Source: a virus. Taken from it: a stretch of DNA of 58,567 bases. Positions within the stretch are counted from its first letter, which is position 1. The number at the start of each line of letters is the position of its first letter. Below the pieces are notes generated by a model, which worked only from the letters and a program-made list of their open reading frames with translations, did no database searches and was not told the DNA's origin. The stretch spans positions 1 to 58,567 of IMG/VR virus record IMGVR_UViG_3300030331_003634; one strand, 5' to 3'. Shown here in pieces: positions 1-58,567 of this stretch. The position numbers and the translations under genes are program-made.

Positions 1-3000
1 TTGGCTAATACACAAATTTTATTGTTTCAGGCTGATCAACTTAATGCGTCTTTACAATCAATGATAGATGATTTTAACAATCAAGTTACTATAACTTCAG
101 TGGAGCTTGTTTCAGACCCGACCCTTAACACTGATATTGGTTTTACTCAACCACAAGGTACTTTTTTCTCTCAGTCTGATGGTTCTATAAAGTTTTCTCA
201 AACTGCAGCTAATGGCTCAGTTTACGATGGTTCCTTTAAATCTGCTCACTTTCCAATAAATAATGACATTAATATACCTTCTTCACAGGTACAAAATCTT
301 AGATTAATTATTAACGTACCTTTTTGTGTGCATCCTTTTACTGTTAGAGTGGGAAGATCGAGTACAATGCCTTACTTTTATTTTCCTACAATATCAGAAC
401 CTGGTGTTTATGTTCTTGAACCTCCATCTGATCTTTCACCTGAGGAGATAGTTAGCGTAATAGTTTTAATACAGACCGAAGGAGCTTTATCAGATGAAGC
501 TTTAAATACTGAAGGTCCTTTATTTGTTATAGAGAGTATGTCTATAGCTTATGCTGAAAGTGTTTCAGGACTTTCTCAAGAATTTTTACAAGATTTACAA
601 AACAATTTGTCTAGCCTCCAAGAAGAAGTTGAGGTTGTAGATGAGGCTGCAGAGAGTGCTATAACAGATTTATCTTCTGGTCTTGAGGTTATTAGTGGGC
701 AAATACAAGAGTATGCAAATTTATTAAATCAATTTAACGCCTCATCCGCTTTACTTCAAGCTCAATTAGAGGCTTCCATTGACGAGTTAGGATTAACAAG
801 CACTATAGATCAATTTTACATAGATAATGTGACAAGTTCCTTTCAAAACAACGAAGCTAACCTTAATGATGATATAGATGCTTTAACTAATTTTACAGGT
901 TATATTCAAAATGTAATTGATTCTTCAGGTGTTGATTCAACATTTAATAGCGATAATGTAGGTTTTTTGTTTAATATCAGTATAAATAGAGCCACTGCAG
1001 TAACTCGACAATATGTAAATAGTCTTCCAAATGGAATTTCTCATACTAATAATAGTACAGGGGTTTATGTTCTTGCTCTTAGAAATACATCTCTGCATGG
1101 TAGTAGTTCATCTTTTAGTAATCCTGATTTATATTATAATATTGGGACTATTATAAATAGAGATCATTTTCGTCCAGACAATAGAAAAAATCTTCAAGGT
1201 ACTGCTAGTTTTTGGGATAGTAACGTTAATCAAGATGGTGCTCCGTTTCAAAATGTTGTAAAAAATGTTATAAAAGATAGCTATTTATATAATAATGGGG
1301 TAGATGGAAATGTTATTCAGATGTATAGTGGAGATGGTTCTAATTATGATTCTAATACATCTTGGCTTTTAAATCCTGGAGTTTATTATTACCAAGTAAC
1401 TATTGGAAGTGAATCAATACCAATGGTTGTAGATTTTAATGCTGGATCTGGAGTGGACTATACAAATTATGCAGTATCAATTTCAGATACAACCGATGAT
1501 GTTAGTTGGGAAGCTTCAGCAGATAACACTTATGAGTTTAGTATTCAGGTTGTAGATCCTAGACCTGGATGGGAAATTGTTTTAATTCAATACACTAACA
1601 ATGGTAGTTATAGAAGTTACGATAATCTTAATGATACTTCTGTAAATATGATTGAATACAGAATTGTTGGTAATAAAGCTTTTGCAGACTTTACAACTTC
1701 TGGTAGTAATAGTAATCATGTTGATGACGGTACTACAATTGATATTTCATGTGTAGTAACTGATTTAAATGCTATAAATATCCCACAACCACATCAGTCA
1801 GGCACTGTAGAGAGATTTGTTAGGGCAGTATCTTCTGATAGTTATGGTGGTTACAGTCTAGATGCCCCATCAACAATACCATCTTCAGATTCTGATATTA
1901 TAGTAAATAAATCTATAGATGAAAGCCCTACTATAACAAAGGGTGTTAGAAGATATGTTTACAACTCAATATTAAATAAAAACAGATCTATTAGTTTAGC
2001 TAGTGAAGACTTTGTTTGTATTGGATCTTATGAAGATAAGCCTTTGAGTAGAATATACTACTTTGTTCATGACACATCTGTAAACAACTTTGACTGTATA
2101 TTGGAATATGACCTAGCACTAGACAGTATTAAAACCGTATATCAAGATGGTAGATTAGGTTCTAATGGTCAGGTGGAAACTGTTCTTAACTTTAGTAGAT
2201 CTAACTTAATTACAGGTGTTAATAAGGTTGACGATATTTTATATTTCACAGACAACCTTAATAGACCTAGAAAAATTAATGTTGAGTTAGGCAAAAAGAA
2301 CGAGGAAAATATAAAAAATGCTGTTAGGATTGAAGATGTATTTTTTCCTGGTGGATTTGACAAGTCAGCATTTTTATGTTTTGATGATGAAAAAATTAGA
2401 TCATTTAAAATTGGTGATAATGTATTTTCACATATTGGTAACGAAAATCAAGTTGAGGAGGAGCAAACTCAAATTCAGTTTAATGGTTGGTCTGAAGTTA
2501 TTGGTATTGTTAGAAGAATTTCAAGTTCATTTACTTTTAATGTTACTAGTGGTAGCAATGAAATAACTGTTAGTCCTACAATACTTAGTGACAACACTTT
2601 AGCTGAAGGAGAGTTTATTGGGATTATGGATAATGGTAATTTTCCTAGATTCTTTAAAGTTATAGATAGATCTGGAGCTACCATAACAGTTGAGACACCA
2701 CCTAACTTTACGTCTCCTACTGAAGGATCAAAGCCTTTTAATATACTAGTAAACGATATAGAAACAAGTATAGGTGCTATACTAACTAACTGTCCTTTTG
2801 AGTCTGGTGCTGTAGCTTCAGGTATCCTAATGCACGCAGATCCTGATGATGCTTACTCACCTTTAATTAGTTTTGGTGATCGTGATAATAAAGTAAAATA
2901 TTTAGATGCTGTTAAGCATCAACCTGAGCTAAGACCTCAGACTGAGTTGAAAAAAGATCCTTCTAATTTAAAGAATAATATACTAGATAATTTATTTCAG

Positions 3001-6000
3001 TTTAAGTATAGGTACATACATTACGATAATGAAAACACATCATATAGTGGTATATCTGATATAAATCCAGACACCTCTTTTTCAAGAAATGTACCTGTAA
3101 AATTTAACGAGTATCAAGAAATAAAAAATATTATTGAGGTAGAGTATTTTGATACTATATCAGATGTTAAAAAAATAGAGATAGTAGCTAGAACAGGAAA
3201 CGATGGTGAGTTTGTTTTAGTAGATACTGTTCAAAACAACTTTACTAGTTACTTAAAAGAAATTAAGAATAGTGTTATATCAGACCCTGCATTTCACTTT
3301 GACGTTCCTAAGTCTATAATTAAATTTAAAAATAATGGTGTTTATCCTTTTATAGACAGAGCTGATTCTAATAAGTTATTTGATTCTGTACCTAAGCTTG
3401 CAAAAGCACAAACAATTTTATCTAACAATAGAATTGCTTATGGTAACGTGGTTGAAGGTTTTGATAACACACCTATGGTAGTTGAAAGTAAATTTTCACC
3501 TGTAGAAAACTCTATTATTACTACAGACACTACAAATTTAACTGTGTTTGCTAAAAGCGATGGAAGTTTCCCAATAGAAAATGGTTTTACACAGACTGGA
3601 GAAACTGGGGCGGGTTTTATCTCTAACGCTAGTGCTGCAAATACTAATTTAGCAACTGTTATTACAAATGATCTACCAAATGAGGATTCCGCTTGGGGAA
3701 GTAATGACAACAATAAATGTAAAGTTAGTTTGTTTTTAGATCTTAGTCCTATTGATTTAAACGATACAGATAGTCAAATTATATCTATAGATATAGGTTG
3801 GATGTTAAAAAGAACGAATGGAGATATTAAGCAGAGATCTGGTAGGTTAGCAATGGATGTTGACCTCACAGGTGCAACAACTATAAATCAGGCTAGACAA
3901 GCGATTATAGATCAATTTAATAATGAAGCTTATGAGGGTGGAGGAAGTGTAATTACTGGGGCTCAAATTGCTGATGCAAATGAATCGGGTCTATCTGAAA
4001 ATGGATTAACTGTTCAGGTTAGCGGCACTGATATGTTAAAAATAAAGTGGAAGCTTTTACCTAACAGTCAAGGTTCAGGATCAAGTAATTCTCCTTATGA
4101 TCCAGTTTTAGGTGGTTGGATTAAAGTTGTAACTAATATTAATGTTGTTTACACTAGTGGTTCTTCAGCTATTAATTCTTTTAAAACTGGTTCTTTTCAC
4201 GATTTTGGTATAGCATACTTTGACGAGACAAACAGATGTTCTTTTGTGAATGTAGCTCCTGATTTTGGAAGTGAAATAATACTAGAACAAGGTTTTGGAA
4301 CAGAGTCTATATCTCCTAATTTAAATGGTACTAGATGTTATAATTCTTTTGTTACTGAATCTGAGGCCCCTATTTCAGGTCAGCTATCAGCTCCTACTTT
4401 TAGTATATACAACAAGCCTCCTAAATGGGCTACTCATTATCAAATGCTTTATGCTGGCAACACTTCTGTTGGGGAGTTTATACAAGTTACAATAGCTAAA
4501 ACTGTTGCTGGAGATGGTAACGATACTCAAATGTATTTAGGTTTAGAATCTTTAAAAGACGAAAATAAAGGTTATATAAACTCTTCAGGTGCTTTAGTAG
4601 ACTTTGATGTTGCCAAGGGAGATAGAATTAGGTTTATTAGTTGCGTAGAAGGTGGTGAAAGAAAGTTATTTACTGAATATTTAGATTTTGAAATTACAGG
4701 ATTTGATCTTCACGATGAACTAAACCCTATATCAACATCAGAAAATGGAGACGGATTTTATTTAAGAATTGCTAATCCAGCTAGTGATGGTGACAACGTT
4801 TCTATTGAAGGTAATAGCTCTGTAAGTATATCTCATACAGGATTCTCTCTTTCTACTAGTGGTTACAATAAGCTTATAGCTGAAATATATAGACCTAGGT
4901 TATCTCAAGAAGAGGAGAACTTAGTTTATTATGAGATTGGCGATAAAATTGAAATTGGAAACCCTGGTGAGCCAAGTAGATATCATAGTGGTCAGGTAAA
5001 TCAAGTTCCTGAATATTTTTATTCTAAAGATGTAAATACAGAGGTTTCTTTAATTCCTGCTGAAGTGACTTTAGACGGTGGAGATGTTTATTTGAAGTCT
5101 AGAACTATGTATACTGAGACAAACGGAGATTCTATAGAAGCCTTTGCTTGTGAAGACTATTTCTTAAATGATTTTCATAAAACCAATCATTACGATAAAG
5201 GTCGTATAAACGTAGTTAATAATAACTCAGAAGAAAGAAGACTTAAAGCTTCTATATTCTTCTCTGAGCCTTATGTAAGCACAGGTGCTATAAATGGTTT
5301 AAGTAACTTTAATTTAGCAAATACACCTTACTTTGATTATAATAAAGACTTTGGATCTATTCAATATTTAAGTAATCAAAACAACGACCTGATTATATTC
5401 CATGAAAGCAAGGTTGGTAGAGTTTTAGTAGGTAAAGATATACTTAACACAGCTTCAGGAGAAGGTCTAGTTTCTTTATCTAATAAGATTATAGATAATT
5501 ATGCTATAGTTTATTCAGGTCAGTATGGTTGTAGTTTAAACCCTGAGTCTGTAATAAAACAAGGTAACGTATTCTATTTTACAGATATACAAAGAGGATC
5601 TGTTCTTAGACTATCTAATGATGGTATTACAGTTATATCTGACAATGGTATGAAGGATTACTTTAGAGATCTAGGTGAAATGTTCTTAAAGTATAACCCA
5701 GAGTACAATGACGATTTAGAGTTTACTCCTTCTATTGTTGGTGGTTATGACCCTAAATATAATGAGTATATAGTTACATTCCCTTCAATAATTAGCAATC
5801 CAGACTCTGGATATGCAGCTGAAACTTATGTTTGGAGTGATAGCATCGCTACTTGGAATGAGATAACAACTAAACCTGAAAATGCTTTTGATGATAAGGT
5901 TGTTATATTTAATCCTGTTACTGTAGCGTTTAGTGAAGAATCAAATAGATGGACATCGTTCTACTCTTATATTCCTGAGTATTACTCTAAGGTAAACAGA

Positions 6001-7173
6001 CAATTTGTCACCTTCAAGCAAGGTAGATTATACAGACATAACGACTCAGATAAATATTCTAGAAGTAATCAGGCTTTCAATAAGTTTTACGGGAACAATA
6101 ACCTATCTTATATTGACTTTGTATTTAACGCAGAGCCTTCATCTATTAAGACTTATAACGCTATATCATTAGAGAGTGATACAAAATTTATTACGGGTCT
6201 ATTCTCTAACATGGGTCAACACTATGGTAATTATGATGAAGTTATAACTACAAACATTGCTTTTAAAAAGGTTAAAGGCAAGTGTAGTAACAATTTAACT
6301 GTTTCTAATTTTGAGATACAAGGCATAGACACTAAGTTTTATGAAGACGTATCTCCAGGTGATTTAATTAAAGTTATTGGAAACGCATCTGAAGAGCAGC
6401 ACATAGTATCTAAAGTAATATCAAATACTCTAATAGAGGTTGAAGAAGAGATGGATATAAGTTTAGATAATAATACTATGTTAGTTATTGACTATAAAAC
6501 TAAAGAGGGTATACAATATGCTGATATTCCTTTCTGCACATCAGATATAGAATCTAGAGGGGAAAACTTTAATTTTGGTGACGGATCAGATATACAAGGT
6601 GTTGGTATAGTATCAGGCTTAGATGATGATAACGAAAACTTATCTATAGTCACAAGTCTAACAACTACTGCAAATCTGAACAAACCAATATCACCAAGTG
6701 ATATGATTAATGGAGCAAGTTATGTTATAACATATATAGCTCCAGGTGAAGAAGATTTGATCTCTGCTTCTGACTCTTCTTACGGATCTAATCAAGCATC
6801 TGTAGGTGATGTTATAACGCATAATGGTTCTAGTTCAGCTACAGAAAGTTTAGTTGTAAGTGCTAATCTTAGCATATACATAAAAAAGACTGATTCAACA
6901 ACTGAATTTTTAGGGTATCCATACTCAATAATTAGTGGTACTTTTAATGGAGAATCTGCAACTAAGATACTTATCGCTGGTAATTATAGTTATGACTCTA
7001 GCTACGATGGAGGCTTTTTATTTATGACTAAAACAGGCTCTATAGAAGGTGAGAGAATGAAGGGTAGTTATATGAGAGCTATATTAGCTACTAACTCTAA
7101 TCAGTCTAAAAAGAAGTTTAATCTTTACGCTGTAAACGCAGACGTAGACAAGAGTGAGCTCAGTAATAGATAA
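1..7173 (+). CDS. Giant nozzle/stabilisation-type tail protein, C-terminal part
   Basis: The TTG at base 1 is not a real start: the frame is the continuation of the gene beginning at 55429 across the circular join. This part adds 2390 residues. A coiled coil lies at about residues 190-265 of this part. From about residue 645 it reads like the beta-propeller region of crAss-like stabilisation proteins, with IYYFVHD, a run containing DDILYFTDNLNRPRKINVE, and later FTDIQRGSVLRLSNDG and GGYDPKYNEYIVTFP. It ends 37 nt before the next virion gene. Position between connector genes and ejection-type proteins supports a tail nozzle that also carries fibre-like or adhesive insertions. The size, well above a normal nozzle of about 800-1000 residues, is unusual. 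Confidence 0.75.
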   Translation: MANTQILLFQADQLNASLQSMIDDFNNQVTITSVELVSDPTLNTDIGFTQPQGTFFSQSDGSIKFSQTAANGSVYDGSFKSAHFPINNDINIPSSQVQNLRLIINVPFCVHPFTVRVGRSSTMPYFYFPTISEPGVYVLEPPSDLSPEEIVSVIVLIQTEGALSDEALNTEGPLFVIESMSIAYAESVSGLSQEFLQDLQNNLSSLQEEVEVVDEAAESAITDLSSGLEVISGQIQEYANLLNQFNASSALLQAQLEASIDELGLTSTIDQFYIDNVTSSFQNNEANLNDDIDALTNFTGYIQNVIDSSGVDSTFNSDNVGFLFNISINRATAVTRQYVNSLPNGISHTNNSTGVYVLALRNTSLHGSSSSFSNPDLYYNIGTIINRDHFRPDNRKNLQGTASFWDSNVNQDGAPFQNVVKNVIKDSYLYNNGVDGNVIQMYSGDGSNYDSNTSWLLNPGVYYYQVTIGSESIPMVVDFNAGSGVDYTNYAVSISDTTDDVSWEASADNTYEFSIQVVDPRPGWEIVLIQYTNNGSYRSYDNLNDTSVNMIEYRIVGNKAFADFTTSGSNSNHVDDGTTIDISCVVTDLNAINIPQPHQSGTVERFVRAVSSDSYGGYSLDAPSTIPSSDSDIIVNKSIDESPTITKGVRRYVYNSILNKNRSISLASEDFVCIGSYEDKPLSRIYYFVHDTSVNNFDCILEYDLALDSIKTVYQDGRLGSNGQVETVLNFSRSNLITGVNKVDDILYFTDNLNRPRKINVELGKKNEENIKNAVRIEDVFFPGGFDKSAFLCFDDEKIRSFKIGDNVFSHIGNENQVEEEQTQIQFNGWSEVIGIVRRISSSFTFNVTSGSNEITVSPTILSDNTLAEGEFIGIMDNGNFPRFFKVIDRSGATITVETPPNFTSPTEGSKPFNILVNDIETSIGAILTNCPFESGAVASGILMHADPDDAYSPLISFGDRDNKVKYLDAVKHQPELRPQTELKKDPSNLKNNILDNLFQFKYRYIHYDNENTSYSGISDINPDTSFSRNVPVKFNEYQEIKNIIEVEYFDTISDVKKIEIVARTGNDGEFVLVDTVQNNFTSYLKEIKNSVISDPAFHFDVPKSIIKFKNNGVYPFIDRADSNKLFDSVPKLAKAQTILSNNRIAYGNVVEGFDNTPMVVESKFSPVENSIITTDTTNLTVFAKSDGSFPIENGFTQTGETGAGFISNASAANTNLATVITNDLPNEDSAWGSNDNNKCKVSLFLDLSPIDLNDTDSQIISIDIGWMLKRTNGDIKQRSGRLAMDVDLTGATTINQARQAIIDQFNNEAYEGGGSVITGAQIADANESGLSENGLTVQVSGTDMLKIKWKLLPNSQGSGSSNSPYDPVLGGWIKVVTNINVVYTSGSSAINSFKTGSFHDFGIAYFDETNRCSFVNVAPDFGSEIILEQGFGTESISPNLNGTRCYNSFVTESEAPISGQLSAPTFSIYNKPPKWATHYQMLYAGNTSVGEFIQVTIAKTVAGDGNDTQMYLGLESLKDENKGYINSSGALVDFDVAKGDRIRFISCVEGGERKLFTEYLDFEITGFDLHDELNPISTSENGDGFYLRIANPASDGDNVSIEGNSSVSISHTGFSLSTSGYNKLIAEIYRPRLSQEEENLVYYEIGDKIEIGNPGEPSRYHSGQVNQVPEYFYSKDVNTEVSLIPAEVTLDGGDVYLKSRTMYTETNGDSIEAFACEDYFLNDFHKTNHYDKGRINVVNNNSEERRLKASIFFSEPYVSTGAINGLSNFNLANTPYFDYNKDFGSIQYLSNQNNDLIIFHESKVGRVLVGKDILNTASGEGLVSLSNKIIDNYAIVYSGQYGCSLNPESVIKQGNVFYFTDIQRGSVLRLSNDGITVISDNGMKDYFRDLGEMFLKYNPEYNDDLEFTPSIVGGYDPKYNEYIVTFPSIISNPDSGYAAETYVWSDSIATWNEITTKPENAFDDKVVIFNPVTVAFSEESNRWTSFYSYIPEYYSKVNRQFVTFKQGRLYRHNDSDKYSRSNQAFNKFYGNNNLSYIDFVFNAEPSSIKTYNAISLESDTKFITGLFSNMGQHYGNYDEVITTNIAFKKVKGKCSNNLTVSNFEIQGIDTKFYEDVSPGDLIKVIGNASEEQHIVSKVISNTLIEVEEEMDISLDNNTMLVIDYKTKEGIQYADIPFCTSDIESRGENFNFGDGSDIQGVGIVSGLDDDNENLSIVTSLTTTANLNKPISPSDMINGASYVITYIAPGEEDLISASDSSYGSNQASVGDVITHNGSSSATESLVVSANLSIYIKKTDSTTEFLGYPYSIISGTFNGESATKILIAGNYSYDSSYDGGFLFMTKTGSIEGERMKGSYMRAILATNSNQSKKKFNLYAVNADVDKSELSNR

Positions 7174-7187
7174 TAAAAAAAATTTAG

Positions 7188-7195
7188 TACATTTG
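7188..7195 (+). promoter_or_regulatory. Possible Bacteroidota -7 element (TACATTTG)
   Basis: TACATTTG fits the TAnnTTTG consensus and lies 16 nt before the ATG at 7211. I see no TTTG at the -33 position, so the promoter may be weak or absent. Confidence 0.35.
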
Positions 7196-7210
7196 TAAAA
7201 ATTCAAATCA

Positions 7211-8485
7211 ATGGCACGTAGAGTAAAACCCAAGATAAAATATAATAAGAAGAATAAAACACCTAAAGCAGTTGTTGGAGCTGCAACAGCTGCACTTGGA
7301 TTAGGTAAATCTATATTTGGAGCTGTGCAAGCTAGAAGAGCTAGAAAGGCAGAGAGAGATTTTGATAAGAGCAGGTTAGAGAGAGGAGTTAGCTCTGCAT
7401 CACAAAAGATGGCTGATCAACCTATAGATCAAAGTTATATAAATCAACTTCAACAACAGCAGGCTGCTGATAGAGCATCTGCTATGGGTGCTTTAGCTAA
7501 GGACCCTAGAAACGTCTTAGCAGGAGTTCAATCTTTAGAAACTCAGGCTGCAAAACAAAGAACAGATCTTTTAGGTATGCAGCAGGATGCTAAAACTAGA
7601 GCTATGGAAAACCTAGCTAGGGAACAGCAAATGGCTGAGACTCAAAGACTAGGTGTTGCTGAAGCAGAACTTAAAGGTATAGTAGATCAAAAAGCTGCTG
7701 CACAGCAAAATATATTTGGTGGTATTGAAGATATAGCTTCTGGTATCGGTGCTATGAATTTTGGTGATGATAGTAATAATGCTAATGATAACTTTAGTAA
7801 TCCTACAGGTAGAGATATTAATAAACAAAAAAGAAATCAAAGAACTACACCAGGAAGTGGTGAGTTACCTTCTGGGGAAAAAGGTGGTAAAATAGATAAG
7901 GATGGTGGCGTTACACCAGGTGAATTTGACCACGACAGCAACCCAATAGATATGGTTCAAGATGGTGAAAAGATTGGTGAGGCTACAGGCGGAGAACTCA
8001 TACTACCTCCTGATGATGTCCAAGAAATTAGGATGGCTCTAAATGATGGTGATAAAAACGCTGCTTTTAAATTAATGAAAGATTTAGTTGCTAAATACGA
8101 CAGCAACGTTATAGGTGATGATGATGATAGTGAAGCTCAGGAAGGTGCTAAAATGCAAGACCCTACTGTACCACCTCTAAAAGAGGGCAGGGCTCAAGAG
8201 ATTGTAAAAGTGATGAAGGAAAATTCTGACCAGGTTAGAAACGTTGGAGAGCTTCCTTTTGATGAGGATCCAACAAATCCTGCAGGACTTATTAAGTATA
8301 TTGGTGATAAGCTTTCTTTTGACATTGACTCAACCAGTAAAGCTGAAATTGAGTTTATAAAAAACTATAGAGAGTTCTTAGTAAAAGAAAAAGGAAGATC
8401 TGACGCACCTCAAACCAAAATGATGAATGGTGGATACTTAGAAAAGTTAAAAGCTAAACTAGGTGCTTACATAAAACCAAAATAA
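7211..8485 (+). CDS. Probable internal virion / ejection protein
   Basis: A 424-residue protein. It starts with a basic patch (ARRVKPKIKYNKKNK), then a small-residue hydrophobic helix (about 18-42, AVVGAATAALGLGKSIFGAV) and a long Gln/Ala-rich helical region to about residue 170. A low-complexity linker follows, and then a domain with GEATGGELILPPDDVQEIR and AAFKLMKDLVAKYD, a pattern I associate with virion proteins of Bacteroidota phages. Amphipathic N-terminus, helical body and position just after the nozzle gene resemble the smallest member of the T7 gp14-gp15-gp16 ejection set. No sequence proof of that homology is claimed. Confidence 0.5.
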   Translation: MARRVKPKIKYNKKNKTPKAVVGAATAALGLGKSIFGAVQARRARKAERDFDKSRLERGVSSASQKMADQPIDQSYINQLQQQQAADRASAMGALAKDPRNVLAGVQSLETQAAKQRTDLLGMQQDAKTRAMENLAREQQMAETQRLGVAEAELKGIVDQKAAAQQNIFGGIEDIASGIGAMNFGDDSNNANDNFSNPTGRDINKQKRNQRTTPGSGELPSGEKGGKIDKDGGVTPGEFDHDSNPIDMVQDGEKIGEATGGELILPPDDVQEIRMALNDGDKNAAFKLMKDLVAKYDSNVIGDDDDSEAQEGAKMQDPTVPPLKEGRAQEIVKVMKENSDQVRNVGELPFDEDPTNPAGLIKYIGDKLSFDIDSTSKAEIEFIKNYREFLVKEKGRSDAPQTKMMNGGYLEKLKAKLGAYIKPK

Positions 8486-8491
8486 TAAAAG

Positions 8492-10081
8492 ATGAGTGAC
8501 GCTTTATTTTTTACGGGTCAAGTTCTTAAAAACAATAGGAATCTTATTCAGGAGGAGGCTACTAGACAACAATTAGCTATTCAAAAAGAAGAGTTAGAAC
8601 TCCAAAGACAGGAGTCTATAAGAAGAAGAAAAGATGCTAGGTCAAAAGGGGTAGAAGCTGAATCTTATGAAGTGTCTGGAATGGATCCTTTTCTTCAAGA
8701 GCAGTTTCAAACTCAAGTAGGTGATTATCAACGATTTGTAAGTGAAAATAGTATATCTATTTATGATGGTGATATTAATTTACGAAATCAAAAAGATGCA
8801 CTTGAAAGGGGATTATCATCTAGTAAAAATTTATACGATAATTTAAGTGATGGTCTAACTAGTTTAAATAATGCAGTACTTGAGGGTAGGGGAAATACTT
8901 TGAAGTTAGCTGAAGATGGTGAAACTTACCTTTACCAGTATAATTATAATAAGATAAAGGAGGAAGTTAATAGTGGGAATATGACTCTTGAGGAAGCTTT
9001 GAGAGCTTATTCTATAGATCCTACATCTATGATTAAAAAAAGTGACTTTATTCCTTTTTATAATAATAGAGATCTTTATTTTGAGAATGATGATAAAAAC
9101 TTTAGAGTAGTTATAGGTGTAGATGAAAATGGATATAATATAACAGAAATTGATCCAAACAGAAAAAAAGTAACTACAAATGAAATTATTAGTAAACTAA
9201 AAGTTAACGCTAATAATAAACATAATGATTCTAATGCTGCTGCTGTTTATAAAAACGAACAAATTGAGGTGGATGGTGTTAGGATTCCTGCTATGGATGC
9301 TTTTTTTGAAGAAGCTTACGTTGATCCAGATACAGGAGTTATTGGAGGCGTAGTGTCTCCTAGTGTAGATTTAATTGAACAGTTAGACCCAGAAAGTGAT
9401 AAATTTAATAAAGAACTTTCTGATAAGTATGCTGAGTATTTAGGTCAAAAAATTGCTGATAGAGGGTATAAAGATAGAGATCAAAAAAGAGGTAAAAAAG
9501 CAACAACTGACACAGAAAGAAAAAGAAAAGAGAGAGAGGCGGCTCAAAATAAATATAATGTAGATACATATAACTACATGCAGAATAATGAAGCTCAGGA
9601 TAAGCATAGAACTGGTGTTTCTCAATACACTGGAGAGAGCACATCAAAAAGTATAACTGGTGCTGATATTAAAGTTAAGGTAAGTGCTGCTGATCTTCAC
9701 AGATCTATTAGCGATGAATCTGTGTTAGCATTTAAAGAGAGACAGCTTGAGAGAATGGGTCAGATAAAAGGTGAAGAGGGTAGTAGCGAAAGAGCAGAAT
9801 ACGATGCTATTATTGCAGATAACTCTAACTTTACAGGTATAGAAGTAAACCTTATAGAGGTTGCTTTAGATGGTAGTGGTGAACCTATAGGGGTTGTTCA
9901 ATTAGGAGGAGAAGATGGTCCTAAAGTTGTTGTGCCATGGGATCAGTTGACATCAGCAGAACACGATACAGCCTTAAAACAACCTGGTGTGCAACAGCTT
10001 ATAAATTATCAGCAACCACAATTAAAAACTGAAGAAAATAGTGGTGAAAAGAAAAAAACACCAATATCACCAGAAGAATAA
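8492..10081 (+). CDS. Virion-associated helical protein, possible ejection protein
   Basis: A 529-residue, mostly helical, charged protein. It starts 6 nt after the stop of the preceding gene and ends 6 nt before the 3014-residue gene. Residues about 20-50 form a Gln/Glu/Arg-rich coiled coil (EEATRQQLAIQKEELELQRQ). A second charged segment near 325-350 is very Lys/Arg/Glu-rich. I recognise no catalytic motif. Middle place in a small-medium-giant trio after the tail nozzle suggests a gp15-like ejection protein; this is inference from order and composition. Confidence 0.5.
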   Translation: MSDALFFTGQVLKNNRNLIQEEATRQQLAIQKEELELQRQESIRRRKDARSKGVEAESYEVSGMDPFLQEQFQTQVGDYQRFVSENSISIYDGDINLRNQKDALERGLSSSKNLYDNLSDGLTSLNNAVLEGRGNTLKLAEDGETYLYQYNYNKIKEEVNSGNMTLEEALRAYSIDPTSMIKKSDFIPFYNNRDLYFENDDKNFRVVIGVDENGYNITEIDPNRKKVTTNEIISKLKVNANNKHNDSNAAAVYKNEQIEVDGVRIPAMDAFFEEAYVDPDTGVIGGVVSPSVDLIEQLDPESDKFNKELSDKYAEYLGQKIADRGYKDRDQKRGKKATTDTERKRKEREAAQNKYNVDTYNYMQNNEAQDKHRTGVSQYTGESTSKSITGADIKVKVSAADLHRSISDESVLAFKERQLERMGQIKGEEGSSERAEYDAIIADNSNFTGIEVNLIEVALDGSGEPIGVVQLGGEDGPKVVVPWDQLTSAEHDTALKQPGVQQLINYQQPQLKTEENSGEKKKTPISPEE

Positions 10082-10087
10082 ATAGTT

Positions 10088-13000
10088 ATGGATGAAATTA
10101 AAGCTCAAGAGCTATATGACTTTTTTAATAAAGAGGGATACGATTTAGGTGACTTTAATAACTTTACCTCTTCACTTGAGGACGAGTTAAAGAGAAAAGA
10201 GTTGTATGACTTCTTTAATAAAGAGGGATACGATGTTGGATCTTTAGAGAACTTTAACTTAAAAAAAAAAGACCCTTCACAGGTCTCTACTTCTCCTTCA
10301 GAGGTTGGAGAATCGGTTTCTGGAGGAACTGAATCTCTTGATCAATCAATACAAGATCGCTTAAATAAAGGCAGTCAACTAGACTTATCAGTATTTACTA
10401 CTAGCTCAGATCAAGAGGCTATGAAGTCTAATCTAGAAGATGAGAGATCTAGAGTTTATGATGCTTTTGGATTAAACTACAGTGAGAGGCAAGCCCTTTT
10501 AGATAGAAAGTCACAAATAGAATTAGAGAAAGAACAAGCAAGAAAAGATCTTACCAATGCTAAGATGACTCGTGTTGGTATAAAACAAAAGGAAGGTTCT
10601 GATCGGTACTATATACCTACAGATAAAGGTTTATTTTCTGGTAACTTTTTACAAAATTTAGATCAAGCTTTTACTGGTTACGATTACGATGACGAGAGTG
10701 AGTTTAGACTTGGTAGTAAAGAAGAAGCTGAGGAGTATGCTATAAAGAACTATAAGAAATCAGATAGTGTTATAGATACAGAGATTGAGGATCTTGAACG
10801 TAAAGCTAAGCCTCTTTCTAATCTAGACGAGAGTGATGTTTACAAAGCGTTAGAAGAGCAAGAAGAGGATGCTATTAAAGCTGAGGAGTATGTCAATACT
10901 AACCTTATGAACTCTTTTATTGATCAAGGCTTCAGGGGAGAGAGGTTAAATCAATTAGTAGAGCAATCTGGAATAAACACAGCATACGTTAAATCAAAAG
11001 CATTTATGGTTAATGGCCAGGAGACTTCTCCTGCTAATTTAGAGCAACAAGTTTACGATAGAGATTTTATAACTGGACTTCAAAATGGCTCTATAAAAGT
11101 TTCTATAGACCCTGCTGTCGCTGAAACAGAGTATGGTAAATTTTTGAAGGCTACCTTAGATGTTCAGTCTAACGCTGGTAGCGAAGTTTATGATATAGTA
11201 GAAGAGTTTTTAGCTGGTGGAGCTAGTATGGGTGCTGGATTACTTGAAGTTGGTGAAGTTCTTGAAGCTCCTTTTAGTGATGAGTATATTAAGACTGGAG
11301 GTTTTTTAGCTAATCACGTTCAAGATTACGCTGAACAACTAAGGGATATGCAGAGAATGTATAAGTACCCAGGTGTAATGGAAGCCATAAGAGCTGGTGC
11401 TTGGGATGATGTTCCTGCATTGTTTGGTAAGTCTATAGCTGGATCATCAATGCAGATAGTTGTTATGGCTATGGCTAGAAGATTAGGCATTAATCCTAAG
11501 ATTATTCTTGGTGGTCTTGGTGTTTCGGCTGCTGGTCAAAAATCTTTAGAGCTTAAGGAGCTTAGAGAGTCAGGCAAGATAGATATTAATAATTTTAATT
11601 TAGCTTTAAATTCTATTGCTAGTGGTGGATTTGAAGTTTTATATGAAATACCTACCTATCAAATGATTGGAGCTGTTCAAAAAACATTAAGAAATGCTGG
11701 AAAAAAAGCAGCAAAACAAGTTGCTAAAGAGGTTTCTGAAAATGCTTTTAAAGATATATTTATAAAAGAACCAGGGTCAGAGATGCTGACAGAGATTTCT
11801 ACTATGTTAGTAGATCATGTTACGTTAACAGAAAAGACTAATGACGCTGGTATATTAGCTAAAAGCTTTGATGATGTTGTGAATAGGGTTGCTAATGCTG
11901 GTATAGCTGGATTTGGTATGGCTGCTGGTATAAGAACTGTTGGTGGTGCAGGTGCTGTAGGTGTCTCTGCGTTAAACTCAATTAAAGGTACAGATCTAAC
12001 AAATAAGATTGTAGCTACATATCAAGTTGTTAATGAGGATGGATCTCTAGGTGAAACTAAAGAGCTTACTGGTGCTGAGTATAAAGAGTGGAGTAAAGAC
12101 CCTAACAATATAGCAGGCGAAATTAATGGTGATATTAAAGTTAATAGGTATAACTCTGACATAGCTGACGCTATAGATGATATAGCAAACACTAATTCTG
12201 AAGATGTTGTCCAAGCCAATAATGATGTTAACGAGGCAGGGTCAGAGGCTAACTCTTTATTAAATCAGATAGAAAATGATTTGCAAGAATCTACTGATAA
12301 AGCACCTTCAGATAAGATAGCCAAAGTTAAGGGACTTCTTAATAGAATGAGTGAGATAATTAAGGAGACTGGTGCTAAAGGTTCTCAAGACTTGAAAGGT
12401 CTTACAGATAAACTTAATAATATTATTAATAAGGCTGGGTTATCTTTAAATGATAATGTTCTTAATCAAAATACTGATAACGCAAACATACAGGGAACAG
12501 AAACAATAACAGAGATACAAACTGAATCTCAAGCTAGAGCTTTAGAAAAAGGATTAAAAGATGGTTCTAACCCGTCTGTAGTTTTATCTCAAGACGGTGT
12601 TGGTATATCTAAAGATGGTAAAAGTATTTCAGAGAATAACATAACCTTAGGTAAGTTTAAAAGTAAAGCTGCAGCTAAAAGGGCTTTAAATAATTTTAAT
12701 AAACAAAATTCTAAAGCTGCTGTAGAAGAAAGAAGACACGCTGAAACTCAAAAGAAAAATAATAAAGCTTTCAACAAGGTAGATAAAAAGAATCTTGACG
12801 AGGTTTCTCAAGATGATTTATCTAATGATTATAACATAATATCTGCATCAGTAGGTGGATTAGGTAAGGCATCTAATCAACAAAGAAATGATAAACTAGA
12901 GAAGGTACTTAAAAAGAAAGGATTAAAGTACAAGAAAGTTCAGGTTGTAGAAAATGGAATATCCAAGACAGCTTTTATGGTTGAGGGAATGGAAAGTTCT

Positions 13001-16000
13001 GCAGCTTTAGATCTAGCAGTTGGATTTGGACAAAAAACTATAACCTCTAGTAAAGATGGTATCCTTCATAGAGATGGTACAATAGAATCTTTAGATGGTA
13101 ATGTTTACACTGGTCCTAATGCAAGAAACGGTGCTAGAATAGTTGTTATGAATGTTAATGGTAGAAAGGTATCTGTAAGACTTGGAACCAATAAGGCTTC
13201 ATACAGTAAAGATTTTAACGCTAATAACATAGAAGATATAAATCCCTTCATAGAGAATCTACCTGACAATCAAAAGAAAATACTTGGTCACGTGTTAAGA
13301 TTCTTCTCTAATATAAAAGGACTTAACATTAGAGTTGTTAAGACAGATTCAGCTATGAAAAAGCAACTTGAGTCTGAGGGTTATTCACCTGAAAGAATAA
13401 ACTCAATAGCATCTAATAGAGCTTTTTATAGAGCTAAAGATGGGACCATGGTTCTTAATCTGCAGAAGATGAATCTTAATACTCCATTTCACGAGATAAC
13501 TCACCCTCTTGTGGATTTTATAAAAAGAGAAAACCCAGATTTATATTCTAGAATAGAGCAGATGGTTGAAAAGTCTGATTCTAATATACCAGGATCTCCA
13601 TTTAAAAAGAGATGGTATAAAAACGGTAGAAGACAATCTGGTAGCTATATGAGTTGGGCTGAGTCTAACTACCCTGGTAAGTCTAGAGCAGCACAAATAG
13701 AAGAGGCTTTTGCTGAGATGATTGGTGACGCTGCTGCTAATCAGTTTATGAAAGACAACTCTAAGCTAAAGCAAATAAAAGATTTTATTGCTGAGATATT
13801 AGAATACTTTAATATAAATGCAGAGTTTTTAAAAGAGAAAAACTTATCAGATCTTAAGTTAGATGACGTAAAAGATATAGGTCAACTAAGGAGTAACCTT
13901 GGTGCTGCTCTTGCTAAGGGTAAGACTGTTAGTGTTGGTGGTGTTGACTTCAACGTATCAAAGCCTAAGAATAGTAAAGAGGTAGATAGCTCTATACGAG
14001 AACAGGTTGATAGCCAACAACATGGTGATGACCTTGGTGTTACTGAGGTAACAAACATGGAGGGCGTAGAAACTCAAGAGATTAGATTTCAGCCTGGAGA
14101 CTACACCCCAAACTTTGATTTGTCAAAAGTAAAAAGAGGTAGTATAAAAGAGTTTAATGATCAGAAGGCTATGCTTATGTGTATAGACAGGTCTGTATCT
14201 GGAACTGTAGAGTCTCCATCTGGAGTGGTTAAAGAGTTTAATGGTGGCATGTATTACTCGTATCAAGATGGTACAGGGGTATGGGCATTTGCATCGAAAG
14301 GTGCAGCATCTAAAGTACTTAATAAAGCTAAGGAGAGTGGTGGTCTAGTATTACTTGTAGCGATGTCACCTCAGTCTATAGATGGTTCTGTAGAAATGTT
14401 TGATTACGTAATGGATGAGATTGACAACTCCATTAAAAAGAAAAGAGTAAAGAAAAAGATTGTCCTAGATTTTATTAATAAAAAATTAAATCTAAAAAAA
14501 GTTCAAGATAAATTAAACAAAGAGGGTATATCAAAGAAAAAGGTTAAATCAATAAATGAGTTTAGAGAACTTATAATGTCTCTTGATGGTGCTTTTGAGG
14601 TTAGAAAAGATTTAGTATCTAAAATGATTAAAGGTAAAGATTTATCTAGCTGGGGCATACCTACAAGAGAAGAGATGTATTCTATTGTTAATCAATCAGA
14701 TATAAAAGACCTAACTGGTAATCCTGTTGTTGCTGCTATAAGGATTGACACTGAGTCTGAATTTATAGACTCAAGAGAAAACTCTAACATAAAAGATCAC
14801 CCAACATATCCATACGTTGTTAAAGGAGAGCCTTTAATGGTATTTAATGAGGCTGTTGATGCTAGTGAACTTTGGGGTGATTTAAATCTTGCAGATAAGT
14901 ATTTAATAAACCCTGAGACAGGTCAACCATACAGCGAAGCTACAACAACAACAAGAAGAAACGCTGCTATAATGATGGCAACACCTATTGTAAATATTAG
15001 AGCTCAGGCTGATGATAGTTTTACAGGTGGTAGAAACCAGTATGGTAGGTTTAACGTTACACCTTCTGAGGATAGGATTACCGCAACCCCTCAGGACTTA
15101 TTTTTAGAAAATGTTTCTGGCTTATCATCTAAAGGTAATTGGTCTATAATAACAGGTACTGTTGAAGCTGATGGTAGTTACGATGCTGATGTTAACGTAT
15201 CCAACAATGCTAGATTATACAAAGAACTTGTTGAAGAGTTTGGTGCTGAGAATATAGTTGTAACAGATGGTGTATACCTTAATAAAGATCAGGGTCCTAG
15301 CTACTTTATATCTGGTATTACAGAGAATAGAGCCATGCAAATTGGTAAAAACTTTGACCAGGAAGGTGTCTTAACAAGAAGAGGTAACATCTTTACTGAT
15401 GGTTCAGGAATGAACCCTGCCTCAGAAAAGGTTTACGTTGGCAAGGAAGCTTTAGCTCAAGATGGTAATTCAACAACACCTGATGGTGTAACCTTTTCTT
15501 TAGATATAAATTGGAAGAGTAAAGTTCCTTTATCTACTGGAATTAGATCACAAGTAGTTTCTGGAGAGGTTAACACTATAACTGAAGATCAATTAACATT
15601 GTTAAAGTCAACATATTCAGAAATAGAATCTAAGTATCCAGACATTCAAGTTGAAGATGGTATGATAAAGATGTATCATTACTCTGATATGGAACTTGAC
15701 GTTATTGATCCAAGATCTGCAGTAATGAACTCTTATTCTAGGAAAGAATACAAAACCTGGGGTAGATCTAGAGTATTCTTCTACACAGATCCTAATATAA
15801 AAGAAGGCATTGTTGGAGGTCATTACAAAAACACCACAGTATTTCCTATAGATAGACTATACCCTTTAACTGAAGACCCTTTAGGTTTAAACGATTTAGC
15901 ATCAAGAGCTATAGAGATTAAAAGAAATAGTGGTGATAAAACTCAAGCTACAATAAAATTAAATGCTACTACTATAGATAGTGCTAGTATGGCAATATCA

Positions 16001-19000
16001 AAACTACAGTCTTTACTTAAAGATATGGGTGTATTAGACTCAGTAGATTTTGGTTCTGTTACTGAGAACTTTAGATATAATAAGAACGAAGATGGAACTT
16101 TTGAAAAGGCTGGTATTGAAAGTATTAGTTTTTCACTTAATTATCCACTTGGATCTGAAAATATAAACTCTTTAATAAGAGATACGTTTGATAGTCCTTT
16201 CTTTGAAAAGATAAGCCCTAAAACTCAACCTATAAATACGTTTGAAGAAGTTGCAAGGGTTGCAGAGTTACTTGGTTTTCAAGGATTCATATATGACCAT
16301 GTTGGTGGTAAGACAGTTACAGCATGGCAACCAGTTGAAATTGTTGATGATAGATTCCAAGTTAACGATCAGGATCAGAGTGATGTTTATGTCTCTGGAC
16401 TTGGTGCTATAATGTGGGACTTAACAAAACCTATTATAGATGCAGATTACGAACTTGGAGAATGGGCCACAAGAATTAAAGATAAAGACAGACCTTACCC
16501 TATCAGAGCTACTCAGTTGTTTGGAATACCTAAAGGTATGCACTCTAACGCTGAGATAAAAGAGATGGTTATTCTATCTAGAGGTAAACTTGATGAGCAA
16601 ATGCTTATAGCTAACAAAAATCAAAAGAACCTTAAGAAAGTTGTAAACCAAGAGATAAAAAGAATAAAAGATACCCCTGAATATAAACAAGCTACAGCTC
16701 AAGAACAAGAGGCAATGCTATCTAATTTAACACCTGAAGGTCTAAACGACCTTGTAGGTGATATAAATAAAATAATGGAGTTACCTGAACAATCCAAGGT
16801 TAGACAAGCTTTACTTCAGGTTAGAGATCACATAGATACATTAAGTACATACCTATACGAGAATGGTTTAGTTAGTGGACCGATGAGGTATACCATAGAG
16901 GGTAATCTTGGGTTCTATTTAACCAGAGCTTATAAGAAATATGAAAGTAGCTCTTGGAGACAGACAGATCAAGAGGTTATAAGACGTGCTGAATTATTTA
17001 TAGCTGACAAACTTATGTCTGATAAAAACATGAGTAAAGAAGATGCTATGATTCGTGCAAGACAAATGGTTGATAATCTTATTAAAGATAAGATTAGTGT
17101 AACATCATTTAAAAGAAATACAGGTATTGGTGGTTCTATGACCAGAGTGAATGATATATTTAAAGAAAGAAATGAAGATCTTCCTAAAGAGATTAGAGAT
17201 TTACTTGGAGAGATAAACGAACCTTTTGAAAATTACATAAATACAATATCTAAACTATCTAGAACCGTAGTATCTAATCAGTTATATGAAGATCTTATAC
17301 AGATGGGTATGGGTAAGTTTGTAGCCGATCCAAATTTAGATGATGATAAAACATCTCAGATTCCTGGAATATCAAATAAATTAGAGGGAAAAAAATGGGG
17401 TCCATTAGAAGGTAAGTTTGTAGATAATGAAATGTTTGCTATGCTTAACGCTTATGAAAGTAATTCACTTTTTGACTCGTTGGCTTACAAAGCTTATATG
17501 ACTTTTATTTACGGAACCAAAAAGTTTGCCACAGTCCATAACCCAGGGACTCACGCTGTGAACTTAATAGGTAACACATACTTCTCTTTAGCTAATGGTC
17601 ACGTGAATCCTATTAAATTTTTTGACGCTGCTAGAACAGCTATTGGTGAGATAACAAACCTTAGTGGTAAAGAAAGAGAAGCCTTCTATCAAGAATTAAT
17701 ATCTCTTGGTGTTGTTAGCTCATCTGCTTCTTTAGCTGAGATAGTACAAATAGGTCAAGATATAGCTGGAGGTAAAGATGTAACAGCATTTTTAGATAGA
17801 ATGAATCAGGGTAGAGTTAGAAAGGTAGCAACAATACCTTTAAAAGGATTAAGAGGTATAGACAGAGGTTTAACTGCTGCTTATCAAGCTGAAGATGATG
17901 TGTTTAAGATATTTGGTTTTATAACTGAAAAGGCTAGATATATGGAAACAGGTATGAGTGAGGCTGAGGCTAAGGCTATGGCAGCAAGAAACACTAGAAA
18001 CCTTTACCCTAATTATGATATGGTCCCAAACTTAGTTAGAGTTCTTGGTCGTAACCCTTTTGTTGCTACCTTCGTTGCTTTTCAATCTGAAGCCATAAGA
18101 TGCACTAAGAACGCTTTACAATTAGCGTTTCAAGAGATGGGTAATCAAAACCCTAAGGTAAAATTAATGGGTGCTAAACGATTAGCATTCTCTTTATCTG
18201 CCTTAACTTTTATGGAAAACATAACATCTACAGCTATGTCAATGTTGTTTGGATCTGGATCAGATGATGAAGATGACGATATAGAAACTTACGGATTAAG
18301 ACATCTAACAGCTCCTTGGGATAAAGACTCTAAGTTAACGCCTATAGAGAAAGGATATATTACTCCTGATCACGAGGCTTATAATGGTGAGAACAATGGT
18401 AACGCTTATGTTCAATATATGAACGTTTCAAGATTGTCTGGTGGTGGACTTGTAAAAGATATGTTAAGAATTGCTTTTACAGATATGAATACTCCAGAAC
18501 AACAGAGTTCGTTAATGAGAATAGCTTTTACCCTTGGAAGAACATTTTTAAGTCAAGACATGGCTCTTGAAGTTGTTGAGGAGATAAGACAAAATAAAGG
18601 CAATAAAATTTATAACCCTACAGATAATTTCGCATCTAAAATTACAGACATAGCATTACATTTAGGTAAGAATTTAGGTCCTGGTGTTTTAAGAAGAGCT
18701 AAGATTATCAACGACTCTTTAAAAGATAATAGTGATAAGATAACTAATCACGAGCTACTAGCTATGATAGGACTTAGAATTACTACTATTGATGTTAATA
18801 AAGCGTTATTCTTTAGATCTAGGGATATTTATTCTAGTATGAGAAGTAGATCCGAAGGTAAAGGTTATGATCTTAGAGATTCAGGTGTTAAACTTACAAG
18901 GGCTATAGATCCTGGAAGTGAAAGCTTTGATTCTGATATGGCTATTTATTTTAACAGTCTTGTTGATGTTGTAGCTACAGCTAGAAGGTATGGTGTTCCA

Positions 19001-19132
19001 TTAAGTGAAGGAGATAATAACTGTAGAGAGATACTTAGAAAGTCTGGTGTACCATCAAATGTTATAGATAAAGTTATGTATAACGTGTATAATGGAAAAA
19101 ATAAAGATTCTTTATTAATAATGTATAAATAG
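10088..19132 (+). CDS. Giant polyvalent-type protein with zincin-like peptidase motif
   Basis: A 3014-residue protein, last gene of the late block. The N-terminus has a tandem repeat, LYDFFNKEGYDLG and LYDFFNKEGYDVG. Residues 1135-1139 are HEITH, a zinc peptidase HExxH motif, followed by EEAFAEM at 1205-1211, which could give the third ligand. Around residue 1860 the run MYHYSDMELDVIDP then RVFFYTDP resembles ADP-ribosyltransferase-like domains of phage polyvalent proteins, though weakly. The C-terminal third has VHNPGTHAVNLIGNT, a type of segment common in LPD-containing polyvalent proteins, and two or three hydrophobic helices near 2620-2720. Such proteins are thought to enter the cell with the DNA. 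Peptidase activity and injection are inferred. Confidence 0.6.
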   Translation: MDEIKAQELYDFFNKEGYDLGDFNNFTSSLEDELKRKELYDFFNKEGYDVGSLENFNLKKKDPSQVSTSPSEVGESVSGGTESLDQSIQDRLNKGSQLDLSVFTTSSDQEAMKSNLEDERSRVYDAFGLNYSERQALLDRKSQIELEKEQARKDLTNAKMTRVGIKQKEGSDRYYIPTDKGLFSGNFLQNLDQAFTGYDYDDESEFRLGSKEEAEEYAIKNYKKSDSVIDTEIEDLERKAKPLSNLDESDVYKALEEQEEDAIKAEEYVNTNLMNSFIDQGFRGERLNQLVEQSGINTAYVKSKAFMVNGQETSPANLEQQVYDRDFITGLQNGSIKVSIDPAVAETEYGKFLKATLDVQSNAGSEVYDIVEEFLAGGASMGAGLLEVGEVLEAPFSDEYIKTGGFLANHVQDYAEQLRDMQRMYKYPGVMEAIRAGAWDDVPALFGKSIAGSSMQIVVMAMARRLGINPKIILGGLGVSAAGQKSLELKELRESGKIDINNFNLALNSIASGGFEVLYEIPTYQMIGAVQKTLRNAGKKAAKQVAKEVSENAFKDIFIKEPGSEMLTEISTMLVDHVTLTEKTNDAGILAKSFDDVVNRVANAGIAGFGMAAGIRTVGGAGAVGVSALNSIKGTDLTNKIVATYQVVNEDGSLGETKELTGAEYKEWSKDPNNIAGEINGDIKVNRYNSDIADAIDDIANTNSEDVVQANNDVNEAGSEANSLLNQIENDLQESTDKAPSDKIAKVKGLLNRMSEIIKETGAKGSQDLKGLTDKLNNIINKAGLSLNDNVLNQNTDNANIQGTETITEIQTESQARALEKGLKDGSNPSVVLSQDGVGISKDGKSISENNITLGKFKSKAAAKRALNNFNKQNSKAAVEERRHAETQKKNNKAFNKVDKKNLDEVSQDDLSNDYNIISASVGGLGKASNQQRNDKLEKVLKKKGLKYKKVQVVENGISKTAFMVEGMESSAALDLAVGFGQKTITSSKDGILHRDGTIESLDGNVYTGPNARNGARIVVMNVNGRKVSVRLGTNKASYSKDFNANNIEDINPFIENLPDNQKKILGHVLRFFSNIKGLNIRVVKTDSAMKKQLESEGYSPERINSIASNRAFYRAKDGTMVLNLQKMNLNTPFHEITHPLVDFIKRENPDLYSRIEQMVEKSDSNIPGSPFKKRWYKNGRRQSGSYMSWAESNYPGKSRAAQIEEAFAEMIGDAAANQFMKDNSKLKQIKDFIAEILEYFNINAEFLKEKNLSDLKLDDVKDIGQLRSNLGAALAKGKTVSVGGVDFNVSKPKNSKEVDSSIREQVDSQQHGDDLGVTEVTNMEGVETQEIRFQPGDYTPNFDLSKVKRGSIKEFNDQKAMLMCIDRSVSGTVESPSGVVKEFNGGMYYSYQDGTGVWAFASKGAASKVLNKAKESGGLVLLVAMSPQSIDGSVEMFDYVMDEIDNSIKKKRVKKKIVLDFINKKLNLKKVQDKLNKEGISKKKVKSINEFRELIMSLDGAFEVRKDLVSKMIKGKDLSSWGIPTREEMYSIVNQSDIKDLTGNPVVAAIRIDTESEFIDSRENSNIKDHPTYPYVVKGEPLMVFNEAVDASELWGDLNLADKYLINPETGQPYSEATTTTRRNAAIMMATPIVNIRAQADDSFTGGRNQYGRFNVTPSEDRITATPQDLFLENVSGLSSKGNWSIITGTVEADGSYDADVNVSNNARLYKELVEEFGAENIVVTDGVYLNKDQGPSYFISGITENRAMQIGKNFDQEGVLTRRGNIFTDGSGMNPASEKVYVGKEALAQDGNSTTPDGVTFSLDINWKSKVPLSTGIRSQVVSGEVNTITEDQLTLLKSTYSEIESKYPDIQVEDGMIKMYHYSDMELDVIDPRSAVMNSYSRKEYKTWGRSRVFFYTDPNIKEGIVGGHYKNTTVFPIDRLYPLTEDPLGLNDLASRAIEIKRNSGDKTQATIKLNATTIDSASMAISKLQSLLKDMGVLDSVDFGSVTENFRYNKNEDGTFEKAGIESISFSLNYPLGSENINSLIRDTFDSPFFEKISPKTQPINTFEEVARVAELLGFQGFIYDHVGGKTVTAWQPVEIVDDRFQVNDQDQSDVYVSGLGAIMWDLTKPIIDADYELGEWATRIKDKDRPYPIRATQLFGIPKGMHSNAEIKEMVILSRGKLDEQMLIANKNQKNLKKVVNQEIKRIKDTPEYKQATAQEQEAMLSNLTPEGLNDLVGDINKIMELPEQSKVRQALLQVRDHIDTLSTYLYENGLVSGPMRYTIEGNLGFYLTRAYKKYESSSWRQTDQEVIRRAELFIADKLMSDKNMSKEDAMIRARQMVDNLIKDKISVTSFKRNTGIGGSMTRVNDIFKERNEDLPKEIRDLLGEINEPFENYINTISKLSRTVVSNQLYEDLIQMGMGKFVADPNLDDDKTSQIPGISNKLEGKKWGPLEGKFVDNEMFAMLNAYESNSLFDSLAYKAYMTFIYGTKKFATVHNPGTHAVNLIGNTYFSLANGHVNPIKFFDAARTAIGEITNLSGKEREAFYQELISLGVVSSSASLAEIVQIGQDIAGGKDVTAFLDRMNQGRVRKVATIPLKGLRGIDRGLTAAYQAEDDVFKIFGFITEKARYMETGMSEAEAKAMAARNTRNLYPNYDMVPNLVRVLGRNPFVATFVAFQSEAIRCTKNALQLAFQEMGNQNPKVKLMGAKRLAFSLSALTFMENITSTAMSMLFGSGSDDEDDDIETYGLRHLTAPWDKDSKLTPIEKGYITPDHEAYNGENNGNAYVQYMNVSRLSGGGLVKDMLRIAFTDMNTPEQQSSLMRIAFTLGRTFLSQDMALEVVEEIRQNKGNKIYNPTDNFASKITDIALHLGKNLGPGVLRRAKIINDSLKDNSDKITNHELLAMIGLRITTIDVNKALFFRSRDIYSSMRSRSEGKGYDLRDSGVKLTRAIDPGSESFDSDMAIYFNSLVDVVATARRYGVPLSEGDNNCREILRKSGVPSNVIDKVMYNVYNGKNKDSLLIMYK

Positions 19133-19233
19133 TTAATTATAATTATTAAATTTGTAGTACTTTTCTAACGTTCCATTCTGGAACAGTTTGCTTTTTTGTT
19201 CGCATTCATAGATTAGTTTTTTGGTTGTTTAAG

Positions 19234-19262
19234 AAGGAGGGGTAGTTCCCTCCTTTTTTTTT
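19234..19262 (+). terminator. Intrinsic terminator ending the rightward late block
   Basis: AAGGAGGG at 19234-19241 pairs with CCCTCCTT at 19248-19255 over a 6-nt loop and is followed by an unbroken T run to about 19262. It lies 100 nt after the stop of the 3014-residue gene. Confidence 0.9.
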
Positions 19263-19276
19263 ATTATATTAGCTCT

Positions 19277-19408
19277 ATGGAAATAGGTATACAATTAGTT
19301 AATGGAGTCGTGTTTGGATTTAGGTTATTCGCCCCAACAGAATCCATGCCATACAACGAACTCCAGCTATTTGCTGGAGTTATATGCTTTTATGTTATTT
19401 GGGATTAG
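19277..19408 (+). CDS. Small conserved-looking phage protein, 43 aa
   Basis: ATG 19277 to TAG 19408 encodes 43 residues: a hydrophobic start (MEIGIQLVNGVVFGFRLF), a middle ESMPYNELQLF and an end FAGVICFYVIWD. I recall small marine-phage proteins of this pattern, but know no function. It lies beyond the late terminator, so it needs its own promoter, which I do not see. Its end overlaps the convergent gene at 19405-19551 by 4 nt. A perfect 9-bp inverted repeat lies inside it. Confidence 0.55.
   Translation: MEIGIQLVNGVVFGFRLFAPTESMPYNELQLFAGVICFYVIWD
19359..19381. repeat. Perfect 9-bp inverted repeat, loop 5
   Basis: AACTCCAGC at 19359-19367 and GCTGGAGTT at 19373-19381 form a strong hairpin on both strands at the meeting point of rightward and leftward transcription. 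There is no T run on either side, so it is not a standard terminator. Confidence 0.7.
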
Positions 19409-19551
19409 TCCTCGCAAGTAGAGCAGTCATCCTCTTCTCCACAGCATTCTTCATCTTCAGGGTCAACCACCCAAGATTCAAATAATTTTTCTTTAGATTC
19501 GTCTGATCTTTTTAACGCTTCTCGTAAAGCTTTGTCTCTGTCGTGTAACAT
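19405..19551 (-). CDS. Acidic Cys-rich small protein, 48 aa
   Basis: ATG at 19551 to TAA at 19405 encodes 48 residues. The first half is a charged helix; the second is acidic with four cysteines, ECCGEEDDCSTCED. The cysteines could bind a metal or form disulfides. It is the last gene of the leftward block and overlaps the convergent 43-aa gene by 4 nt. Function unknown. Confidence 0.55.
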   Translation of the reverse strand: MLHDRDKALREALKRSDESKEKLFESWVVDPEDEECCGEEDDCSTCED

Positions 19552-19673
19552 TACTATATTATTTTAAAAAAGTATTAGGGGTGCAGACGACCAAATCTTT
19601 AACCCCCGAATACAAGAACAACCTAGCCCATATTGCTAAAGCTAGGATTTTAATTATGCAGCACTCACGCAGC

Positions 19674-20138
19674 TTACTCTCGTTTTTTAGAACCCCGACC
19701 TAAGATGGTATCGACTGCAATATCGACCTCCTTTTGATTTGATGGGACATATACGTCTAATTTTTGATCGGTATCATGAAGATACTTTAAAAACAGCTTG
19801 AATCGCATCTTAAACTCAGGGGTTCTTATTCCTTTTGTTTCTATGATAAAACCTTTTTCTAAATTAATAAAGTCTGGCGTATAAGATATATTTCTTATAT
19901 TACCAGGTTTTTTTTTAAAGGTAGTTTTACCTTTTGTTTTTCCCTTATCCATAAGGAGTCCTTCAAACTTGAATTTCTCTACAAGCTCAAAAGTTTTTCC
20001 TTCGTATTGATTTGGGATCTTTGCTTTTTTAAGGGCTCTATAGCAGTAAAGCTCTAGACCTGAGGCAAATGTGATTCCATCTGCGTTGTGTTTCTTAGCT
20101 TTAGTTATCTGCTTTCCTTTTCTTCTCTTGAATCGCAT
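19674..20138 (-). CDS. PD-(D/E)XK endonuclease, DUF1064-like
   Basis: A 154-residue basic protein. The pattern FASGLELYCYRALKK (candidate catalytic Glu), then SYTPDF (Asp) and GFIIETKG (ExK) is the nuclease core of DUF1064-type phage endonucleases, which relate to Holliday-junction or T7 endonuclease I-like enzymes. It would cut branched DNA made during recombination and replication before packaging. It starts 20 nt after the end of the upstream gene in the leftward block, in line with the recombination genes further upstream. Confidence 0.75.
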   Translation of the reverse strand: MRFKRRKGKQITKAKKHNADGITFASGLELYCYRALKKAKIPNQYEGKTFELVEKFKFEGLLMDKGKTKGKTTFKKKPGNIRNISYTPDFINLEKGFIIETKGIRTPEFKMRFKLFLKYLHDTDQKLDVYVPSNQKEVDIAVDTILGRGSKKRE

Positions 20139-20158
20139 TAAGCTAAGATATGAAATAA

Positions 20159-20398
20159 TTACTTCTTACCTCTATTCCTAGCCCTATTTTTGGACTGACT
20201 CTCTAAAACAAGTTTGCCAGACTTAGTGTGCGAGGCATCTTTTCCATCACCTTTCTTACCATTCTTTCTGTTAAAAAGGTTTAGCTTAACACGATACTTC
20301 TTTCTCTGTTCAGATGAAGAATATTCGGAGTCGTACTTTTTTTTCTTATTATACGACTCCTTATTCTTTTTGTAATGCTTAGTGCTTTTACTTGCCAT
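20159..20398 (-). CDS. Small basic conserved phage protein (GDGKDxSH family)
   Basis: A 79-residue, very Lys-rich protein. It starts MASKSTKHYKKNKESY and ends with GDGKDASHTKSGKLVLE..SKNRARNRGKK. This arrangement is widespread in marine phage genomes as a protein of unknown function, to my knowledge. The conserved His/Asp and basic character would fit nucleic-acid binding, but that is a guess. Confidence 0.7.
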   Translation of the reverse strand: MASKSTKHYKKNKESYNKKKKYDSEYSSSEQRKKYRVKLNLFNRKNGKKGDGKDASHTKSGKLVLESQSKNRARNRGKK

Positions 20399-20428
20399 GC
20401 TATATTATTGTAGCCTGCAAGATACGAA

Positions 20429-20620
20429 TTATTTCTTTTCTTTTGGAGGAGTTGGTATGCCAAAAACGTATTTAGCAAGTTTATCTGCATTCTCTAAAAG
20501 AGATTTAGCATTCTTACTTGTTGATAGTCCTGAGGCTATCTCTAATACTCTAGCTCTCATCTCACAGTCAAACTTTAAATACTTGTACTGTTGCTCTTGA
20601 TCTTTTTGTTGCTTGTTCAT
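20429..20620 (-). CDS. Small helical hypothetical protein, 63 aa
   Basis: It starts MNKQQKDQEQQYKYLKFDCEMRARVLEIA and ends GIPTPPKEKK. The sequence predicts two helices. It starts 3 nt after the stop of the upstream gene, which supports a real gene in the leftward operon. I recognise no family. Confidence 0.6.
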   Translation of the reverse strand: MNKQQKDQEQQYKYLKFDCEMRARVLEIASGLSTSKNAKSLLENADKLAKYVFGIPTPPKEKK

Positions 20621-20622
20621 TT

Positions 20623-21066
20623 CTAAAATTTAATTATAGTTAGTAAATCTAAATCTATATAGAATAATAATTCTCTATCCCATATAGATCCTGGTCGTGG
20701 GTTTTTCATGCCACCCCACTCAACTGTGGCTTTTGTTATTTCGTGCATCCAAATATATCCAATTCCATCAAGAAATCTCCAGGCTATACACAAAGGTAAT
20801 TGCTTTTGAAGTGCTTCCTTTTGACAATGCTGTATCTTTCTAACTGAGGTCCTGACCCTCTCAATGTCCTTCATGTCAAGGCTCATAGTTTTAACCTCAC
20901 AAAGAGAGACAACCTTCATAGTTTTATTATCTATAATCTCAGCATCTACTGGAGCATATCTATCTAATTGCTTAAAGGTTAAGTCCTTACCCTCTAGAAG
21001 TATAAGAAGAGTCTCAGCTTCTCTGTTTCTATCTTCTTGACTCTCAAATCTAGGCTCAACCCTCAT
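20623..21066 (-). CDS. Putative PD-(D/E)XK-like nuclease
   Basis: I choose the ATG at 21066 (MRVEPRFESQEDRNREAE, 147 residues), which overlaps the upstream stop by 11 nt; a longer frame from 21144 would overlap it by 89 nt. The order E (in REAETLL), then PVDAEI, then CEVKT is that of a PD-(D/E)XK fold, and the later segment VRKIQHCQKEALQ supplies a helix. The end, SIWDRELLFYIDLDLLTIIKF, is hydrophobic. A DNA-processing role fits the neighbours. The nuclease call rests on spaced motifs only. Confidence 0.5.
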   Translation of the reverse strand: MRVEPRFESQEDRNREAETLLILLEGKDLTFKQLDRYAPVDAEIIDNKTMKVVSLCEVKTMSLDMKDIERVRTSVRKIQHCQKEALQKQLPLCIAWRFLDGIGYIWMHEITKATVEWGGMKNPRPGSIWDRELLFYIDLDLLTIIKF

Positions 21067-21403
21067 CTTTTCCGTTACTGGATATTTCGTAATCAAACGG
21101 TGTCTCACCCTCATGATAAGCATCAGTAGACTTAATAGTCTCACTCATTCTTCTATCTACTTCATCCATGTAAACCTGAAGAAGTACAAGATAACCAGTG
21201 AGATCCATTAGATCGTTCTCACTCATGTAAGTTTCCTTGCTCTTAATTCTATTAAGCTTGTCGTTTATACGAGCTTGAATAGCATACATAGGATCAACAT
21301 TAAACAAAACTCCTTTGTCGAATACTGAATTACCATAGGATTTGTTTTTCTCTATGAGAAGATCCCTGATCTCATCACACTTTTTTCTTATTTCTTCCTG
21401 CAT
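21056..21403 (-). CDS. DUF1599/Nmad1-like protein (nucleotide metabolism)
   Basis: A 115-residue helical protein. The run LIEKNKSYGNSVFDKG, then AIQARINDKLNRI and DLMDLTGYLVLLQVYMDE is the signature of the DUF1599 family, named nucleotide modification associated domain 1, an all-alpha fold near MazG-type pyrophosphatases. It may act on nucleotides or on modified DNA precursors. I see no DNA-modification enzyme beside it, so the role is open. Confidence 0.6.
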   Translation of the reverse strand: MQEEIRKKCDEIRDLLIEKNKSYGNSVFDKGVLFNVDPMYAIQARINDKLNRIKSKETYMSENDLMDLTGYLVLLQVYMDEVDRRMSETIKSTDAYHEGETPFDYEISSNGKDEG

Positions 21404-21635
21404 TTTTCTTTACTTTAGATTCGATAGCCTTTTTCTTAGCACTTCTATACTTACGTTTATTCGATACTTGATCTTCAGAAACCTTTGAACTACGTTTAGT
21501 TTTAGCTTTTTCTTTCTTGAGAGTGTCAAGAAGTCTGTTATTATGTCTTTCATTTTCTTTAATTTTTTGGGAATACTTTACCATGTTCCACGCTATAAGA
21601 ATAAATATAACGCAGATTACTGCTAGTGAGATCAT
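21375..21635 (-). CDS. Single-span membrane protein with basic tail
   Basis: An 86-residue protein: one N-terminal transmembrane helix (MISLAVICVIFILIAWNMV), a short helical stretch, then a strongly Lys-rich tail ending NAGRNKKKV. The topology suggests the basic tail lies in the cytoplasm. It overlaps the next gene by 29 nt. Function unknown; a membrane anchor for a phage complex is only a possibility. Confidence 0.6.
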   Translation of the reverse strand: MISLAVICVIFILIAWNMVKYSQKIKENERHNNRLLDTLKKEKAKTKRSSKVSEDQVSNKRKYRSAKKKAIESKVKKNAGRNKKKV

Positions 21636-21646
21636 TTTAATTTAAT

Positions 21647-21832
21647 TTAACTGTTTAACTTATTTGATTCTTCTTTTAATAATGCTCTGTTTAATTCAGC
21701 CATAGTTTCTACATGATTTTCTTTTGGCTTACCTTCATTGTATCTTTTGAGTAAAAAAGCTATGTGATCTTTACTTCTCATACCCATTGGAGATTGTTTT
21801 TCCCATCCCCACTCAATTACTTTGGTTTCCAT
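21647..21832 (-). CDS. Small hypothetical protein, 61 aa
   Basis: It starts METKVIEWGWEKQSPMGMR and has a helical second half. The ATG follows an A/T-rich leader. No family recognised. It is supported by its position in the leftward operon and the absence of a better frame. Confidence 0.55.
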   Translation of the reverse strand: METKVIEWGWEKQSPMGMRSKDHIAFLLKRYNEGKPKENHVETMAELNRALLKEESNKLNS

Positions 21833-21861
21833 AATTTAAAATTTAATTAACAATTTTATTG

Positions 21862-21892
21862 TAAAGTTAATAAATTTATATTTATAACTTTA
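21862..21892. repeat. 8-bp inverted repeat in an AT-rich gap
   Basis: TAAAGTTA at 21862-21869 and TAACTTTA at 21885-21892 flank 15 A/T-rich nt between two leftward genes. It could be a weak hairpin or a protein site; on the minus strand the inner TAACTTTA also resembles a -7 element with its last base changed. Confidence 0.35.
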
Positions 21893-22153
21893 ATATACAT
21901 CGTGAGACATACATATAAACTCATAGTCAGTTACCTTATCTATCTTTATTTGTATGTCGTTAGTTGATTTATGTTTTATCTCTAAGCCTCTTGTAAAATG
22001 CCTAACGTTCTGTAATTTTTCAGGATCAAGTTCACTAATACAGGTCATGTGAGTAGCTTCTTTCCACTTCTTAGCAGGCTTCTCCACTCCTTTTACAAAT
22101 CTTACTGTCCTCCATCTGTAATGAACTGTAGCGTGATATATTTCTTTTCTCAT
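21890..22153 (-). CDS. Hypothetical protein, 87 aa
   Basis: It begins MRKEIYHATVHYRWRTVRFVKG, an alternating pattern that predicts beta strands, and ends DYEFICMSHDVY. It overlaps the stop of the 33-aa gene upstream in an ATGA arrangement, so the two are probably translationally coupled. No family recognised. Confidence 0.6.
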   Translation of the reverse strand: MRKEIYHATVHYRWRTVRFVKGVEKPAKKWKEATHMTCISELDPEKLQNVRHFTRGLEIKHKSTNDIQIKIDKVTDYEFICMSHDVY

Positions 22154-22251
22154 TTTCTAATAATATTATGTAAAGATCCCGCAAAGCAAATAATACAATA
22201 TATCCAAACTAGAACTGATAATAAATCTATTATTACATCAACTATCTCCAT
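22150..22251 (-). CDS. 33-aa transmembrane microprotein
   Basis: ATG 22251 to TGA 22150. The chain is one hydrophobic helix (DLLSVLVWIYCIICFAGSL) followed by HNIIRK. It starts 2 nt after the helicase stop and overlaps the next ATG (ATGA). Tight packing between two genes supports it; the function is unknown. Confidence 0.5.
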   Translation of the reverse strand: MEIVDVIIDLLSVLVWIYCIICFAGSLHNIIRK

Positions 22252-22253
22252 AA

Positions 22254-23576
22254 CTAAAAAGATTCTGATGGTTGAGCAGATATAAACTTCTCAGTATAAT
22301 CCTGAGGGTCTATAAACTTAGTGTACTCTTTCTTAAACTTAAGAGGTAGTGTGCCAGTTCCTATATTCCTACCTTTAGCAAATATAAGGTCCACAAGGCC
22401 TTCGGTAGACTTTCCACTATCATCAGACATAATACCATAGTATTCAGGTCTGTATACAAGCATAACAATATCAGATGCCTGTTCTATCTCTCCACTTTCA
22501 CGAAGATCAGATAGGCTAGGTCTACAACCATCTCTACGTTCTACACCTCTACTAAGTTGTGACAGAGCTACTATTGTTATGTTTAACTCCTTAGCTAAGT
22601 TTTTTAACTCACGAGCCACCATAGCAACCTCTTGCTCTCTAGATGTACCACTACCCTTAACAAGTTGCAAGTAATCTACAAGAACAAACTTAACATCTTT
22701 AGTTATAACGTACTGTCTTATCTTATTAAGAAGATACCTAAGAGATGAATCCTTACACTCATCTATAAACAGATTAACACCCTCTAGCTTTCCTATAGCC
22801 TTATCAACTCTGTTAAGCTCTCCACTCTCTAATGCACCCTTCATTATGTACCTGTTATTAACCTCACTCTCTAAGGAAACTAATCTTTGTAGTAACTGAG
22901 TATCCCCCATCTCGTAAGAGAATACTGCAGATGGAATACCTACCTTAGCACAGTTATAGCAGAAGGCTAAACCAAGTGATGTCTTACCCATAGATGAAGC
23001 ACCACCAATAACAATAAAATCAGTCTCTTGCCACCCACCAGTGAACTTGTCTACTGATTGAAATCCTGTAGGTAGACCAACCATGTTTTCAGAGTCCATT
23101 CTTCTTCTTATATCATCATGCAGTGTCTTTAATTGCTTTTTAATATCAGGTATGTCACTACCCCTGACCTCAGATATAGACTTCATTTGCTCTTCTACGA
23201 ACTCTATAACGTTAAATAAGTCATCACCATTATCAATCTTCTTTGTAGTAAGCTCTGCTAGTTTTTTAAGTCTTATCTTTTTATCCTCTTGAGATAAATA
23301 TAGAACCATGTTCTTTGTTATGTAAGCATAATGATCAGAACTCATGCACTCAGCTACCCTGAGGTCCACAAGAGGATCTTTAATAGCAGATGATATTATA
23401 ATCATATCAACTTTATCACCTTTGTCTAGCCTTTCAGATACAACTTTATATATCTTCCTATTTAAAGGATCGGTAAATATCTCCTCAGATATAAGGCTAT
23501 GACAGTCGTAATAGTCTCTTGGACTAGACATTATCTTACCGATAAGCCTCATCTCCATATCCATATTATCTTTCAT
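22254..23576 (-). CDS. dnaB: DnaB-type replicative helicase
   Basis: A 440-residue hexameric-helicase protein that would unwind DNA at the phage fork. Residues 1-110 form the helical N-terminal domain (MEMRLIGKIM..., EIFTDPLNRKIY). The RecA-like domain has Walker A GASSMGKTS at 192-200, Walker B FVLVDYLQL at 297-305, then ALSQLSRGVERR and DLRESGEIEQASD, all DnaB hallmarks. The length is near normal for DnaB. The start overlaps the end of the replisome organiser gene by 11 nt, as expected for a helicase and its loader. No primase is seen, so host DnaG may be used. Confidence 0.93.
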   Translation of the reverse strand: MKDNMDMEMRLIGKIMSSPRDYYDCHSLISEEIFTDPLNRKIYKVVSERLDKGDKVDMIIISSAIKDPLVDLRVAECMSSDHYAYITKNMVLYLSQEDKKIRLKKLAELTTKKIDNGDDLFNVIEFVEEQMKSISEVRGSDIPDIKKQLKTLHDDIRRRMDSENMVGLPTGFQSVDKFTGGWQETDFIVIGGASSMGKTSLGLAFCYNCAKVGIPSAVFSYEMGDTQLLQRLVSLESEVNNRYIMKGALESGELNRVDKAIGKLEGVNLFIDECKDSSLRYLLNKIRQYVITKDVKFVLVDYLQLVKGSGTSREQEVAMVARELKNLAKELNITIVALSQLSRGVERRDGCRPSLSDLRESGEIEQASDIVMLVYRPEYYGIMSDDSGKSTEGLVDLIFAKGRNIGTGTLPLKFKKEYTKFIDPQDYTEKFISAQPSESF

Positions 23577-24060
23577 CTGTAATATATTTAGGTTTAACGT
23601 ATCGGTTAGATTTCTTTTTATTTACATTAACTTCATCTTCCCATCCTCTAGAATTAAGCCAAGTTCTAGGAAACTTTCTATAAGTTCTATCAGGTGTTGA
23701 TTCAACATAAACCTTAACTCCTTTTATCGCCTCTCCCATTTCATTTAAGGTTAAATTCATAAACGATTTCCTTGTGTTGGGTTTGTCTTTTTTGTAATCA
23801 TACAAATTCCAAAACATCTCAAATGCTTTTTCTTTTCTTTGATTTTCAGTCTTAGGCTTAGACTTTCCAGTGAGCCTTAAATCTATAGTGTTAAAGTGAT
23901 TAACAATATTATTAAAAACACAACTAGATTCTATCTCGTTATTATATACAGATCGGTGTGTATTAGTTGAGGTGTGAAAGTTTATACAACTACCATCTAC
24001 CTCAATAAATTCTACCTTATCTATACTTATAATGTCTGTGTCTGATATTCTGTACTTCAT
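23566..24060 (-). CDS. Replisome organiser / helicase-loader type protein
   Basis: I choose ATG 24060 (MKYRISDTD, 164 residues), which has an A-rich leader directly before it; an upstream ATG at 24153 would put the start within the hairpin region. The C-terminal part has AFEMFWNLYDYKKDK and later YRKFPRTWLNSRGWEDE, the pattern shared by phage replisome organisers and DnaT/DnaC-like primosome proteins. It overlaps the helicase start, so it probably recruits that helicase to the origin. The N-terminal 70 residues are unlike anything I know and may bind origin DNA. Confidence 0.7.
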   Translation of the reverse strand: MKYRISDTDIISIDKVEFIEVDGSCINFHTSTNTHRSVYNNEIESSCVFNNIVNHFNTIDLRLTGKSKPKTENQRKEKAFEMFWNLYDYKKDKPNTRKSFMNLTLNEMGEAIKGVKVYVESTPDRTYRKFPRTWLNSRGWEDEVNVNKKKSNRYVKPKYITDER

Positions 24061-24084
24061 AGTTTTTTTTGGTTGTTTAAAAAT

Positions 24085-24181
24085 AAAAGAGGCTGACTTG
24101 CATACTGGCGGTAGACACATAAGATCTACCTCAATAGACGTACACTTATACAAGAAAAATCTTCATACGCCAGCCTCTTTT
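24085..24181 (-). promoter_or_regulatory. Structured leader / attenuator-like inverted repeat
   Basis: CAGCCTCTTTT at 24171-24181 and AAAAGAGGCTG at 24085-24095 are a perfect 11-bp inverted repeat. Read leftward, the second arm runs into a T-rich tail, as in a terminator, but the loop is about 75 nt and has its own hairpin (GGTAGA 24110-24115 with TCTACC 24125-24130) plus TGGCG/CGCCA pairing. It sits between the SSB-like gene stop and the replisome organiser start. Confidence 0.6.
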
Positions 24182-24184
24182 AAA

Positions 24185-24457
24185 TTAGAATGGTAAGTCG
24201 TCAGCTACTGCTTCTTTCTTAGCTTCAGGTTTCCAAGTGTCTACCTCAACGTAGTGTGTTTTACCATAATCATCAGCACCATTACGTTTTTTTACAACCT
24301 TTAAGGTTACAAATTTATCACCTGTTTTACCATCGAAGATATAATCTCCAGCTTCTTGTTTCAATTTAGTTAAATTCAAAGAGAACTGTACTAAATCTCC
24401 ATCAAATTTTTCTACTCCGTTTCCAACGTAGATTTTTTCTTTTGTTTTGTTACTCAT
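24185..24457 (-). CDS. SSB-like single-stranded DNA-binding protein
   Basis: A 90-residue protein. Alternating strands (LVQFSLNLTKLK, GDKFVTLKVVKKRN, THYVEVDTWKP) suggest a small OB fold. It ends ADDLPF, very like the DDIPF tip with which bacterial SSB recruits partner proteins. It lies between recombination and helicase genes, where phage SSBs are common. It is shorter than host SSB (about 150-180 aa). It overlaps the HTH gene upstream by 8 nt. Confidence 0.7.
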   Translation of the reverse strand: MSNKTKEKIYVGNGVEKFDGDLVQFSLNLTKLKQEAGDYIFDGKTGDKFVTLKVVKKRNGADDYGKTHYVEVDTWKPEAKKEAVADDLPF

Positions 24458-24659
24458 AGCTTTCAGCTTTTATAAAATAATTAACTAGTGCCTTCCTTTC
24501 TGTTGTTTTTATATACTTAGCAATCCTTCTAAGATGTTTAACTTTAAACTCATCAGGTTTCTCTAAGTATTTGTCTAGGGTAGGTCGGCTTAACCCTAAT
24601 CTTTCTGCAAGCCAAGGCTTGTATATTTTACTTTCTTTTAATTTATCTTTCAATGTCAT
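24450..24659 (-). CDS. Small HTH DNA-binding protein
   Basis: A 69-residue protein with a Cro/CI-like helix-turn-helix: KPWLAERLGLSRPTLDKYL, then KPDEFKVKHLRRIAKYI. It overlaps the exonuclease stop (ATGA) and the SSB-like start. It is the only Cro-like protein I see in the leftward early block, so it is a candidate to bind the palindromes at the early promoters. That link is inference. Confidence 0.7.
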   Translation of the reverse strand: MTLKDKLKESKIYKPWLAERLGLSRPTLDKYLEKPDEFKVKHLRRIAKYIKTTERKALVNYFIKAESYE

Positions 24660-25423
24660 AGCGTTTCCATTATTAAATGTTGTTCAACGATCTCCTCGTT
24701 ATCTATGAAGAATCTTCTGTAAACATCTAGTAGATACTTATACTCTTGTCTACCCCTCTTTACAAACTCATCTCCAGCATAAAATATAGAAACATTATAA
24801 GGTCTCTCTTTTTCCTGAGTTATAAATACAAACTCATCACAACCAAAACCATCCATATAAAAGGCTGATTGTCTATCATATCCATACTTCTTACAAGAGT
24901 TAGAGAATCCATAGAAGCTACCATCTGCAGTAGTTTTTAAGTCTACCAACAACTTATCATTACGATAGTCTGCTTTACCCTTACAGAAAACATTTGTATC
25001 ATCATCCTTCCAAGCGTTAGCTATCTCCCTCTCTCCTTCTGATTGAAGAAGATCTCTAACTTCAGAATGACTAAATAATACATCTTGCATATACATAATC
25101 TTATCGTATTCTTTTTGTAAGATTATTGTAGGTGCTTTAGGGTTATTTTCTTTGAACTCTTTAAAGCCTTTAGTAGTTCTTGTAGCAGAATCAAAAACTA
25201 AAACTTTATTGTTAAAGTCATTAGGCTCTAACATAGCTACATGATATGCTCTACCAAAGATCATAGGCATAGTCTCCTTGTTAAGTTCAGGATTATCCCT
25301 CATCATCTTATAAGTTCTAACATCCTTCTTTATTAACCCTAACTGCGAGTTCGTTACAAACTCGTAGTCAGAGTAATAAAAGGAGTCATCGACTAGTTTC
25401 TTTATAAACTTATCTAAACTCAT
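24656..25423 (-). CDS. Exonuclease VIII-like PD-(D/E)XK nuclease (recombination)
   Basis: A 255-residue protein. FGRAYHVAMLEP at 56-67 is the family motif; the active site is GKADY 149-153, LLVDLKTT 158-165 (DxK), followed by YDRQSAFYMDGF at 182-193. These fit the RecE/YqaJ-like exonuclease group (PDDEXK_1, DUF3799). It would resect duplex ends to 3' single strands for the neighbouring ERF protein to anneal. Its ATG overlaps the last base of the ERF stop (TAATG), so the two are coupled. Confidence 0.88.
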   Translation of the reverse strand: MSLDKFIKKLVDDSFYYSDYEFVTNSQLGLIKKDVRTYKMMRDNPELNKETMPMIFGRAYHVAMLEPNDFNNKVLVFDSATRTTKGFKEFKENNPKAPTIILQKEYDKIMYMQDVLFSHSEVRDLLQSEGEREIANAWKDDDTNVFCKGKADYRNDKLLVDLKTTADGSFYGFSNSCKKYGYDRQSAFYMDGFGCDEFVFITQEKERPYNVSIFYAGDEFVKRGRQEYKYLLDVYRRFFIDNEEIVEQHLIMETL

Positions 25424-25995
25424 TACACTAAAGTCTTAGATATTTTAAGGACTTTATCAAGATTATCTTGTTGATTCTTAGTCATAGTGTATCCAGCCAT
25501 CTTTTGCTCTACTACACTACCTTTACCATCCTCAATAGCCTTCATCATACTCTTGTATTGAGAGTCCGTTAGCTTAGGTTTAGATGTAATTTTCTTATTT
25601 GAACTCATACGAGTACCTTTAACAGCCATGTTGCCATCATCATCATCTCCTGTAACTACACCAACAAATGATGCAAGTGCGTACCTTCTAGCATAAGATA
25701 TAGCAGAGCCTACACCATGTGCATCTTCTTTTGCAGGTATATAACATGTTGATGCTAGGTACTCTCCACTAGAATGTGATAGGATTGTTGTTACACCACC
25801 TACATCAGTAGGCATTTGAATAATTGCTAACTCGTTATCTGCTAGTAGCTTACGAACAGAGTCCCATACTGATCCAAGATCGGCATAGCTTGACTTGAAG
25901 AAAGGGTTTTTTGAGTTTTCTTTTGCAGGTCTTAATTGAGACTGCACTTTCGATAAGGCAAGGGTTAGCTTGCCAATTGTTTCTGACTTTTCCAT
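25423..25995 (-). CDS. erf: ERF-family single-strand annealing protein
   Basis: A 190-residue protein with the two hallmark ERF patterns: NPFFKSSYADLGSVWDSVR at about 30-48 and GVGSAISYARRYALAS near 106-121. ERF proteins anneal complementary single strands in phage recombination and circularisation. The C-terminal part after DDDDGN is a charged linker and a helical tail. It is first in a leftward operon driven by the promoter at 26031-26038 and its ATG is directly preceded by the recurring A-rich leader. Confidence 0.92.
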   Translation of the reverse strand: MEKSETIGKLTLALSKVQSQLRPAKENSKNPFFKSSYADLGSVWDSVRKLLADNELAIIQMPTDVGGVTTILSHSSGEYLASTCYIPAKEDAHGVGSAISYARRYALASFVGVVTGDDDDGNMAVKGTRMSSNKKITSKPKLTDSQYKSMMKAIEDGKGSVVEQKMAGYTMTKNQQDNLDKVLKISKTLV

Positions 25996-26030
25996 AGTTT
26001 TTGGTTTTTAAATTTAATTAACTTCTGATG

Positions 26031-26038
26031 CAAATATA
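26031..26038 (-). promoter_or_regulatory. Leftward early promoter P3, -7 element
   Basis: On the minus strand this reads TATATTTG, a perfect TAnnTTTG, followed by GC. It lies 35 nt before the ERF start. No TTTG is visible at -33; the palindrome at 26039-26052 fills the spacer next to the -7 element. Confidence 0.7.
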
Positions 26039-26052
26039 GTAAATTATTTTAC
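26039..26052. promoter_or_regulatory. Palindromic operator candidate O3
   Basis: GTAAA-TTAT-TTTAC, within TAGTAAATTATTTTACAT. It abuts the -7 element, so a bound protein would block RNA polymerase. The same half-sites occur at the two other early promoters. Confidence 0.6.
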
Positions 26053-26106
26053 ATATTACTATATTATTTCTAAAATATTATAAGATATATCTTTAGGCAT
26101 TAATGT

Positions 26107-26445
26107 TTAAGTAAGTTCTCCAGCATTTCTTTTTCGTATTGCATAGACTTTGTAGATAAATTCTATTAAAGATAATTCTTTTTCTAGTAATTCCTCAAGG
26201 TCTTTGTTGCTAAAAGATCTATCTACTGCATCTATTATGTTATATATTTTAACTTTATTATTTGATGTGTCTAACTTAAATAGTTTTTTACCTTTCAAAA
26301 GGGATTGTATATTATTTATATCATTAATTATAGGGTTTATATATTTCCTCTGTATTTTAGCGTATAGAACATACTTAGTACAGGGGTCTTTCTCTCCCCT
26401 CATCCAAACTTGGTCTACATCAATTGTCCTTACTTGGTTGTTCAT
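26107..26445 (-). CDS. Hypothetical protein, 112 aa
   Basis: It starts MNNQVRTIDVDQVWMRGEKDPC and has a helical charged C-terminus ending KRNAGELT. It lies 11 nt after the stop of its upstream neighbour and is last before the P3 promoter. No family recognised. Confidence 0.6.
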   Translation of the reverse strand: MNNQVRTIDVDQVWMRGEKDPCTKYVLYAKIQRKYINPIINDINNIQSLLKGKKLFKLDTSNNKVKIYNIIDAVDRSFSNKDLEELLEKELSLIEFIYKVYAIRKRNAGELT

Positions 26446-26456
26446 CTTATTTAAAT

Positions 26457-26720
26457 TTATGATTTAAGGTGTTGTAAAATTGGGTTAGTAGGGTCAAGAC
26501 CTTTAATTACACTTACTAACTCATCAATGTCCATCTCCAAGTCCGTAACGATACTACGTTTGATTTCGTTTTCTAATTTAAGCTCTGCCTTGAGTTCTTT
26601 ATTTTGTTTTTCTAAAGCCTCTATTCTTATTCTTTGAAATTCTTCTACTTCCATAATTATTTTTTTTACTTTGTTTATATTTCCTTGATGCACCCATGGG
26701 TGATTATTAAAGTCCACCAT
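26457..26720 (-). CDS. Coiled-coil hypothetical protein, 87 aa
   Basis: The ATG at 26720 overlaps the upstream stop by one base (TAATG), which supports this start over an internal Met at residue 23. Residues about 25-60 form a heptad-like helix (EALEKQNKELKAELKLENEIK). The end is GLDPTNPILQHLKS. Function unknown. Confidence 0.6.
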   Translation of the reverse strand: MVDFNNHPWVHQGNINKVKKIIMEVEEFQRIRIEALEKQNKELKAELKLENEIKRSIVTDLEMDIDELVSVIKGLDPTNPILQHLKS

Positions 26721-26995
26721 TATTCTAGTTTTCTAATTATTTTGTTAAACTCTGTCTCTGTTTTTAAAGATATATCTTTTGATATTTTTTTGAAGTAATC
26801 AGACCTACCTACCTCTCTAGATTGCATATCTAAAAAGTCTACTATCAAATCTCTAATTTGTTTTAGAACTTGAGCATCCCTCATCTTTAGTTCAAACTCT
26901 AGCATAGGTAGGGAGTCAAGGGAGTTGAATTTAGATGAGTCTACTTCCCTTACCATCCATATCATCCTACTTATAAATTGTTGTCTAGTTTCCAC
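26720..26995 (-). CDS. Hypothetical helical protein, 91 aa
   Basis: It starts METRQQFISRMIWMVREVD and is predicted fully helical. It overlaps both neighbours by one base, so three genes here are tightly coupled. No family recognised. Confidence 0.6.
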   Translation of the reverse strand: METRQQFISRMIWMVREVDSSKFNSLDSLPMLEFELKMRDAQVLKQIRDLIVDFLDMQSREVGRSDYFKKISKDISLKTETEFNKIIRKLE

Positions 26996-27267
26996 TATAA
27001 ATGTCCCCCATATATTTTTTTACCCTTAACAACAACATCATACCTCATTTCTTTTTCAGTGTTTTCACACATACCTTTGTATTTATCCAAACCATCTCCG
27101 AATATAGCCTCTTTCTTTTTCATTTCTTTATCAATCAGATAATCAATATCTTCATTGAGCCAAAGCCAATTTTCTATATCTTCTATTTCTACACCTTTAG
27201 GTACTTTAACTTCGATTTCTACATATTTGTGAAAGACTCTCCTTTCACTTACTATTACTTTTCTCAT
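26995..27267 (-). CDS. Hypothetical protein, 90 aa
   Basis: It starts with two strands (MRKVIVSERRVFHKYVEIEVKVPKG, split here as a description only) and continues with an acidic helical part, EDIENWLWLNEDIDYLIDKE. It ends DVVVKGKKIYGGHL. Stop and next start overlap by one base. Unknown function. Confidence 0.6.
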   Translation of the reverse strand: MRKVIVSERRVFHKYVEIEVKVPKGVEIEDIENWLWLNEDIDYLIDKEMKKKEAIFGDGLDKYKGMCENTEKEMRYDVVVKGKKIYGGHL

Positions 27268-27284
27268 GTCTTTTAGTTTTAAGG

Positions 27285-27662
27285 TTAATTTAATTCTACT
27301 TTTATGTATATATTAAACACATCCCCATAGTCTCCTATATCTGAGTGTACTACGTTATCTTCTCCAACACATACAATACACCTATCACCATCTAATGCCA
27401 TTTCTATAAATGAATTTATCTCTTGAACATCTTTATATTCTTCATACCACTTAAGGCTACTCGCTTGATATAAGATAATATCGTTAGACTTGTCTATCGT
27501 AGTACCATTACTAATTTCCTTCCACCTCTGTGTGTGGTGTTTCTTTTTAAACTTATAACTATACTCACCCTCTGCCATAAGGTTATGTCTAGTTAAAAGT
27601 ATATCCATCTTTTCTTCATCTTTCTTTGGTACTGCTATATGTACCTCGCTTGTATATCCCAT
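27285..27662 (-). CDS. Hypothetical protein, 125 aa
   Basis: It starts MGYTSEVHIAVPKKDEEKMD and contains SLKWYEEYKDVQEIN and CIVCVGEDN, ending in strands (DVFNIYIKVELN). The alternation of strands and helices looks like a small folded enzyme or binding protein of a type common in Bacteroidota phages and prophages. No function can be given. Confidence 0.65.
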   Translation of the reverse strand: MGYTSEVHIAVPKKDEEKMDILLTRHNLMAEGEYSYKFKKKHHTQRWKEISNGTTIDKSNDIILYQASSLKWYEEYKDVQEINSFIEMALDGDRCIVCVGEDNVVHSDIGDYGDVFNIYIKVELN

Positions 27663-27664
27663 AA

Positions 27665-27763
27665 TTAAATGTATTTTCTTATTAGTTTTATTTTTTCTGT
27701 ATCCGTTAGTTCTTCACTATCCAATATATTTATTAGATAACATTCAAACTCTTCGTTGCTCAT
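27665..27763 (-). CDS. 32-aa microprotein
   Basis: ATG 27763 to TAA 27665: acidic helical peptide MSNEEFECYLINILDSEELT ending KLIRKYI. It has the common A-rich leader before its ATG and fills the gap between two genes (5 nt and 2 nt spacing). This supports a real small gene. Confidence 0.45.
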   Translation of the reverse strand: MSNEEFECYLINILDSEELTDTEKIKLIRKYI

Positions 27764-27768
27764 AATTT

Positions 27769-28086
27769 CTAGTTGTTTTGGTTATAATCTTTAATAAATT
27801 TTATTACTGCTTTATATGTATCTGTTATAGACTTTGTATCTAAAGCATTCTCTATGTTCTCCATATTATCTTCATGTTCATATTCTAAATGACGAATTTT
27901 CTCTATCACTGGCATAAGCCAATCCCAAGACTTATCAAAAGATAATTCTTCTCCTTCATACCATGTACAATGATACTTTTCATCATAAACATGATAATCT
28001 GTAAAATGGTAGTTTACTAAGCCACTTTTAAATTCTTTCCTTTTTAACTCTAAAAATTCTGCTATAAGTTTATTCGTCTTCTCCAT
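27769..28086 (-). CDS. Phage protein of the SWDWLMPVI family, copy 2
   Basis: A 105-residue protein. It shares NKLIAEF at the start, KSWDWLMPVIEKI in the middle and FIKDYN at the end with the product of 28275-28568. Proteins of this pattern are common in Bacteroidota phages and prophages but have no known function. The pair looks like a tandem duplication split by one unrelated gene. Confidence 0.7.
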   Translation of the reverse strand: MEKTNKLIAEFLELKRKEFKSGLVNYHFTDYHVYDEKYHCTWYEGEELSFDKSWDWLMPVIEKIRHLEYEHEDNMENIENALDTKSITDTYKAVIKFIKDYNQNN

Positions 28087-28288
28087 AACTATTTTCTTTC
28101 ATTGCTTGTTGTGTTTCTCTTACGATCTCCATGTGTTTCTCGTTATCGGGATTGAACTCCTCTTTCTTCTTATATAAGGCGTAACGATATTCTTCATCAG
28201 CCATTCTACCTCTTAGCTCTCTCTCTATGTTTATACCTTCCATAAAGCCTTGAGCCATCTGTATAAATAATTCTTTAGTTTTTCCCAT
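28070..28288 (-). CDS. Hypothetical helical protein, 72 aa
   Basis: It starts MGKTKELFIQMAQGFMEGIN and is charged and helical. It lies between the two SWDWLMPVI paralogues and overlaps both (14 and 17 nt). Unknown function. Confidence 0.6.
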   Translation of the reverse strand: MGKTKELFIQMAQGFMEGINIERELRGRMADEEYRYALYKKKEEFNPDNEKHMEIVRETQQAMKENSYGEDE

Positions 28289-28568
28289 TGTTATAATCTT
28301 TAATAAATTCTACTACTGCATCATAAGTATCACCCATTTCAGCGACTTGAAGGTGGTGCATTATGTCTGACATCTGACCATCTTCAGCTACATCAAAGCA
28401 TTTATGTATGACAGGCATAAGCCAATCCCAAGATTTGTGGTATTGTAGTTTGTCTGCATACTCACTCCCATTTTTACTTGGAACAGGGCAGTAAATATCT
28501 CCTACTGATTTTATGTGAGTTTTTTCTGCACCCATAAATTCTGCTATAAGTTTGTTATTTTCTTCCAT
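28275..28568 (-). CDS. Phage protein of the SWDWLMPVI family, copy 1
   Basis: A 97-residue protein with NKLIAEFMG, HKSWDWLMPVIHK and DTYDAVVEFIKDYN. It is a paralogue of the product at 27769-28086; copy 1 is closer to the typical family spacing as I remember it. Function unknown. Confidence 0.7.
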   Translation of the reverse strand: MEENNKLIAEFMGAEKTHIKSVGDIYCPVPSKNGSEYADKLQYHKSWDWLMPVIHKCFDVAEDGQMSDIMHHLQVAEMGDTYDAVVEFIKDYNNGKN

Positions 28569-28572
28569 AATA

Positions 28573-28785
28573 TTAGTCTTTTGCGTTGTTAATTATTGTA
28601 TGCTCCATATCGTTTACGGAGTTTGTGTTTAAGTAGTCGTATAGGAAGTCTGTAATATCTACTGCACTCATTGTCTTTCTACAATGAAACATAATACTAT
28701 TGACTTCTAAATCTTCGTTGGTAACGTAGGCATCCACTACTACTTCGTAGTCTTTACCCTCTTGCAAAGTTGTTTGTGTATTCAT
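28573..28785 (-). CDS. Hypothetical protein, 70 aa
   Basis: I choose ATG 28785 (MNTQTTLQEGKDYEVVV) because it follows the leader CCAAAAACTAAAAACT; a longer frame from 28809 would begin inside the likely 5' leader. It ends DMEHTIINNAKD. First gene of the operon driven by P2. No family recognised. Confidence 0.6.
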   Translation of the reverse strand: MNTQTTLQEGKDYEVVVDAYVTNEDLEVNSIMFHCRKTMSAVDITDFLYDYLNTNSVNDMEHTIINNAKD

Positions 28786-28814
28786 AGTTTTTAGTTTTTG
28801 GTTAGGCAATATTA

Positions 28815-28829
28815 GTAAATATATTTTAC
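28815..28829. promoter_or_regulatory. Palindromic operator candidate O2
   Basis: GTAAA-TATAT-TTTAC, with the longer match TAGTAAAT...TTTTACAT to the site at 26037-26054. It lies just downstream of the P2 -7 element, over the probable transcription start. Confidence 0.6.
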
Positions 28830-28834
28830 ATGTG

Positions 28835-28842
28835 CAAATTTA
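28835..28842 (-). promoter_or_regulatory. Leftward early promoter P2, -7 element
   Basis: Minus strand TAAATTTG, a perfect TAnnTTTG followed by C, 49 nt before the ATG at 28785. The -33 element is not clear. Confidence 0.65.
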
Positions 28843-29103
28843 ATCTTTAATTTCATAATTGTTAATTTTTTTAAATTCCTTGACTTTTTAAAATATTTCT
28901 TGTAACTTCGTTTCCCTAAAGTAATGGTGGCAGTTGAGACATACCCCTCAAATGTTAAGAAATATATAACTCTTTTGGTGGCAATGTCCGACCTAAGTGA
29001 GACCACATCGGGTATAGGGAGGAATGCTCACCAAAACTAAAGAGACAACCACACTCATTACGTTTGTGTATAAGCCCATACTATATTCTATTGGTAATAG
29101 GTA
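28843..29103. other. Gene-free gap with possible structured RNA
   Basis: About 260 nt with no convincing gene. On the plus strand, TTGAG 28934-28938 pairs with CTCAA 28947-28951. TTTTGGTG 28973-28980 pairs with CACCAAAA 29029-29036, and inside it CCGA 28988-28991 pairs with TCGG 29008-29011. A short motif, TGGTGGCA, occurs twice (near 28925 and 28976, the second as TTGGTGGCA). It separates two leftward operons. Confidence 0.45.
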
Positions 29104-29358
29104 CTATACTTCGTAATAGTATGATTCAAATTGTTGTTTCAAGGCTCTCCCCTCTCTTGTGTTAAACCCATAGTTATGAGAGACTATCCCACTACTTATA
29201 GGTAGTGGTCTATTCTCTACCATAAAGAAGAAGATGTCCTCTGCTTTTATATCGTGTAGGTTTGCAAGTTCTGAACAAGCGTATTCCATATTGTCCATGT
29301 CGTGTACTACCTTACCATAGTTATCCATAAGGTATTTGTGCATTTGTTTTGCTTTCAT
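29104..29358 (-). CDS. Hypothetical protein, 84 aa
   Basis: It starts MKAKQMHKYLMDNYGKVVHD and contains EDIFFFMVENRPLP, ending QQFESYYYEV. It lies 4 nt after the upstream stop. Last gene of the first leftward operon. No family recognised. Confidence 0.6.
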   Translation of the reverse strand: MKAKQMHKYLMDNYGKVVHDMDNMEYACSELANLHDIKAEDIFFFMVENRPLPISSGIVSHNYGFNTREGRALKQQFESYYYEV

Positions 29359-29362
29359 AGTA

Positions 29363-29584
29363 TTAGTCGTTTAATAGGTTGTCTGTATTGTTTAGTTTTT
29401 CCATTTGTTTGATAGCGTGGAGTAGTCGCCAATGTTCATCTTTTGTACCATTGTTATCAATATAGTTGATAATATCCTGCACAGATGATAGTGAATTGAT
29501 GTCTGCGTTCCAATTCGTGTTTAGGTTTAGAGGCATACGAATCATTTTAGATTGTAGGTAGCCTATTGTTGTGTAACTTCCCAT
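29363..29584 (-). CDS. Hypothetical protein, 73 aa
   Basis: It starts MGSYTTIGYLQSKMIRMPL and has an Asn/Asp-rich helical second half. Spacing to both neighbours is 3-4 nt. No family recognised. Confidence 0.6.
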   Translation of the reverse strand: MGSYTTIGYLQSKMIRMPLNLNTNWNADINSLSSVQDIINYIDNNGTKDEHWRLLHAIKQMEKLNNTDNLLND

Positions 29585-29587
29585 AGT

Positions 29588-29713
29588 TTATTTAGTATAA
29601 GTATTAATATTTAACTCGTTAGCTTTAAGTCTGAAAAAATATTGTTCAGATGTAATTATGTTTCTAACCCACAAACTTATCAAGTGTTTTGGATTGTTAT
29701 TTTGCTTCTTCAT
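29588..29713 (-). CDS. 41-aa hypothetical protein
   Basis: ATG 29713 to TAA 29588. It starts MKKQNNNPKHLISLWVRN and ends NELNINTYTK. The leader before the ATG ends in AGAAACT as for its neighbours, and it fills a gap otherwise empty between two genes. Confidence 0.45.
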   Translation of the reverse strand: MKKQNNNPKHLISLWVRNIITSEQYFFRLKANELNINTYTK

Positions 29714-29718
29714 AGTTT

Positions 29719-29958
29719 CTATTTATTTTTGTTATTATTTTCTTCGTGTATTTCCATTAGTTTATCTACAATAAATTCTTCTATCTCATCGTATTTGCAA
29801 TCAGTAAAGTGGAATATTTCACTATTGTGGTCTAACTCAATTCCTAATAGTTCTGAGAACTTATCAAATATTTTATTATCGCTTAATATTTCTTCCACAA
29901 ATAATTGCATTCTAAATTTATTACCTCTTATTTCGTGTGGTTTAAGATTCTGTATCAT
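29719..29958 (-). CDS. Hypothetical acidic protein, 79 aa
   Basis: It starts MIQNLKPHEIRGNKFRMQLF and ends in a charged tail, KLMEIHEENNNKNK. The ATG follows the leader CCAAAAACTAGAAACT. No family recognised. Confidence 0.6.
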   Translation of the reverse strand: MIQNLKPHEIRGNKFRMQLFVEEILSDNKIFDKFSELLGIELDHNSEIFHFTDCKYDEIEEFIVDKLMEIHEENNNKNK

Positions 29959-29974
29959 AGTTTCTAGTTTTTGG

Positions 29975-30193
29975 TTATTTTATATTGTTTGATTCAAATA
30001 AGTTTATTATTGATTTATTTACTCTATTGTTGTATTCTGATATTAATGTTTTCGCAGTATTATAATCGCACCCCGAATAATCTTGTATCTCGTTATCATC
30101 CCCTACAAAAATTTCTATGTCGCAGTCGTATATATAATCCCAACCGATAAATTCTTGTCTGAACATTCTTGCTTTTTTGTGTAATAGTGTCAT
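29975..30193 (-). CDS. Hypothetical protein, 72 aa
   Basis: It starts MTLLHKKARMFRQEFIGWDY and contains an acidic strand region, CDIEIFVGDDNEIQDY. The leader before the ATG again ends in AGAAACT. Unknown function. Confidence 0.6.
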   Translation of the reverse strand: MTLLHKKARMFRQEFIGWDYIYDCDIEIFVGDDNEIQDYSGCDYNTAKTLISEYNNRVNKSIINLFESNNIK

Positions 30194-30215
30194 AGTTTCT
30201 AATTGTTTAGGTTAA

Positions 30216-30232
30216 GGGAGCATTACGCTCCC
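30216..30232. repeat. 6-bp GC-rich hairpin at a gene end
   Basis: GGGAGC 30216-30221 and GCTCCC 30227-30232, loop 5. The stop codon of the first leftward gene lies in this hairpin. There is no T run, so it may slow ribosomes or protect the 3' end instead of terminating transcription. Confidence 0.55.
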
Positions 30233-30432
30233 ATTGTAAAAGTGTTGTTTTTATAATTTGCATCAATAAACTTGAAACAATTTCTTATTTCGCTTTTATC
30301 ATCCGATAACCATTCCCCTCTAAAATCTGAATCTTTAACCTTAAGAGAGTAAATATATTTGTTGTTAATGAACGATACAGAAATTGTTACATTGTTTCCG
30401 TTGTTAGTGCGAGTTTCGAATTGTTTAGTCAT
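30223..30432 (-). CDS. First leftward early gene, hypothetical 69 aa
   Basis: I choose ATG 30432 (MTKQFETRTNNGNNVTISV): the upstream ATG at 30468 falls inside the -7 element of P1. The protein has several predicted strands and ends NNTFTMGA. As first gene after the promoter it is likely made very early in infection. No family recognised. Confidence 0.6.
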   Translation of the reverse strand: MTKQFETRTNNGNNVTISVSFINNKYIYSLKVKDSDFRGEWLSDDKSEIRNCFKFIDANYKNNTFTMGA

Positions 30433-30465
30433 AATAAATAAAGTTTTAATTAATGATTGATGTTG

Positions 30466-30497
30466 CAAATATTATAATTAGTTTTTACATACACAAA
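30466..30497 (-). promoter_or_regulatory. Leftward early promoter P1
   Basis: On the minus strand, TTTG (30494-30497), a 19-nt spacer and TAATATTTG (30466-30474), followed by C. The -7 box is one base longer than TAnnTTTG. It lies 34 nt before the ATG at 30432. Confidence 0.65.
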
Positions 30498-30501
30498 TAA
30501 A

Positions 30502-30520
30502 ATGTAAACTTTTTTTACAT
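30502..30520. promoter_or_regulatory. Palindromic operator candidate O1
   Basis: ATGTAAA-CTTTT-TTTACAT, a perfect 7-bp inverted repeat with 5-nt spacer, just upstream of the P1 -33 element. A further half site, TTTTTACAT, is at 30482-30490 inside the promoter. Confidence 0.7.
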
Positions 30521-30935
30521 ATTAATATTGAAGATTATATCTAAACTCAACAATAGCAAGGGATTGAGAGGGTAAAATTTTTTTTAGATTGATTGTATAT
30601 TTTCGGGGTTGGTGTGTTTGGTGGGGAGATTATGCCCCCTCTCTCTACTACTTTCTCTATAATAGTAACTGCGATACACTCCATTTAAGATGTGTTAGGA
30701 GCAATGTAAAGCAAAGTTTCGGCATCTTGTTATATATATCTAGTATAGTTAGATATAGTTAGTGTGATGAGCTGAAAATAGAAACGACATTTGTATTCTG
30801 TGTATTGTATTTTAGTTTGGGGACCCCGTTTGCGGTTTCGGGTTTCGGTGTGCGTGTGTCGACCCCTATATACATATATAACCCCCACCTTTTTTACTTC
30901 TCAAAAAATTTTGTACATTGCAAAAAATTTATATC
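30521..30935. other. Divergent intergenic region, possible origin
   Basis: About 415 nt without a gene, between leftward and rightward early genes. It holds GAGAGGG 30566-30572 opposite CCCTCTC 30637-30643, a GGGG/CCCC hairpin (30623-30626 with 30635-30638) in a G-rich strand, nested pairs CTCC/GGAG and AAGATG/CATCTT at 30679-30728, and a tandem 10-mer TATAGTTAGA/T at 30744-30763. The stretch near 30830-30880 is far richer in G and C than the rest. These are features of an origin or a control region; no proof. Confidence 0.4.
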
Positions 30936-31133
30936 ATGGCAAAAGCGATTAAAAAAAACAAACCTGTTAAGGGTGTTAGCACAGAGGGTCTTACATCTAG
31001 ACAAGCAAAAACACTTCAAAAACATTCAGTTCACCACACTAAAAAACATATAGCTGCAATGGTTAAGGCTATGAAGGCTGGTGCAACATTTGGGCAATCT
31101 CATAAAAAGGCTCAACGTAAAGTTGGAACTTAA
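30936..31133 (+). CDS. Small basic protein, 65 aa (MAKAIKK)
   Basis: I start at ATG 30936 (MAKAIKKNKPVKGVSTEGL) because an upstream ATG would lie in the promoter zone. It is Lys/His-rich (HSVHHTKKHIAAMVKAMKAG) and may bind nucleic acid. Its N-terminus matches those of several other small basic proteins here. It is first in the short rightward block; the stop overlaps the next ATG by one base. A variant -7 sequence, TACATTG, lies at 30914-30920. Confidence 0.65.
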   Translation: MAKAIKKNKPVKGVSTEGLTSRQAKTLQKHSVHHTKKHIAAMVKAMKAGATFGQSHKKAQRKVGT

Positions 31134-31297
31134 TGCCTAAATCTGTTAAAAAAACAAAAAGTGTTAGAGCTCCTTTTGGATTTCATTGGATTAGAAAGGG
31201 ATTGGATAGATATAGTCTAGTCAGAAACAAAGGATCTTTTGTTCCTTATCCTGGGGCAAGTCTTACTGTTAAATTCAAAGTAGAAGAAAAAAAATAA
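31133..31297 (+). CDS. Small basic protein, 54 aa (MPKSVKK)
   Basis: ATG 31133 to TAA 31297. It starts MPKSVKKTKSVRAPFGFHWI and ends VKFKVEEKK. It is coupled to its upstream neighbour (TAATG). Predicted mostly strands, with a basic N-terminus shared with its neighbours. Function unknown. Confidence 0.6.
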   Translation: MPKSVKKTKSVRAPFGFHWIRKGLDRYSLVRNKGSFVPYPGASLTVKFKVEEKK

Positions 31298-31298
31298 A

Positions 31299-31592
31299 AT
31301 GCCTAGAGCTGTTAAGAGAGATCCAAAGGTTGGTACTGGTAAAAAACCAAAAGGTTCTGGTAGACGACTCTACACTGACGAGAATCCTAAGGATACTGTT
31401 AGTATTAAGTTTGCTACTCCTTCAGATGCTAGGGCAACTGTTGCTAAAGTAAAGCGTATTAATAAACCATACGCTAGAAAGATACAGATATTAACTGTAG
31501 GTGAACAACGTGCTAAGGTCATGGGTAAAAGTGAAGTTGCTAGTATATTTAAGCGTGGTAAAGAATCTATAAGGAGAAATAGAAATGCCTAA
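31299..31592 (+). CDS. Conserved basic marine-phage protein, 97 aa
   Basis: It has the pattern VKRDPKVGTGKKPKGSGRR, then LYTDENPKDTVSIKFAT and ILTVGEQRAKVMGKSEVA, which I recall from other marine phage genomes as a conserved protein of unknown function. It is very basic. It starts one base after the preceding stop. Confidence 0.7.
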   Translation: MPRAVKRDPKVGTGKKPKGSGRRLYTDENPKDTVSIKFATPSDARATVAKVKRINKPYARKIQILTVGEQRAKVMGKSEVASIFKRGKESIRRNRNA

Positions 31593-31698
31593 AGCTTTGA
31601 AAAAAAAGTTATACAAAAGAGCAAAGAAAAAGTTCCCTAAAGACAAGAAGCTTCAAGATAGGTATGTATACGGAACTTTAAATAAAATTAATAAATAA
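31585..31698 (+). CDS. 37-aa Lys-rich microprotein (MPKALKK)
   Basis: ATG 31585 to TAA 31698, overlapping the previous stop by 8 nt and sharing one base with the next ATG. It starts MPKALKKKLYKRAKKKFPKD and ends TLNKINK. About 40 percent Lys or Arg. Probably nucleic-acid binding, by composition only. Confidence 0.55.
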   Translation: MPKALKKKLYKRAKKKFPKDKKLQDRYVYGTLNKINK

Positions 31699-31820
31699 TG
31701 TTTGGAAGTATTTACAGTATGATATACAACGTATTTTGGATTACTGATGATTTATGTGTTGTAGTGTGTCAAGATACTTTTGGAAACGTTATTAGTATAT
31801 CATCTAACGATGAGTGTTAA
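31698..31820 (+). CDS. 40-aa hypothetical protein
   Basis: ATG 31698 (coupled, TAATG) to TAA 31820. It starts MFGSIYSMIYNVFWITDDLC and continues CVVVCQDTFGN, a strand-rich peptide with three cysteines. It overlaps the HNH gene start by 11 nt. Unknown function. Confidence 0.5.
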   Translation: MFGSIYSMIYNVFWITDDLCVVVCQDTFGNVISISSNDEC

Positions 31821-32190
31821 AGACACAAAGACAGAGCAGCTAGGAATGAATCCTGGAACTGCTTCAAATAGACTTAAGAAAAACCTACTATTTGAGTTTG
31901 CAAAGAGACTAGATATGCACTGGTGTTATCAGTGCGGTGCAGAAATAAAGGATTGTGACGATTTCACTATAGAACACAAAACCCCTTGGCTTCATTCAGA
32001 AGATCCCAGGGGTTTATTTTTTGATATTGACAACATAGCTTTCTCGCACAAGAGTTGCAACTATAAAGCAGCTAGAAACAGAAAGGGTAAACCTTGTCCT
32101 TCAACGACAGCTTATAGAAATGGCTGCCGATGTGAAGGATGTGTAAAGGTTCAAAGTGATTATAGAAAGTCTTGGGAAAAGAAGTCTTAA
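31810..32190 (+). CDS. HNH endonuclease
   Basis: I choose ATG 31810 (MSVKDTKTEQLGMNPG, 126 residues) over an upstream one at 31780. The protein has MHWCYQCGAEI (Cys pair), IEHKTPW (first H), then FDIDNIAFSHKSCN (Asn and second H), the full HNH zinc-finger nuclease order. A second Cys group, GCRCEGC, is near the C-terminus. Free-standing phage HNH enzymes either assist packaging or act as homing nucleases; distance from terminase here leaves both open. The end overlaps the convergent gene by 4 nt. Confidence 0.85.
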   Translation: MSVKDTKTEQLGMNPGTASNRLKKNLLFEFAKRLDMHWCYQCGAEIKDCDDFTIEHKTPWLHSEDPRGLFFDIDNIAFSHKSCNYKAARNRKGKPCPSTTAYRNGCRCEGCVKVQSDYRKSWEKKS

Positions 32191-32585
32191 GCTTCTGTAC
32201 CAAATACCATAAACTCAACTATAGTTCCACTAGTTACAGCAAAAGCTTTTAAATCTATAGAGTTATTTACAGGCATAAAAGCAAACTCTCCACCTTGTAA
32301 TTTTAATAGTATAGGGTTTCCAGATGTAGTAGCATCATATATTAATACGTGATCTGTAGTAGTAGTATCTGTGTTTTTTATGTATACATAAGCAGGGGCT
32401 GTAAAGTCTGCTGCTGTGTGTATTGTAACCTGACCAGATGCTGTACCTTTAGCTGTAGATGTTATAGCTTTACGAGCTAAACCTGTAGTTGCAGTTGCAG
32501 ATATAGACTTGTTTAAGTTTAGACTTAGAGACTGAGATGTTAAGTCTGAACTTGATATTGTTAATTTTGTTGTTACTGTTGCCAT
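32187..32585 (-). CDS. Virion-type structural protein, 132 aa
   Basis: A Thr/Ser-rich, beta-rich protein. Stretches such as GLARKAITSTAKGTASGQV, APAYVYIKNT and LLKLQGGEFAFMP with an end EFMVFGTEA are familiar from small structural proteins of marine phages. It is unusual that it lies leftward, apart from the late operon, with its own promoter at 32610-32617. A decoration protein is a fair guess. Confidence 0.6.
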   Translation of the reverse strand: MATVTTKLTISSSDLTSQSLSLNLNKSISATATTGLARKAITSTAKGTASGQVTIHTAADFTAPAYVYIKNTDTTTTDHVLIYDATTSGNPILLKLQGGEFAFMPVNNSIDLKAFAVTSGTIVEFMVFGTEA

Positions 32586-32609
32586 TTTATTTTAAATTAT
32601 GTGTGTTTG

Positions 32610-32617
32610 CAAATATA
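32610..32617 (-). promoter_or_regulatory. Leftward promoter -7 element (TATATTTG)
   Basis: Minus strand TATATTTG followed by C, 25 nt before the ATG at 32585. It would drive the small virion-type gene on its own. No clear -33 box. Confidence 0.6.
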
Positions 32618-32641
32618 TGAAATTATTTTTATTGTTTCTTA

Positions 32642-34291
32642 TTAAGGATTAGAATCATATTCAGCACTTGTTGTACCCAAATATGTTCCCCAATCATACT
32701 CAACTACTGTGCTTACATACCAAAAAGTATTACCACTTAAGTCAGTATCATTCTGTATTGATATAGTCACTAAGTCTCCTGAGTCAAAATGTTTAGCGTT
32801 ACTAAATGCAAAGTGAAACACATGATAATCATCAGTAGACGTAACAGCTAATGTTTCTGTTTCTTCTTCTGTCCAATTTGATGTGCTAAATTGATTAATG
32901 TTTGGTGCTATAGTATTAACACCTATAGTCATATTACCAGAACCTGTAATACTTGATGTTCTAACAGTTACAGAAACAATTCTACCGTCACAAGGCATTA
33001 ACATTGCAGCTTCTTCTTGATATATTGTAGTTTGTTCATTAATATCTTTAAATGGTAAAAAATGTTTTGTTGTACCTAAATCATCAAGAAAACTTTGTGA
33101 GTATATTTCTCTTTGCTTTCCTGTTATTATACCTGTAACAGTTAAATTACCTGATTGGTCTAAATCTAAAGTTGTTGTGGCATTATTAGCCATTTTAACT
33201 TTAAAGTTACCCTCATCATTTCTCATTACAAGGTCATCCCCTGTACCAACCATACCAATGGCATTTGTTCCAGCAGTTGAGTTATCTGAAACCCTTACCA
33301 TACAATCAGCATCTGTACTAGAAGCGTTAATAGCTACATTACCTGTAGTTGAGTTTATAGTTAACGCATTGGCTGCTCCTGTTATATCTAAGTCTGCACA
33401 AGATAAAGTTCCACCTATAGATGTATTACCACTAGAATCAAAGGTTATACAGGTAGTACCATCATCGTCTTTTATATCGTTACCTGTAACAGTAAGATCT
33501 CCGTTTACAGTAAAGTTTCCTGCAGATGCAGTTGCTGTAGCAGCATTACCAGTTGTGCTTTGATTTAATGTAGGAACATTGTCAGCGTGAATATTTCCAT
33601 CTCCACTTACAGTTAAATCAACTGGTATATCGTTTACAACTAAATCTATTGTACCGTCACTATCCTGGTATGTAGCGGATATTCTTGTTTCTGTATTTCC
33701 AGTAAACATTGCACCAACAATATCCTGAACCTCTTCATTTGTAAGTTGAGTATTGGTATCAGCTGTCATGTCATCTACCACAAGATCAATAGTGCCATCA
33801 CTGTCTTCATAGGTTGCACTTATCCTAGTCTCAGTGTTAGATGTAAACATAGCACCTACTATGTCTTGAACTTCTTCAGTAGTAAGTTGTGTGTTGGTGT
33901 CTGTAGCTACAAGGTCTATTGTTCCGTCAGAATCTTGATAAGTAACTGTAATGTTGGTTTCAGTATTACTACTAAACATGGCTCCAACAATATCTTGAAC
34001 TTGTTCTGTAGTTAGCGTGGCTCCACTAGAGCTAAGTTCAACCTCTGAAACCTCGTTACTTTTAAAGTATAGCTTTCCGTCTGCAGACTTAATATATACT
34101 ACACCACCATCTCCATCTACTGGAGTTCCTGGCACTGAAGATGATTCTTTTATCTTTACAGAGTCAGCTTTAATATCTCCGTAAAAATCAAAAAGGCTAC
34201 GTTGTAGTAGCCCTTTCTTAAAAATCCTCATCACTCTTCGACCATAGTCGGTGACTACCTCACCTATACCATTTTTCTTTGGTGATTTCAT
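32642..34291 (-). CDS. Tail-fibre/adhesin-like virion protein with tandem repeats
   Basis: A 549-residue protein. The N-terminus (MKSPKKNGIGEVVTDYGRR... RSLFDFYGDIKADSV) looks like a virion attachment part. Residues about 95-225 hold three copies of a unit of about 43 residues with VQDIVGAMF, then NTET, then DSDGTIDLVV. A region of Asn/Thr-rich strands with SGNTSIGG- and TGNVAINAS-type runs follows, as in trimeric fibre shafts. The last 150 residues (after GKQREIYSQSFL) look like a compact head domain. Receptor binding is inferred. It lies in the leftward block 6 nt after the basic repeat protein gene. Confidence 0.65.
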   Translation of the reverse strand: MKSPKKNGIGEVVTDYGRRVMRIFKKGLLQRSLFDFYGDIKADSVKIKESSSVPGTPVDGDGGVVYIKSADGKLYFKSNEVSEVELSSSGATLTTEQVQDIVGAMFSSNTETNITVTYQDSDGTIDLVATDTNTQLTTEEVQDIVGAMFTSNTETRISATYEDSDGTIDLVVDDMTADTNTQLTNEEVQDIVGAMFTGNTETRISATYQDSDGTIDLVVNDIPVDLTVSGDGNIHADNVPTLNQSTTGNAATATASAGNFTVNGDLTVTGNDIKDDDGTTCITFDSSGNTSIGGTLSCADLDITGAANALTINSTTGNVAINASSTDADCMVRVSDNSTAGTNAIGMVGTGDDLVMRNDEGNFKVKMANNATTTLDLDQSGNLTVTGIITGKQREIYSQSFLDDLGTTKHFLPFKDINEQTTIYQEEAAMLMPCDGRIVSVTVRTSSITGSGNMTIGVNTIAPNINQFSTSNWTEEETETLAVTSTDDYHVFHFAFSNAKHFDSGDLVTISIQNDTDLSGNTFWYVSTVVEYDWGTYLGTTSAEYDSNP

Positions 34292-34297
34292 TTAGAT

Positions 34298-35329
34298 TTA
34301 CTTTTTCATTTTAGCACCGTACATTGCTTTTTTTTTCATCTTAGCACCATACATAGCTTTCTTCTTCATCTTAGCACCGTACATAGCTTTCTTCATAGAA
34401 GCACCATACATCATTTTGCCTTTTGCTCTTACCATTTTAGCCACAGCTTGCTCACGAGACATCCCTCCACCAGCTTTTGACATATAGTATTTTACTAATT
34501 GTGGTCCTGATGTTGCTTTTTCTGCAATTCCTTCTTTAGCTTGAACAGCTTCTCCTCTTCTTGAGGATTTTACTTTTGGAGTTGAAAGCAATGGATTTTT
34601 AGGTTTGCTATCTTTTTGAAGTTTCTTAGCCTTAGCATCCATTTCTGCTTTTTGCTTCTTAGTAATCTTACCACCATTCTTTAGCATTTTGTCGTCTTTC
34701 TTCATACTTTCCATCATCTCTTTACTTCCCATACGACCACCTATTTTCATGTAACCCATTTTATTTCGTACACTAGTTGGTAGCTTAGATAGACCTTTGG
34801 CATTAGAAGGAACTGGTTTTAGCTTACCACCTTTTTCCATCATCTTCATTTTCATTTTACCCATTGCTGCACCGCCTGGTGCTTTTTTTACTGCTTTCAT
34901 TTTTTTTGTTTTTACAGGTGCAATCATTATAGCTAGAGCACCACCATTTCTAGCGTTAATATCTTTTTGTTTACGTTTAATCATTTTTTTTGTAGTACCA
35001 TCAGCCATCATTCTTTCGTATACTTCTCCAAACCCAACACTTGCTCTAGACTTTTTATTAGCTATAGCTCTTTTAGTTGTAGCTTGATCTTTCTTCTGCT
35101 GCTCTCTAAATTTTTTCATTTCAGCTGATTTCTTAGCAGACTCCTCTGCAGAAGCTAATCCAGACATTCCAGGACTCATAGCTTTTTTAACTTTAGCAGC
35201 TTCTCTTCTAACTTTTAAGTTCGCCTCTCTTTTAGCTCTATTTTTAGCTCTTAACTCTTGTAAAGAAGTTTTTTTAGCTAACTCTTCTGCTTGTTTTCTT
35301 GCTCTTCTTTTTTTTAAAAGTTTTACCAT
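34298..35329 (-). CDS. Very basic Lys/Met/Ala-rich repeat protein
   Basis: I choose ATG 35329 (MVKLLKKRRARKQAEELAKK, 343 residues), 1 nt after the upstream stop. The chain is dominated by Lys, Arg, Met, Ala and Gly. Residues to about 110 form charged helices. The C-terminus has a short motif, MYGAKMKKKA, in three near-identical copies plus a partial one; at DNA level they are 30-nt direct repeats at about 34302-34391. It could condense DNA or act as a packaged basic protein, as for histone-like repeats, but I know no characterised homologue. Confidence 0.6.
   Translation of the reverse strand: MVKLLKKRRARKQAEELAKKTSLQELRAKNRAKREANLKVRREAAKVKKAMSPGMSGLASAEESAKKSAEMKKFREQQKKDQATTKRAIANKKSRASVGFGEVYERMMADGTTKKMIKRKQKDINARNGGALAIMIAPVKTKKMKAVKKAPGGAAMGKMKMKMMEKGGKLKPVPSNAKGLSKLPTSVRNKMGYMKIGGRMGSKEMMESMKKDDKMLKNGGKITKKQKAEMDAKAKKLQKDSKPKNPLLSTPKVKSSRRGEAVQAKEGIAEKATSGPQLVKYYMSKAGGGMSREQAVAKMVRAKGKMMYGASMKKAMYGAKMKKKAMYGAKMKKKAMYGAKMKK
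34302..34391. repeat. Three 30-bp direct repeats within a gene
   Basis: Units with the core TTAGCACCGTACAT or TTAGCACCATACAT recur every 30 bp, in frame, and encode MYGAKMKKKA. Slippage in such repeats would change copy number without a frameshift. Confidence 0.75.
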
Positions 35330-35330
35330 T

Positions 35331-35654
35331 TTATATTTCTTCTGTCCCTTCAAGGACGTTATAAAATTTATTAATCAACCTGTGTGTTTTACTTGTTACA
35401 CGATATTGATTAGGTTGATTTGAGTTCCAAGCTCGTTTTTCAAAAACAAATATGTAGTCACGTTTAACTAACTCAGGAAACATCCTATCGTTAAAGTTTT
35501 TACTAACGTACATATTTTCTCGTATAAACCTTTTGGTAAAAGATCCTTTCTCATCATTTATAAAAAGAAGGAACCTCATTTGATTATCCGTAAGGTCGTA
35601 CTTTCTTTGGAAGGAGTACAGGGTATCACTAAGATACTTCAAGTAATTCCTCAT
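35331..35654 (-). CDS. Winged-helix (MarR-like) DNA-binding protein
   Basis: A 107-residue protein. The order YDLTDNQMRFLLFIND, SFTKRFIRENMYVSKNFNDRMFPELVKRDYI and a basic wing (VFEKRAWNSNQPNQYRVT), then a helix, matches the MarR-type winged helix. It is first in the leftward virion block and divergent from the late operon, so it may regulate either or both. Its own promoter -7 box is at 35675-35682. Confidence 0.65.
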   Translation of the reverse strand: MRNYLKYLSDTLYSFQRKYDLTDNQMRFLLFINDEKGSFTKRFIRENMYVSKNFNDRMFPELVKRDYIFVFEKRAWNSNQPNQYRVTSKTHRLINKFYNVLEGTEEI

Positions 35655-35674
35655 TGTCTTAGATTAAATTAGGT

Positions 35675-35682
35675 CAAAGATA
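35675..35682 (-). promoter_or_regulatory. Leftward promoter -7 element (TATCTTTG)
   Basis: Minus strand TATCTTTG followed by A, 21 nt before the ATG at 35654. It is back to back with the late promoter candidate at 35713-35720. Confidence 0.6.
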
Positions 35683-35712
35683 ATAATTTTATTATAATTA
35701 AAAAATTATCAT

Positions 35713-35720
35713 TACATTTG
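35713..35720 (+). promoter_or_regulatory. Late promoter candidate, -7 element (TACATTTG)
   Basis: TACATTTG followed by CG, 32 nt before the ATG at 35753, where the rightward late block begins. The -33 region is only T-rich, without a clear TTTG. Confidence 0.65.
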
Positions 35721-35752
35721 CGTATAAAATAAAAAATTAAAATAAAAATATT

Positions 35753-36358
35753 ATGTCTCAATTTAGAGGAAAATACAGAACAGTAAAAGTTTCACCAAAA
35801 TGTGTAGCAGCATCAGTAGCTAATGGAAATATAATATTTCCTCCAACTGAGATACCTGGAGCATGTCATCCAGGTGGCACATCTTTATTAAAGCAAATTA
35901 GAGTTTTTGATAAAGATGATTTAGCCGCAGATTTAGAGTTGTTATTTTTTGAAACCTTAGCAGATACAGAGTTTGTTGATTATTCAACTTCTACAACATC
36001 TGTAAATTTTACAATAAGTGGAGGTAACGCTACAGATACAGAGGTTGAAGAAGCTAATCCATTAGCTTTCTTAACTATGGATATATCAGAATATGCTGAT
36101 ACAACTGTAGCTGGGGGCACCATTATAAAGAATAAAGTAGATTTTTCACAAAGTAGATCTACTTACGATTCTGGTAATTTAGACATATTTGTTAAATCTA
36201 ATCCAAGTCAAGCTTTAATAGATACAACTATTACTCGTGATAGTCAAACAATACCTAAAGGAATACCAGGTTCCATATTTTTTATGGGCATCTCTACAGC
36301 TACTAAAACATACACTAATACATCTTATACTTTTGAGTTTGTATTTGAAATATATTAA
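35753..36358 (+). CDS. Virion structural protein, 201 aa
   Basis: First gene of the late block. It starts MSQFRGKYRTVKVSPKCVAA and contains GGTSLLKQIRVFDKDDLAADLELLFFE and GIPGSIFFMGIST, a beta-rich pattern that I associate with structural proteins of marine phages. It has two Cys near the start. Placement two genes upstream of a holin-like protein does not settle its role; a head or tail accessory protein is likely. Confidence 0.6.
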   Translation: MSQFRGKYRTVKVSPKCVAASVANGNIIFPPTEIPGACHPGGTSLLKQIRVFDKDDLAADLELLFFETLADTEFVDYSTSTTSVNFTISGGNATDTEVEEANPLAFLTMDISEYADTTVAGGTIIKNKVDFSQSRSTYDSGNLDIFVKSNPSQALIDTTITRDSQTIPKGIPGSIFFMGISTATKTYTNTSYTFEFVFEIY

Positions 36359-36360
36359 TA

Positions 36361-36573
36361 ATGGAAATATTTAAAAACGATAACGCTTGGAATGAGAAGG
36401 CTATCGTAGGTTTTATAGCATTTGCTATTATGTGTCTTATAATGATAGCTGACCTTGTTACAGGATGGGTAGGGTCAGACCTAGTAATAAACGAGTTTGT
36501 ATACGACTCCTTCGTGTGGGTTGTGTTAGGCTCGTTTGGCATTTCTGGCGTAGAAAAATTTGCTAAAAAATAA
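36361..36573 (+). CDS. Two-span membrane protein, holin-like
   Basis: A 70-residue protein with two hydrophobic helices: AIVGFIAFAIMCLIMIADLV and FVWVVLGSFGISGV, and a basic end, EKFAKK. Size and topology fit a class II-type holin. A second holin candidate lies at 41865-42251 beside the endolysin, so this one may instead be an antiholin or another membrane protein. It is coupled to the next gene (TAATG). Confidence 0.5.
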   Translation: MEIFKNDNAWNEKAIVGFIAFAIMCLIMIADLVTGWVGSDLVINEFVYDSFVWVVLGSFGISGVEKFAKK

Positions 36574-36887
36574 TGGCGAAAGCTGTAAAGAAAGATAATA
36601 GATTAAAAAAAGCTGGAGTATCTGGATACAATAAAGCTAAACGTACTCCTAATCATCCTACTAAATCACACATAGTTGTTGCAAAGGAAGGTGATAAGAT
36701 TAAAACTATACGTTTTGGTCAGCAAGGTAAAAAGGTAGGGTCATTGTCTGGAACTGCAGGTAAACCAAAAAAAGGTGAGTCAGATAAAATGAAGAAAAAA
36801 AGAGCCTCATTTAAAGCACGTCATGGTAAAAATATAGCTAAAGGTAAAATGTCTGCAGCTTATTGGGCTGATAAAGTTAAATGGTAA
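36573..36887 (+). CDS. Basic conserved phage protein, 104 aa (MAKAVKK)
   Basis: It starts MAKAVKKDNRLKKAGVSGYN and has HPTKSHIVVAKEGDKIKTIRFG, then KKKRASFKARHGKNIAKGKMSAAYWADKVKW. The arrangement with SFKARH and AAYWADK..W at the end is common in small phage proteins, to my memory, and of unknown role. Very basic. Confidence 0.65.
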   Translation: MAKAVKKDNRLKKAGVSGYNKAKRTPNHPTKSHIVVAKEGDKIKTIRFGQQGKKVGSLSGTAGKPKKGESDKMKKKRASFKARHGKNIAKGKMSAAYWADKVKW

Positions 36888-36888
36888 T

Positions 36889-37089
36889 ATGGCACAAGCA
36901 ATAAAAAAAGCTAAAAAAGGTAGCACTGTAAATAAAGCAGGTAACTATACAAAACCTGAAATGAGAAAGCGTATATTCAATAGAATAAAGGCTGGAGGAA
37001 AAGGTGGAGCTCCAGGTCAGTGGTCTGCTAGAAAAGCTCAGATGTTAGCTAAAGCTTATAAAGCTGCAGGAGGTGGCTATAGAAACTAA
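36889..37089 (+). CDS. Basic conserved phage protein, 66 aa (MAQAIKK)
   Basis: It starts MAQAIKKAKKGSTVNKAGNYTK and contains RIKAGGKGGAPGQWSARKAQMLAKAYKAAGGGY. The GGxPGQWSARKAQ(ML)A segment is a typical small phage protein pattern without known role. Shares its N-terminus with the previous product. Coupled to the next gene by one base. Confidence 0.65.
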   Translation: MAQAIKKAKKGSTVNKAGNYTKPEMRKRIFNRIKAGGKGGAPGQWSARKAQMLAKAYKAAGGGYRN

Positions 37090-37337
37090 TGAAGGCTTTA
37101 AGAAAATCACAAAAAAGTTTAAAAGATTGGGGAGATCAGGATTGGGATTATGTCAGTAAAGAAGATGAAAAAAAGCCTGTAAGCCAAAGAGGTAGATACC
37201 TTCCTAAATCTGTTAGAGAATCTTTAAGTCCTAGTGAAAAAGCTGCTACAAATAGAGCTAAAAAAAGAGCTAGAAGAAAAGGTAAGCAATTTGCAAAATA
37301 CAGTAAAAAAGTAGCCCGAAAAGTAAGAAATGCGTAA
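37089..37337 (+). CDS. Basic hypothetical protein, 82 aa
   Basis: It starts MKALRKSQKSLKDWGDQDWDY and ends in a Lys/Arg-rich helix, RAKKRARRKGKQFAKYSKKV. It shares one base with the next ATG. It completes a set of three basic genes just before the exported-protein cassette. Confidence 0.6.
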   Translation: MKALRKSQKSLKDWGDQDWDYVSKEDEKKPVSQRGRYLPKSVRESLSPSEKAATNRAKKRARRKGKQFAKYSKKVARKVRNA

Positions 37338-39742
37338 TGAAAAAAATATTTTATATAATACTATTTATAAGTTTAAACGCAAATTCTCAAGATAGTTTAT
37401 TTGTAGATTGTGCAGGAAATGAAGCTCCTGAAAACTGGTTGGGTGATGGATTTTGTGATGATGGTTCTTATTCTTTTGATGGTGTCCCTATATATTTTGA
37501 TTGCCCTGAGTTTCAGTTTGATGCTGGTGACTGTGATCCTCCTATAGATAATTCTGTAATACAGGGTTGTACAGATCCTGAGGCAATAAACTACAACCCA
37601 CTTGCACAGGTAGATAATGGTGGGTGTGCTAATGTTTCTTGTGATGATGGTGAAGTAAAAATGTTATTAGAGGTTACGCTAGATCAGTATCCAGGTGAAA
37701 CAGGATGGATACTTACAGATATATCTACGGGAGAGCCAGTAGAAAGTGTTATGGCAGGAGAATATTCTTTTGACCAGGCAAACTCTATGATACCTTATCA
37801 AATATGTGTGCCCGAAACAGGTGTTGAACTTATAGTAAGTGATTCATACGGTGATGGGTTAGCTGGATCTCAATGGGGTGGAACTGATGGTAACTTTGTT
37901 ATTATGGGTGACCTAGAGCCTTGTGGTAGTCCTGATATTATATGGGAGCTGACTGAACCTAATTTTGGAAATGCTGCATACTCAGGAGTTATACAACTAG
38001 AGTATTGTGACATACCTGAAGTTTACGGTTGTACTGACAATACTTACTTTGAGTTTAATCCTTTTGCTACGCAAGATGATGGTAGCTGCGAAACACTACA
38101 TATTTTAGGTTGCATTAACTGGACATCTTTTAATTACAATCCAGAAGCTACATTAAATGAAATAATTCCTGTTTGTGACTACAAGCTTGTAATAGAGGAT
38201 GATGCTGCAGACGGGTGGGGTGAATCACACTTAGCCTTATTTCAAGGAGATAGTTTAGTTGGTATATATACAATGGGTCCTGGATATTATAGTCAAGAGT
38301 TTGATTTACAGCTTAAAACAAATAAGCCAATTGATGTGTATTATTTTGAAGTTGGACAACAACAACAACCTCAAGAAGAGGTGGAGTTTCAAACAATGCA
38401 CAACTCTTTTTATTTAGAAAATTCAGAGGGTGTATACTTAATGCAGGGTGGTACTAATCCTTTTGCTAACAATGGTCAAGGAGCTTTGCAGCCTTTTCAA
38501 CCTCCATTTTGGACAGTATATAGTGCTATGCCTTATTGTGGTGATTACTGTATACCAGTTATAGAAGGTTGTATGGAGCAGGATGCTTTTAATTACGATG
38601 AAGAAGCTAATACAGATAGCGGAGATTGTCTACCTGTAATCGAGGGCTGCACAAACAGTTTAGCATATAATTACAATGAAGAAGCAAATGTAGATGATGA
38701 CTCATGTCAGCCTTATGTTTATGGATGTATGGATGCAAGTGCTTGGAATTACAATCCTTTAGCTAATGTTGCAGATGAATCTTGTCTTTATTTTGGGTGC
38801 ACCGATCAGTTAGCTCTTAATTATGATAGCCTTGCTAATGTAAATAATGATAACTGTATATATCCTGTACCTGGATGTACAGATCCAAACGCCTTTAATT
38901 TTAATGTAGAATCTAATGTTAATGATGGTAGCTGCATTCCTGTAGTGATAGGATGTATGGACCCTACAATGTATAATTATAATGAAGAAGCAAATACAGC
39001 AAGCGATAATTGTATCCCTTTTATATTTGGGTGTACTGATACTACTGCTTTTAATTACGACCCTGTCGCTAACACTAATAATGAGTCTTGCATTCCAATA
39101 ATTTATGGGTGTACAGATCCTAACGCTTTTAACTACGACTTAGAAGCAAATACAGAGGACTTCTCTTGTATTGATATAATGTATGGCTGCACTGATAGTA
39201 CAGCCTTTAATTATGATACACAAGCAAATACTGATAATGGTAACTGCATAGATGTATTAGAGGGATGTATGGATCCTTTTGCTCACAATTATGATGCTGT
39301 ATATAATACAGATGATGGAAGCTGTTTGTATGATGCAGGTTGTGTTGGAGGTCCTGGGGTTCCTTACTGGCTAAATGATACGTGTTATGCTTGGGTTATT
39401 ATGGTTGACCCATATTGTTGTAATAACAACTGGGATGACAAGTGTCAACAATTGTATTGGAGTTGTAGCGGAGATAGCGATCTTTATACTAGAGATTTAC
39501 TTAGAGGTCATAACATAGTTATGTATCCTAATCCTATGAATGACGTATTAAATATATTAACAAATGGTCCTGTAGCAATAAAAGTACATGATGTATCAGG
39601 TAAACTTGTTGTTAAAATAAAACAAAGTCAAACACATAAAGGTTTAAACCAGCTAGATGTAAGTTTACTACCTTCTGGGATTTATAATTTTAGTATAACG
39701 TATGAAGGTAGAACGACAACTGCAAAAGTATTAAAGAGATGA
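37337..39742 (+). CDS. Exported Cys-rich repeat protein with T9SS sorting domain
   Basis: An 801-residue protein. Residues 1-18 (MKKIFYIILFISLNANSQ) form a signal peptide. A Notch/LNR-like module follows (NWLGDGFCDDGS... FDCPEFQFDAGDC). Then come 13 copies of GCxDxxAxNYxxxAN-type repeats, each with two cysteines and Asp/Asn loops; ten are in tandem at about 410-663. A Cys-rich segment (DPYCCNNNWDDKC) and a C-terminal domain from YPNPMNDVLNI at 730 to 801 (VHDVSGKLV..., LPSGIYNFSI) fit the type IX secretion sorting signal. It should cross the outer membrane via host T9SS and be anchored or released at the surface. It is odd in a phage; role unknown. Confidence 0.88.
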   Translation: MKKIFYIILFISLNANSQDSLFVDCAGNEAPENWLGDGFCDDGSYSFDGVPIYFDCPEFQFDAGDCDPPIDNSVIQGCTDPEAINYNPLAQVDNGGCANVSCDDGEVKMLLEVTLDQYPGETGWILTDISTGEPVESVMAGEYSFDQANSMIPYQICVPETGVELIVSDSYGDGLAGSQWGGTDGNFVIMGDLEPCGSPDIIWELTEPNFGNAAYSGVIQLEYCDIPEVYGCTDNTYFEFNPFATQDDGSCETLHILGCINWTSFNYNPEATLNEIIPVCDYKLVIEDDAADGWGESHLALFQGDSLVGIYTMGPGYYSQEFDLQLKTNKPIDVYYFEVGQQQQPQEEVEFQTMHNSFYLENSEGVYLMQGGTNPFANNGQGALQPFQPPFWTVYSAMPYCGDYCIPVIEGCMEQDAFNYDEEANTDSGDCLPVIEGCTNSLAYNYNEEANVDDDSCQPYVYGCMDASAWNYNPLANVADESCLYFGCTDQLALNYDSLANVNNDNCIYPVPGCTDPNAFNFNVESNVNDGSCIPVVIGCMDPTMYNYNEEANTASDNCIPFIFGCTDTTAFNYDPVANTNNESCIPIIYGCTDPNAFNYDLEANTEDFSCIDIMYGCTDSTAFNYDTQANTDNGNCIDVLEGCMDPFAHNYDAVYNTDDGSCLYDAGCVGGPGVPYWLNDTCYAWVIMVDPYCCNNNWDDKCQQLYWSCSGDSDLYTRDLLRGHNIVMYPNPMNDVLNILTNGPVAIKVHDVSGKLVVKIKQSQTHKGLNQLDVSLLPSGIYNFSITYEGRTTTAKVLKR

Positions 39743-40773
39743 AAAAATTATTACTAATATTGTTATTCATTCCTTTAATAGGAAACTCTCAGAGTTTACA
39801 TAAAATATTTAAATATTCTACATTTTATGCTGCAGTCAATGGTGGAACATCTTTAGGGGATAATCAAGTTTGGTCTGTAACATCAGGATCTCTTGAGGAG
39901 AATGTAATAGAAACTCCATTTGATTATACTTTTTCTATAGGTATAAGAAAAATAAAACGATTTGGATATGAGAATAGAGCTTTAACTTTTTATAACGGTA
40001 CAGAAAATTCATACAGTGATGCTGCTACAATTGGTAGAGTAGATGGTTTTGAGTATTTATTTGAAGCTGACTTTGTAAGACGTTTAGGTGTAAATTATAC
40101 TAATCAGCATCATTTTGTAAGGTATGTAGCTGACAATTGGGTTGCTAAGGTAGAATATTTAGAAGATGGTTTTGCTGATATAAAATATTTTGAAGCCTCA
40201 CAAAGATACAGAAAACAAGTAAGGGAGGGCAAGCTTTCGTTCAACGGGGGTTTAGTGCAAAGACTTGCCGAACCTTACGGGTTTGATCCTTTATCTGACT
40301 GGGTACTTGATAATGGTACACTTCATTATACATACCTTGCTCTTCAAGAAGGATACAACATTACCCTAGGGGGAGAGTATTTTTCACCTGACGGAGAGCT
40401 TGTAGCAAACAGTCAAGAGGTATGGGAAGAGGTTGTTATACCACAAGTTATAAATAATTATGTAGAAAAACAAAGAAATTCTATATCTAATATTGTAGAG
40501 TACTCTTTTGTTTTAGGTTTAGACTATTATCATTTTACAAAAGATTTTTGGTTTCATACTTGGGGAAACATTATGCCTTACCACTTAGACACTGATAATA
40601 TATACTCTTATCACAAGTTTAATAATGGTCAATGGATAGACTACTCTCTTGGTTTAATATACGGTTATAGATTTAATAAAAGTTTAGGTATATTTGTAGA
40701 GGGTAGATACAATAAGTATTGGAACAGACAGTGGCACAACTTTAGTGTTGGCCTTAATTATGTAATATTTTAA
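39739..40773 (+). CDS. Outer-membrane beta-barrel-like exported protein
   Basis: A 344-residue protein with a signal peptide (MKKLLLILLFIPLIGNSQS). The rest alternates polar and aromatic/hydrophobic residues and is rich in Tyr, Trp and Phe (SFVLGLDYYHF, YSLGLIYGYRFNKSLGIFVEGRYN). It ends SVGLNYVIF, with the terminal Phe typical of outer-membrane barrels inserted by BAM. It overlaps the T9SS-sorted gene by 4 nt, so the two are made together. It may form a pore, anchor or receptor shield in the host outer membrane; that is inference. Confidence 0.7.
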   Translation: MKKLLLILLFIPLIGNSQSLHKIFKYSTFYAAVNGGTSLGDNQVWSVTSGSLEENVIETPFDYTFSIGIRKIKRFGYENRALTFYNGTENSYSDAATIGRVDGFEYLFEADFVRRLGVNYTNQHHFVRYVADNWVAKVEYLEDGFADIKYFEASQRYRKQVREGKLSFNGGLVQRLAEPYGFDPLSDWVLDNGTLHYTYLALQEGYNITLGGEYFSPDGELVANSQEVWEEVVIPQVINNYVEKQRNSISNIVEYSFVLGLDYYHFTKDFWFHTWGNIMPYHLDTDNIYSYHKFNNGQWIDYSLGLIYGYRFNKSLGIFVEGRYNKYWNRQWHNFSVGLNYVIF

Positions 40774-40775
40774 TC

Positions 40776-41060
40776 ATGGCAAAAGAATTAAGCGAAGAAA
40801 CATCATTTAATATAAGTTTAAAAACACTAGCAGGTATTGCTGTTCTTATATTTACATTGGTTGGGATGTGGTTCACACTTCAAAATGATATAGCAGATGC
40901 TAAGGAACTACCTCTTCCTCCTGATCCTGAAATTACTCGTATGGAGTATGATATGAAAGATCAGCTTATTAGACAAACTATTATGACCACTCAAGAAGAT
41001 GTAAAAGAGATAAAAAGTCAAATGATTAGAATGGAAGAGAAGATTGATAACTTAAGATAG
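40776..41060 (+). CDS. Membrane-anchored coiled-coil protein, 94 aa
   Basis: One transmembrane helix (LKTLAGIAVLIFTLVGMWFTL, about 16-36) followed by a Pro-rich linker (KELPLPPDPE) and a coiled coil (EDVKEIKSQMIRMEEKIDNL). This is the layout of an inner-membrane spanin or a holin partner. It lies between the outer-membrane barrel gene and an exported protein gene, two genes before the endolysin. A spanin role is possible, not shown. Confidence 0.6.
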   Translation: MAKELSEETSFNISLKTLAGIAVLIFTLVGMWFTLQNDIADAKELPLPPDPEITRMEYDMKDQLIRQTIMTTQEDVKEIKSQMIRMEEKIDNLR

Positions 41061-41064
41061 GGTT

Positions 41065-41403
41065 ATGAAAAACTTACTAATTACATTTTTCTTTATATCA
41101 TTATTATCTTTTGGTCAAGACTTTCCTGATGGAATGGTGGCTGTTGAGTTTAATGCTAGTTTTAATAAGTCTAACGAAGTTAGTTGGCTTCCTAAGCTTA
41201 CGGACTGTGAAATAGAAAGAGTTGATATAACAGCAGACGCAAGGTGGTCTAAAGAATATAAGATAGTAGTTGTTCCTACTATTGTAATATTTAATAACAA
41301 TGAAGAAGTAAAAAGATTTCAAGCAAATATAATGATGACTATGGAAGCTACTAAGAGTGAAGTTCAGAACTCTATAGACGAAATAGTAATGGAAGCATTT
41401 TAA
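41065..41403 (+). CDS. Exported thioredoxin-fold protein without CxxC
   Basis: A 112-residue protein with a signal peptide (MKNLLITFFFISLLSFGQ). The segment MVAVEFNASFNKSNEVSWL stands where thioredoxins have the WCGPC site but has no cysteine. VVVPTIVIFNNNEEVKRF at 68-85 is the cis-proline strand and turn of the thioredoxin fold. It is probably periplasmic and redox-inactive, so a binding or chaperone-like job is more likely. Confidence 0.65.
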   Translation: MKNLLITFFFISLLSFGQDFPDGMVAVEFNASFNKSNEVSWLPKLTDCEIERVDITADARWSKEYKIVVVPTIVIFNNNEEVKRFQANIMMTMEATKSEVQNSIDEIVMEAF

Positions 41404-41412
41404 ATTTAAATT

Positions 41413-41862
41413 ATGAGTTTAAGTAAAAATTTTTCTCGCTCAGAGATAGAACACAGTAACACAGCAAAAAGATTAGGTATTAGTAATGAAATGTCTGAAA
41501 AACATTTGGAAAGCATGCAAAGGCTTATTGATAATCTCATTCAACCTATGCGTGACGCTATTGGTCCTATTCGTATTAGTAGTGGTTATCGCAGTCCGAA
41601 ACTCAATAAAGCTATTGGGGGATCATCTCGCAGTCAGCACAGCAAAGGTGAAGCTTTGGATTTGCAGTTTTGGGAAAAAGGAAAAATGAATAACAAAGTT
41701 ATTTATGACTGGGTATTAGAATCAGGTGTAGAGTTTGATCAAATGATAAACGAATTTGATTTTTCTTGGATACACATATCTCTTAAATCGAGAGAGAATA
41801 GAAGTCAAGTTCTTGAGGCCTACAAAAATGAAAAAGGAAAGACTGCTTATAAACTAGTTTAG
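41413..41862 (+). CDS. Endolysin, M15 peptidase (D-Ala-D-Ala/L-Ala-D-Glu type)
   Basis: A 149-residue protein with SGYRSPKLN at 57-65, then SQHSKGEALDL and WIHIS. Zinc ligands by pattern are His76, Asp83 and His121, as in M15A peptidases that cut peptidoglycan stem peptides. There is no signal peptide, so it needs a holin. A holin gene follows after 2 nt, which supports a lysis role. Confidence 0.9.
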   Translation: MSLSKNFSRSEIEHSNTAKRLGISNEMSEKHLESMQRLIDNLIQPMRDAIGPIRISSGYRSPKLNKAIGGSSRSQHSKGEALDLQFWEKGKMNNKVIYDWVLESGVEFDQMINEFDFSWIHISLKSRENRSQVLEAYKNEKGKTAYKLV

Positions 41863-41864
41863 TT

Positions 41865-42251
41865 ATGAGTAAATTATTAAACTTTTTAGGTGGTGGTGTT
41901 GTAAAACAGGTTGGAGATGTAATAGATAATCTTAGTACATCTGAGGAAGAGAGATTAGAAGCAAAGCGTAAAATGGAGGAAGTTCTTATGCAGGCTGAAT
42001 CGCAAGCACAAGAACAAGTTACTAGACGATGGGAGGCAGACATGAAGTCTGACAACTGGTTATCTAAGAATATTAGACCTTTGATATGTATATTTTTAAC
42101 TGCAATTTTTGTAGTTTTGTCAGTGTTTGATGGTAATATAGGGGAGTTTGTTATTCAAGAAAGCTACATACCTATATATCAAACATTATTAATAACAGTA
42201 TATGGAGCTTACTTTGCAGGTAGGTCTATAGAAAAAATAAGAAAAAAGTAA
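41865..42251 (+). CDS. Holin (GTA_holin_3TM-like)
   Basis: A 128-residue protein. It starts with an amphipathic segment, then a charged helix (SEEERLEAKRKMEEVL...), the family-like run DNWLSKNIRPLICIFLTAIFV and a second hydrophobic helix (YQTLLITVYGAYFAGRSI). The WLSKNIRPL before the first membrane span is characteristic of the three-span GTA-type holins. It directly follows the endolysin. Confidence 0.78.
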   Translation: MSKLLNFLGGGVVKQVGDVIDNLSTSEEERLEAKRKMEEVLMQAESQAQEQVTRRWEADMKSDNWLSKNIRPLICIFLTAIFVVLSVFDGNIGEFVIQESYIPIYQTLLITVYGAYFAGRSIEKIRKK

Positions 42252-43802
42252 ATGAGTAATTTAAAAGGAAAATCTATATCCTCCACTTATAAGAATCTAT
42301 TACAAACTTCTGTAGAGTTAACAGATGGTAAGTTAAAAGATGTAGAGACAGGTGCTGGTAACATCACTTCATTGAAGGTGTCTACAGATAAAGTTTCTGT
42401 AACTAAATTAGGTGTAGGTACAGGATCATCAACTCCTGATGGTTTACTTCATGTTTTATCAGTTAGTGCAGGGGCAGTAAATGCTAGCTCTTTTGCTAAC
42501 CAGGTAGTTTTAGAAAACTCTTCAGATTCTGGAATGTCTATATTATCTGGCACATCAAATTCTGGTAATATTTATTTTGGAGATGTAAACAAAAACAATG
42601 CAGGTCAGGTATTTTACGACCACTCTAGTGATTCTTTATCTTTTGCTACAAATGGATCTGAAAAAGTTAAAATTGATAAAGATGGAAATCTTAAAGTAAG
42701 TGGTACAGTATCTCAGTCAGATGATAGATTTGAACTTGTAGAGTACTTTGAAAAAGTTCCAAGCTTAGGCATAACAGATGCTCAAGTTAGTCAAGCTACT
42801 GACGCTACAACTGCAGTTACTTTAAATGCTAAATATGGTATAATAACAATGCAGTCAGTTGACTTAGCTGCTACAGATACTGTAGAGTTTACTTTTAATA
42901 ATGCTCACATATACGGAGCAACATCTCAAGTTTTAGTTACTTTACAAGATGGTGGTACTATAGTTGATAACGCTATGGTTAATGTTATCGTACATGATAT
43001 AGCTGATGGTAGTTGTAAAATTAGAGTTGGTACTAATGGTACTGACATTGCAGCTCAAGTATTTAAATTATTTTTTATAGTAGATCCTTACATTATTCCT
43101 AATCAAAACTTTGTTTTAGGAGGAGTTAGTGGTGGTTCTTTACAAGTGTCTTCTGGATCTGGAAGACCTACAAATTTTGCTGGTATTAAACTAGCTACAG
43201 GAACAACTGATAATGATTTTACTGTTTTAACACCTAGAGATGCAGAAACTGAAATGCCATCTGGTCATGATTCTTCTGCTTGGTCTTCTGTTCCTTTCGG
43301 TACAGAAAATAAAATAGAGTTTTCTTGTGGTATATCTACATCAGTAACTATAACTGAAACTGCTATATGGGCTGGGTTAAAATTAACAGAAGTTGGTACT
43401 ATTGCTACAGACGCAGATCAAGCTTATTTTTTATACTCTAGTGATGATGATGCACAAACAGGGACTTTAACAACAAATGGTAATTTACATTTTGTATATA
43501 GTGTAGGTGGAACAGATTTTATAACAAACTTAGGAATAACAGTTACTACCAATACTGTTTATAGGTTAAGAATATCTTTTGATGAAAATAGAAAGATTAG
43601 TGTTTTTGTAAACAATGTTCAATATGGTTTAGTTACCACTGCAACAGCAGGTGGAGGAACTCAGTCAATAAGTACAACAAAATCTTTAGCTATGACTGAC
43701 GACATAGATTTAGTACCTTTTGTTGGTATTCAAACTTTAACTACTGCAAGTAGAGGTATGCAGGTAGGATATGTAAAACTATCTAGAGATTTATTCGAGT
43801 AG
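42252..43802 (+). CDS. Fibre-like virion protein, 516 aa
   Basis: The N-terminal 45 residues (SSTYKNLLQTSVELTDGKL) look like a virion-binding part. From about 55 to 155 it has the PDGLLHVLSVSAG...SDSLSFATNGSEKVKID.DGNLKVSGT pattern found in phage tail-fibre shafts upstream of chaperone domains, but I see no S74 chaperone motif. The C-terminal half (after SGRPTNFAG) looks like a concanavalin-type beta-sandwich. It follows the holin by 0 nt. Confidence 0.6.
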   Translation: MSNLKGKSISSTYKNLLQTSVELTDGKLKDVETGAGNITSLKVSTDKVSVTKLGVGTGSSTPDGLLHVLSVSAGAVNASSFANQVVLENSSDSGMSILSGTSNSGNIYFGDVNKNNAGQVFYDHSSDSLSFATNGSEKVKIDKDGNLKVSGTVSQSDDRFELVEYFEKVPSLGITDAQVSQATDATTAVTLNAKYGIITMQSVDLAATDTVEFTFNNAHIYGATSQVLVTLQDGGTIVDNAMVNVIVHDIADGSCKIRVGTNGTDIAAQVFKLFFIVDPYIIPNQNFVLGGVSGGSLQVSSGSGRPTNFAGIKLATGTTDNDFTVLTPRDAETEMPSGHDSSAWSSVPFGTENKIEFSCGISTSVTITETAIWAGLKLTEVGTIATDADQAYFLYSSDDDAQTGTLTTNGNLHFVYSVGGTDFITNLGITVTTNTVYRLRISFDENRKISVFVNNVQYGLVTTATAGGGTQSISTTKSLAMTDDIDLVPFVGIQTLTTASRGMQVGYVKLSRDLFE

Positions 43803-43834
43803 TAAAATATATAATAAATTTAAATTAAAGAAAA

Positions 43835-44110
43835 ATGGAAGCAATAAATCCTATTATAAGAAAAATAACAATAGGGGACTTAAAGCAAGGACTGACTTAT
43901 CAGGTAGGTCAAAAGATGCTTGGAGGTTCACTAGAAGTCACCGCAATAATTCAAGACGAAGCGGCTTGGTATAAGCATCAACAAGTAGTGTATGATGTGT
44001 ATATAAAAAAAGATGAAGAGGAGTTTTCAAGACCTTGGAAAAGGTTTTTTTCTCAGCCAACAGCAATAGAATACAATACTGCTGTTTTAGATGAGTACGA
44101 AGTAAAGTAA
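43835..44110 (+). CDS. Hypothetical protein, 91 aa
   Basis: It starts MEAINPIIRKITIGDLKQGL and contains YQVGQKMLGGSLEVTAIIQDE, followed by YDVYIKKDEEEF. Predicted strands and short helices. It precedes the GroES-like gene by 18 nt. No family recognised. Confidence 0.6.
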   Translation: MEAINPIIRKITIGDLKQGLTYQVGQKMLGGSLEVTAIIQDEAAWYKHQQVVYDVYIKKDEEEFSRPWKRFFSQPTAIEYNTAVLDEYEVK

Positions 44111-44128
44111 ACTTAAATATAATCAAAA

Positions 44129-44704
44129 ATGAAGCCAATTAAAGACATATACTGGATAGAGGTAGAAAAAGAAACAGAAGATACCATAATGTTAAACGGT
44201 GTAGAATTGTATAGAGATACCTCTTATGATCCTATGAGATTAGCAAGACAATATGGTACGGTGTATAAAACACCAATGCAAGACACTAAAGAAACTGGAA
44301 TACAAGAGGGTGATAAAGTTTGGTTTCACCATTTTGTAGCAACAGATACGAATCATGTCAAGCATGCTGATAAGGATAATATATATCAAGCTTTTGCAGA
44401 GCAGATATACCTTGTTAAAAGAGAAGATGAGTATATTCCTGTAGGGGTATGGAATTTTATGGAGCAAGAAATGAAGGAACCAGAAAAAACTGAGTCTGGT
44501 ATATTTTTAGAAACTTCAGCATCTGAAGTAGAGCTTCATGGAAAGGCAGTTATAATAAATGACTGGATGAAAGATCAGGGAGTTAAAGAAGGCGACAGAG
44601 TTATGTGGAGTGAAAACTCTGAATATGACATGAATATAGATGGACAAAAACTTCTTCGCATGCGTAACTTTGATGTCTTAGCAGTTTATGAAGGAGCAGA
44701 ATAG
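44129..44704 (+). CDS. Co-chaperonin (GroES/gp31-like), two tandem domains
   Basis: A 191-residue protein. The first half reads as a GroES-like barrel (QYGTVYKTP, then GIQEGDKVWFHHFVA and QIYLVKREDEYIPVG). The second half repeats it (TESGIFLE, HGKAVIIN, GVKEGDRVMWSENS, LLRMRNFDVLAVYEG). In T4, gp31 replaces GroES for folding the capsid protein. The gene lies upstream of terminase and capsid genes, which fits such a job with host GroEL. Two fused copies in one chain are uncommon. Confidence 0.7.
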   Translation: MKPIKDIYWIEVEKETEDTIMLNGVELYRDTSYDPMRLARQYGTVYKTPMQDTKETGIQEGDKVWFHHFVATDTNHVKHADKDNIYQAFAEQIYLVKREDEYIPVGVWNFMEQEMKEPEKTESGIFLETSASEVELHGKAVIINDWMKDQGVKEGDRVMWSENSEYDMNIDGQKLLRMRNFDVLAVYEGAE

Positions 44705-44975
44705 AGATTATGCTCTTAAAACTTTAGAGAAGTTAATAGAAGCAAGTAAGGGAGCTGTAGATCTTCTTATAGAAGAGATAGGCAAACCTTTAATAGAAGA
44801 AGATGACGCTAAAAGAAGACAGGCTATAAAAGCAAAAAGAGAATGTTTTGAGGACTGTCAAGAAATTCTTTTAGGAATAAAAAACCTTGAAGATAGAATC
44901 AAGGAAGGAGAATCCTTAATAGAAGAGAAAAAAGATTTTAAAGGATCTTTTGCTGAACGGTATGCAAAAAAGTGA
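44688..44975 (+). CDS. Helical protein upstream of TerL; possible small terminase or accessory
   Basis: A 95-residue all-helical charged protein (ALKTLEKLIEASKGAVDLLIEE... KNLEDRIKEGESLIEE). It overlaps both the co-chaperonin gene (17 nt) and TerL (14 nt). Small terminases often lie just before TerL, but no DNA-binding motif is visible here. Confidence 0.45.
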   Translation: MKEQNRDYALKTLEKLIEASKGAVDLLIEEIGKPLIEEDDAKRRQAIKAKRECFEDCQEILLGIKNLEDRIKEGESLIEEKKDFKGSFAERYAKK

Positions 44976-47043
44976 TACTATATATCTAATAGAGGGCAGT
45001 GAAGGAGAGGTATTAGAGTTTGAAAACTTAAATATAATTTTACCTAAAAAACCTAGATATAAAAAAGATATACTATATCACAACCTACCTAAAAAACAAC
45101 AAAGATGGGTTAGGCAGGATATACCAAAGGGGTTGACAAGAGAGAACGCTACAGATTATGTAGACTATATAGAGGAGGAGTTTAGAAGAAGAAGGGATGG
45201 TTTATGGTTTTACAACAATGGTGTTCCTACTTATATTACTGGATCGCATTATATGTTTATTCAGTGGAGTAAAATAGATGTTGGTTATCCTGATTACAGG
45301 GACGCTAACAGAACGTTCTTTATTTTTTGGGAAGCGTGTAAAAACGATAAGAACTCATACGGTATGTGTTTTCTTAAAAACAGACGTAGTGGTTTTTCTT
45401 ATATGGCTAGTAGTGAGATAGTTAATCAAGCTACTCAAGTTTACGATAGTAATTTTGGTTTACTTTCTAAAACTGGTGCTGATGCTAAAACTATGTTTAC
45501 AGATAAGGTAGTTCGTATATACAGAAACTATCCATTCTTTTTTCAACCTATACAGGATGGTTCTAGTAATCCTCGTGTTGAGCTTGCTTTTAGAGAGCCT
45601 GCAAAAAAGATTACTAAAAACCAAAAGCATATAGAAAAGTCTGAAGCTTTAAATTCTATAATAGATTGGAAAAATACTGCTGATAATAGTTACGATGGTA
45701 TGAAGCTTAAACTTTTAGTACATGATGAAGCTGGTAAGTGGACAGGTCAAAACTCTATAAAGAAAAACTGGAGTGTAACTCAAACGTGTCTTTTATTAGG
45801 TAGAAAAGTGGTTGGTAAATGTATGATGGGTTCTACTGCTAATAAACAACAAGATGGTGGTGCAGAGTTTAAAGATATATTCTATGACTCAGATATGGGA
45901 GAAAAAGATCTTAACGGTAGAACAAAGAGTGGCTTGTACAAATTATTTATACCTGCTTATGATAACCTTGAAGGTTTTATAGATGAGTATGGATATAGTG
46001 TTATAGACACTCCTGATAAGCCAGTTATGGGTATTGACGATATGTATATTGATACTGGTGCTAGAGATTATATACAAAATAGAAGAGATGTTTTAAAAAA
46101 TGATACTACTGCTTTATCTGAATTTAAAAGACAGTTTCCATTTACTGTAGAGGAAGCATTTAGAAATGACACACAAAGTTGTATATTTGATGTCGAAAGG
46201 ATTTATCAGCAGATGGATTATAACGAAGTTAATAATACTCCTACAACAAGAGGAGAGTTTGTTTGGAAAAATGGCGTACAAGACAGCGAAGTTATATGGA
46301 TACCTCACAGAAAAGGTAAATGGGAGATTACTTGGGTTCCAGAGATTCAAAACCAAAATGTTATTACATCTAGGTATAACAAGAAGTTCCCTGGTAAATC
46401 AGATGCTTTGGTTGCAGGATGTGACCCTTATGATCATGATACCACTACGGATGGTAGAAGGTCTGATGCTGCTGCTCATGTATTCCATAAGTTTAGCATG
46501 GCAAGTGATGCGTCTATGCAGTTTGTGTGTGAGTACATTAATAGACCTCCTAAAGCGGAGATATTTTACGAAGACATGATTAAGATGTGTGTGTTTTATG
46601 GATGTCAAATATTAGTAGAGAATAATAAAGTAGGAATACTAAAGTATTTTGAAAACAGAGGATACTATGAGTATTTAATGGATAGACCAGATATGACTCA
46701 CACAGAGTGGAGTAGAGGAAAGCAAAAGACAAAAGGAATACCTGGATCAGGTGCTGCAGTAATAAATGCTCAAGCAGAGGCTATAGCAACATATATATAT
46801 GACCACGTTGGTTATAATGCAGACACAGGAGAGATTGGAAGATGTTTTTTTAACACGCTTTTAGATGATTGGAGTAGATTTGAAATAGATAATAGAACAA
46901 AGTACGATGCTAGTATATCGTCATCATTGGCTTTACTAGCGTCACAGAAATATATAAAACCTAAAAAAGAAATAAAAAAAGCACACCCTATAGTAAAAAA
47001 ATATAATGTTAAGGGGATGTATAGTAAAAGAATTAAGGCATGA
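44962..47043 (+). CDS. terL: Terminase large subunit
   Basis: I choose ATG 44962 (MQKSDTIYLIEGSEGEV, 693 residues) over a TTG at 44950. The ATPase has a Walker A-like RRSGFS at 141-146, and Walker B LLVHDEAG with D255-E256. The nuclease domain starts near VAGCDPYDHD (D488) and continues with FHKFSMASDASMQFVCEY. This is the motor that cuts and packs DNA. The sequence is of the crAss-like or Bacteroidota podovirus type. It overlaps the portal start (ATGA). Confidence 0.9.
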   Translation: MQKSDTIYLIEGSEGEVLEFENLNIILPKKPRYKKDILYHNLPKKQQRWVRQDIPKGLTRENATDYVDYIEEEFRRRRDGLWFYNNGVPTYITGSHYMFIQWSKIDVGYPDYRDANRTFFIFWEACKNDKNSYGMCFLKNRRSGFSYMASSEIVNQATQVYDSNFGLLSKTGADAKTMFTDKVVRIYRNYPFFFQPIQDGSSNPRVELAFREPAKKITKNQKHIEKSEALNSIIDWKNTADNSYDGMKLKLLVHDEAGKWTGQNSIKKNWSVTQTCLLLGRKVVGKCMMGSTANKQQDGGAEFKDIFYDSDMGEKDLNGRTKSGLYKLFIPAYDNLEGFIDEYGYSVIDTPDKPVMGIDDMYIDTGARDYIQNRRDVLKNDTTALSEFKRQFPFTVEEAFRNDTQSCIFDVERIYQQMDYNEVNNTPTTRGEFVWKNGVQDSEVIWIPHRKGKWEITWVPEIQNQNVITSRYNKKFPGKSDALVAGCDPYDHDTTTDGRRSDAAAHVFHKFSMASDASMQFVCEYINRPPKAEIFYEDMIKMCVFYGCQILVENNKVGILKYFENRGYYEYLMDRPDMTHTEWSRGKQKTKGIPGSGAAVINAQAEAIATYIYDHVGYNADTGEIGRCFFNTLLDDWSRFEIDNRTKYDASISSSLALLASQKYIKPKKEIKKAHPIVKKYNVKGMYSKRIKA

Positions 47044-49439
47044 TGTATAATAATACAAAAGATAAGTTAAATGGCTATCCTTCTCCGTTAGCTACGAATG
47101 AAGAGAAAGCTGACATTAAGTATGGTCTTGATTACTTTAAGGCTATGTATTATGATCATAGTAAAAATTCAGATGTCTACCATAGAGATAGAAAGATAAG
47201 GTATTCTAGAAATAGAGCATACGCTGAGGGTAGTCAAGACATAGGAAAGTATAAAGACCTATTAGATGTACAAGGTGATACTGCTTATCTTAATATAGAT
47301 TTTACTCCAGTATCAATAATACCAAAGTTTGTTGACGTTATAGTTAATGGTATGGTTAATCAGGAGTACGATATAAAAGCCAAATCTATAGACCCTATAG
47401 CTGCAGAAGAAAGATTAAATAAAAAGAAGCAGATGTATGCTGACATGATTACCAAAGACTTTGTAGAAGGTCTAGAAGATCAAACTGGTATACCTCTTGC
47501 TCCTAAAGGTTTTGTTGCTAAAAGCTCTGAAGAGATAGATATGTTTATGGCTATAAACTACAAGCAAAATGTAGAGATAGCATTAGAAAAAGCAATAGAA
47601 TATACTTTAGATATAAACGATTACGATGAAGTTAAAAGATTAATGATTCGTGATTTAGTTGTTTTAGGTTTATGCTCTTCTAAAATTGAGCTATCTCCTT
47701 CTAGAGGTGTTACAATTAGACACGTAGATCCTGCTAATCTTATTACTTCATATTCATCAAAGCCTGACTTTAAAAACGTTAGACATGCGGGTGAGATTTA
47801 CTCAATGACTATAGCTGATCTTAAACAGCAAGCTGGAGATCAGTTTAGTGAAGATGATTATCAGAAGATAGCTAAAGAGTATGCAGGTAAGAATAACAAC
47901 CCTATGACTTATGGTGATAGAGCTTACTATGACAATGGTAACGAAACTTATGATTATGATAAGTTTAGTGTTAATGTTTTAGATGCTGAGTTTATTACAA
48001 GTCACTCTTTAAATTACGAGAAGAAAGAAAATAAGTTTGGTGGTTTTTCTGTAAATAAAAAAGCATCTAACTATAAGGCTCCTAAAAACTCAAAAACTAA
48101 AAGAGAGAACATAGGATCTACAGTAAAGGTAGTTTATACTGGTAAGTATATAATAAATACAGATTATATATTTAATTATGGTATGATGGAAAACATGCCT
48201 AGATCTAAATCTAATTTATCAGAAACTAATTTATCATATATTATATATCAACCTAATCTTTATAAGATGAAGAGTAAGTCTTTGGTTGATAGAATGATTC
48301 CTTTTGCTGATCAGATACAATTAGCTCACCTTAAAATACAACATGTTCTTGCTAAGGCTAGACCTAAGGGTGCAGCCTTTGAGATAGGTTCTTTAGAGAA
48401 CGTATCAAAAGGTGATGGTGGTACATTTACTCCTTTAGAGCTTCAAGAAATATACGATCAAACTGGTAATATATACTATAGACGTATAGATGATGAGGGT
48501 AACATGACAGGTGCAGTACCTATTGCTGAGTTAGAAAATGGTATAGGTAGAGATTTTGGAACTTTAATAAATGTTTATAATCATAATCTACAGATGATTC
48601 GTGATGTGACTGGTATTAATGAAGCACGTGATGCTTCTCAGCCATCTAGCGAAGCACTTGTAGGTGTTCAGAAGTTAGCTTTACTAGCATCTAACAACGC
48701 TACAAGAGATATAAATGACGCTTACCTAAATGTTACAAAAAGAACTTCTCAGTGTATATCTATGAGAATGCAAGATCTTTTAAATTATAAGGGTCTACAT
48801 AATATGTATAGTAATGTCATAGGTGACACTGCAATGCACAGCATAGATATGATGAAGAAGATGTCTATACATGAGTTTGGTATAACTCTAGAGGTTGCAC
48901 CTAGTGAAGAGGAAAGACAAATGATGGAGCAAAACATTCAAGTTTCTTTAGCTCAAAAAGAACTTAGACTTGAAGATGCTATAATGATACGTTCTATTAG
49001 AAATATTAAGATGGCTAATCAGATGCTTGTTCTTCGTAGAACTAAATATCAAGAAGAACAGCAAGCTCAAGCAAGACAAGCTTCAGAGCAAAATGCTATG
49101 ATGCAACAACAGTCATCACAGCAGGCTGCACAGTTAAGACAGCAAGAGATGCAGGCTGAAGTTCAAATGGAGCAAGCACGTATTCAAGCTAAGAATCAGG
49201 CAGAGATGCAGTTAAAGCAATTAGAGTTTCAACTAAAAGAACAGTTTGAGCAAGCTCAACATCAACGAAGGTTGAGGGAAATAGAGTTAGGTAATTTAGG
49301 TAAAGAAGGTACTGCTTCCATACAGGGAGAGGTTCGTAAAGATATTCAACAACAGTCTGCTATGAATCAATCTCAACTTATAGAACAGAGAAAAGATCGT
49401 AGAGGCCCTTTAGGTGAAGAGCAAAACATATCTCAATAG
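47040..49439 (+). CDS. Portal protein
   Basis: A 799-residue protein. It has the layout of large podovirus portals: an N-terminal wing region (KFVDVIVNGMVNQEYD), a stem region (DRMIPFADQIQLAHLKIQHVLA, then RDVTGINEARDASQPSSEALVG) and a long Gln-rich coiled C-terminus from about 670 on, as in crAss-like and P22-like portals. The portal forms the ring through which DNA enters. It directly follows terL. Confidence 0.85.
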   Translation: MMYNNTKDKLNGYPSPLATNEEKADIKYGLDYFKAMYYDHSKNSDVYHRDRKIRYSRNRAYAEGSQDIGKYKDLLDVQGDTAYLNIDFTPVSIIPKFVDVIVNGMVNQEYDIKAKSIDPIAAEERLNKKKQMYADMITKDFVEGLEDQTGIPLAPKGFVAKSSEEIDMFMAINYKQNVEIALEKAIEYTLDINDYDEVKRLMIRDLVVLGLCSSKIELSPSRGVTIRHVDPANLITSYSSKPDFKNVRHAGEIYSMTIADLKQQAGDQFSEDDYQKIAKEYAGKNNNPMTYGDRAYYDNGNETYDYDKFSVNVLDAEFITSHSLNYEKKENKFGGFSVNKKASNYKAPKNSKTKRENIGSTVKVVYTGKYIINTDYIFNYGMMENMPRSKSNLSETNLSYIIYQPNLYKMKSKSLVDRMIPFADQIQLAHLKIQHVLAKARPKGAAFEIGSLENVSKGDGGTFTPLELQEIYDQTGNIYYRRIDDEGNMTGAVPIAELENGIGRDFGTLINVYNHNLQMIRDVTGINEARDASQPSSEALVGVQKLALLASNNATRDINDAYLNVTKRTSQCISMRMQDLLNYKGLHNMYSNVIGDTAMHSIDMMKKMSIHEFGITLEVAPSEEERQMMEQNIQVSLAQKELRLEDAIMIRSIRNIKMANQMLVLRRTKYQEEQQAQARQASEQNAMMQQQSSQQAAQLRQQEMQAEVQMEQARIQAKNQAEMQLKQLEFQLKEQFEQAQHQRRLREIELGNLGKEGTASIQGEVRKDIQQQSAMNQSQLIEQRKDRRGPLGEEQNISQ

Positions 49440-49470
49440 TTTGATATTAATATAAAAAAAATTATATTTG
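49440..49470 (+). promoter_or_regulatory. Strong late promoter before scaffold and capsid
   Basis: TTTG (49440-49443), 19-nt spacer, TATATTTG (49463-49470), then CG. This fits the Bacteroidota consensus fully. It lies 29 nt before the ATG at 49500. Confidence 0.85.
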
Positions 49471-49499
49471 CGAAAATAAAATAAATTAAATTTAAGACA

Positions 49500-50573
49500 A
49501 TGGATATAAGAGAAGACTTATTAAGTAAACTTGGTGGAGAGGTTGTTCAACCACAAAACCAACAAAATATTGTAGACTTGACTGGTGATGAAAACCAACC
49601 AGCTGAGTCTCAACCTACAACGCAGGAACCTTCCAACGTTGTAGATTTAACACAAGAGAGTTCTTTAAATACTGAGGAGACTAACGTTGATGAATCTGAA
49701 GTTAGTCAACAGCAAGAGGGTGAGGAAATCAGTGATGACGAAGTTGTCTTACAATACCTTAGCGAAAAGCTTGGGCGAGACCTAACATCATTTGATGATC
49801 TTAACACAACAAGTGAACAAACAGACTATGAAGACTTTGCTAGCGATCAGCTTCGAGTTATCAATGAGTATGTTAAAAACACTGGTCGTACAGTTCAAGA
49901 TTACCTAAACACTCAAACTGTTGATTTATCCAACGTGTCTGATGATGCAGTCTTAAAGGAGTATCTAAGATTAGATAATCCTAATTTAACTGAAGCTGAG
50001 TTAAATGATTACATGGCTACAACATACAAGATGGACAAAGAGGAGTATAACGAGAGACAAATGAACGCTGGTAAGGTCCAGCTCATGAAGGACGCTAAAG
50101 CTGCTAGAGACTACTTTAACGAGGTCAAAGAAGAGTATGCTATGCCTACAGAGTCAGAAGATTTTTCTGTATCCCAAGAGGATAGAGAAGAATGGATCGG
50201 CACTATGAGTGCTGAGGTTGATGACTTGGATGGTATATCATTCGCTATGAACGATCAGGGTGAAGAGTTTGTTTATCAACTTGATGATGACGCAAGGAAT
50301 GAAATCAAGGGGTACAACTCAGACCTAGAAAGCTTCTTTGATCAGTATGTAGACGAAGGTGGTAACTGGGACTTTGACAAGCTCAATACAGATATGTATA
50401 TCTTGAACAATATAGATAAGATTGTTCGAGGTGTCGCTAATCAGTACAGAAGCAAAGGAACAGAAAGCGTAATTAATGAGATTAAGAACCCATCATTTGC
50501 ACAAGACAAGCAAGATGCACCTCAGAAGCAACAGACAACTCTTGAGATGTTAAGAAAACAAATTTTAGGTTAA
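49500..50573 (+). CDS. Scaffold-like acidic protein
   Basis: A 357-residue, very acidic, Gln-rich protein. The first 80 residues are disordered-looking and hold VDLTGDENQ, VVDLTQESS. The rest is helical, with a C-terminal basic helix (QKQQTTLEMLRKQIL). Position between portal and major capsid gene, acidity and helical end fit a capsid scaffold. No protease is evident nearby. Confidence 0.7.
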   Translation: MDIREDLLSKLGGEVVQPQNQQNIVDLTGDENQPAESQPTTQEPSNVVDLTQESSLNTEETNVDESEVSQQQEGEEISDDEVVLQYLSEKLGRDLTSFDDLNTTSEQTDYEDFASDQLRVINEYVKNTGRTVQDYLNTQTVDLSNVSDDAVLKEYLRLDNPNLTEAELNDYMATTYKMDKEEYNERQMNAGKVQLMKDAKAARDYFNEVKEEYAMPTESEDFSVSQEDREEWIGTMSAEVDDLDGISFAMNDQGEEFVYQLDDDARNEIKGYNSDLESFFDQYVDEGGNWDFDKLNTDMYILNNIDKIVRGVANQYRSKGTESVINEIKNPSFAQDKQDAPQKQQTTLEMLRKQILG

Positions 50574-50611
50574 AAAAGAAAATTAATTACTTTATTTAAA
50601 ATTATAAAAAA

Positions 50612-52003
50612 ATGGCAACAGTAAGTTTAGCCTCAGGAATGGTGCCAACACCTTCTAATGTGGCAGTTGCAACTACATCAAACTATGTAGGTACATCAAC
50701 GTTAATTAACGCTGACCGTACAGATGGTATTCCATTACATAAACGTGATGTAGATGAGCAACTAATTAAGCGATACGGTAATCAAGGGATTACTGGATTA
50801 ATGGAATTGTTGGGTAATAAAAAAGAAACAACAAACCAAACTTTTGAACACTATGAAGAAACTTTCCTTCACAATCACTTTACAGGTGTTATTGGCGGTG
50901 GTTCAGGTGTTGTTAATATAGATGACACTTTTGATGACTTAGCTAATGGTAATGGTAGAGTTGCATTAAGAGTAGGAGATTTAGTTTTAGGTGGATCAGG
51001 TTCTATGTACTATGTTTCTGCTGGATCTGGAGATGACTATACTTTAAAAAATCTTTCAGATAATAATACAGCTAGTAATGATGCAGACACAAAGTTTACT
51101 ATTATTGGTAATGCTTATGCTGAAAGAACAGAGCAGCCAGTTGGTATTACACCTCGTGTAGATCAATACCAAAACAAGTGTCAAATTATTAAAGAATCAT
51201 TTACTGTTTCAGGATCTGAAGCTACGAATGTTATTTATGTAAAAGTAAGCAACCAAGAATTTGGTACTGGTTACTTATGGTACTTACAAGGTGAGGCTGA
51301 TACTTACCAAAGATTTATGGACTACTCTGAGCTTGCAATGATTGTGGGTGATGCTGGTGGTGGATCTTTAACTGACGCTTCATCTAACTCTGTTGTAACT
51401 ACAGAAGGTTTATTAAAGTTTATCGAGAACAAAGGTCAAACTATGGATCTTGGTTCTTCAGCAATTACAATGGCTGACTTTGATGCTGCTGTAAAATCTT
51501 TAGATAAACACAGAGGTGCTAAAGAAATGGCTCTTTACGCTGGTATTAACTTATCTTTAGATATTGACGACTTATTAGCTTCACAAGGAGCTTATGCTGC
51601 TGGTGGTGCTAACTATGGTACTTTTGCTAACAGCAAAGACATGGCGTTGAATTTAGGCTTTAATTCTTTCCATCGTGGTGGTTACACTTTCCACAAGAAA
51701 ACTTATGACCTATTTAACCGTCCTGACTTATTAGGTGGTGATGGATTTAAATTCAATGGTTTCGGTATGTGTATCCCTATGGATAATCAAAGAGATCCAC
51801 GATCAGGAGAAAGCATTCCTTCTTTACGTATGCGATACAAAGCTGCGAATGGTTACTCTCGTGAGATGGAGCACTGGTTAACTGGATCTGCGGTTCTACA
51901 AAACAGAACTAACGAGAAAGACGAGTTGCGATCTCACTACCGTACTGAACGTGGTTTTGAAGGATTTGCTCCTAACCGTTTCTTATTGTTCAAAAAATCA
52001 TAA
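50612..52003 (+). CDS. Major capsid protein (HK97-like fold)
   Basis: A 463-residue protein. It starts MATVSLASGMVPTPSN; an N-terminal arm is followed by DEQLIKRYGNQGITGLMELL and later LAMIVGDAGGG, KGQTMDLGSS and RPDLLGGDGFKFNGFGMCIP. Length, gene order after portal and scaffold, and a high usage of Gly/Asn fit a podovirus major capsid protein of crAss-like type. No maturation cleavage site can be read from sequence. Confidence 0.85.
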   Translation: MATVSLASGMVPTPSNVAVATTSNYVGTSTLINADRTDGIPLHKRDVDEQLIKRYGNQGITGLMELLGNKKETTNQTFEHYEETFLHNHFTGVIGGGSGVVNIDDTFDDLANGNGRVALRVGDLVLGGSGSMYYVSAGSGDDYTLKNLSDNNTASNDADTKFTIIGNAYAERTEQPVGITPRVDQYQNKCQIIKESFTVSGSEATNVIYVKVSNQEFGTGYLWYLQGEADTYQRFMDYSELAMIVGDAGGGSLTDASSNSVVTTEGLLKFIENKGQTMDLGSSAITMADFDAAVKSLDKHRGAKEMALYAGINLSLDIDDLLASQGAYAAGGANYGTFANSKDMALNLGFNSFHRGGYTFHKKTYDLFNRPDLLGGDGFKFNGFGMCIPMDNQRDPRSGESIPSLRMRYKAANGYSREMEHWLTGSAVLQNRTNEKDELRSHYRTERGFEGFAPNRFLLFKKS

Positions 52004-52029
52004 TTATTAATATATAAAGACATAAGAAA

Positions 52030-52416
52030 ATGGAGAAATATTTTTATTTTAGAAAAGATGCTACTACAGCTAATGATGATGATCAAGTAAATGGATCTAA
52101 CTTAGTTAAGGTATCAGATCTTATTAGTATGGAAGCCACAGGAAACACTAGTTTAGTTTTAAGATTCCATCCTCGTATGAACGCTTTTGCTGCTGGTGGT
52201 AATGCTGCTGCTGATGCTGATAATCTTACGGATACTTTAACATTGACTGTTGGTACTAATGCACAGAGAACTGTTATTGAAACTATTTGTGCTGCTATTG
52301 CTAAACCAATGATTGCAGGTGCACCAAACTTAATTGTTTTGTTTGATGCAAATTCAAAAGATGGATTAGATGGTATTACAGATGTTGTTACTGCTGTAGC
52401 TGCTGCTCAAGCTTAA
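52030..52416 (+). CDS. Head accessory / decoration protein, 128 aa
   Basis: It starts MEKYFYFRKDATTANDDD and has strands (SLVLRFHPRMNAFA) and a helix at the end (VIETICAAIAKPMI). It is just after the major capsid gene and before a terminator, so it is likely made at a similar high level. Head-fibre or decoration role inferred. Confidence 0.6.
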   Translation: MEKYFYFRKDATTANDDDQVNGSNLVKVSDLISMEATGNTSLVLRFHPRMNAFAAGGNAAADADNLTDTLTLTVGTNAQRTVIETICAAIAKPMIAGAPNLIVLFDANSKDGLDGITDVVTAVAAAQA

Positions 52417-52443
52417 TAGCTAACAACTATTAATTATATTACT

Positions 52444-52468
52444 GGAAGGGGCTTGTCCCCTTCCTTTT
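52444..52468 (+). terminator. Intrinsic terminator after capsid genes
   Basis: GGAAGGGG 52444-52451 and CCCCTTCC 52457-52464 form an 8-bp stem with a 5-nt loop, then TTTT. Downstream genes would need read-through. Confidence 0.85.
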
Positions 52469-52503
52469 ATAAAACTTTAAGTTAATTTTAGAAAATAATT
52501 ATT

Positions 52504-53382
52504 ATGACACCAACAAAAACACGTAAGGCTGTTACGCCTCCTACGTCCACTAAGGTCGAAGCTAAAGCTCCCGTAGTAGAAAAAAAATTCACTCCTCAAT
52601 TTACTAATAGAAAACAAGAGTTTAAACCTACTGTTTACGAATTAATATCAAAAGCAAAAAGAAAAAATGGTATGCCACAGTATCCTATAGTTTCTTTATT
52701 GAAGGCTGAAGATATTATTTTTGACCCTACAACTGGTGAGAATAGAAAAATTAGATATGTTCCTGGTGAGACATCTATATTTGCTGATGAACAGCCAGAA
52801 ACTGCTAGAATGAGAGAGCCTATTGCTTTTAATAATGGTTATCTTTTTGTAGATCATACTAATCCTACTCTTAAAAAATATTTAGATACTTGCAACGCTA
52901 ATGGTAGCAATCCACATAGAATAAAGTCTAAAAATATCATGTTTAAAATAAGGGATAATGAAAAATCTGCTAAAGATAAAATATCAAAGGTTAATGATAC
53001 CATGGATGCTGTTCAAGCTGCCCTTAAAATGCCTTTAAATGAGCTTGTAGGATATGCTAAGGTTCTAGGTGTAAACACTGATAAGAGTGTTGATGAAATT
53101 CGTTGGGATATGAAAATACAAGCAGAGAATAATCCTAAAGGTTTCTTAGCTGGTATGAATGATCCTAGAACAGAAATGAAGCAATTATTATTAATGGCTC
53201 AAGAGTCAGGAATAATAAGAATGGATAAAAAAGCTATTACTTGGGTATCTTCAGGAAATACAATTTGTGTTCCTGCTATAGGAACTAAACCTATTGACAG
53301 AATGGTAGACTTTTGTTCTGAAGGTGAGGGAGAACAGATATATGCTGAGATAGAACGTAGGCTACAAGCCCTTAATGGATAA
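52504..53382 (+). CDS. Virion-associated protein, 292 aa
   Basis: It starts MTPTKTRKAVTPPTSTKVEA, a disordered basic N-terminus. The remainder has YPIVSLLKAEDIIFDP, PGETSIFADEQPETAR and MREPIAFNNGYLFVDHT, then helices. It lies between capsid and connector genes, so a capsid-vertex or minor head protein is likely. No promoter is clear before it. No catalytic motif. Confidence 0.55.
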   Translation: MTPTKTRKAVTPPTSTKVEAKAPVVEKKFTPQFTNRKQEFKPTVYELISKAKRKNGMPQYPIVSLLKAEDIIFDPTTGENRKIRYVPGETSIFADEQPETARMREPIAFNNGYLFVDHTNPTLKKYLDTCNANGSNPHRIKSKNIMFKIRDNEKSAKDKISKVNDTMDAVQAALKMPLNELVGYAKVLGVNTDKSVDEIRWDMKIQAENNPKGFLAGMNDPRTEMKQLLLMAQESGIIRMDKKAITWVSSGNTICVPAIGTKPIDRMVDFCSEGEGEQIYAEIERRLQALNG

Positions 53383-53405
53383 TACATTAAGACTATATAT
53401 ATAGA

Positions 53406-53433
53406 AGGGGGACTTAACGGTCTCCCTTTTTTT
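53406..53433 (+). terminator. Intrinsic terminator before the connector genes
   Basis: AGGGGGAC 53406-53413 pairs with GTCTCCCT 53420-53427 (one G-T wobble), loop 6, then seven T. Confidence 0.85.
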
Positions 53434-53460
53434 GATATACGGATTTATTTCGTACTTTTG
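53431..53460 (+). promoter_or_regulatory. Late promoter for connector and tail genes
   Basis: TTTG (53431-53434), 18-nt spacer, TACTTTTG (53453-53460), then C. It overlaps the terminator T run, so transcription stops and restarts here. 22 nt before the ATG at 53483. Confidence 0.8.
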
Positions 53461-53482
53461 CTAGGGAATAAAATACACAATA

Positions 53483-54208
53483 ATGACGATTGATGAAGTA
53501 TATAAGCTAGTTCAGGTGTTTGCAAATAAGGAGCAGAGAGGGTTTATAAGTCCGTCTGACTTCAACCTTTTAGCAAAGCAAGCTGAACTTGAGCTATACA
53601 ATAAACGACTTTCTATAATAAAGCAAAAATCACCTACAAGAAAATCTCAAGGATTATACGCAGAAAATTTAGCTCCAGAGCTGGCAAGACAAGATATAGC
53701 TACTTTTTTAACTAGATCTGATATGAATGTAACTACTAAGACAATTCCATATTTAGGTGTAACTGTAGCTGTAACTTCTGATTATGTAGAATCTATGTTT
53801 ATTAATGTAGATGAGCATCATGACATCTCAACTAATATTCCTGTAGATATTGTAGAGCCAAAAGATATAAATCAAATACTCAGAAGTAGTTTAGTGAAAC
53901 CATCCATGGAGTATCCTATAGCTTTACTTGGATCAGAAGGTGGGACGTCAAAAGTATTTAGTGTGTTTCCTGATACTATAACTAAAGTTATAGCTTACCA
54001 TTACATAAACACTAACACTCCAAAATGGAGTTACGTTACTGTAGCGGGTAAGCCTGTTCATGATTCTTCGTCATCAAATGGATTTAAAATATCTAACAGA
54101 TGTCATGGAGAGATTGTAGTAAAGATATTAGAATATTTAGGAGTTTCAATTAGAGAGGCTGATGTTGTTCAGTACGCACAGGCTAGTGAGATAAAAGCAG
54201 ATAGTTAA
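53483..54208 (+). CDS. Head-tail connector / ring-type protein, 241 aa
   Basis: It starts MTIDEVYKLVQVFANKEQRG and contains ISPSDFNLLAKQAELELYN, VKPSMEYPIALLGSEGG, FPDTITKVIAYHYINTNTPKW. The pattern of a helix that begins with a DF...AKQAE motif, followed by strands and an aromatic-rich line, resembles ring/adaptor proteins of crAss-like phages. Stop and next ATG are 2 nt apart. Confidence 0.65.
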   Translation: MTIDEVYKLVQVFANKEQRGFISPSDFNLLAKQAELELYNKRLSIIKQKSPTRKSQGLYAENLAPELARQDIATFLTRSDMNVTTKTIPYLGVTVAVTSDYVESMFINVDEHHDISTNIPVDIVEPKDINQILRSSLVKPSMEYPIALLGSEGGTSKVFSVFPDTITKVIAYHYINTNTPKWSYVTVAGKPVHDSSSSNGFKISNRCHGEIVVKILEYLGVSIREADVVQYAQASEIKADS

Positions 54209-54210
54209 TT

Positions 54211-55422
54211 ATGGCAATAGATTACACAAGTATAGACGAGGTCGTAAATGACTTTCAGTTAATGATGGATGACACGTCTTATGATAAAGACGCAGAAATT
54301 TATCAATTAAGATTATTAGCACTTCAAGGGTTAAGAGAGCTTAAGTTTGATGCAGAACAGGAGGTTAAAATAGATGAATTATTTGTAAACTCTAGCACTC
54401 TTCAATGTACTTTACCTAGTGATTTTGTTAAACTATTAAGGGTTGGGTATAAAAACAGTGCTGATGAGTTTGTATCTTTGGGTTATAAGTCTAATTTATC
54501 TTTAGATGCTCGTGTAACATCTCAAATAAGTGAAGACCCTTATGATGAGAACAATCCTTATTTTCACACTGACATGGGTAGAAAATATGGTGTAGGTGGT
54601 GGACAAAACGCTTTAGGATATTATAGATTAAATAGAAATCTTAATAGTATATCTTTTTCCTCAGAACTTGCTGGTAAAACAGTATTTGTAGAGTACATTT
54701 CTGATGGTATAGGCTCTACTCAACCAAGAGATCATGTTATTGAGCTTACATTTAACAAGTCCTCACTTACTGCCTCTGGTGCAATTGTTTCTGGAGCTAT
54801 ATTAAAAACACCAAAACCTGATGGTACTGGTGTTCATGAATTTACTTTTACAACTGGTTCTCCGTCAAGCTCTAGTCTTATTCAAATTGGTCCGAATGAT
54901 TCTAGTCCTATTGTAGCAGAAAAATTTTCTACTGTCATAAATGAAGGTTATCCTAATTTAGGTATATCACCTGTAGACACTAGAATAACAGCATCTCAAA
55001 ATACAAGCTCAAACATAGTTACTTTAACGTATAAAAATATAATTGTAAATCCTCTTTCTCTTGAAAATTTAACTTTTGCAATTAATACAGATCAAGATGT
55101 AGTAGTATCTGATGAAGTAACTATTACAGGTGTCAAAGTATTAGCTGATTCAGGTGGAGTTCCTATAGAAGCTAAATTAATTCAAAAAGGTGTTATAGGG
55201 GAGGGTCCTAGAGTTCACAAATTTTGTGAGGAGGCTCTTCGTTGCTACATATATTACAAATACATTCAAAGAAAACGTGGCGTTCCTGCTAACGAAAAAC
55301 AAATGGCTAAGAGAGCATATTACAACGAGAAAAGATTAGCTAGAGCTAGAATGATGAACTTTAATAAAGAGGCTGCTATGCAGATTTCTAGAAAAGCATT
55401 TAAGCAATCTCCTAAGATATAA
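54211..55422 (+). CDS. Connector / tail-ring protein, 403 aa
   Basis: It starts MAIDYTSIDEVVNDFQLMMD and has LLALQGLRELKFDAEQEV, LPSDFVKLLRVGY, LAGKTVFVEYISDG; the C-terminus KFCEEALRCYIYYKYIQRKRGV... AKRAYYNEKRLARARM is the helical end common to adaptor proteins of this phage group. The middle has an Ig-like or beta insertion (about 185-315). It precedes the nozzle gene. Confidence 0.65.
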   Translation: MAIDYTSIDEVVNDFQLMMDDTSYDKDAEIYQLRLLALQGLRELKFDAEQEVKIDELFVNSSTLQCTLPSDFVKLLRVGYKNSADEFVSLGYKSNLSLDARVTSQISEDPYDENNPYFHTDMGRKYGVGGGQNALGYYRLNRNLNSISFSSELAGKTVFVEYISDGIGSTQPRDHVIELTFNKSSLTASGAIVSGAILKTPKPDGTGVHEFTFTTGSPSSSSLIQIGPNDSSPIVAEKFSTVINEGYPNLGISPVDTRITASQNTSSNIVTLTYKNIIVNPLSLENLTFAINTDQDVVVSDEVTITGVKVLADSGGVPIEAKLIQKGVIGEGPRVHKFCEEALRCYIYYKYIQRKRGVPANEKQMAKRAYYNEKRLARARMMNFNKEAAMQISRKAFKQSPKI

Positions 55423-55428
55423 TTTACA

Positions 55429-58400
55429 ATGGCACAAGACAAGAAAGTTTTTACAGGTGGGATGGATAAAGATTCTGATCCTCGCTTGATCAAACAAGGT
55501 GATTACAGAGATGCTTTAAATATAAGAAGTGTATCATCATCAGATTCTACAGCAGGTTCTGTTGAAAACATAGAAGGTAATACCTTAGTTCCTTATAATT
55601 TTATTACTGAAAATAATGAGTATGTAAATGTAGAATCAGGTATAGGTGTCAACGGTACAGGTGTTAGTATAGATGATGTTCAGCCTGATCTTGTAAATCT
55701 ATCTCAAACTATTGTGTTTTCAGGAACAGAGTCAATAAACTATTTCTCTAATTTTACAATAGGTTATGAGAGTGATGAATCTTCTGATCCTGTTTTTATA
55801 TCTACATCTTTTACAACATGGTTTGGTAGTGCACAGTTAACTAATACCTCGCAGACACTTTATGATAAGTTTGGACCAGGAGGTCCTTTATCTTCTTTTA
55901 GCGTAGTAGATCTTATTACAGGTCTTCCTATAAACATAAATGCTTCAGTAGATTTTCTTCCTGGTGATTTATTTGATGGATCAAATAGTTTTTCAATAAC
56001 ATTTACATCTAGTCAGCCTGGTGCTTCTTTTAATTTAATTATAAAAAGCACTTTCTCAAACACAGACTATCCTCAAGGAGAATACGATATAGGGGAAGAT
56101 TACAGTGATCTTAATAATTACTATATTGGGCAAAACACTATTATTAATGGTTCTACTGGATTTTCTCAATCTGATAATGACACTAATGTAGATGATGATG
56201 GAACTACGTTTGGCCCTGGTCCTGCGGATGGTGTAGGATCAACAGTATATGAATTTAACGTTGATGGTGAGCAAGGAACAACTACTCCTGGTGATCCTGA
56301 AAATAATGTTAATATGTATTCTTATGATCAAACTGCTGGAGATGGACTATCTACTGATGATTATATTATAACAGAAGTTTTAAATTTAACTGAGTCAATT
56401 GATAAATTTAACAGTGGTGGTGAGTTTGAGTTTGGTCCATCTCAAGATAGTATATCTCAATTTCTTGTTGACGCTATATCTAATGATAAATTTGGAGAGG
56501 TAATAATAGAAGGTAGTAATGGTAGTACCACTGAGCTATCAAGTATTACAACTAACTTTGTTAAAACTACAAGTCTTGGTGGTAAGTCTTCTAACTTAGG
56601 TAGAAACAACCCAGATGCTGTTCCATACTCTCAGTTAGAATTTTATTTTAATAGTGAAGAAGTTTCAGAGGGTGATGGTTTTAGCATTAATCAAGGTACT
56701 TTAACTTTTAGTGGGGAAGAGGTAAAAGCTGTAAACACTTACAGTCTTAGTGCAAATATAATAGAAGGTAAAAACTTTAAGTTAGATTTAACGGTATCAG
56801 GATTACCATCTGGCAATAGCTTTACTGTTAATGTAGGTAATGACACTTTTGGTACAATAAGTGCTGACGGGTCTCATAGTATATTTATAAACGACCCTAA
56901 CAATTCTTCTGTTATATTTTTACAATTTGATAAAGATTTTACATCTTCTGACACCCTTACCTTAACAAATGTTAGATTATTTTTAGAAAACGAACAGGTA
57001 GATAGACTAACTGTAAGGTTAGCTTCTCCAAACTTTACAAGGTTTAAGTTAGCATTTGCATCAAGTGAGACTGAGCTAAGAAACGACTTAGTAGCTGGTA
57101 GTCCAGTCACTAGTTTATCATCTTGGTATAGTGGTACTGGAATAGAACTTATTAATAAATCTGCTGGAACAACTGATTTATCTTCAGTTAGTGACGATTA
57201 TCAAGAGTTATTATTAGAACTGCAAGAAGCTGAGAATACAATACGTTTGTTGCGGGCTCAAATAAATTCAATAACAGATACATATAATAATCAAATAAGT
57301 ATATTGGAGCAACAATTAGCTGTGGCTAATTCAAATTTAGCTCAAGTTGAGATTGAATTGGCTAATGCAATTCATGCTGAAGATACACTTAGACGTGAGA
57401 ATGAAACACTTAGACAGTCTCAAAGACAATTGCAAAATGTTATTGCAACTTTTATAGACCAAGCAATAGATCCAAAGCCAGAAATACTTGTTAATCTTTA
57501 TGCTGGAAACATAGATACTATCAAGGAGTCACTTAATTTAATAGCTGCAGATTTAGTTAACCTAACTACAACTACTATTGTTAACTCTGAGCTTCAAGAT
57601 AAAGTAAATGATTTGACAGCAGATAATGCAAATTTACAAGCTCAGTTAGAGGAGTTATCGAATATAATTATTACCGAAAATGACACAGATATAAGTTTAA
57701 TTCAAGCTGCAACTGAACTTAAAAATAAAAATACTCAATTAGATGAAGAACTTTCTACTCTTCAAAACAACATAAATATTGTATTGTTTGGTGATGCAGA
57801 TGATCTAAATAATGCAGGTGGTTTGTATAGTGAATTAGGATTCCCAGTTTCTCAATCTGAATTTACTTTAACCAGTCTTGCTACTTTAATTTCTAGTACT
57901 CTTTCTGCTCAACAATCCTCTTATGAATCACAAATTGATATTCTTAATGTTGATTTAAGTAATGCTCAATCTTTAGCAACTTCTGCAGAACTTTCTGCTG
58001 CCTTTGCAGAAGGTGCTGCTTCAGTAGACATTACTTCAGATAACGCAATTTTAGCTGCTGCTGCCTTTGCAGATGGTGTTGCTTCAGTTCCAGTTATCAC
58101 TCAAGAAAATTTTGATACTGCTATAGAACTTGCTAATGCTGATGTTTTATTTGCACAAGAAGCTGTAGTTAACACCCAACAAGCTTTAGATGATGCTCAG
58201 GCAGCACTGGATGCTGGTATTGAAGATTTTGGTGACACTAATGTTGGTCCTATGCCTGGTCTTAGGTTAGCAGTAGATAACGCTATTGCTAACCTTGCAG
58301 CTGCTGAGTTACAAGTTAATATAAACCAAGCTTTTTTTAATGGTGTTCAATCAATAACAGCGGATGATGGGATTAGTCAATCTGATGTTGAAGCTGCTTA

Positions 58401-58567
58401 TTTAGAGGGTGTAGCTTCAGTAATTCCTGATGATGGTATAACGCAGGATGATGTAGATGCTGCTGTTGCTAATGCTGCTGAGGCTGTTGCTGCTGCTGAA
58501 GCTGCTGCTGCTGCTGCTGAGGAAGCAAAGGTGTTAGCTCAAGGTGAATTGGCTAATACACAAATTT
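55429..58567 (+). CDS. Giant nozzle/stabilisation-type tail protein, N-terminal part (continues at base 1)
   Basis: This frame is open from ATG 55429 to the window end and joins, in the same frame, the frame that begins at base 1; with the 19-base overlap removed the protein is 3430 residues. Its first 55 residues (GGMDKDSDPRLIKQGDYRDALNIR... then VENIEGNTL) match the start typical of podovirus and crAss-like stabilisation/nozzle proteins at the tail tip. After that come beta-rich, low-complexity segments, coiled coils at about residues 590-680 and 715-790, and an alanine-rich stretch near residue 1020. Four degenerate copies of a motif like EGVASVxxDDGITQxDVDAA lie at about 850-1015. The start lies 6 nt after the stop of the connector gene, consistent with head-to-tail gene order. 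The role is inferred from motifs and position. Confidence 0.75.
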   Translation, partial: MAQDKKVFTGGMDKDSDPRLIKQGDYRDALNIRSVSSSDSTAGSVENIEGNTLVPYNFITENNEYVNVESGIGVNGTGVSIDDVQPDLVNLSQTIVFSGTESINYFSNFTIGYESDESSDPVFISTSFTTWFGSAQLTNTSQTLYDKFGPGGPLSSFSVVDLITGLPININASVDFLPGDLFDGSNSFSITFTSSQPGASFNLIIKSTFSNTDYPQGEYDIGEDYSDLNNYYIGQNTIINGSTGFSQSDNDTNVDDDGTTFGPGPADGVGSTVYEFNVDGEQGTTTPGDPENNVNMYSYDQTAGDGLSTDDYIITEVLNLTESIDKFNSGGEFEFGPSQDSISQFLVDAISNDKFGEVIIEGSNGSTTELSSITTNFVKTTSLGGKSSNLGRNNPDAVPYSQLEFYFNSEEVSEGDGFSINQGTLTFSGEEVKAVNTYSLSANIIEGKNFKLDLTVSGLPSGNSFTVNVGNDTFGTISADGSHSIFINDPNNSSVIFLQFDKDFTSSDTLTLTNVRLFLENEQVDRLTVRLASPNFTRFKLAFASSETELRNDLVAGSPVTSLSSWYSGTGIELINKSAGTTDLSSVSDDYQELLLELQEAENTIRLLRAQINSITDTYNNQISILEQQLAVANSNLAQVEIELANAIHAEDTLRRENETLRQSQRQLQNVIATFIDQAIDPKPEILVNLYAGNIDTIKESLNLIAADLVNLTTTTIVNSELQDKVNDLTADNANLQAQLEELSNIIITENDTDISLIQAATELKNKNTQLDEELSTLQNNINIVLFGDADDLNNAGGLYSELGFPVSQSEFTLTSLATLISSTLSAQQSSYESQIDILNVDLSNAQSLATSAELSAAFAEGAASVDITSDNAILAAAAFADGVASVPVITQENFDTAIELANADVLFAQEAVVNTQQALDDAQAALDAGIEDFGDTNVGPMPGLRLAVDNAIANLAAAELQVNINQAFFNGVQSITADDGISQSDVEAAYLEGVASVIPDDGITQDDVDAAVANAAEAVAAAEAAAAAAEEAKVLAQGELANTQI
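58549..58567. repeat. Terminal 19-bp overlap with the window start
   Basis: The last 19 bases are identical to bases 1-19. The reading frame is kept across the join, so this is most likely an assembly overlap of a circular (or circularly permuted) genome. A real short terminal repeat is less likely because the cut would fall within a gene. Confidence 0.85.

Follow-up and report, generated by a model that had tools for sequence, protein, structure and literature searches.

A giant insert at one site of a crassvirus-type phage muzzle, encoded as a separate protein in some relatives, is probably a tail fibre

We analyzed a viral DNA stretch of 58,567 nucleotides (IMG/VR record IMGVR_UViG_3300030331_003634; hereafter the window) and found a single gene for a 3430-amino-acid (aa) protein which, judging by sequence homology, is a muzzle (nozzle) of the crassvirus type. 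The protein carries about 1650 aa between its N-terminal segment and its β-propeller. This insert occupies one fixed site, which is empty in other phages. We consider it probable that the protein is a muzzle with a built-in tail fibre or adhesin, which some phages make as part of the chain and others would attach in trans.

The gene runs across the two ends of the window, whose first 19 bases (1-19) are identical to its last 19 (58549-58567). With one copy dropped, the frame 55429-58548 continues into 1-7173 as 3430 codons with one terminal stop, as the original prediction of one gene hidden by the window ends had proposed. An independent contig, IMGVR_UViG_3300030098_002629, which supplied both locus L001 and locus L081, runs across the join and agrees with the window at 6000 of 6000 bases; its own frame is broken downstream of the join, near aa 2730. 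Two further loci, L082 and L083, each carry a homologue of 3592 aa that a single contig contains whole. Because L001/L081 match across the join and the L082 and L083 genes are uninterrupted in single contigs, the join is a cut in a circular contig and no genome end. The true genome end that would have spoken against the prediction is thereby excluded, and the 6000-base match of the independent contig also rules out an assembly artefact at the join.

55429-58548, plus strand: muzzle gene, residues 1-1040 of 3430 (open frame)
1-7173, plus strand: muzzle gene, residues 1041-3430 and stop (open frame)
58549-58567, no strand: 19-base copy of the window start, circular-contig join (ends overlap; bridged by L001/L081)

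Both the nozzle-like nature and the N-terminal signature that had been proposed for this gene were borne out, the former by a Pfam match and by homology of the core to the insert-free muzzles of flavobacterial phages in culture. The C-terminal piece in the window matched PHROG 14478 (1.5e-67) and the Pfam family crAss_MUZ_C (PF25729), the latter with 27.6 bits, 0.6 bits above the cut-off of 27. PF25729 scored 67.9 in phage phi38:1 and PF25731 scored 59.7 (E 2.2e-16) in the relative G013, and the second open reading frame (ORF2) of the divided relative G002 reached 20.3 against the Pfam muzzle models, under the cut-off. Profiles for the N-terminal segment, the first propeller stretch and the C-terminal core, which we searched against all loci, matched one window ORF in that order. 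In a profile-profile comparison (hhalign), the C-terminal core of insertless relatives aligned to residues 1049-1287 of gp44 of Bacteroides phage crAss001 (probability 94, E 1.4e-7). In PDB searches with phmmer and hmmsearch, the gp44 sequence was unmatched by the window piece (phmmer), by phi38:1 and by a six-member insertless profile. The 1371-aa gp44 (PDB 7qok and others) resembles the window muzzle in its N-terminal pattern (compared by eye), gene order and probable tail-tip role and, through the insertless relatives, in its C-terminal core.

55429-55602, plus strand: conserved N-terminal muzzle segment, aa 1-58 (GGM.KD.D.RLI..GDY.DALNIR...GSVENIEGN; HMM match)
2008-2295, plus strand: first propeller stretch after the insert, aa 1710-1805 (CIGSYEDKP... 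to TDNLNRPRKIN; profile match; omega 0.08)
5140-6270, plus strand: C-terminal muzzle core, aa 2754-3130 (profile match; the phi38:1 counterpart aligns to gp44 aa 1049-1287)
6076-6186, plus strand: crAss_MUZ_C (PF25729) match (27.6 bits, cut-off 27)
53483-54208, plus strand: ring (tail-barrel-type) protein gene, syntenic (phrog_14543, virion structural protein; the ring name is inferred from position)
54211-55422, plus strand: gene for a 403-aa virion protein, directly upstream of the muzzle gene (phrog_13977)

The genes run in the order terminase (TerL), portal, 357-aa gene, capsid, ring, 403-aa virion protein, muzzle, two genes and a 3014-aa protein, largely like elemoE, phi38:1 and MW202828. 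The muzzles of phi38:1 (1324 aa), phi13:2, Gundel, elemoE and MW202828 share family, gene order and flanking segments with that of the window. Across 32 genomes or records we matched one ring gene each, using a single query that divergent paralogues could escape; this fits the pattern of the phi13:2 outgroup. Several ring-protein genes are described as conserved and defining for the order Crassvirales (PMC10172136). The nearest named phages, at less than 60% identity, are Pachyviridae, Pervagoviridae and Elemovirus of Cellulophaga, Tenacibaculum and Flavobacterium, and we read the window phage as short-tailed, with hosts that are probably flavobacterial. The phage also encodes an 801-aa protein (37337-39742) that starts like a signal peptide and has a sorting domain for type IX secretion (PF18962, 3.8e-13), pointing to a host of flavobacterial type; the 344-aa protein encoded 3' of it also has an exported-like start. 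The 403-aa protein gene also seems to bear an insert, as its 283-aa phi38:1 homologue matches aa 5-167 and 334-392 only. The 3014-aa protein 3' of the muzzle (10088-19132) has relatives among the large late proteins encoded by phi13:2 and phi38:1, as well as a DUF3293 match.

We then examined the insertion site across relatives. In the window, 1651 aa separate the end of the N-terminal motif (aa 58) from the start of the propeller match (aa 1710), in agreement with the original prediction of about 1600 residues. Of 75 distinct propeller sequences, 54 had both parts in one ORF, 15 had them in two ORFs, and six lacked an N-terminal match (four cut by a contig end, two complete but diverged), so that the N-terminal segment was matched in 69 of the 75. 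Phage Panino, with an N-terminal match and no propeller match, stands outside all counts. Among the 69 distinct relatives with both parts, the site was empty in 27, held about 150-370 aa in 21 and more than 1100 aa in 20, and was broken inside in one. Undivided genes had gaps of 6-28 aa (27 sequences), 166-372 aa (14) and 1390-3373 aa (13 rows from 12 genomes, one contig appearing twice). In divided genes, the first ORF (ORF1) measured 209-245 aa (seven), 1179-1523 aa (seven) or 788 aa (one, broken inside the insert). All five of the named phage records that have both parts (phi13:2, phi38:1, Gundel, elemoE and MW202828) fell into the empty class, and the insertless muzzles of named phages have 7-12 aa at the site. 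The insert, which had been called exceptionally large, deserves that description against the named phage records and loses it among its clade members, the longest insert there being one of 3373 aa in a muzzle of 5135 aa (L113 1514-16921, genome G017).

55603-58548, plus strand: first part of the insert, aa 59-1040 (absent in phi38:1, phi13:2, elemoE, Gundel and MW202828)
1-1995, plus strand: distal, fast-evolving part of the insert, aa 1041-1705, with a second heptad stretch at aa 1233-1302
56617-56994, plus strand: jelly-roll domain resembling carbohydrate-binding modules (CBM), aa 397-522 (predicted model against PDB)
57187-57819, plus strand: long helical or coiled-coil stalk, aa 587-797 (model helices; heptads)
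58003-58458, plus strand: Ala-rich stretch, aa 859-1010, with four G-x-x-S-V/I repeats (aa 862, 883, 972 and 994)

The coiled coils, Ala-rich stretch and repeats that had been read in the insert are all present. Of 19 long-insert sequences that we examined, 8 have the G-x-x-S-V/I repeats, which are therefore no defining part of the insert. We utilized AlphaFold to model aa 1-850 from an alignment of 22 long-insert N-terminal parts (mean pLDDT 67.6). The first 85 residues were unstructured in the model, and aa 1-58, modelled apart from the rest of the muzzle, had pLDDT values below 50. Beta-rich domains were predicted at about aa 86-225, 270-395, 397-522 and 524-576. The third of these aligned to PDB structures with Z up to 11.8 (rmsd 2.4, 118 residues aligned); its matches included CBM22-, CBM29- and CBM4-type modules, interspersed with jelly rolls of other kinds, ephrin receptors among them. 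Foldseek rows pointing to insecticidal toxins or neurotoxins were rejected as kinship, since they share the jelly-roll fold alone and whole-model TM-scores were about 0.1. The insert of genome G020 contains an Lcl_C domain (Pfam, E 1.9e-19). In most long inserts, a second heptad stretch lies 3' of the variable part and would allow an out-and-back stalk. The long ORF1s of divided genes gave weak Pfam and PHROG matches, mostly to coiled coils, and a single-sequence fold of one whole ORF1 (G007, 1179 aa) had a mean pLDDT of 30. A reverse transcriptase (PF00078), as a diversity-generating retroelement acting on the insert would need, was found in none of 14 genomes, several of them fragments.

The insert consists of a conserved proximal half and a fast-evolving distal half. 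Of 18 other long-insert sequences, 13 could be aligned to the window over the first 620-870 aa or so; for the five of the G002 group, only the first 160-360 aa or so were alignable. Comparing the window with its close relatives G023 and G019, we obtained omega values of 0.00-0.03 for aa 1-58, 0.19 for aa 351-600 and 0.60-0.87 for insert aa 601-1640, followed by 0.08 for the first propeller stretch, 0.47-0.85 for aa 2201-2430 and 0.10 for aa 2751-3130. Synonymous divergence (pS) from G023 varied from 0.15 to 0.48 along the insert, an unevenness that hints at mosaic exchange. The variable region within the core may, by its position, be the tip-facing "crass" domain.

3481-4170, plus strand: second variable region, aa 2201-2430 (38-65% identity to G023 versus 75-95% for most of the core)

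These features bear on whether the insert is an adhesin at all. It could instead be a structural collar or skirt, a decoration that stabilizes or lengthens the tail, and the proximal part would suit such a role: its beta-domains align across the whole set of 22 long-insert sequences, the omega of aa 351-600 is low, and the long model helices could make a tube-like extension. However, the distal insert evolves as fast as the most variable region of the core and is swapped or resized between relatives, and the Lcl_C domain of G020 is of adhesin type. We therefore regard a collar as unlikely. Two features of adhesins are found in the insert, namely a conserved proximal part with a variable distal part and, by prediction, a coiled-coil stalk with domains of ligand-binding type (the CBM-like fold and, in one relative, Lcl_C). 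Some observations weigh against the fibre reading. The predicted jelly roll is a fold also found in proteins that bind no sugar, and in the undivided insert both chain ends return to the muzzle, unlike in classical fibres. The fibre reading stands without a relative of known function because aa 59-1040 had no homologue among 50,697 phage records. Moreover, the insert need not be the sole adhesin, as the window may have other fibre genes, such as 42252-43802. This candidate and a second one at 32642-34291 had no match in the regions of cultured relatives examined, and elemoE has genes annotated as tail fibre. The window also encodes, at 34298-35353, a 351-aa protein with AMYGAKMKKK repeats at its end.

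1903-2007, plus strand: linker at the seam, aa 1675-1709, the division point of the relatives' genes (profiles, seam DNA)

Among relatives with both parts, fission or fusion at the insert-propeller border is a repeated event. Each of the 14 clean divisions puts the start of ORF2 5-35 residues ahead of the propeller match and 2-27 bases past the ORF1 stop, and all nine divided sequences whose seam DNA we inspected have an ATG start. The linker is common to a divided and an undivided relative, reading GAKRFVKNKI followed by a stop in the former (G015) and GAKRFVRNKILKK in the latter (G016). We built a tree of 64 taxa from the 69 relatives, excluding L119, which is broken inside the insert, and four short rows. 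The divided or undivided state changed four times on this tree (FastTree; ML; 1000 of 1000 bootstrap trees), counted without direction, versus a minimum of 10 changes in 500 shuffles of the states. Long inserts formed one group, and insert class changed three times in 998 of 1000 bootstrap trees, versus a shuffled minimum of 23 among 500. The muzzles of phi13:2, MW202828 and Panino are divided elsewhere, near the C-terminal core and not at the seam of the window (L095 13339-14064, L096 14020-14823 and L099 12255-13217); both parts of the phi13:2 muzzle are annotated as structural proteins. G002 (L126) and the window share 99.84% identity along 15,950 bases (window 36636-52586); this stretch stops abruptly at the start of the tail module, and identity is about 79% from 52.6 kb on. 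This break could reflect recent recombination or a chimeric contig, and we set it aside as proof.

The divisions admit other explanations. Proteolysis at the seam during assembly might sever the undivided protein, so that both forms would finish as two chains, with the insert as a separate fibre held by the N-terminal segment; the short linker tolerates a chain break in several lineages, but the linkers, inspected by eye, share no obvious cleavage motif, and we find this improbable. Alternatively, in divided forms the N-terminal segment of ORF1 would be a relic and ORF2 alone would make the full muzzle. The ORF2s of the G002 group begin with a conserved MSL.(I/V)KNKN stretch that could stand in for a strand, yet the start of ORF2 looks, by eye, like the linker of undivided forms. 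Within divided clades, omega of the N-terminal segment stays at 0.00-0.25, and the segment thus appears to remain functional when the gene is divided. This makes the relic explanation, too, rather doubtful. Finally, assembly or sequencing errors in an intact long gene, as the error- or mutant-like frame breaks within the gene of G003 and of G001, which otherwise matches the window exactly in the compared stretches, might suggest, are a highly improbable source of 14 divisions that all fall 5-35 residues from the propeller match, with a stop and then an ATG after 2-27 bases, in sequences that cluster consistently on the tree.

Under the fibre reading, the muzzle would close the tail tip and hold a fibre or adhesin cassette of about 1650 aa between aa 1-58 and the rest of the β-propeller. 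Each of six muzzle subunits would bear one such appendage at the tip, at the propeller, and the distal part of the insert would bind a glycan or protein of the cell surface. In divided genes, the fibre protein would dock through its N-terminal muzzle segment, completing the propeller or the ring-joining part in trans. Both host binding by the insert and this trans assembly are inferences. T7 has a propeller nozzle (gp12) with six fibres (gp17) nearby; unlike in the window, its fibre and nozzle are unrelated separate genes. The comparison with the T7 nozzle follows PMC10172136. In phage SU10, the short fibres (gp16) are separate trimers that dock to a loop (Trp 839-857) on the rim of blade 1 in the propeller of the nozzle gp17 (PMC9509320). 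Both SU10 and the window would place a fibre at the nozzle propeller, a likeness in arrangement, whereas the window fibre lies within the muzzle chain or, in divided relatives, bears the muzzle's own N-terminal segment. With the fibre in the chain, near the probable counterpart of the SU10 dock, binding could act directly on the gate and help it to open. The crAss001 muzzle is thought to open upon cell contact (PMC10172136). Its known insertions, IG1 (residues 163-292) and IG2 with the crass domain (318-1021), lie in other places than the window insert (PMC10172136), and its link at the site of the latter is short. Length variation of muzzles is reported for the crass and IG2 regions and not for this site (PMC10172136).

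The muzzle family itself is already known; what appears new from these sequences is that this site bears a giant insert, which has repeatedly become a protein apart from the muzzle or been joined to it. We found no report of an insert of such size at such a site, or of a repeated muzzle or nozzle split, in a search of open-access full text. A broader proposal, which we put at slightly under even chances, is a two-part gated tip in which a fibre polypeptide gives the muzzle N-terminal segment to the propeller, covalently or in trans, as an exchangeable, gate-wired unit that has undergone at least four switches. Annotation pipelines can also be expected to overlook or mislabel the parts of divided genes, as one half resembles an orphan fibre and the other an N-terminally truncated muzzle. 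In short-tailed phages, the muzzle or nozzle serves as the gate, and receptor binding must in some way be relayed to it. Here, the gate protein itself seems to incorporate host recognition, at a single loop, and natural relatives provide every intermediate (empty, small, giant and divided), making the relay testable by comparison.
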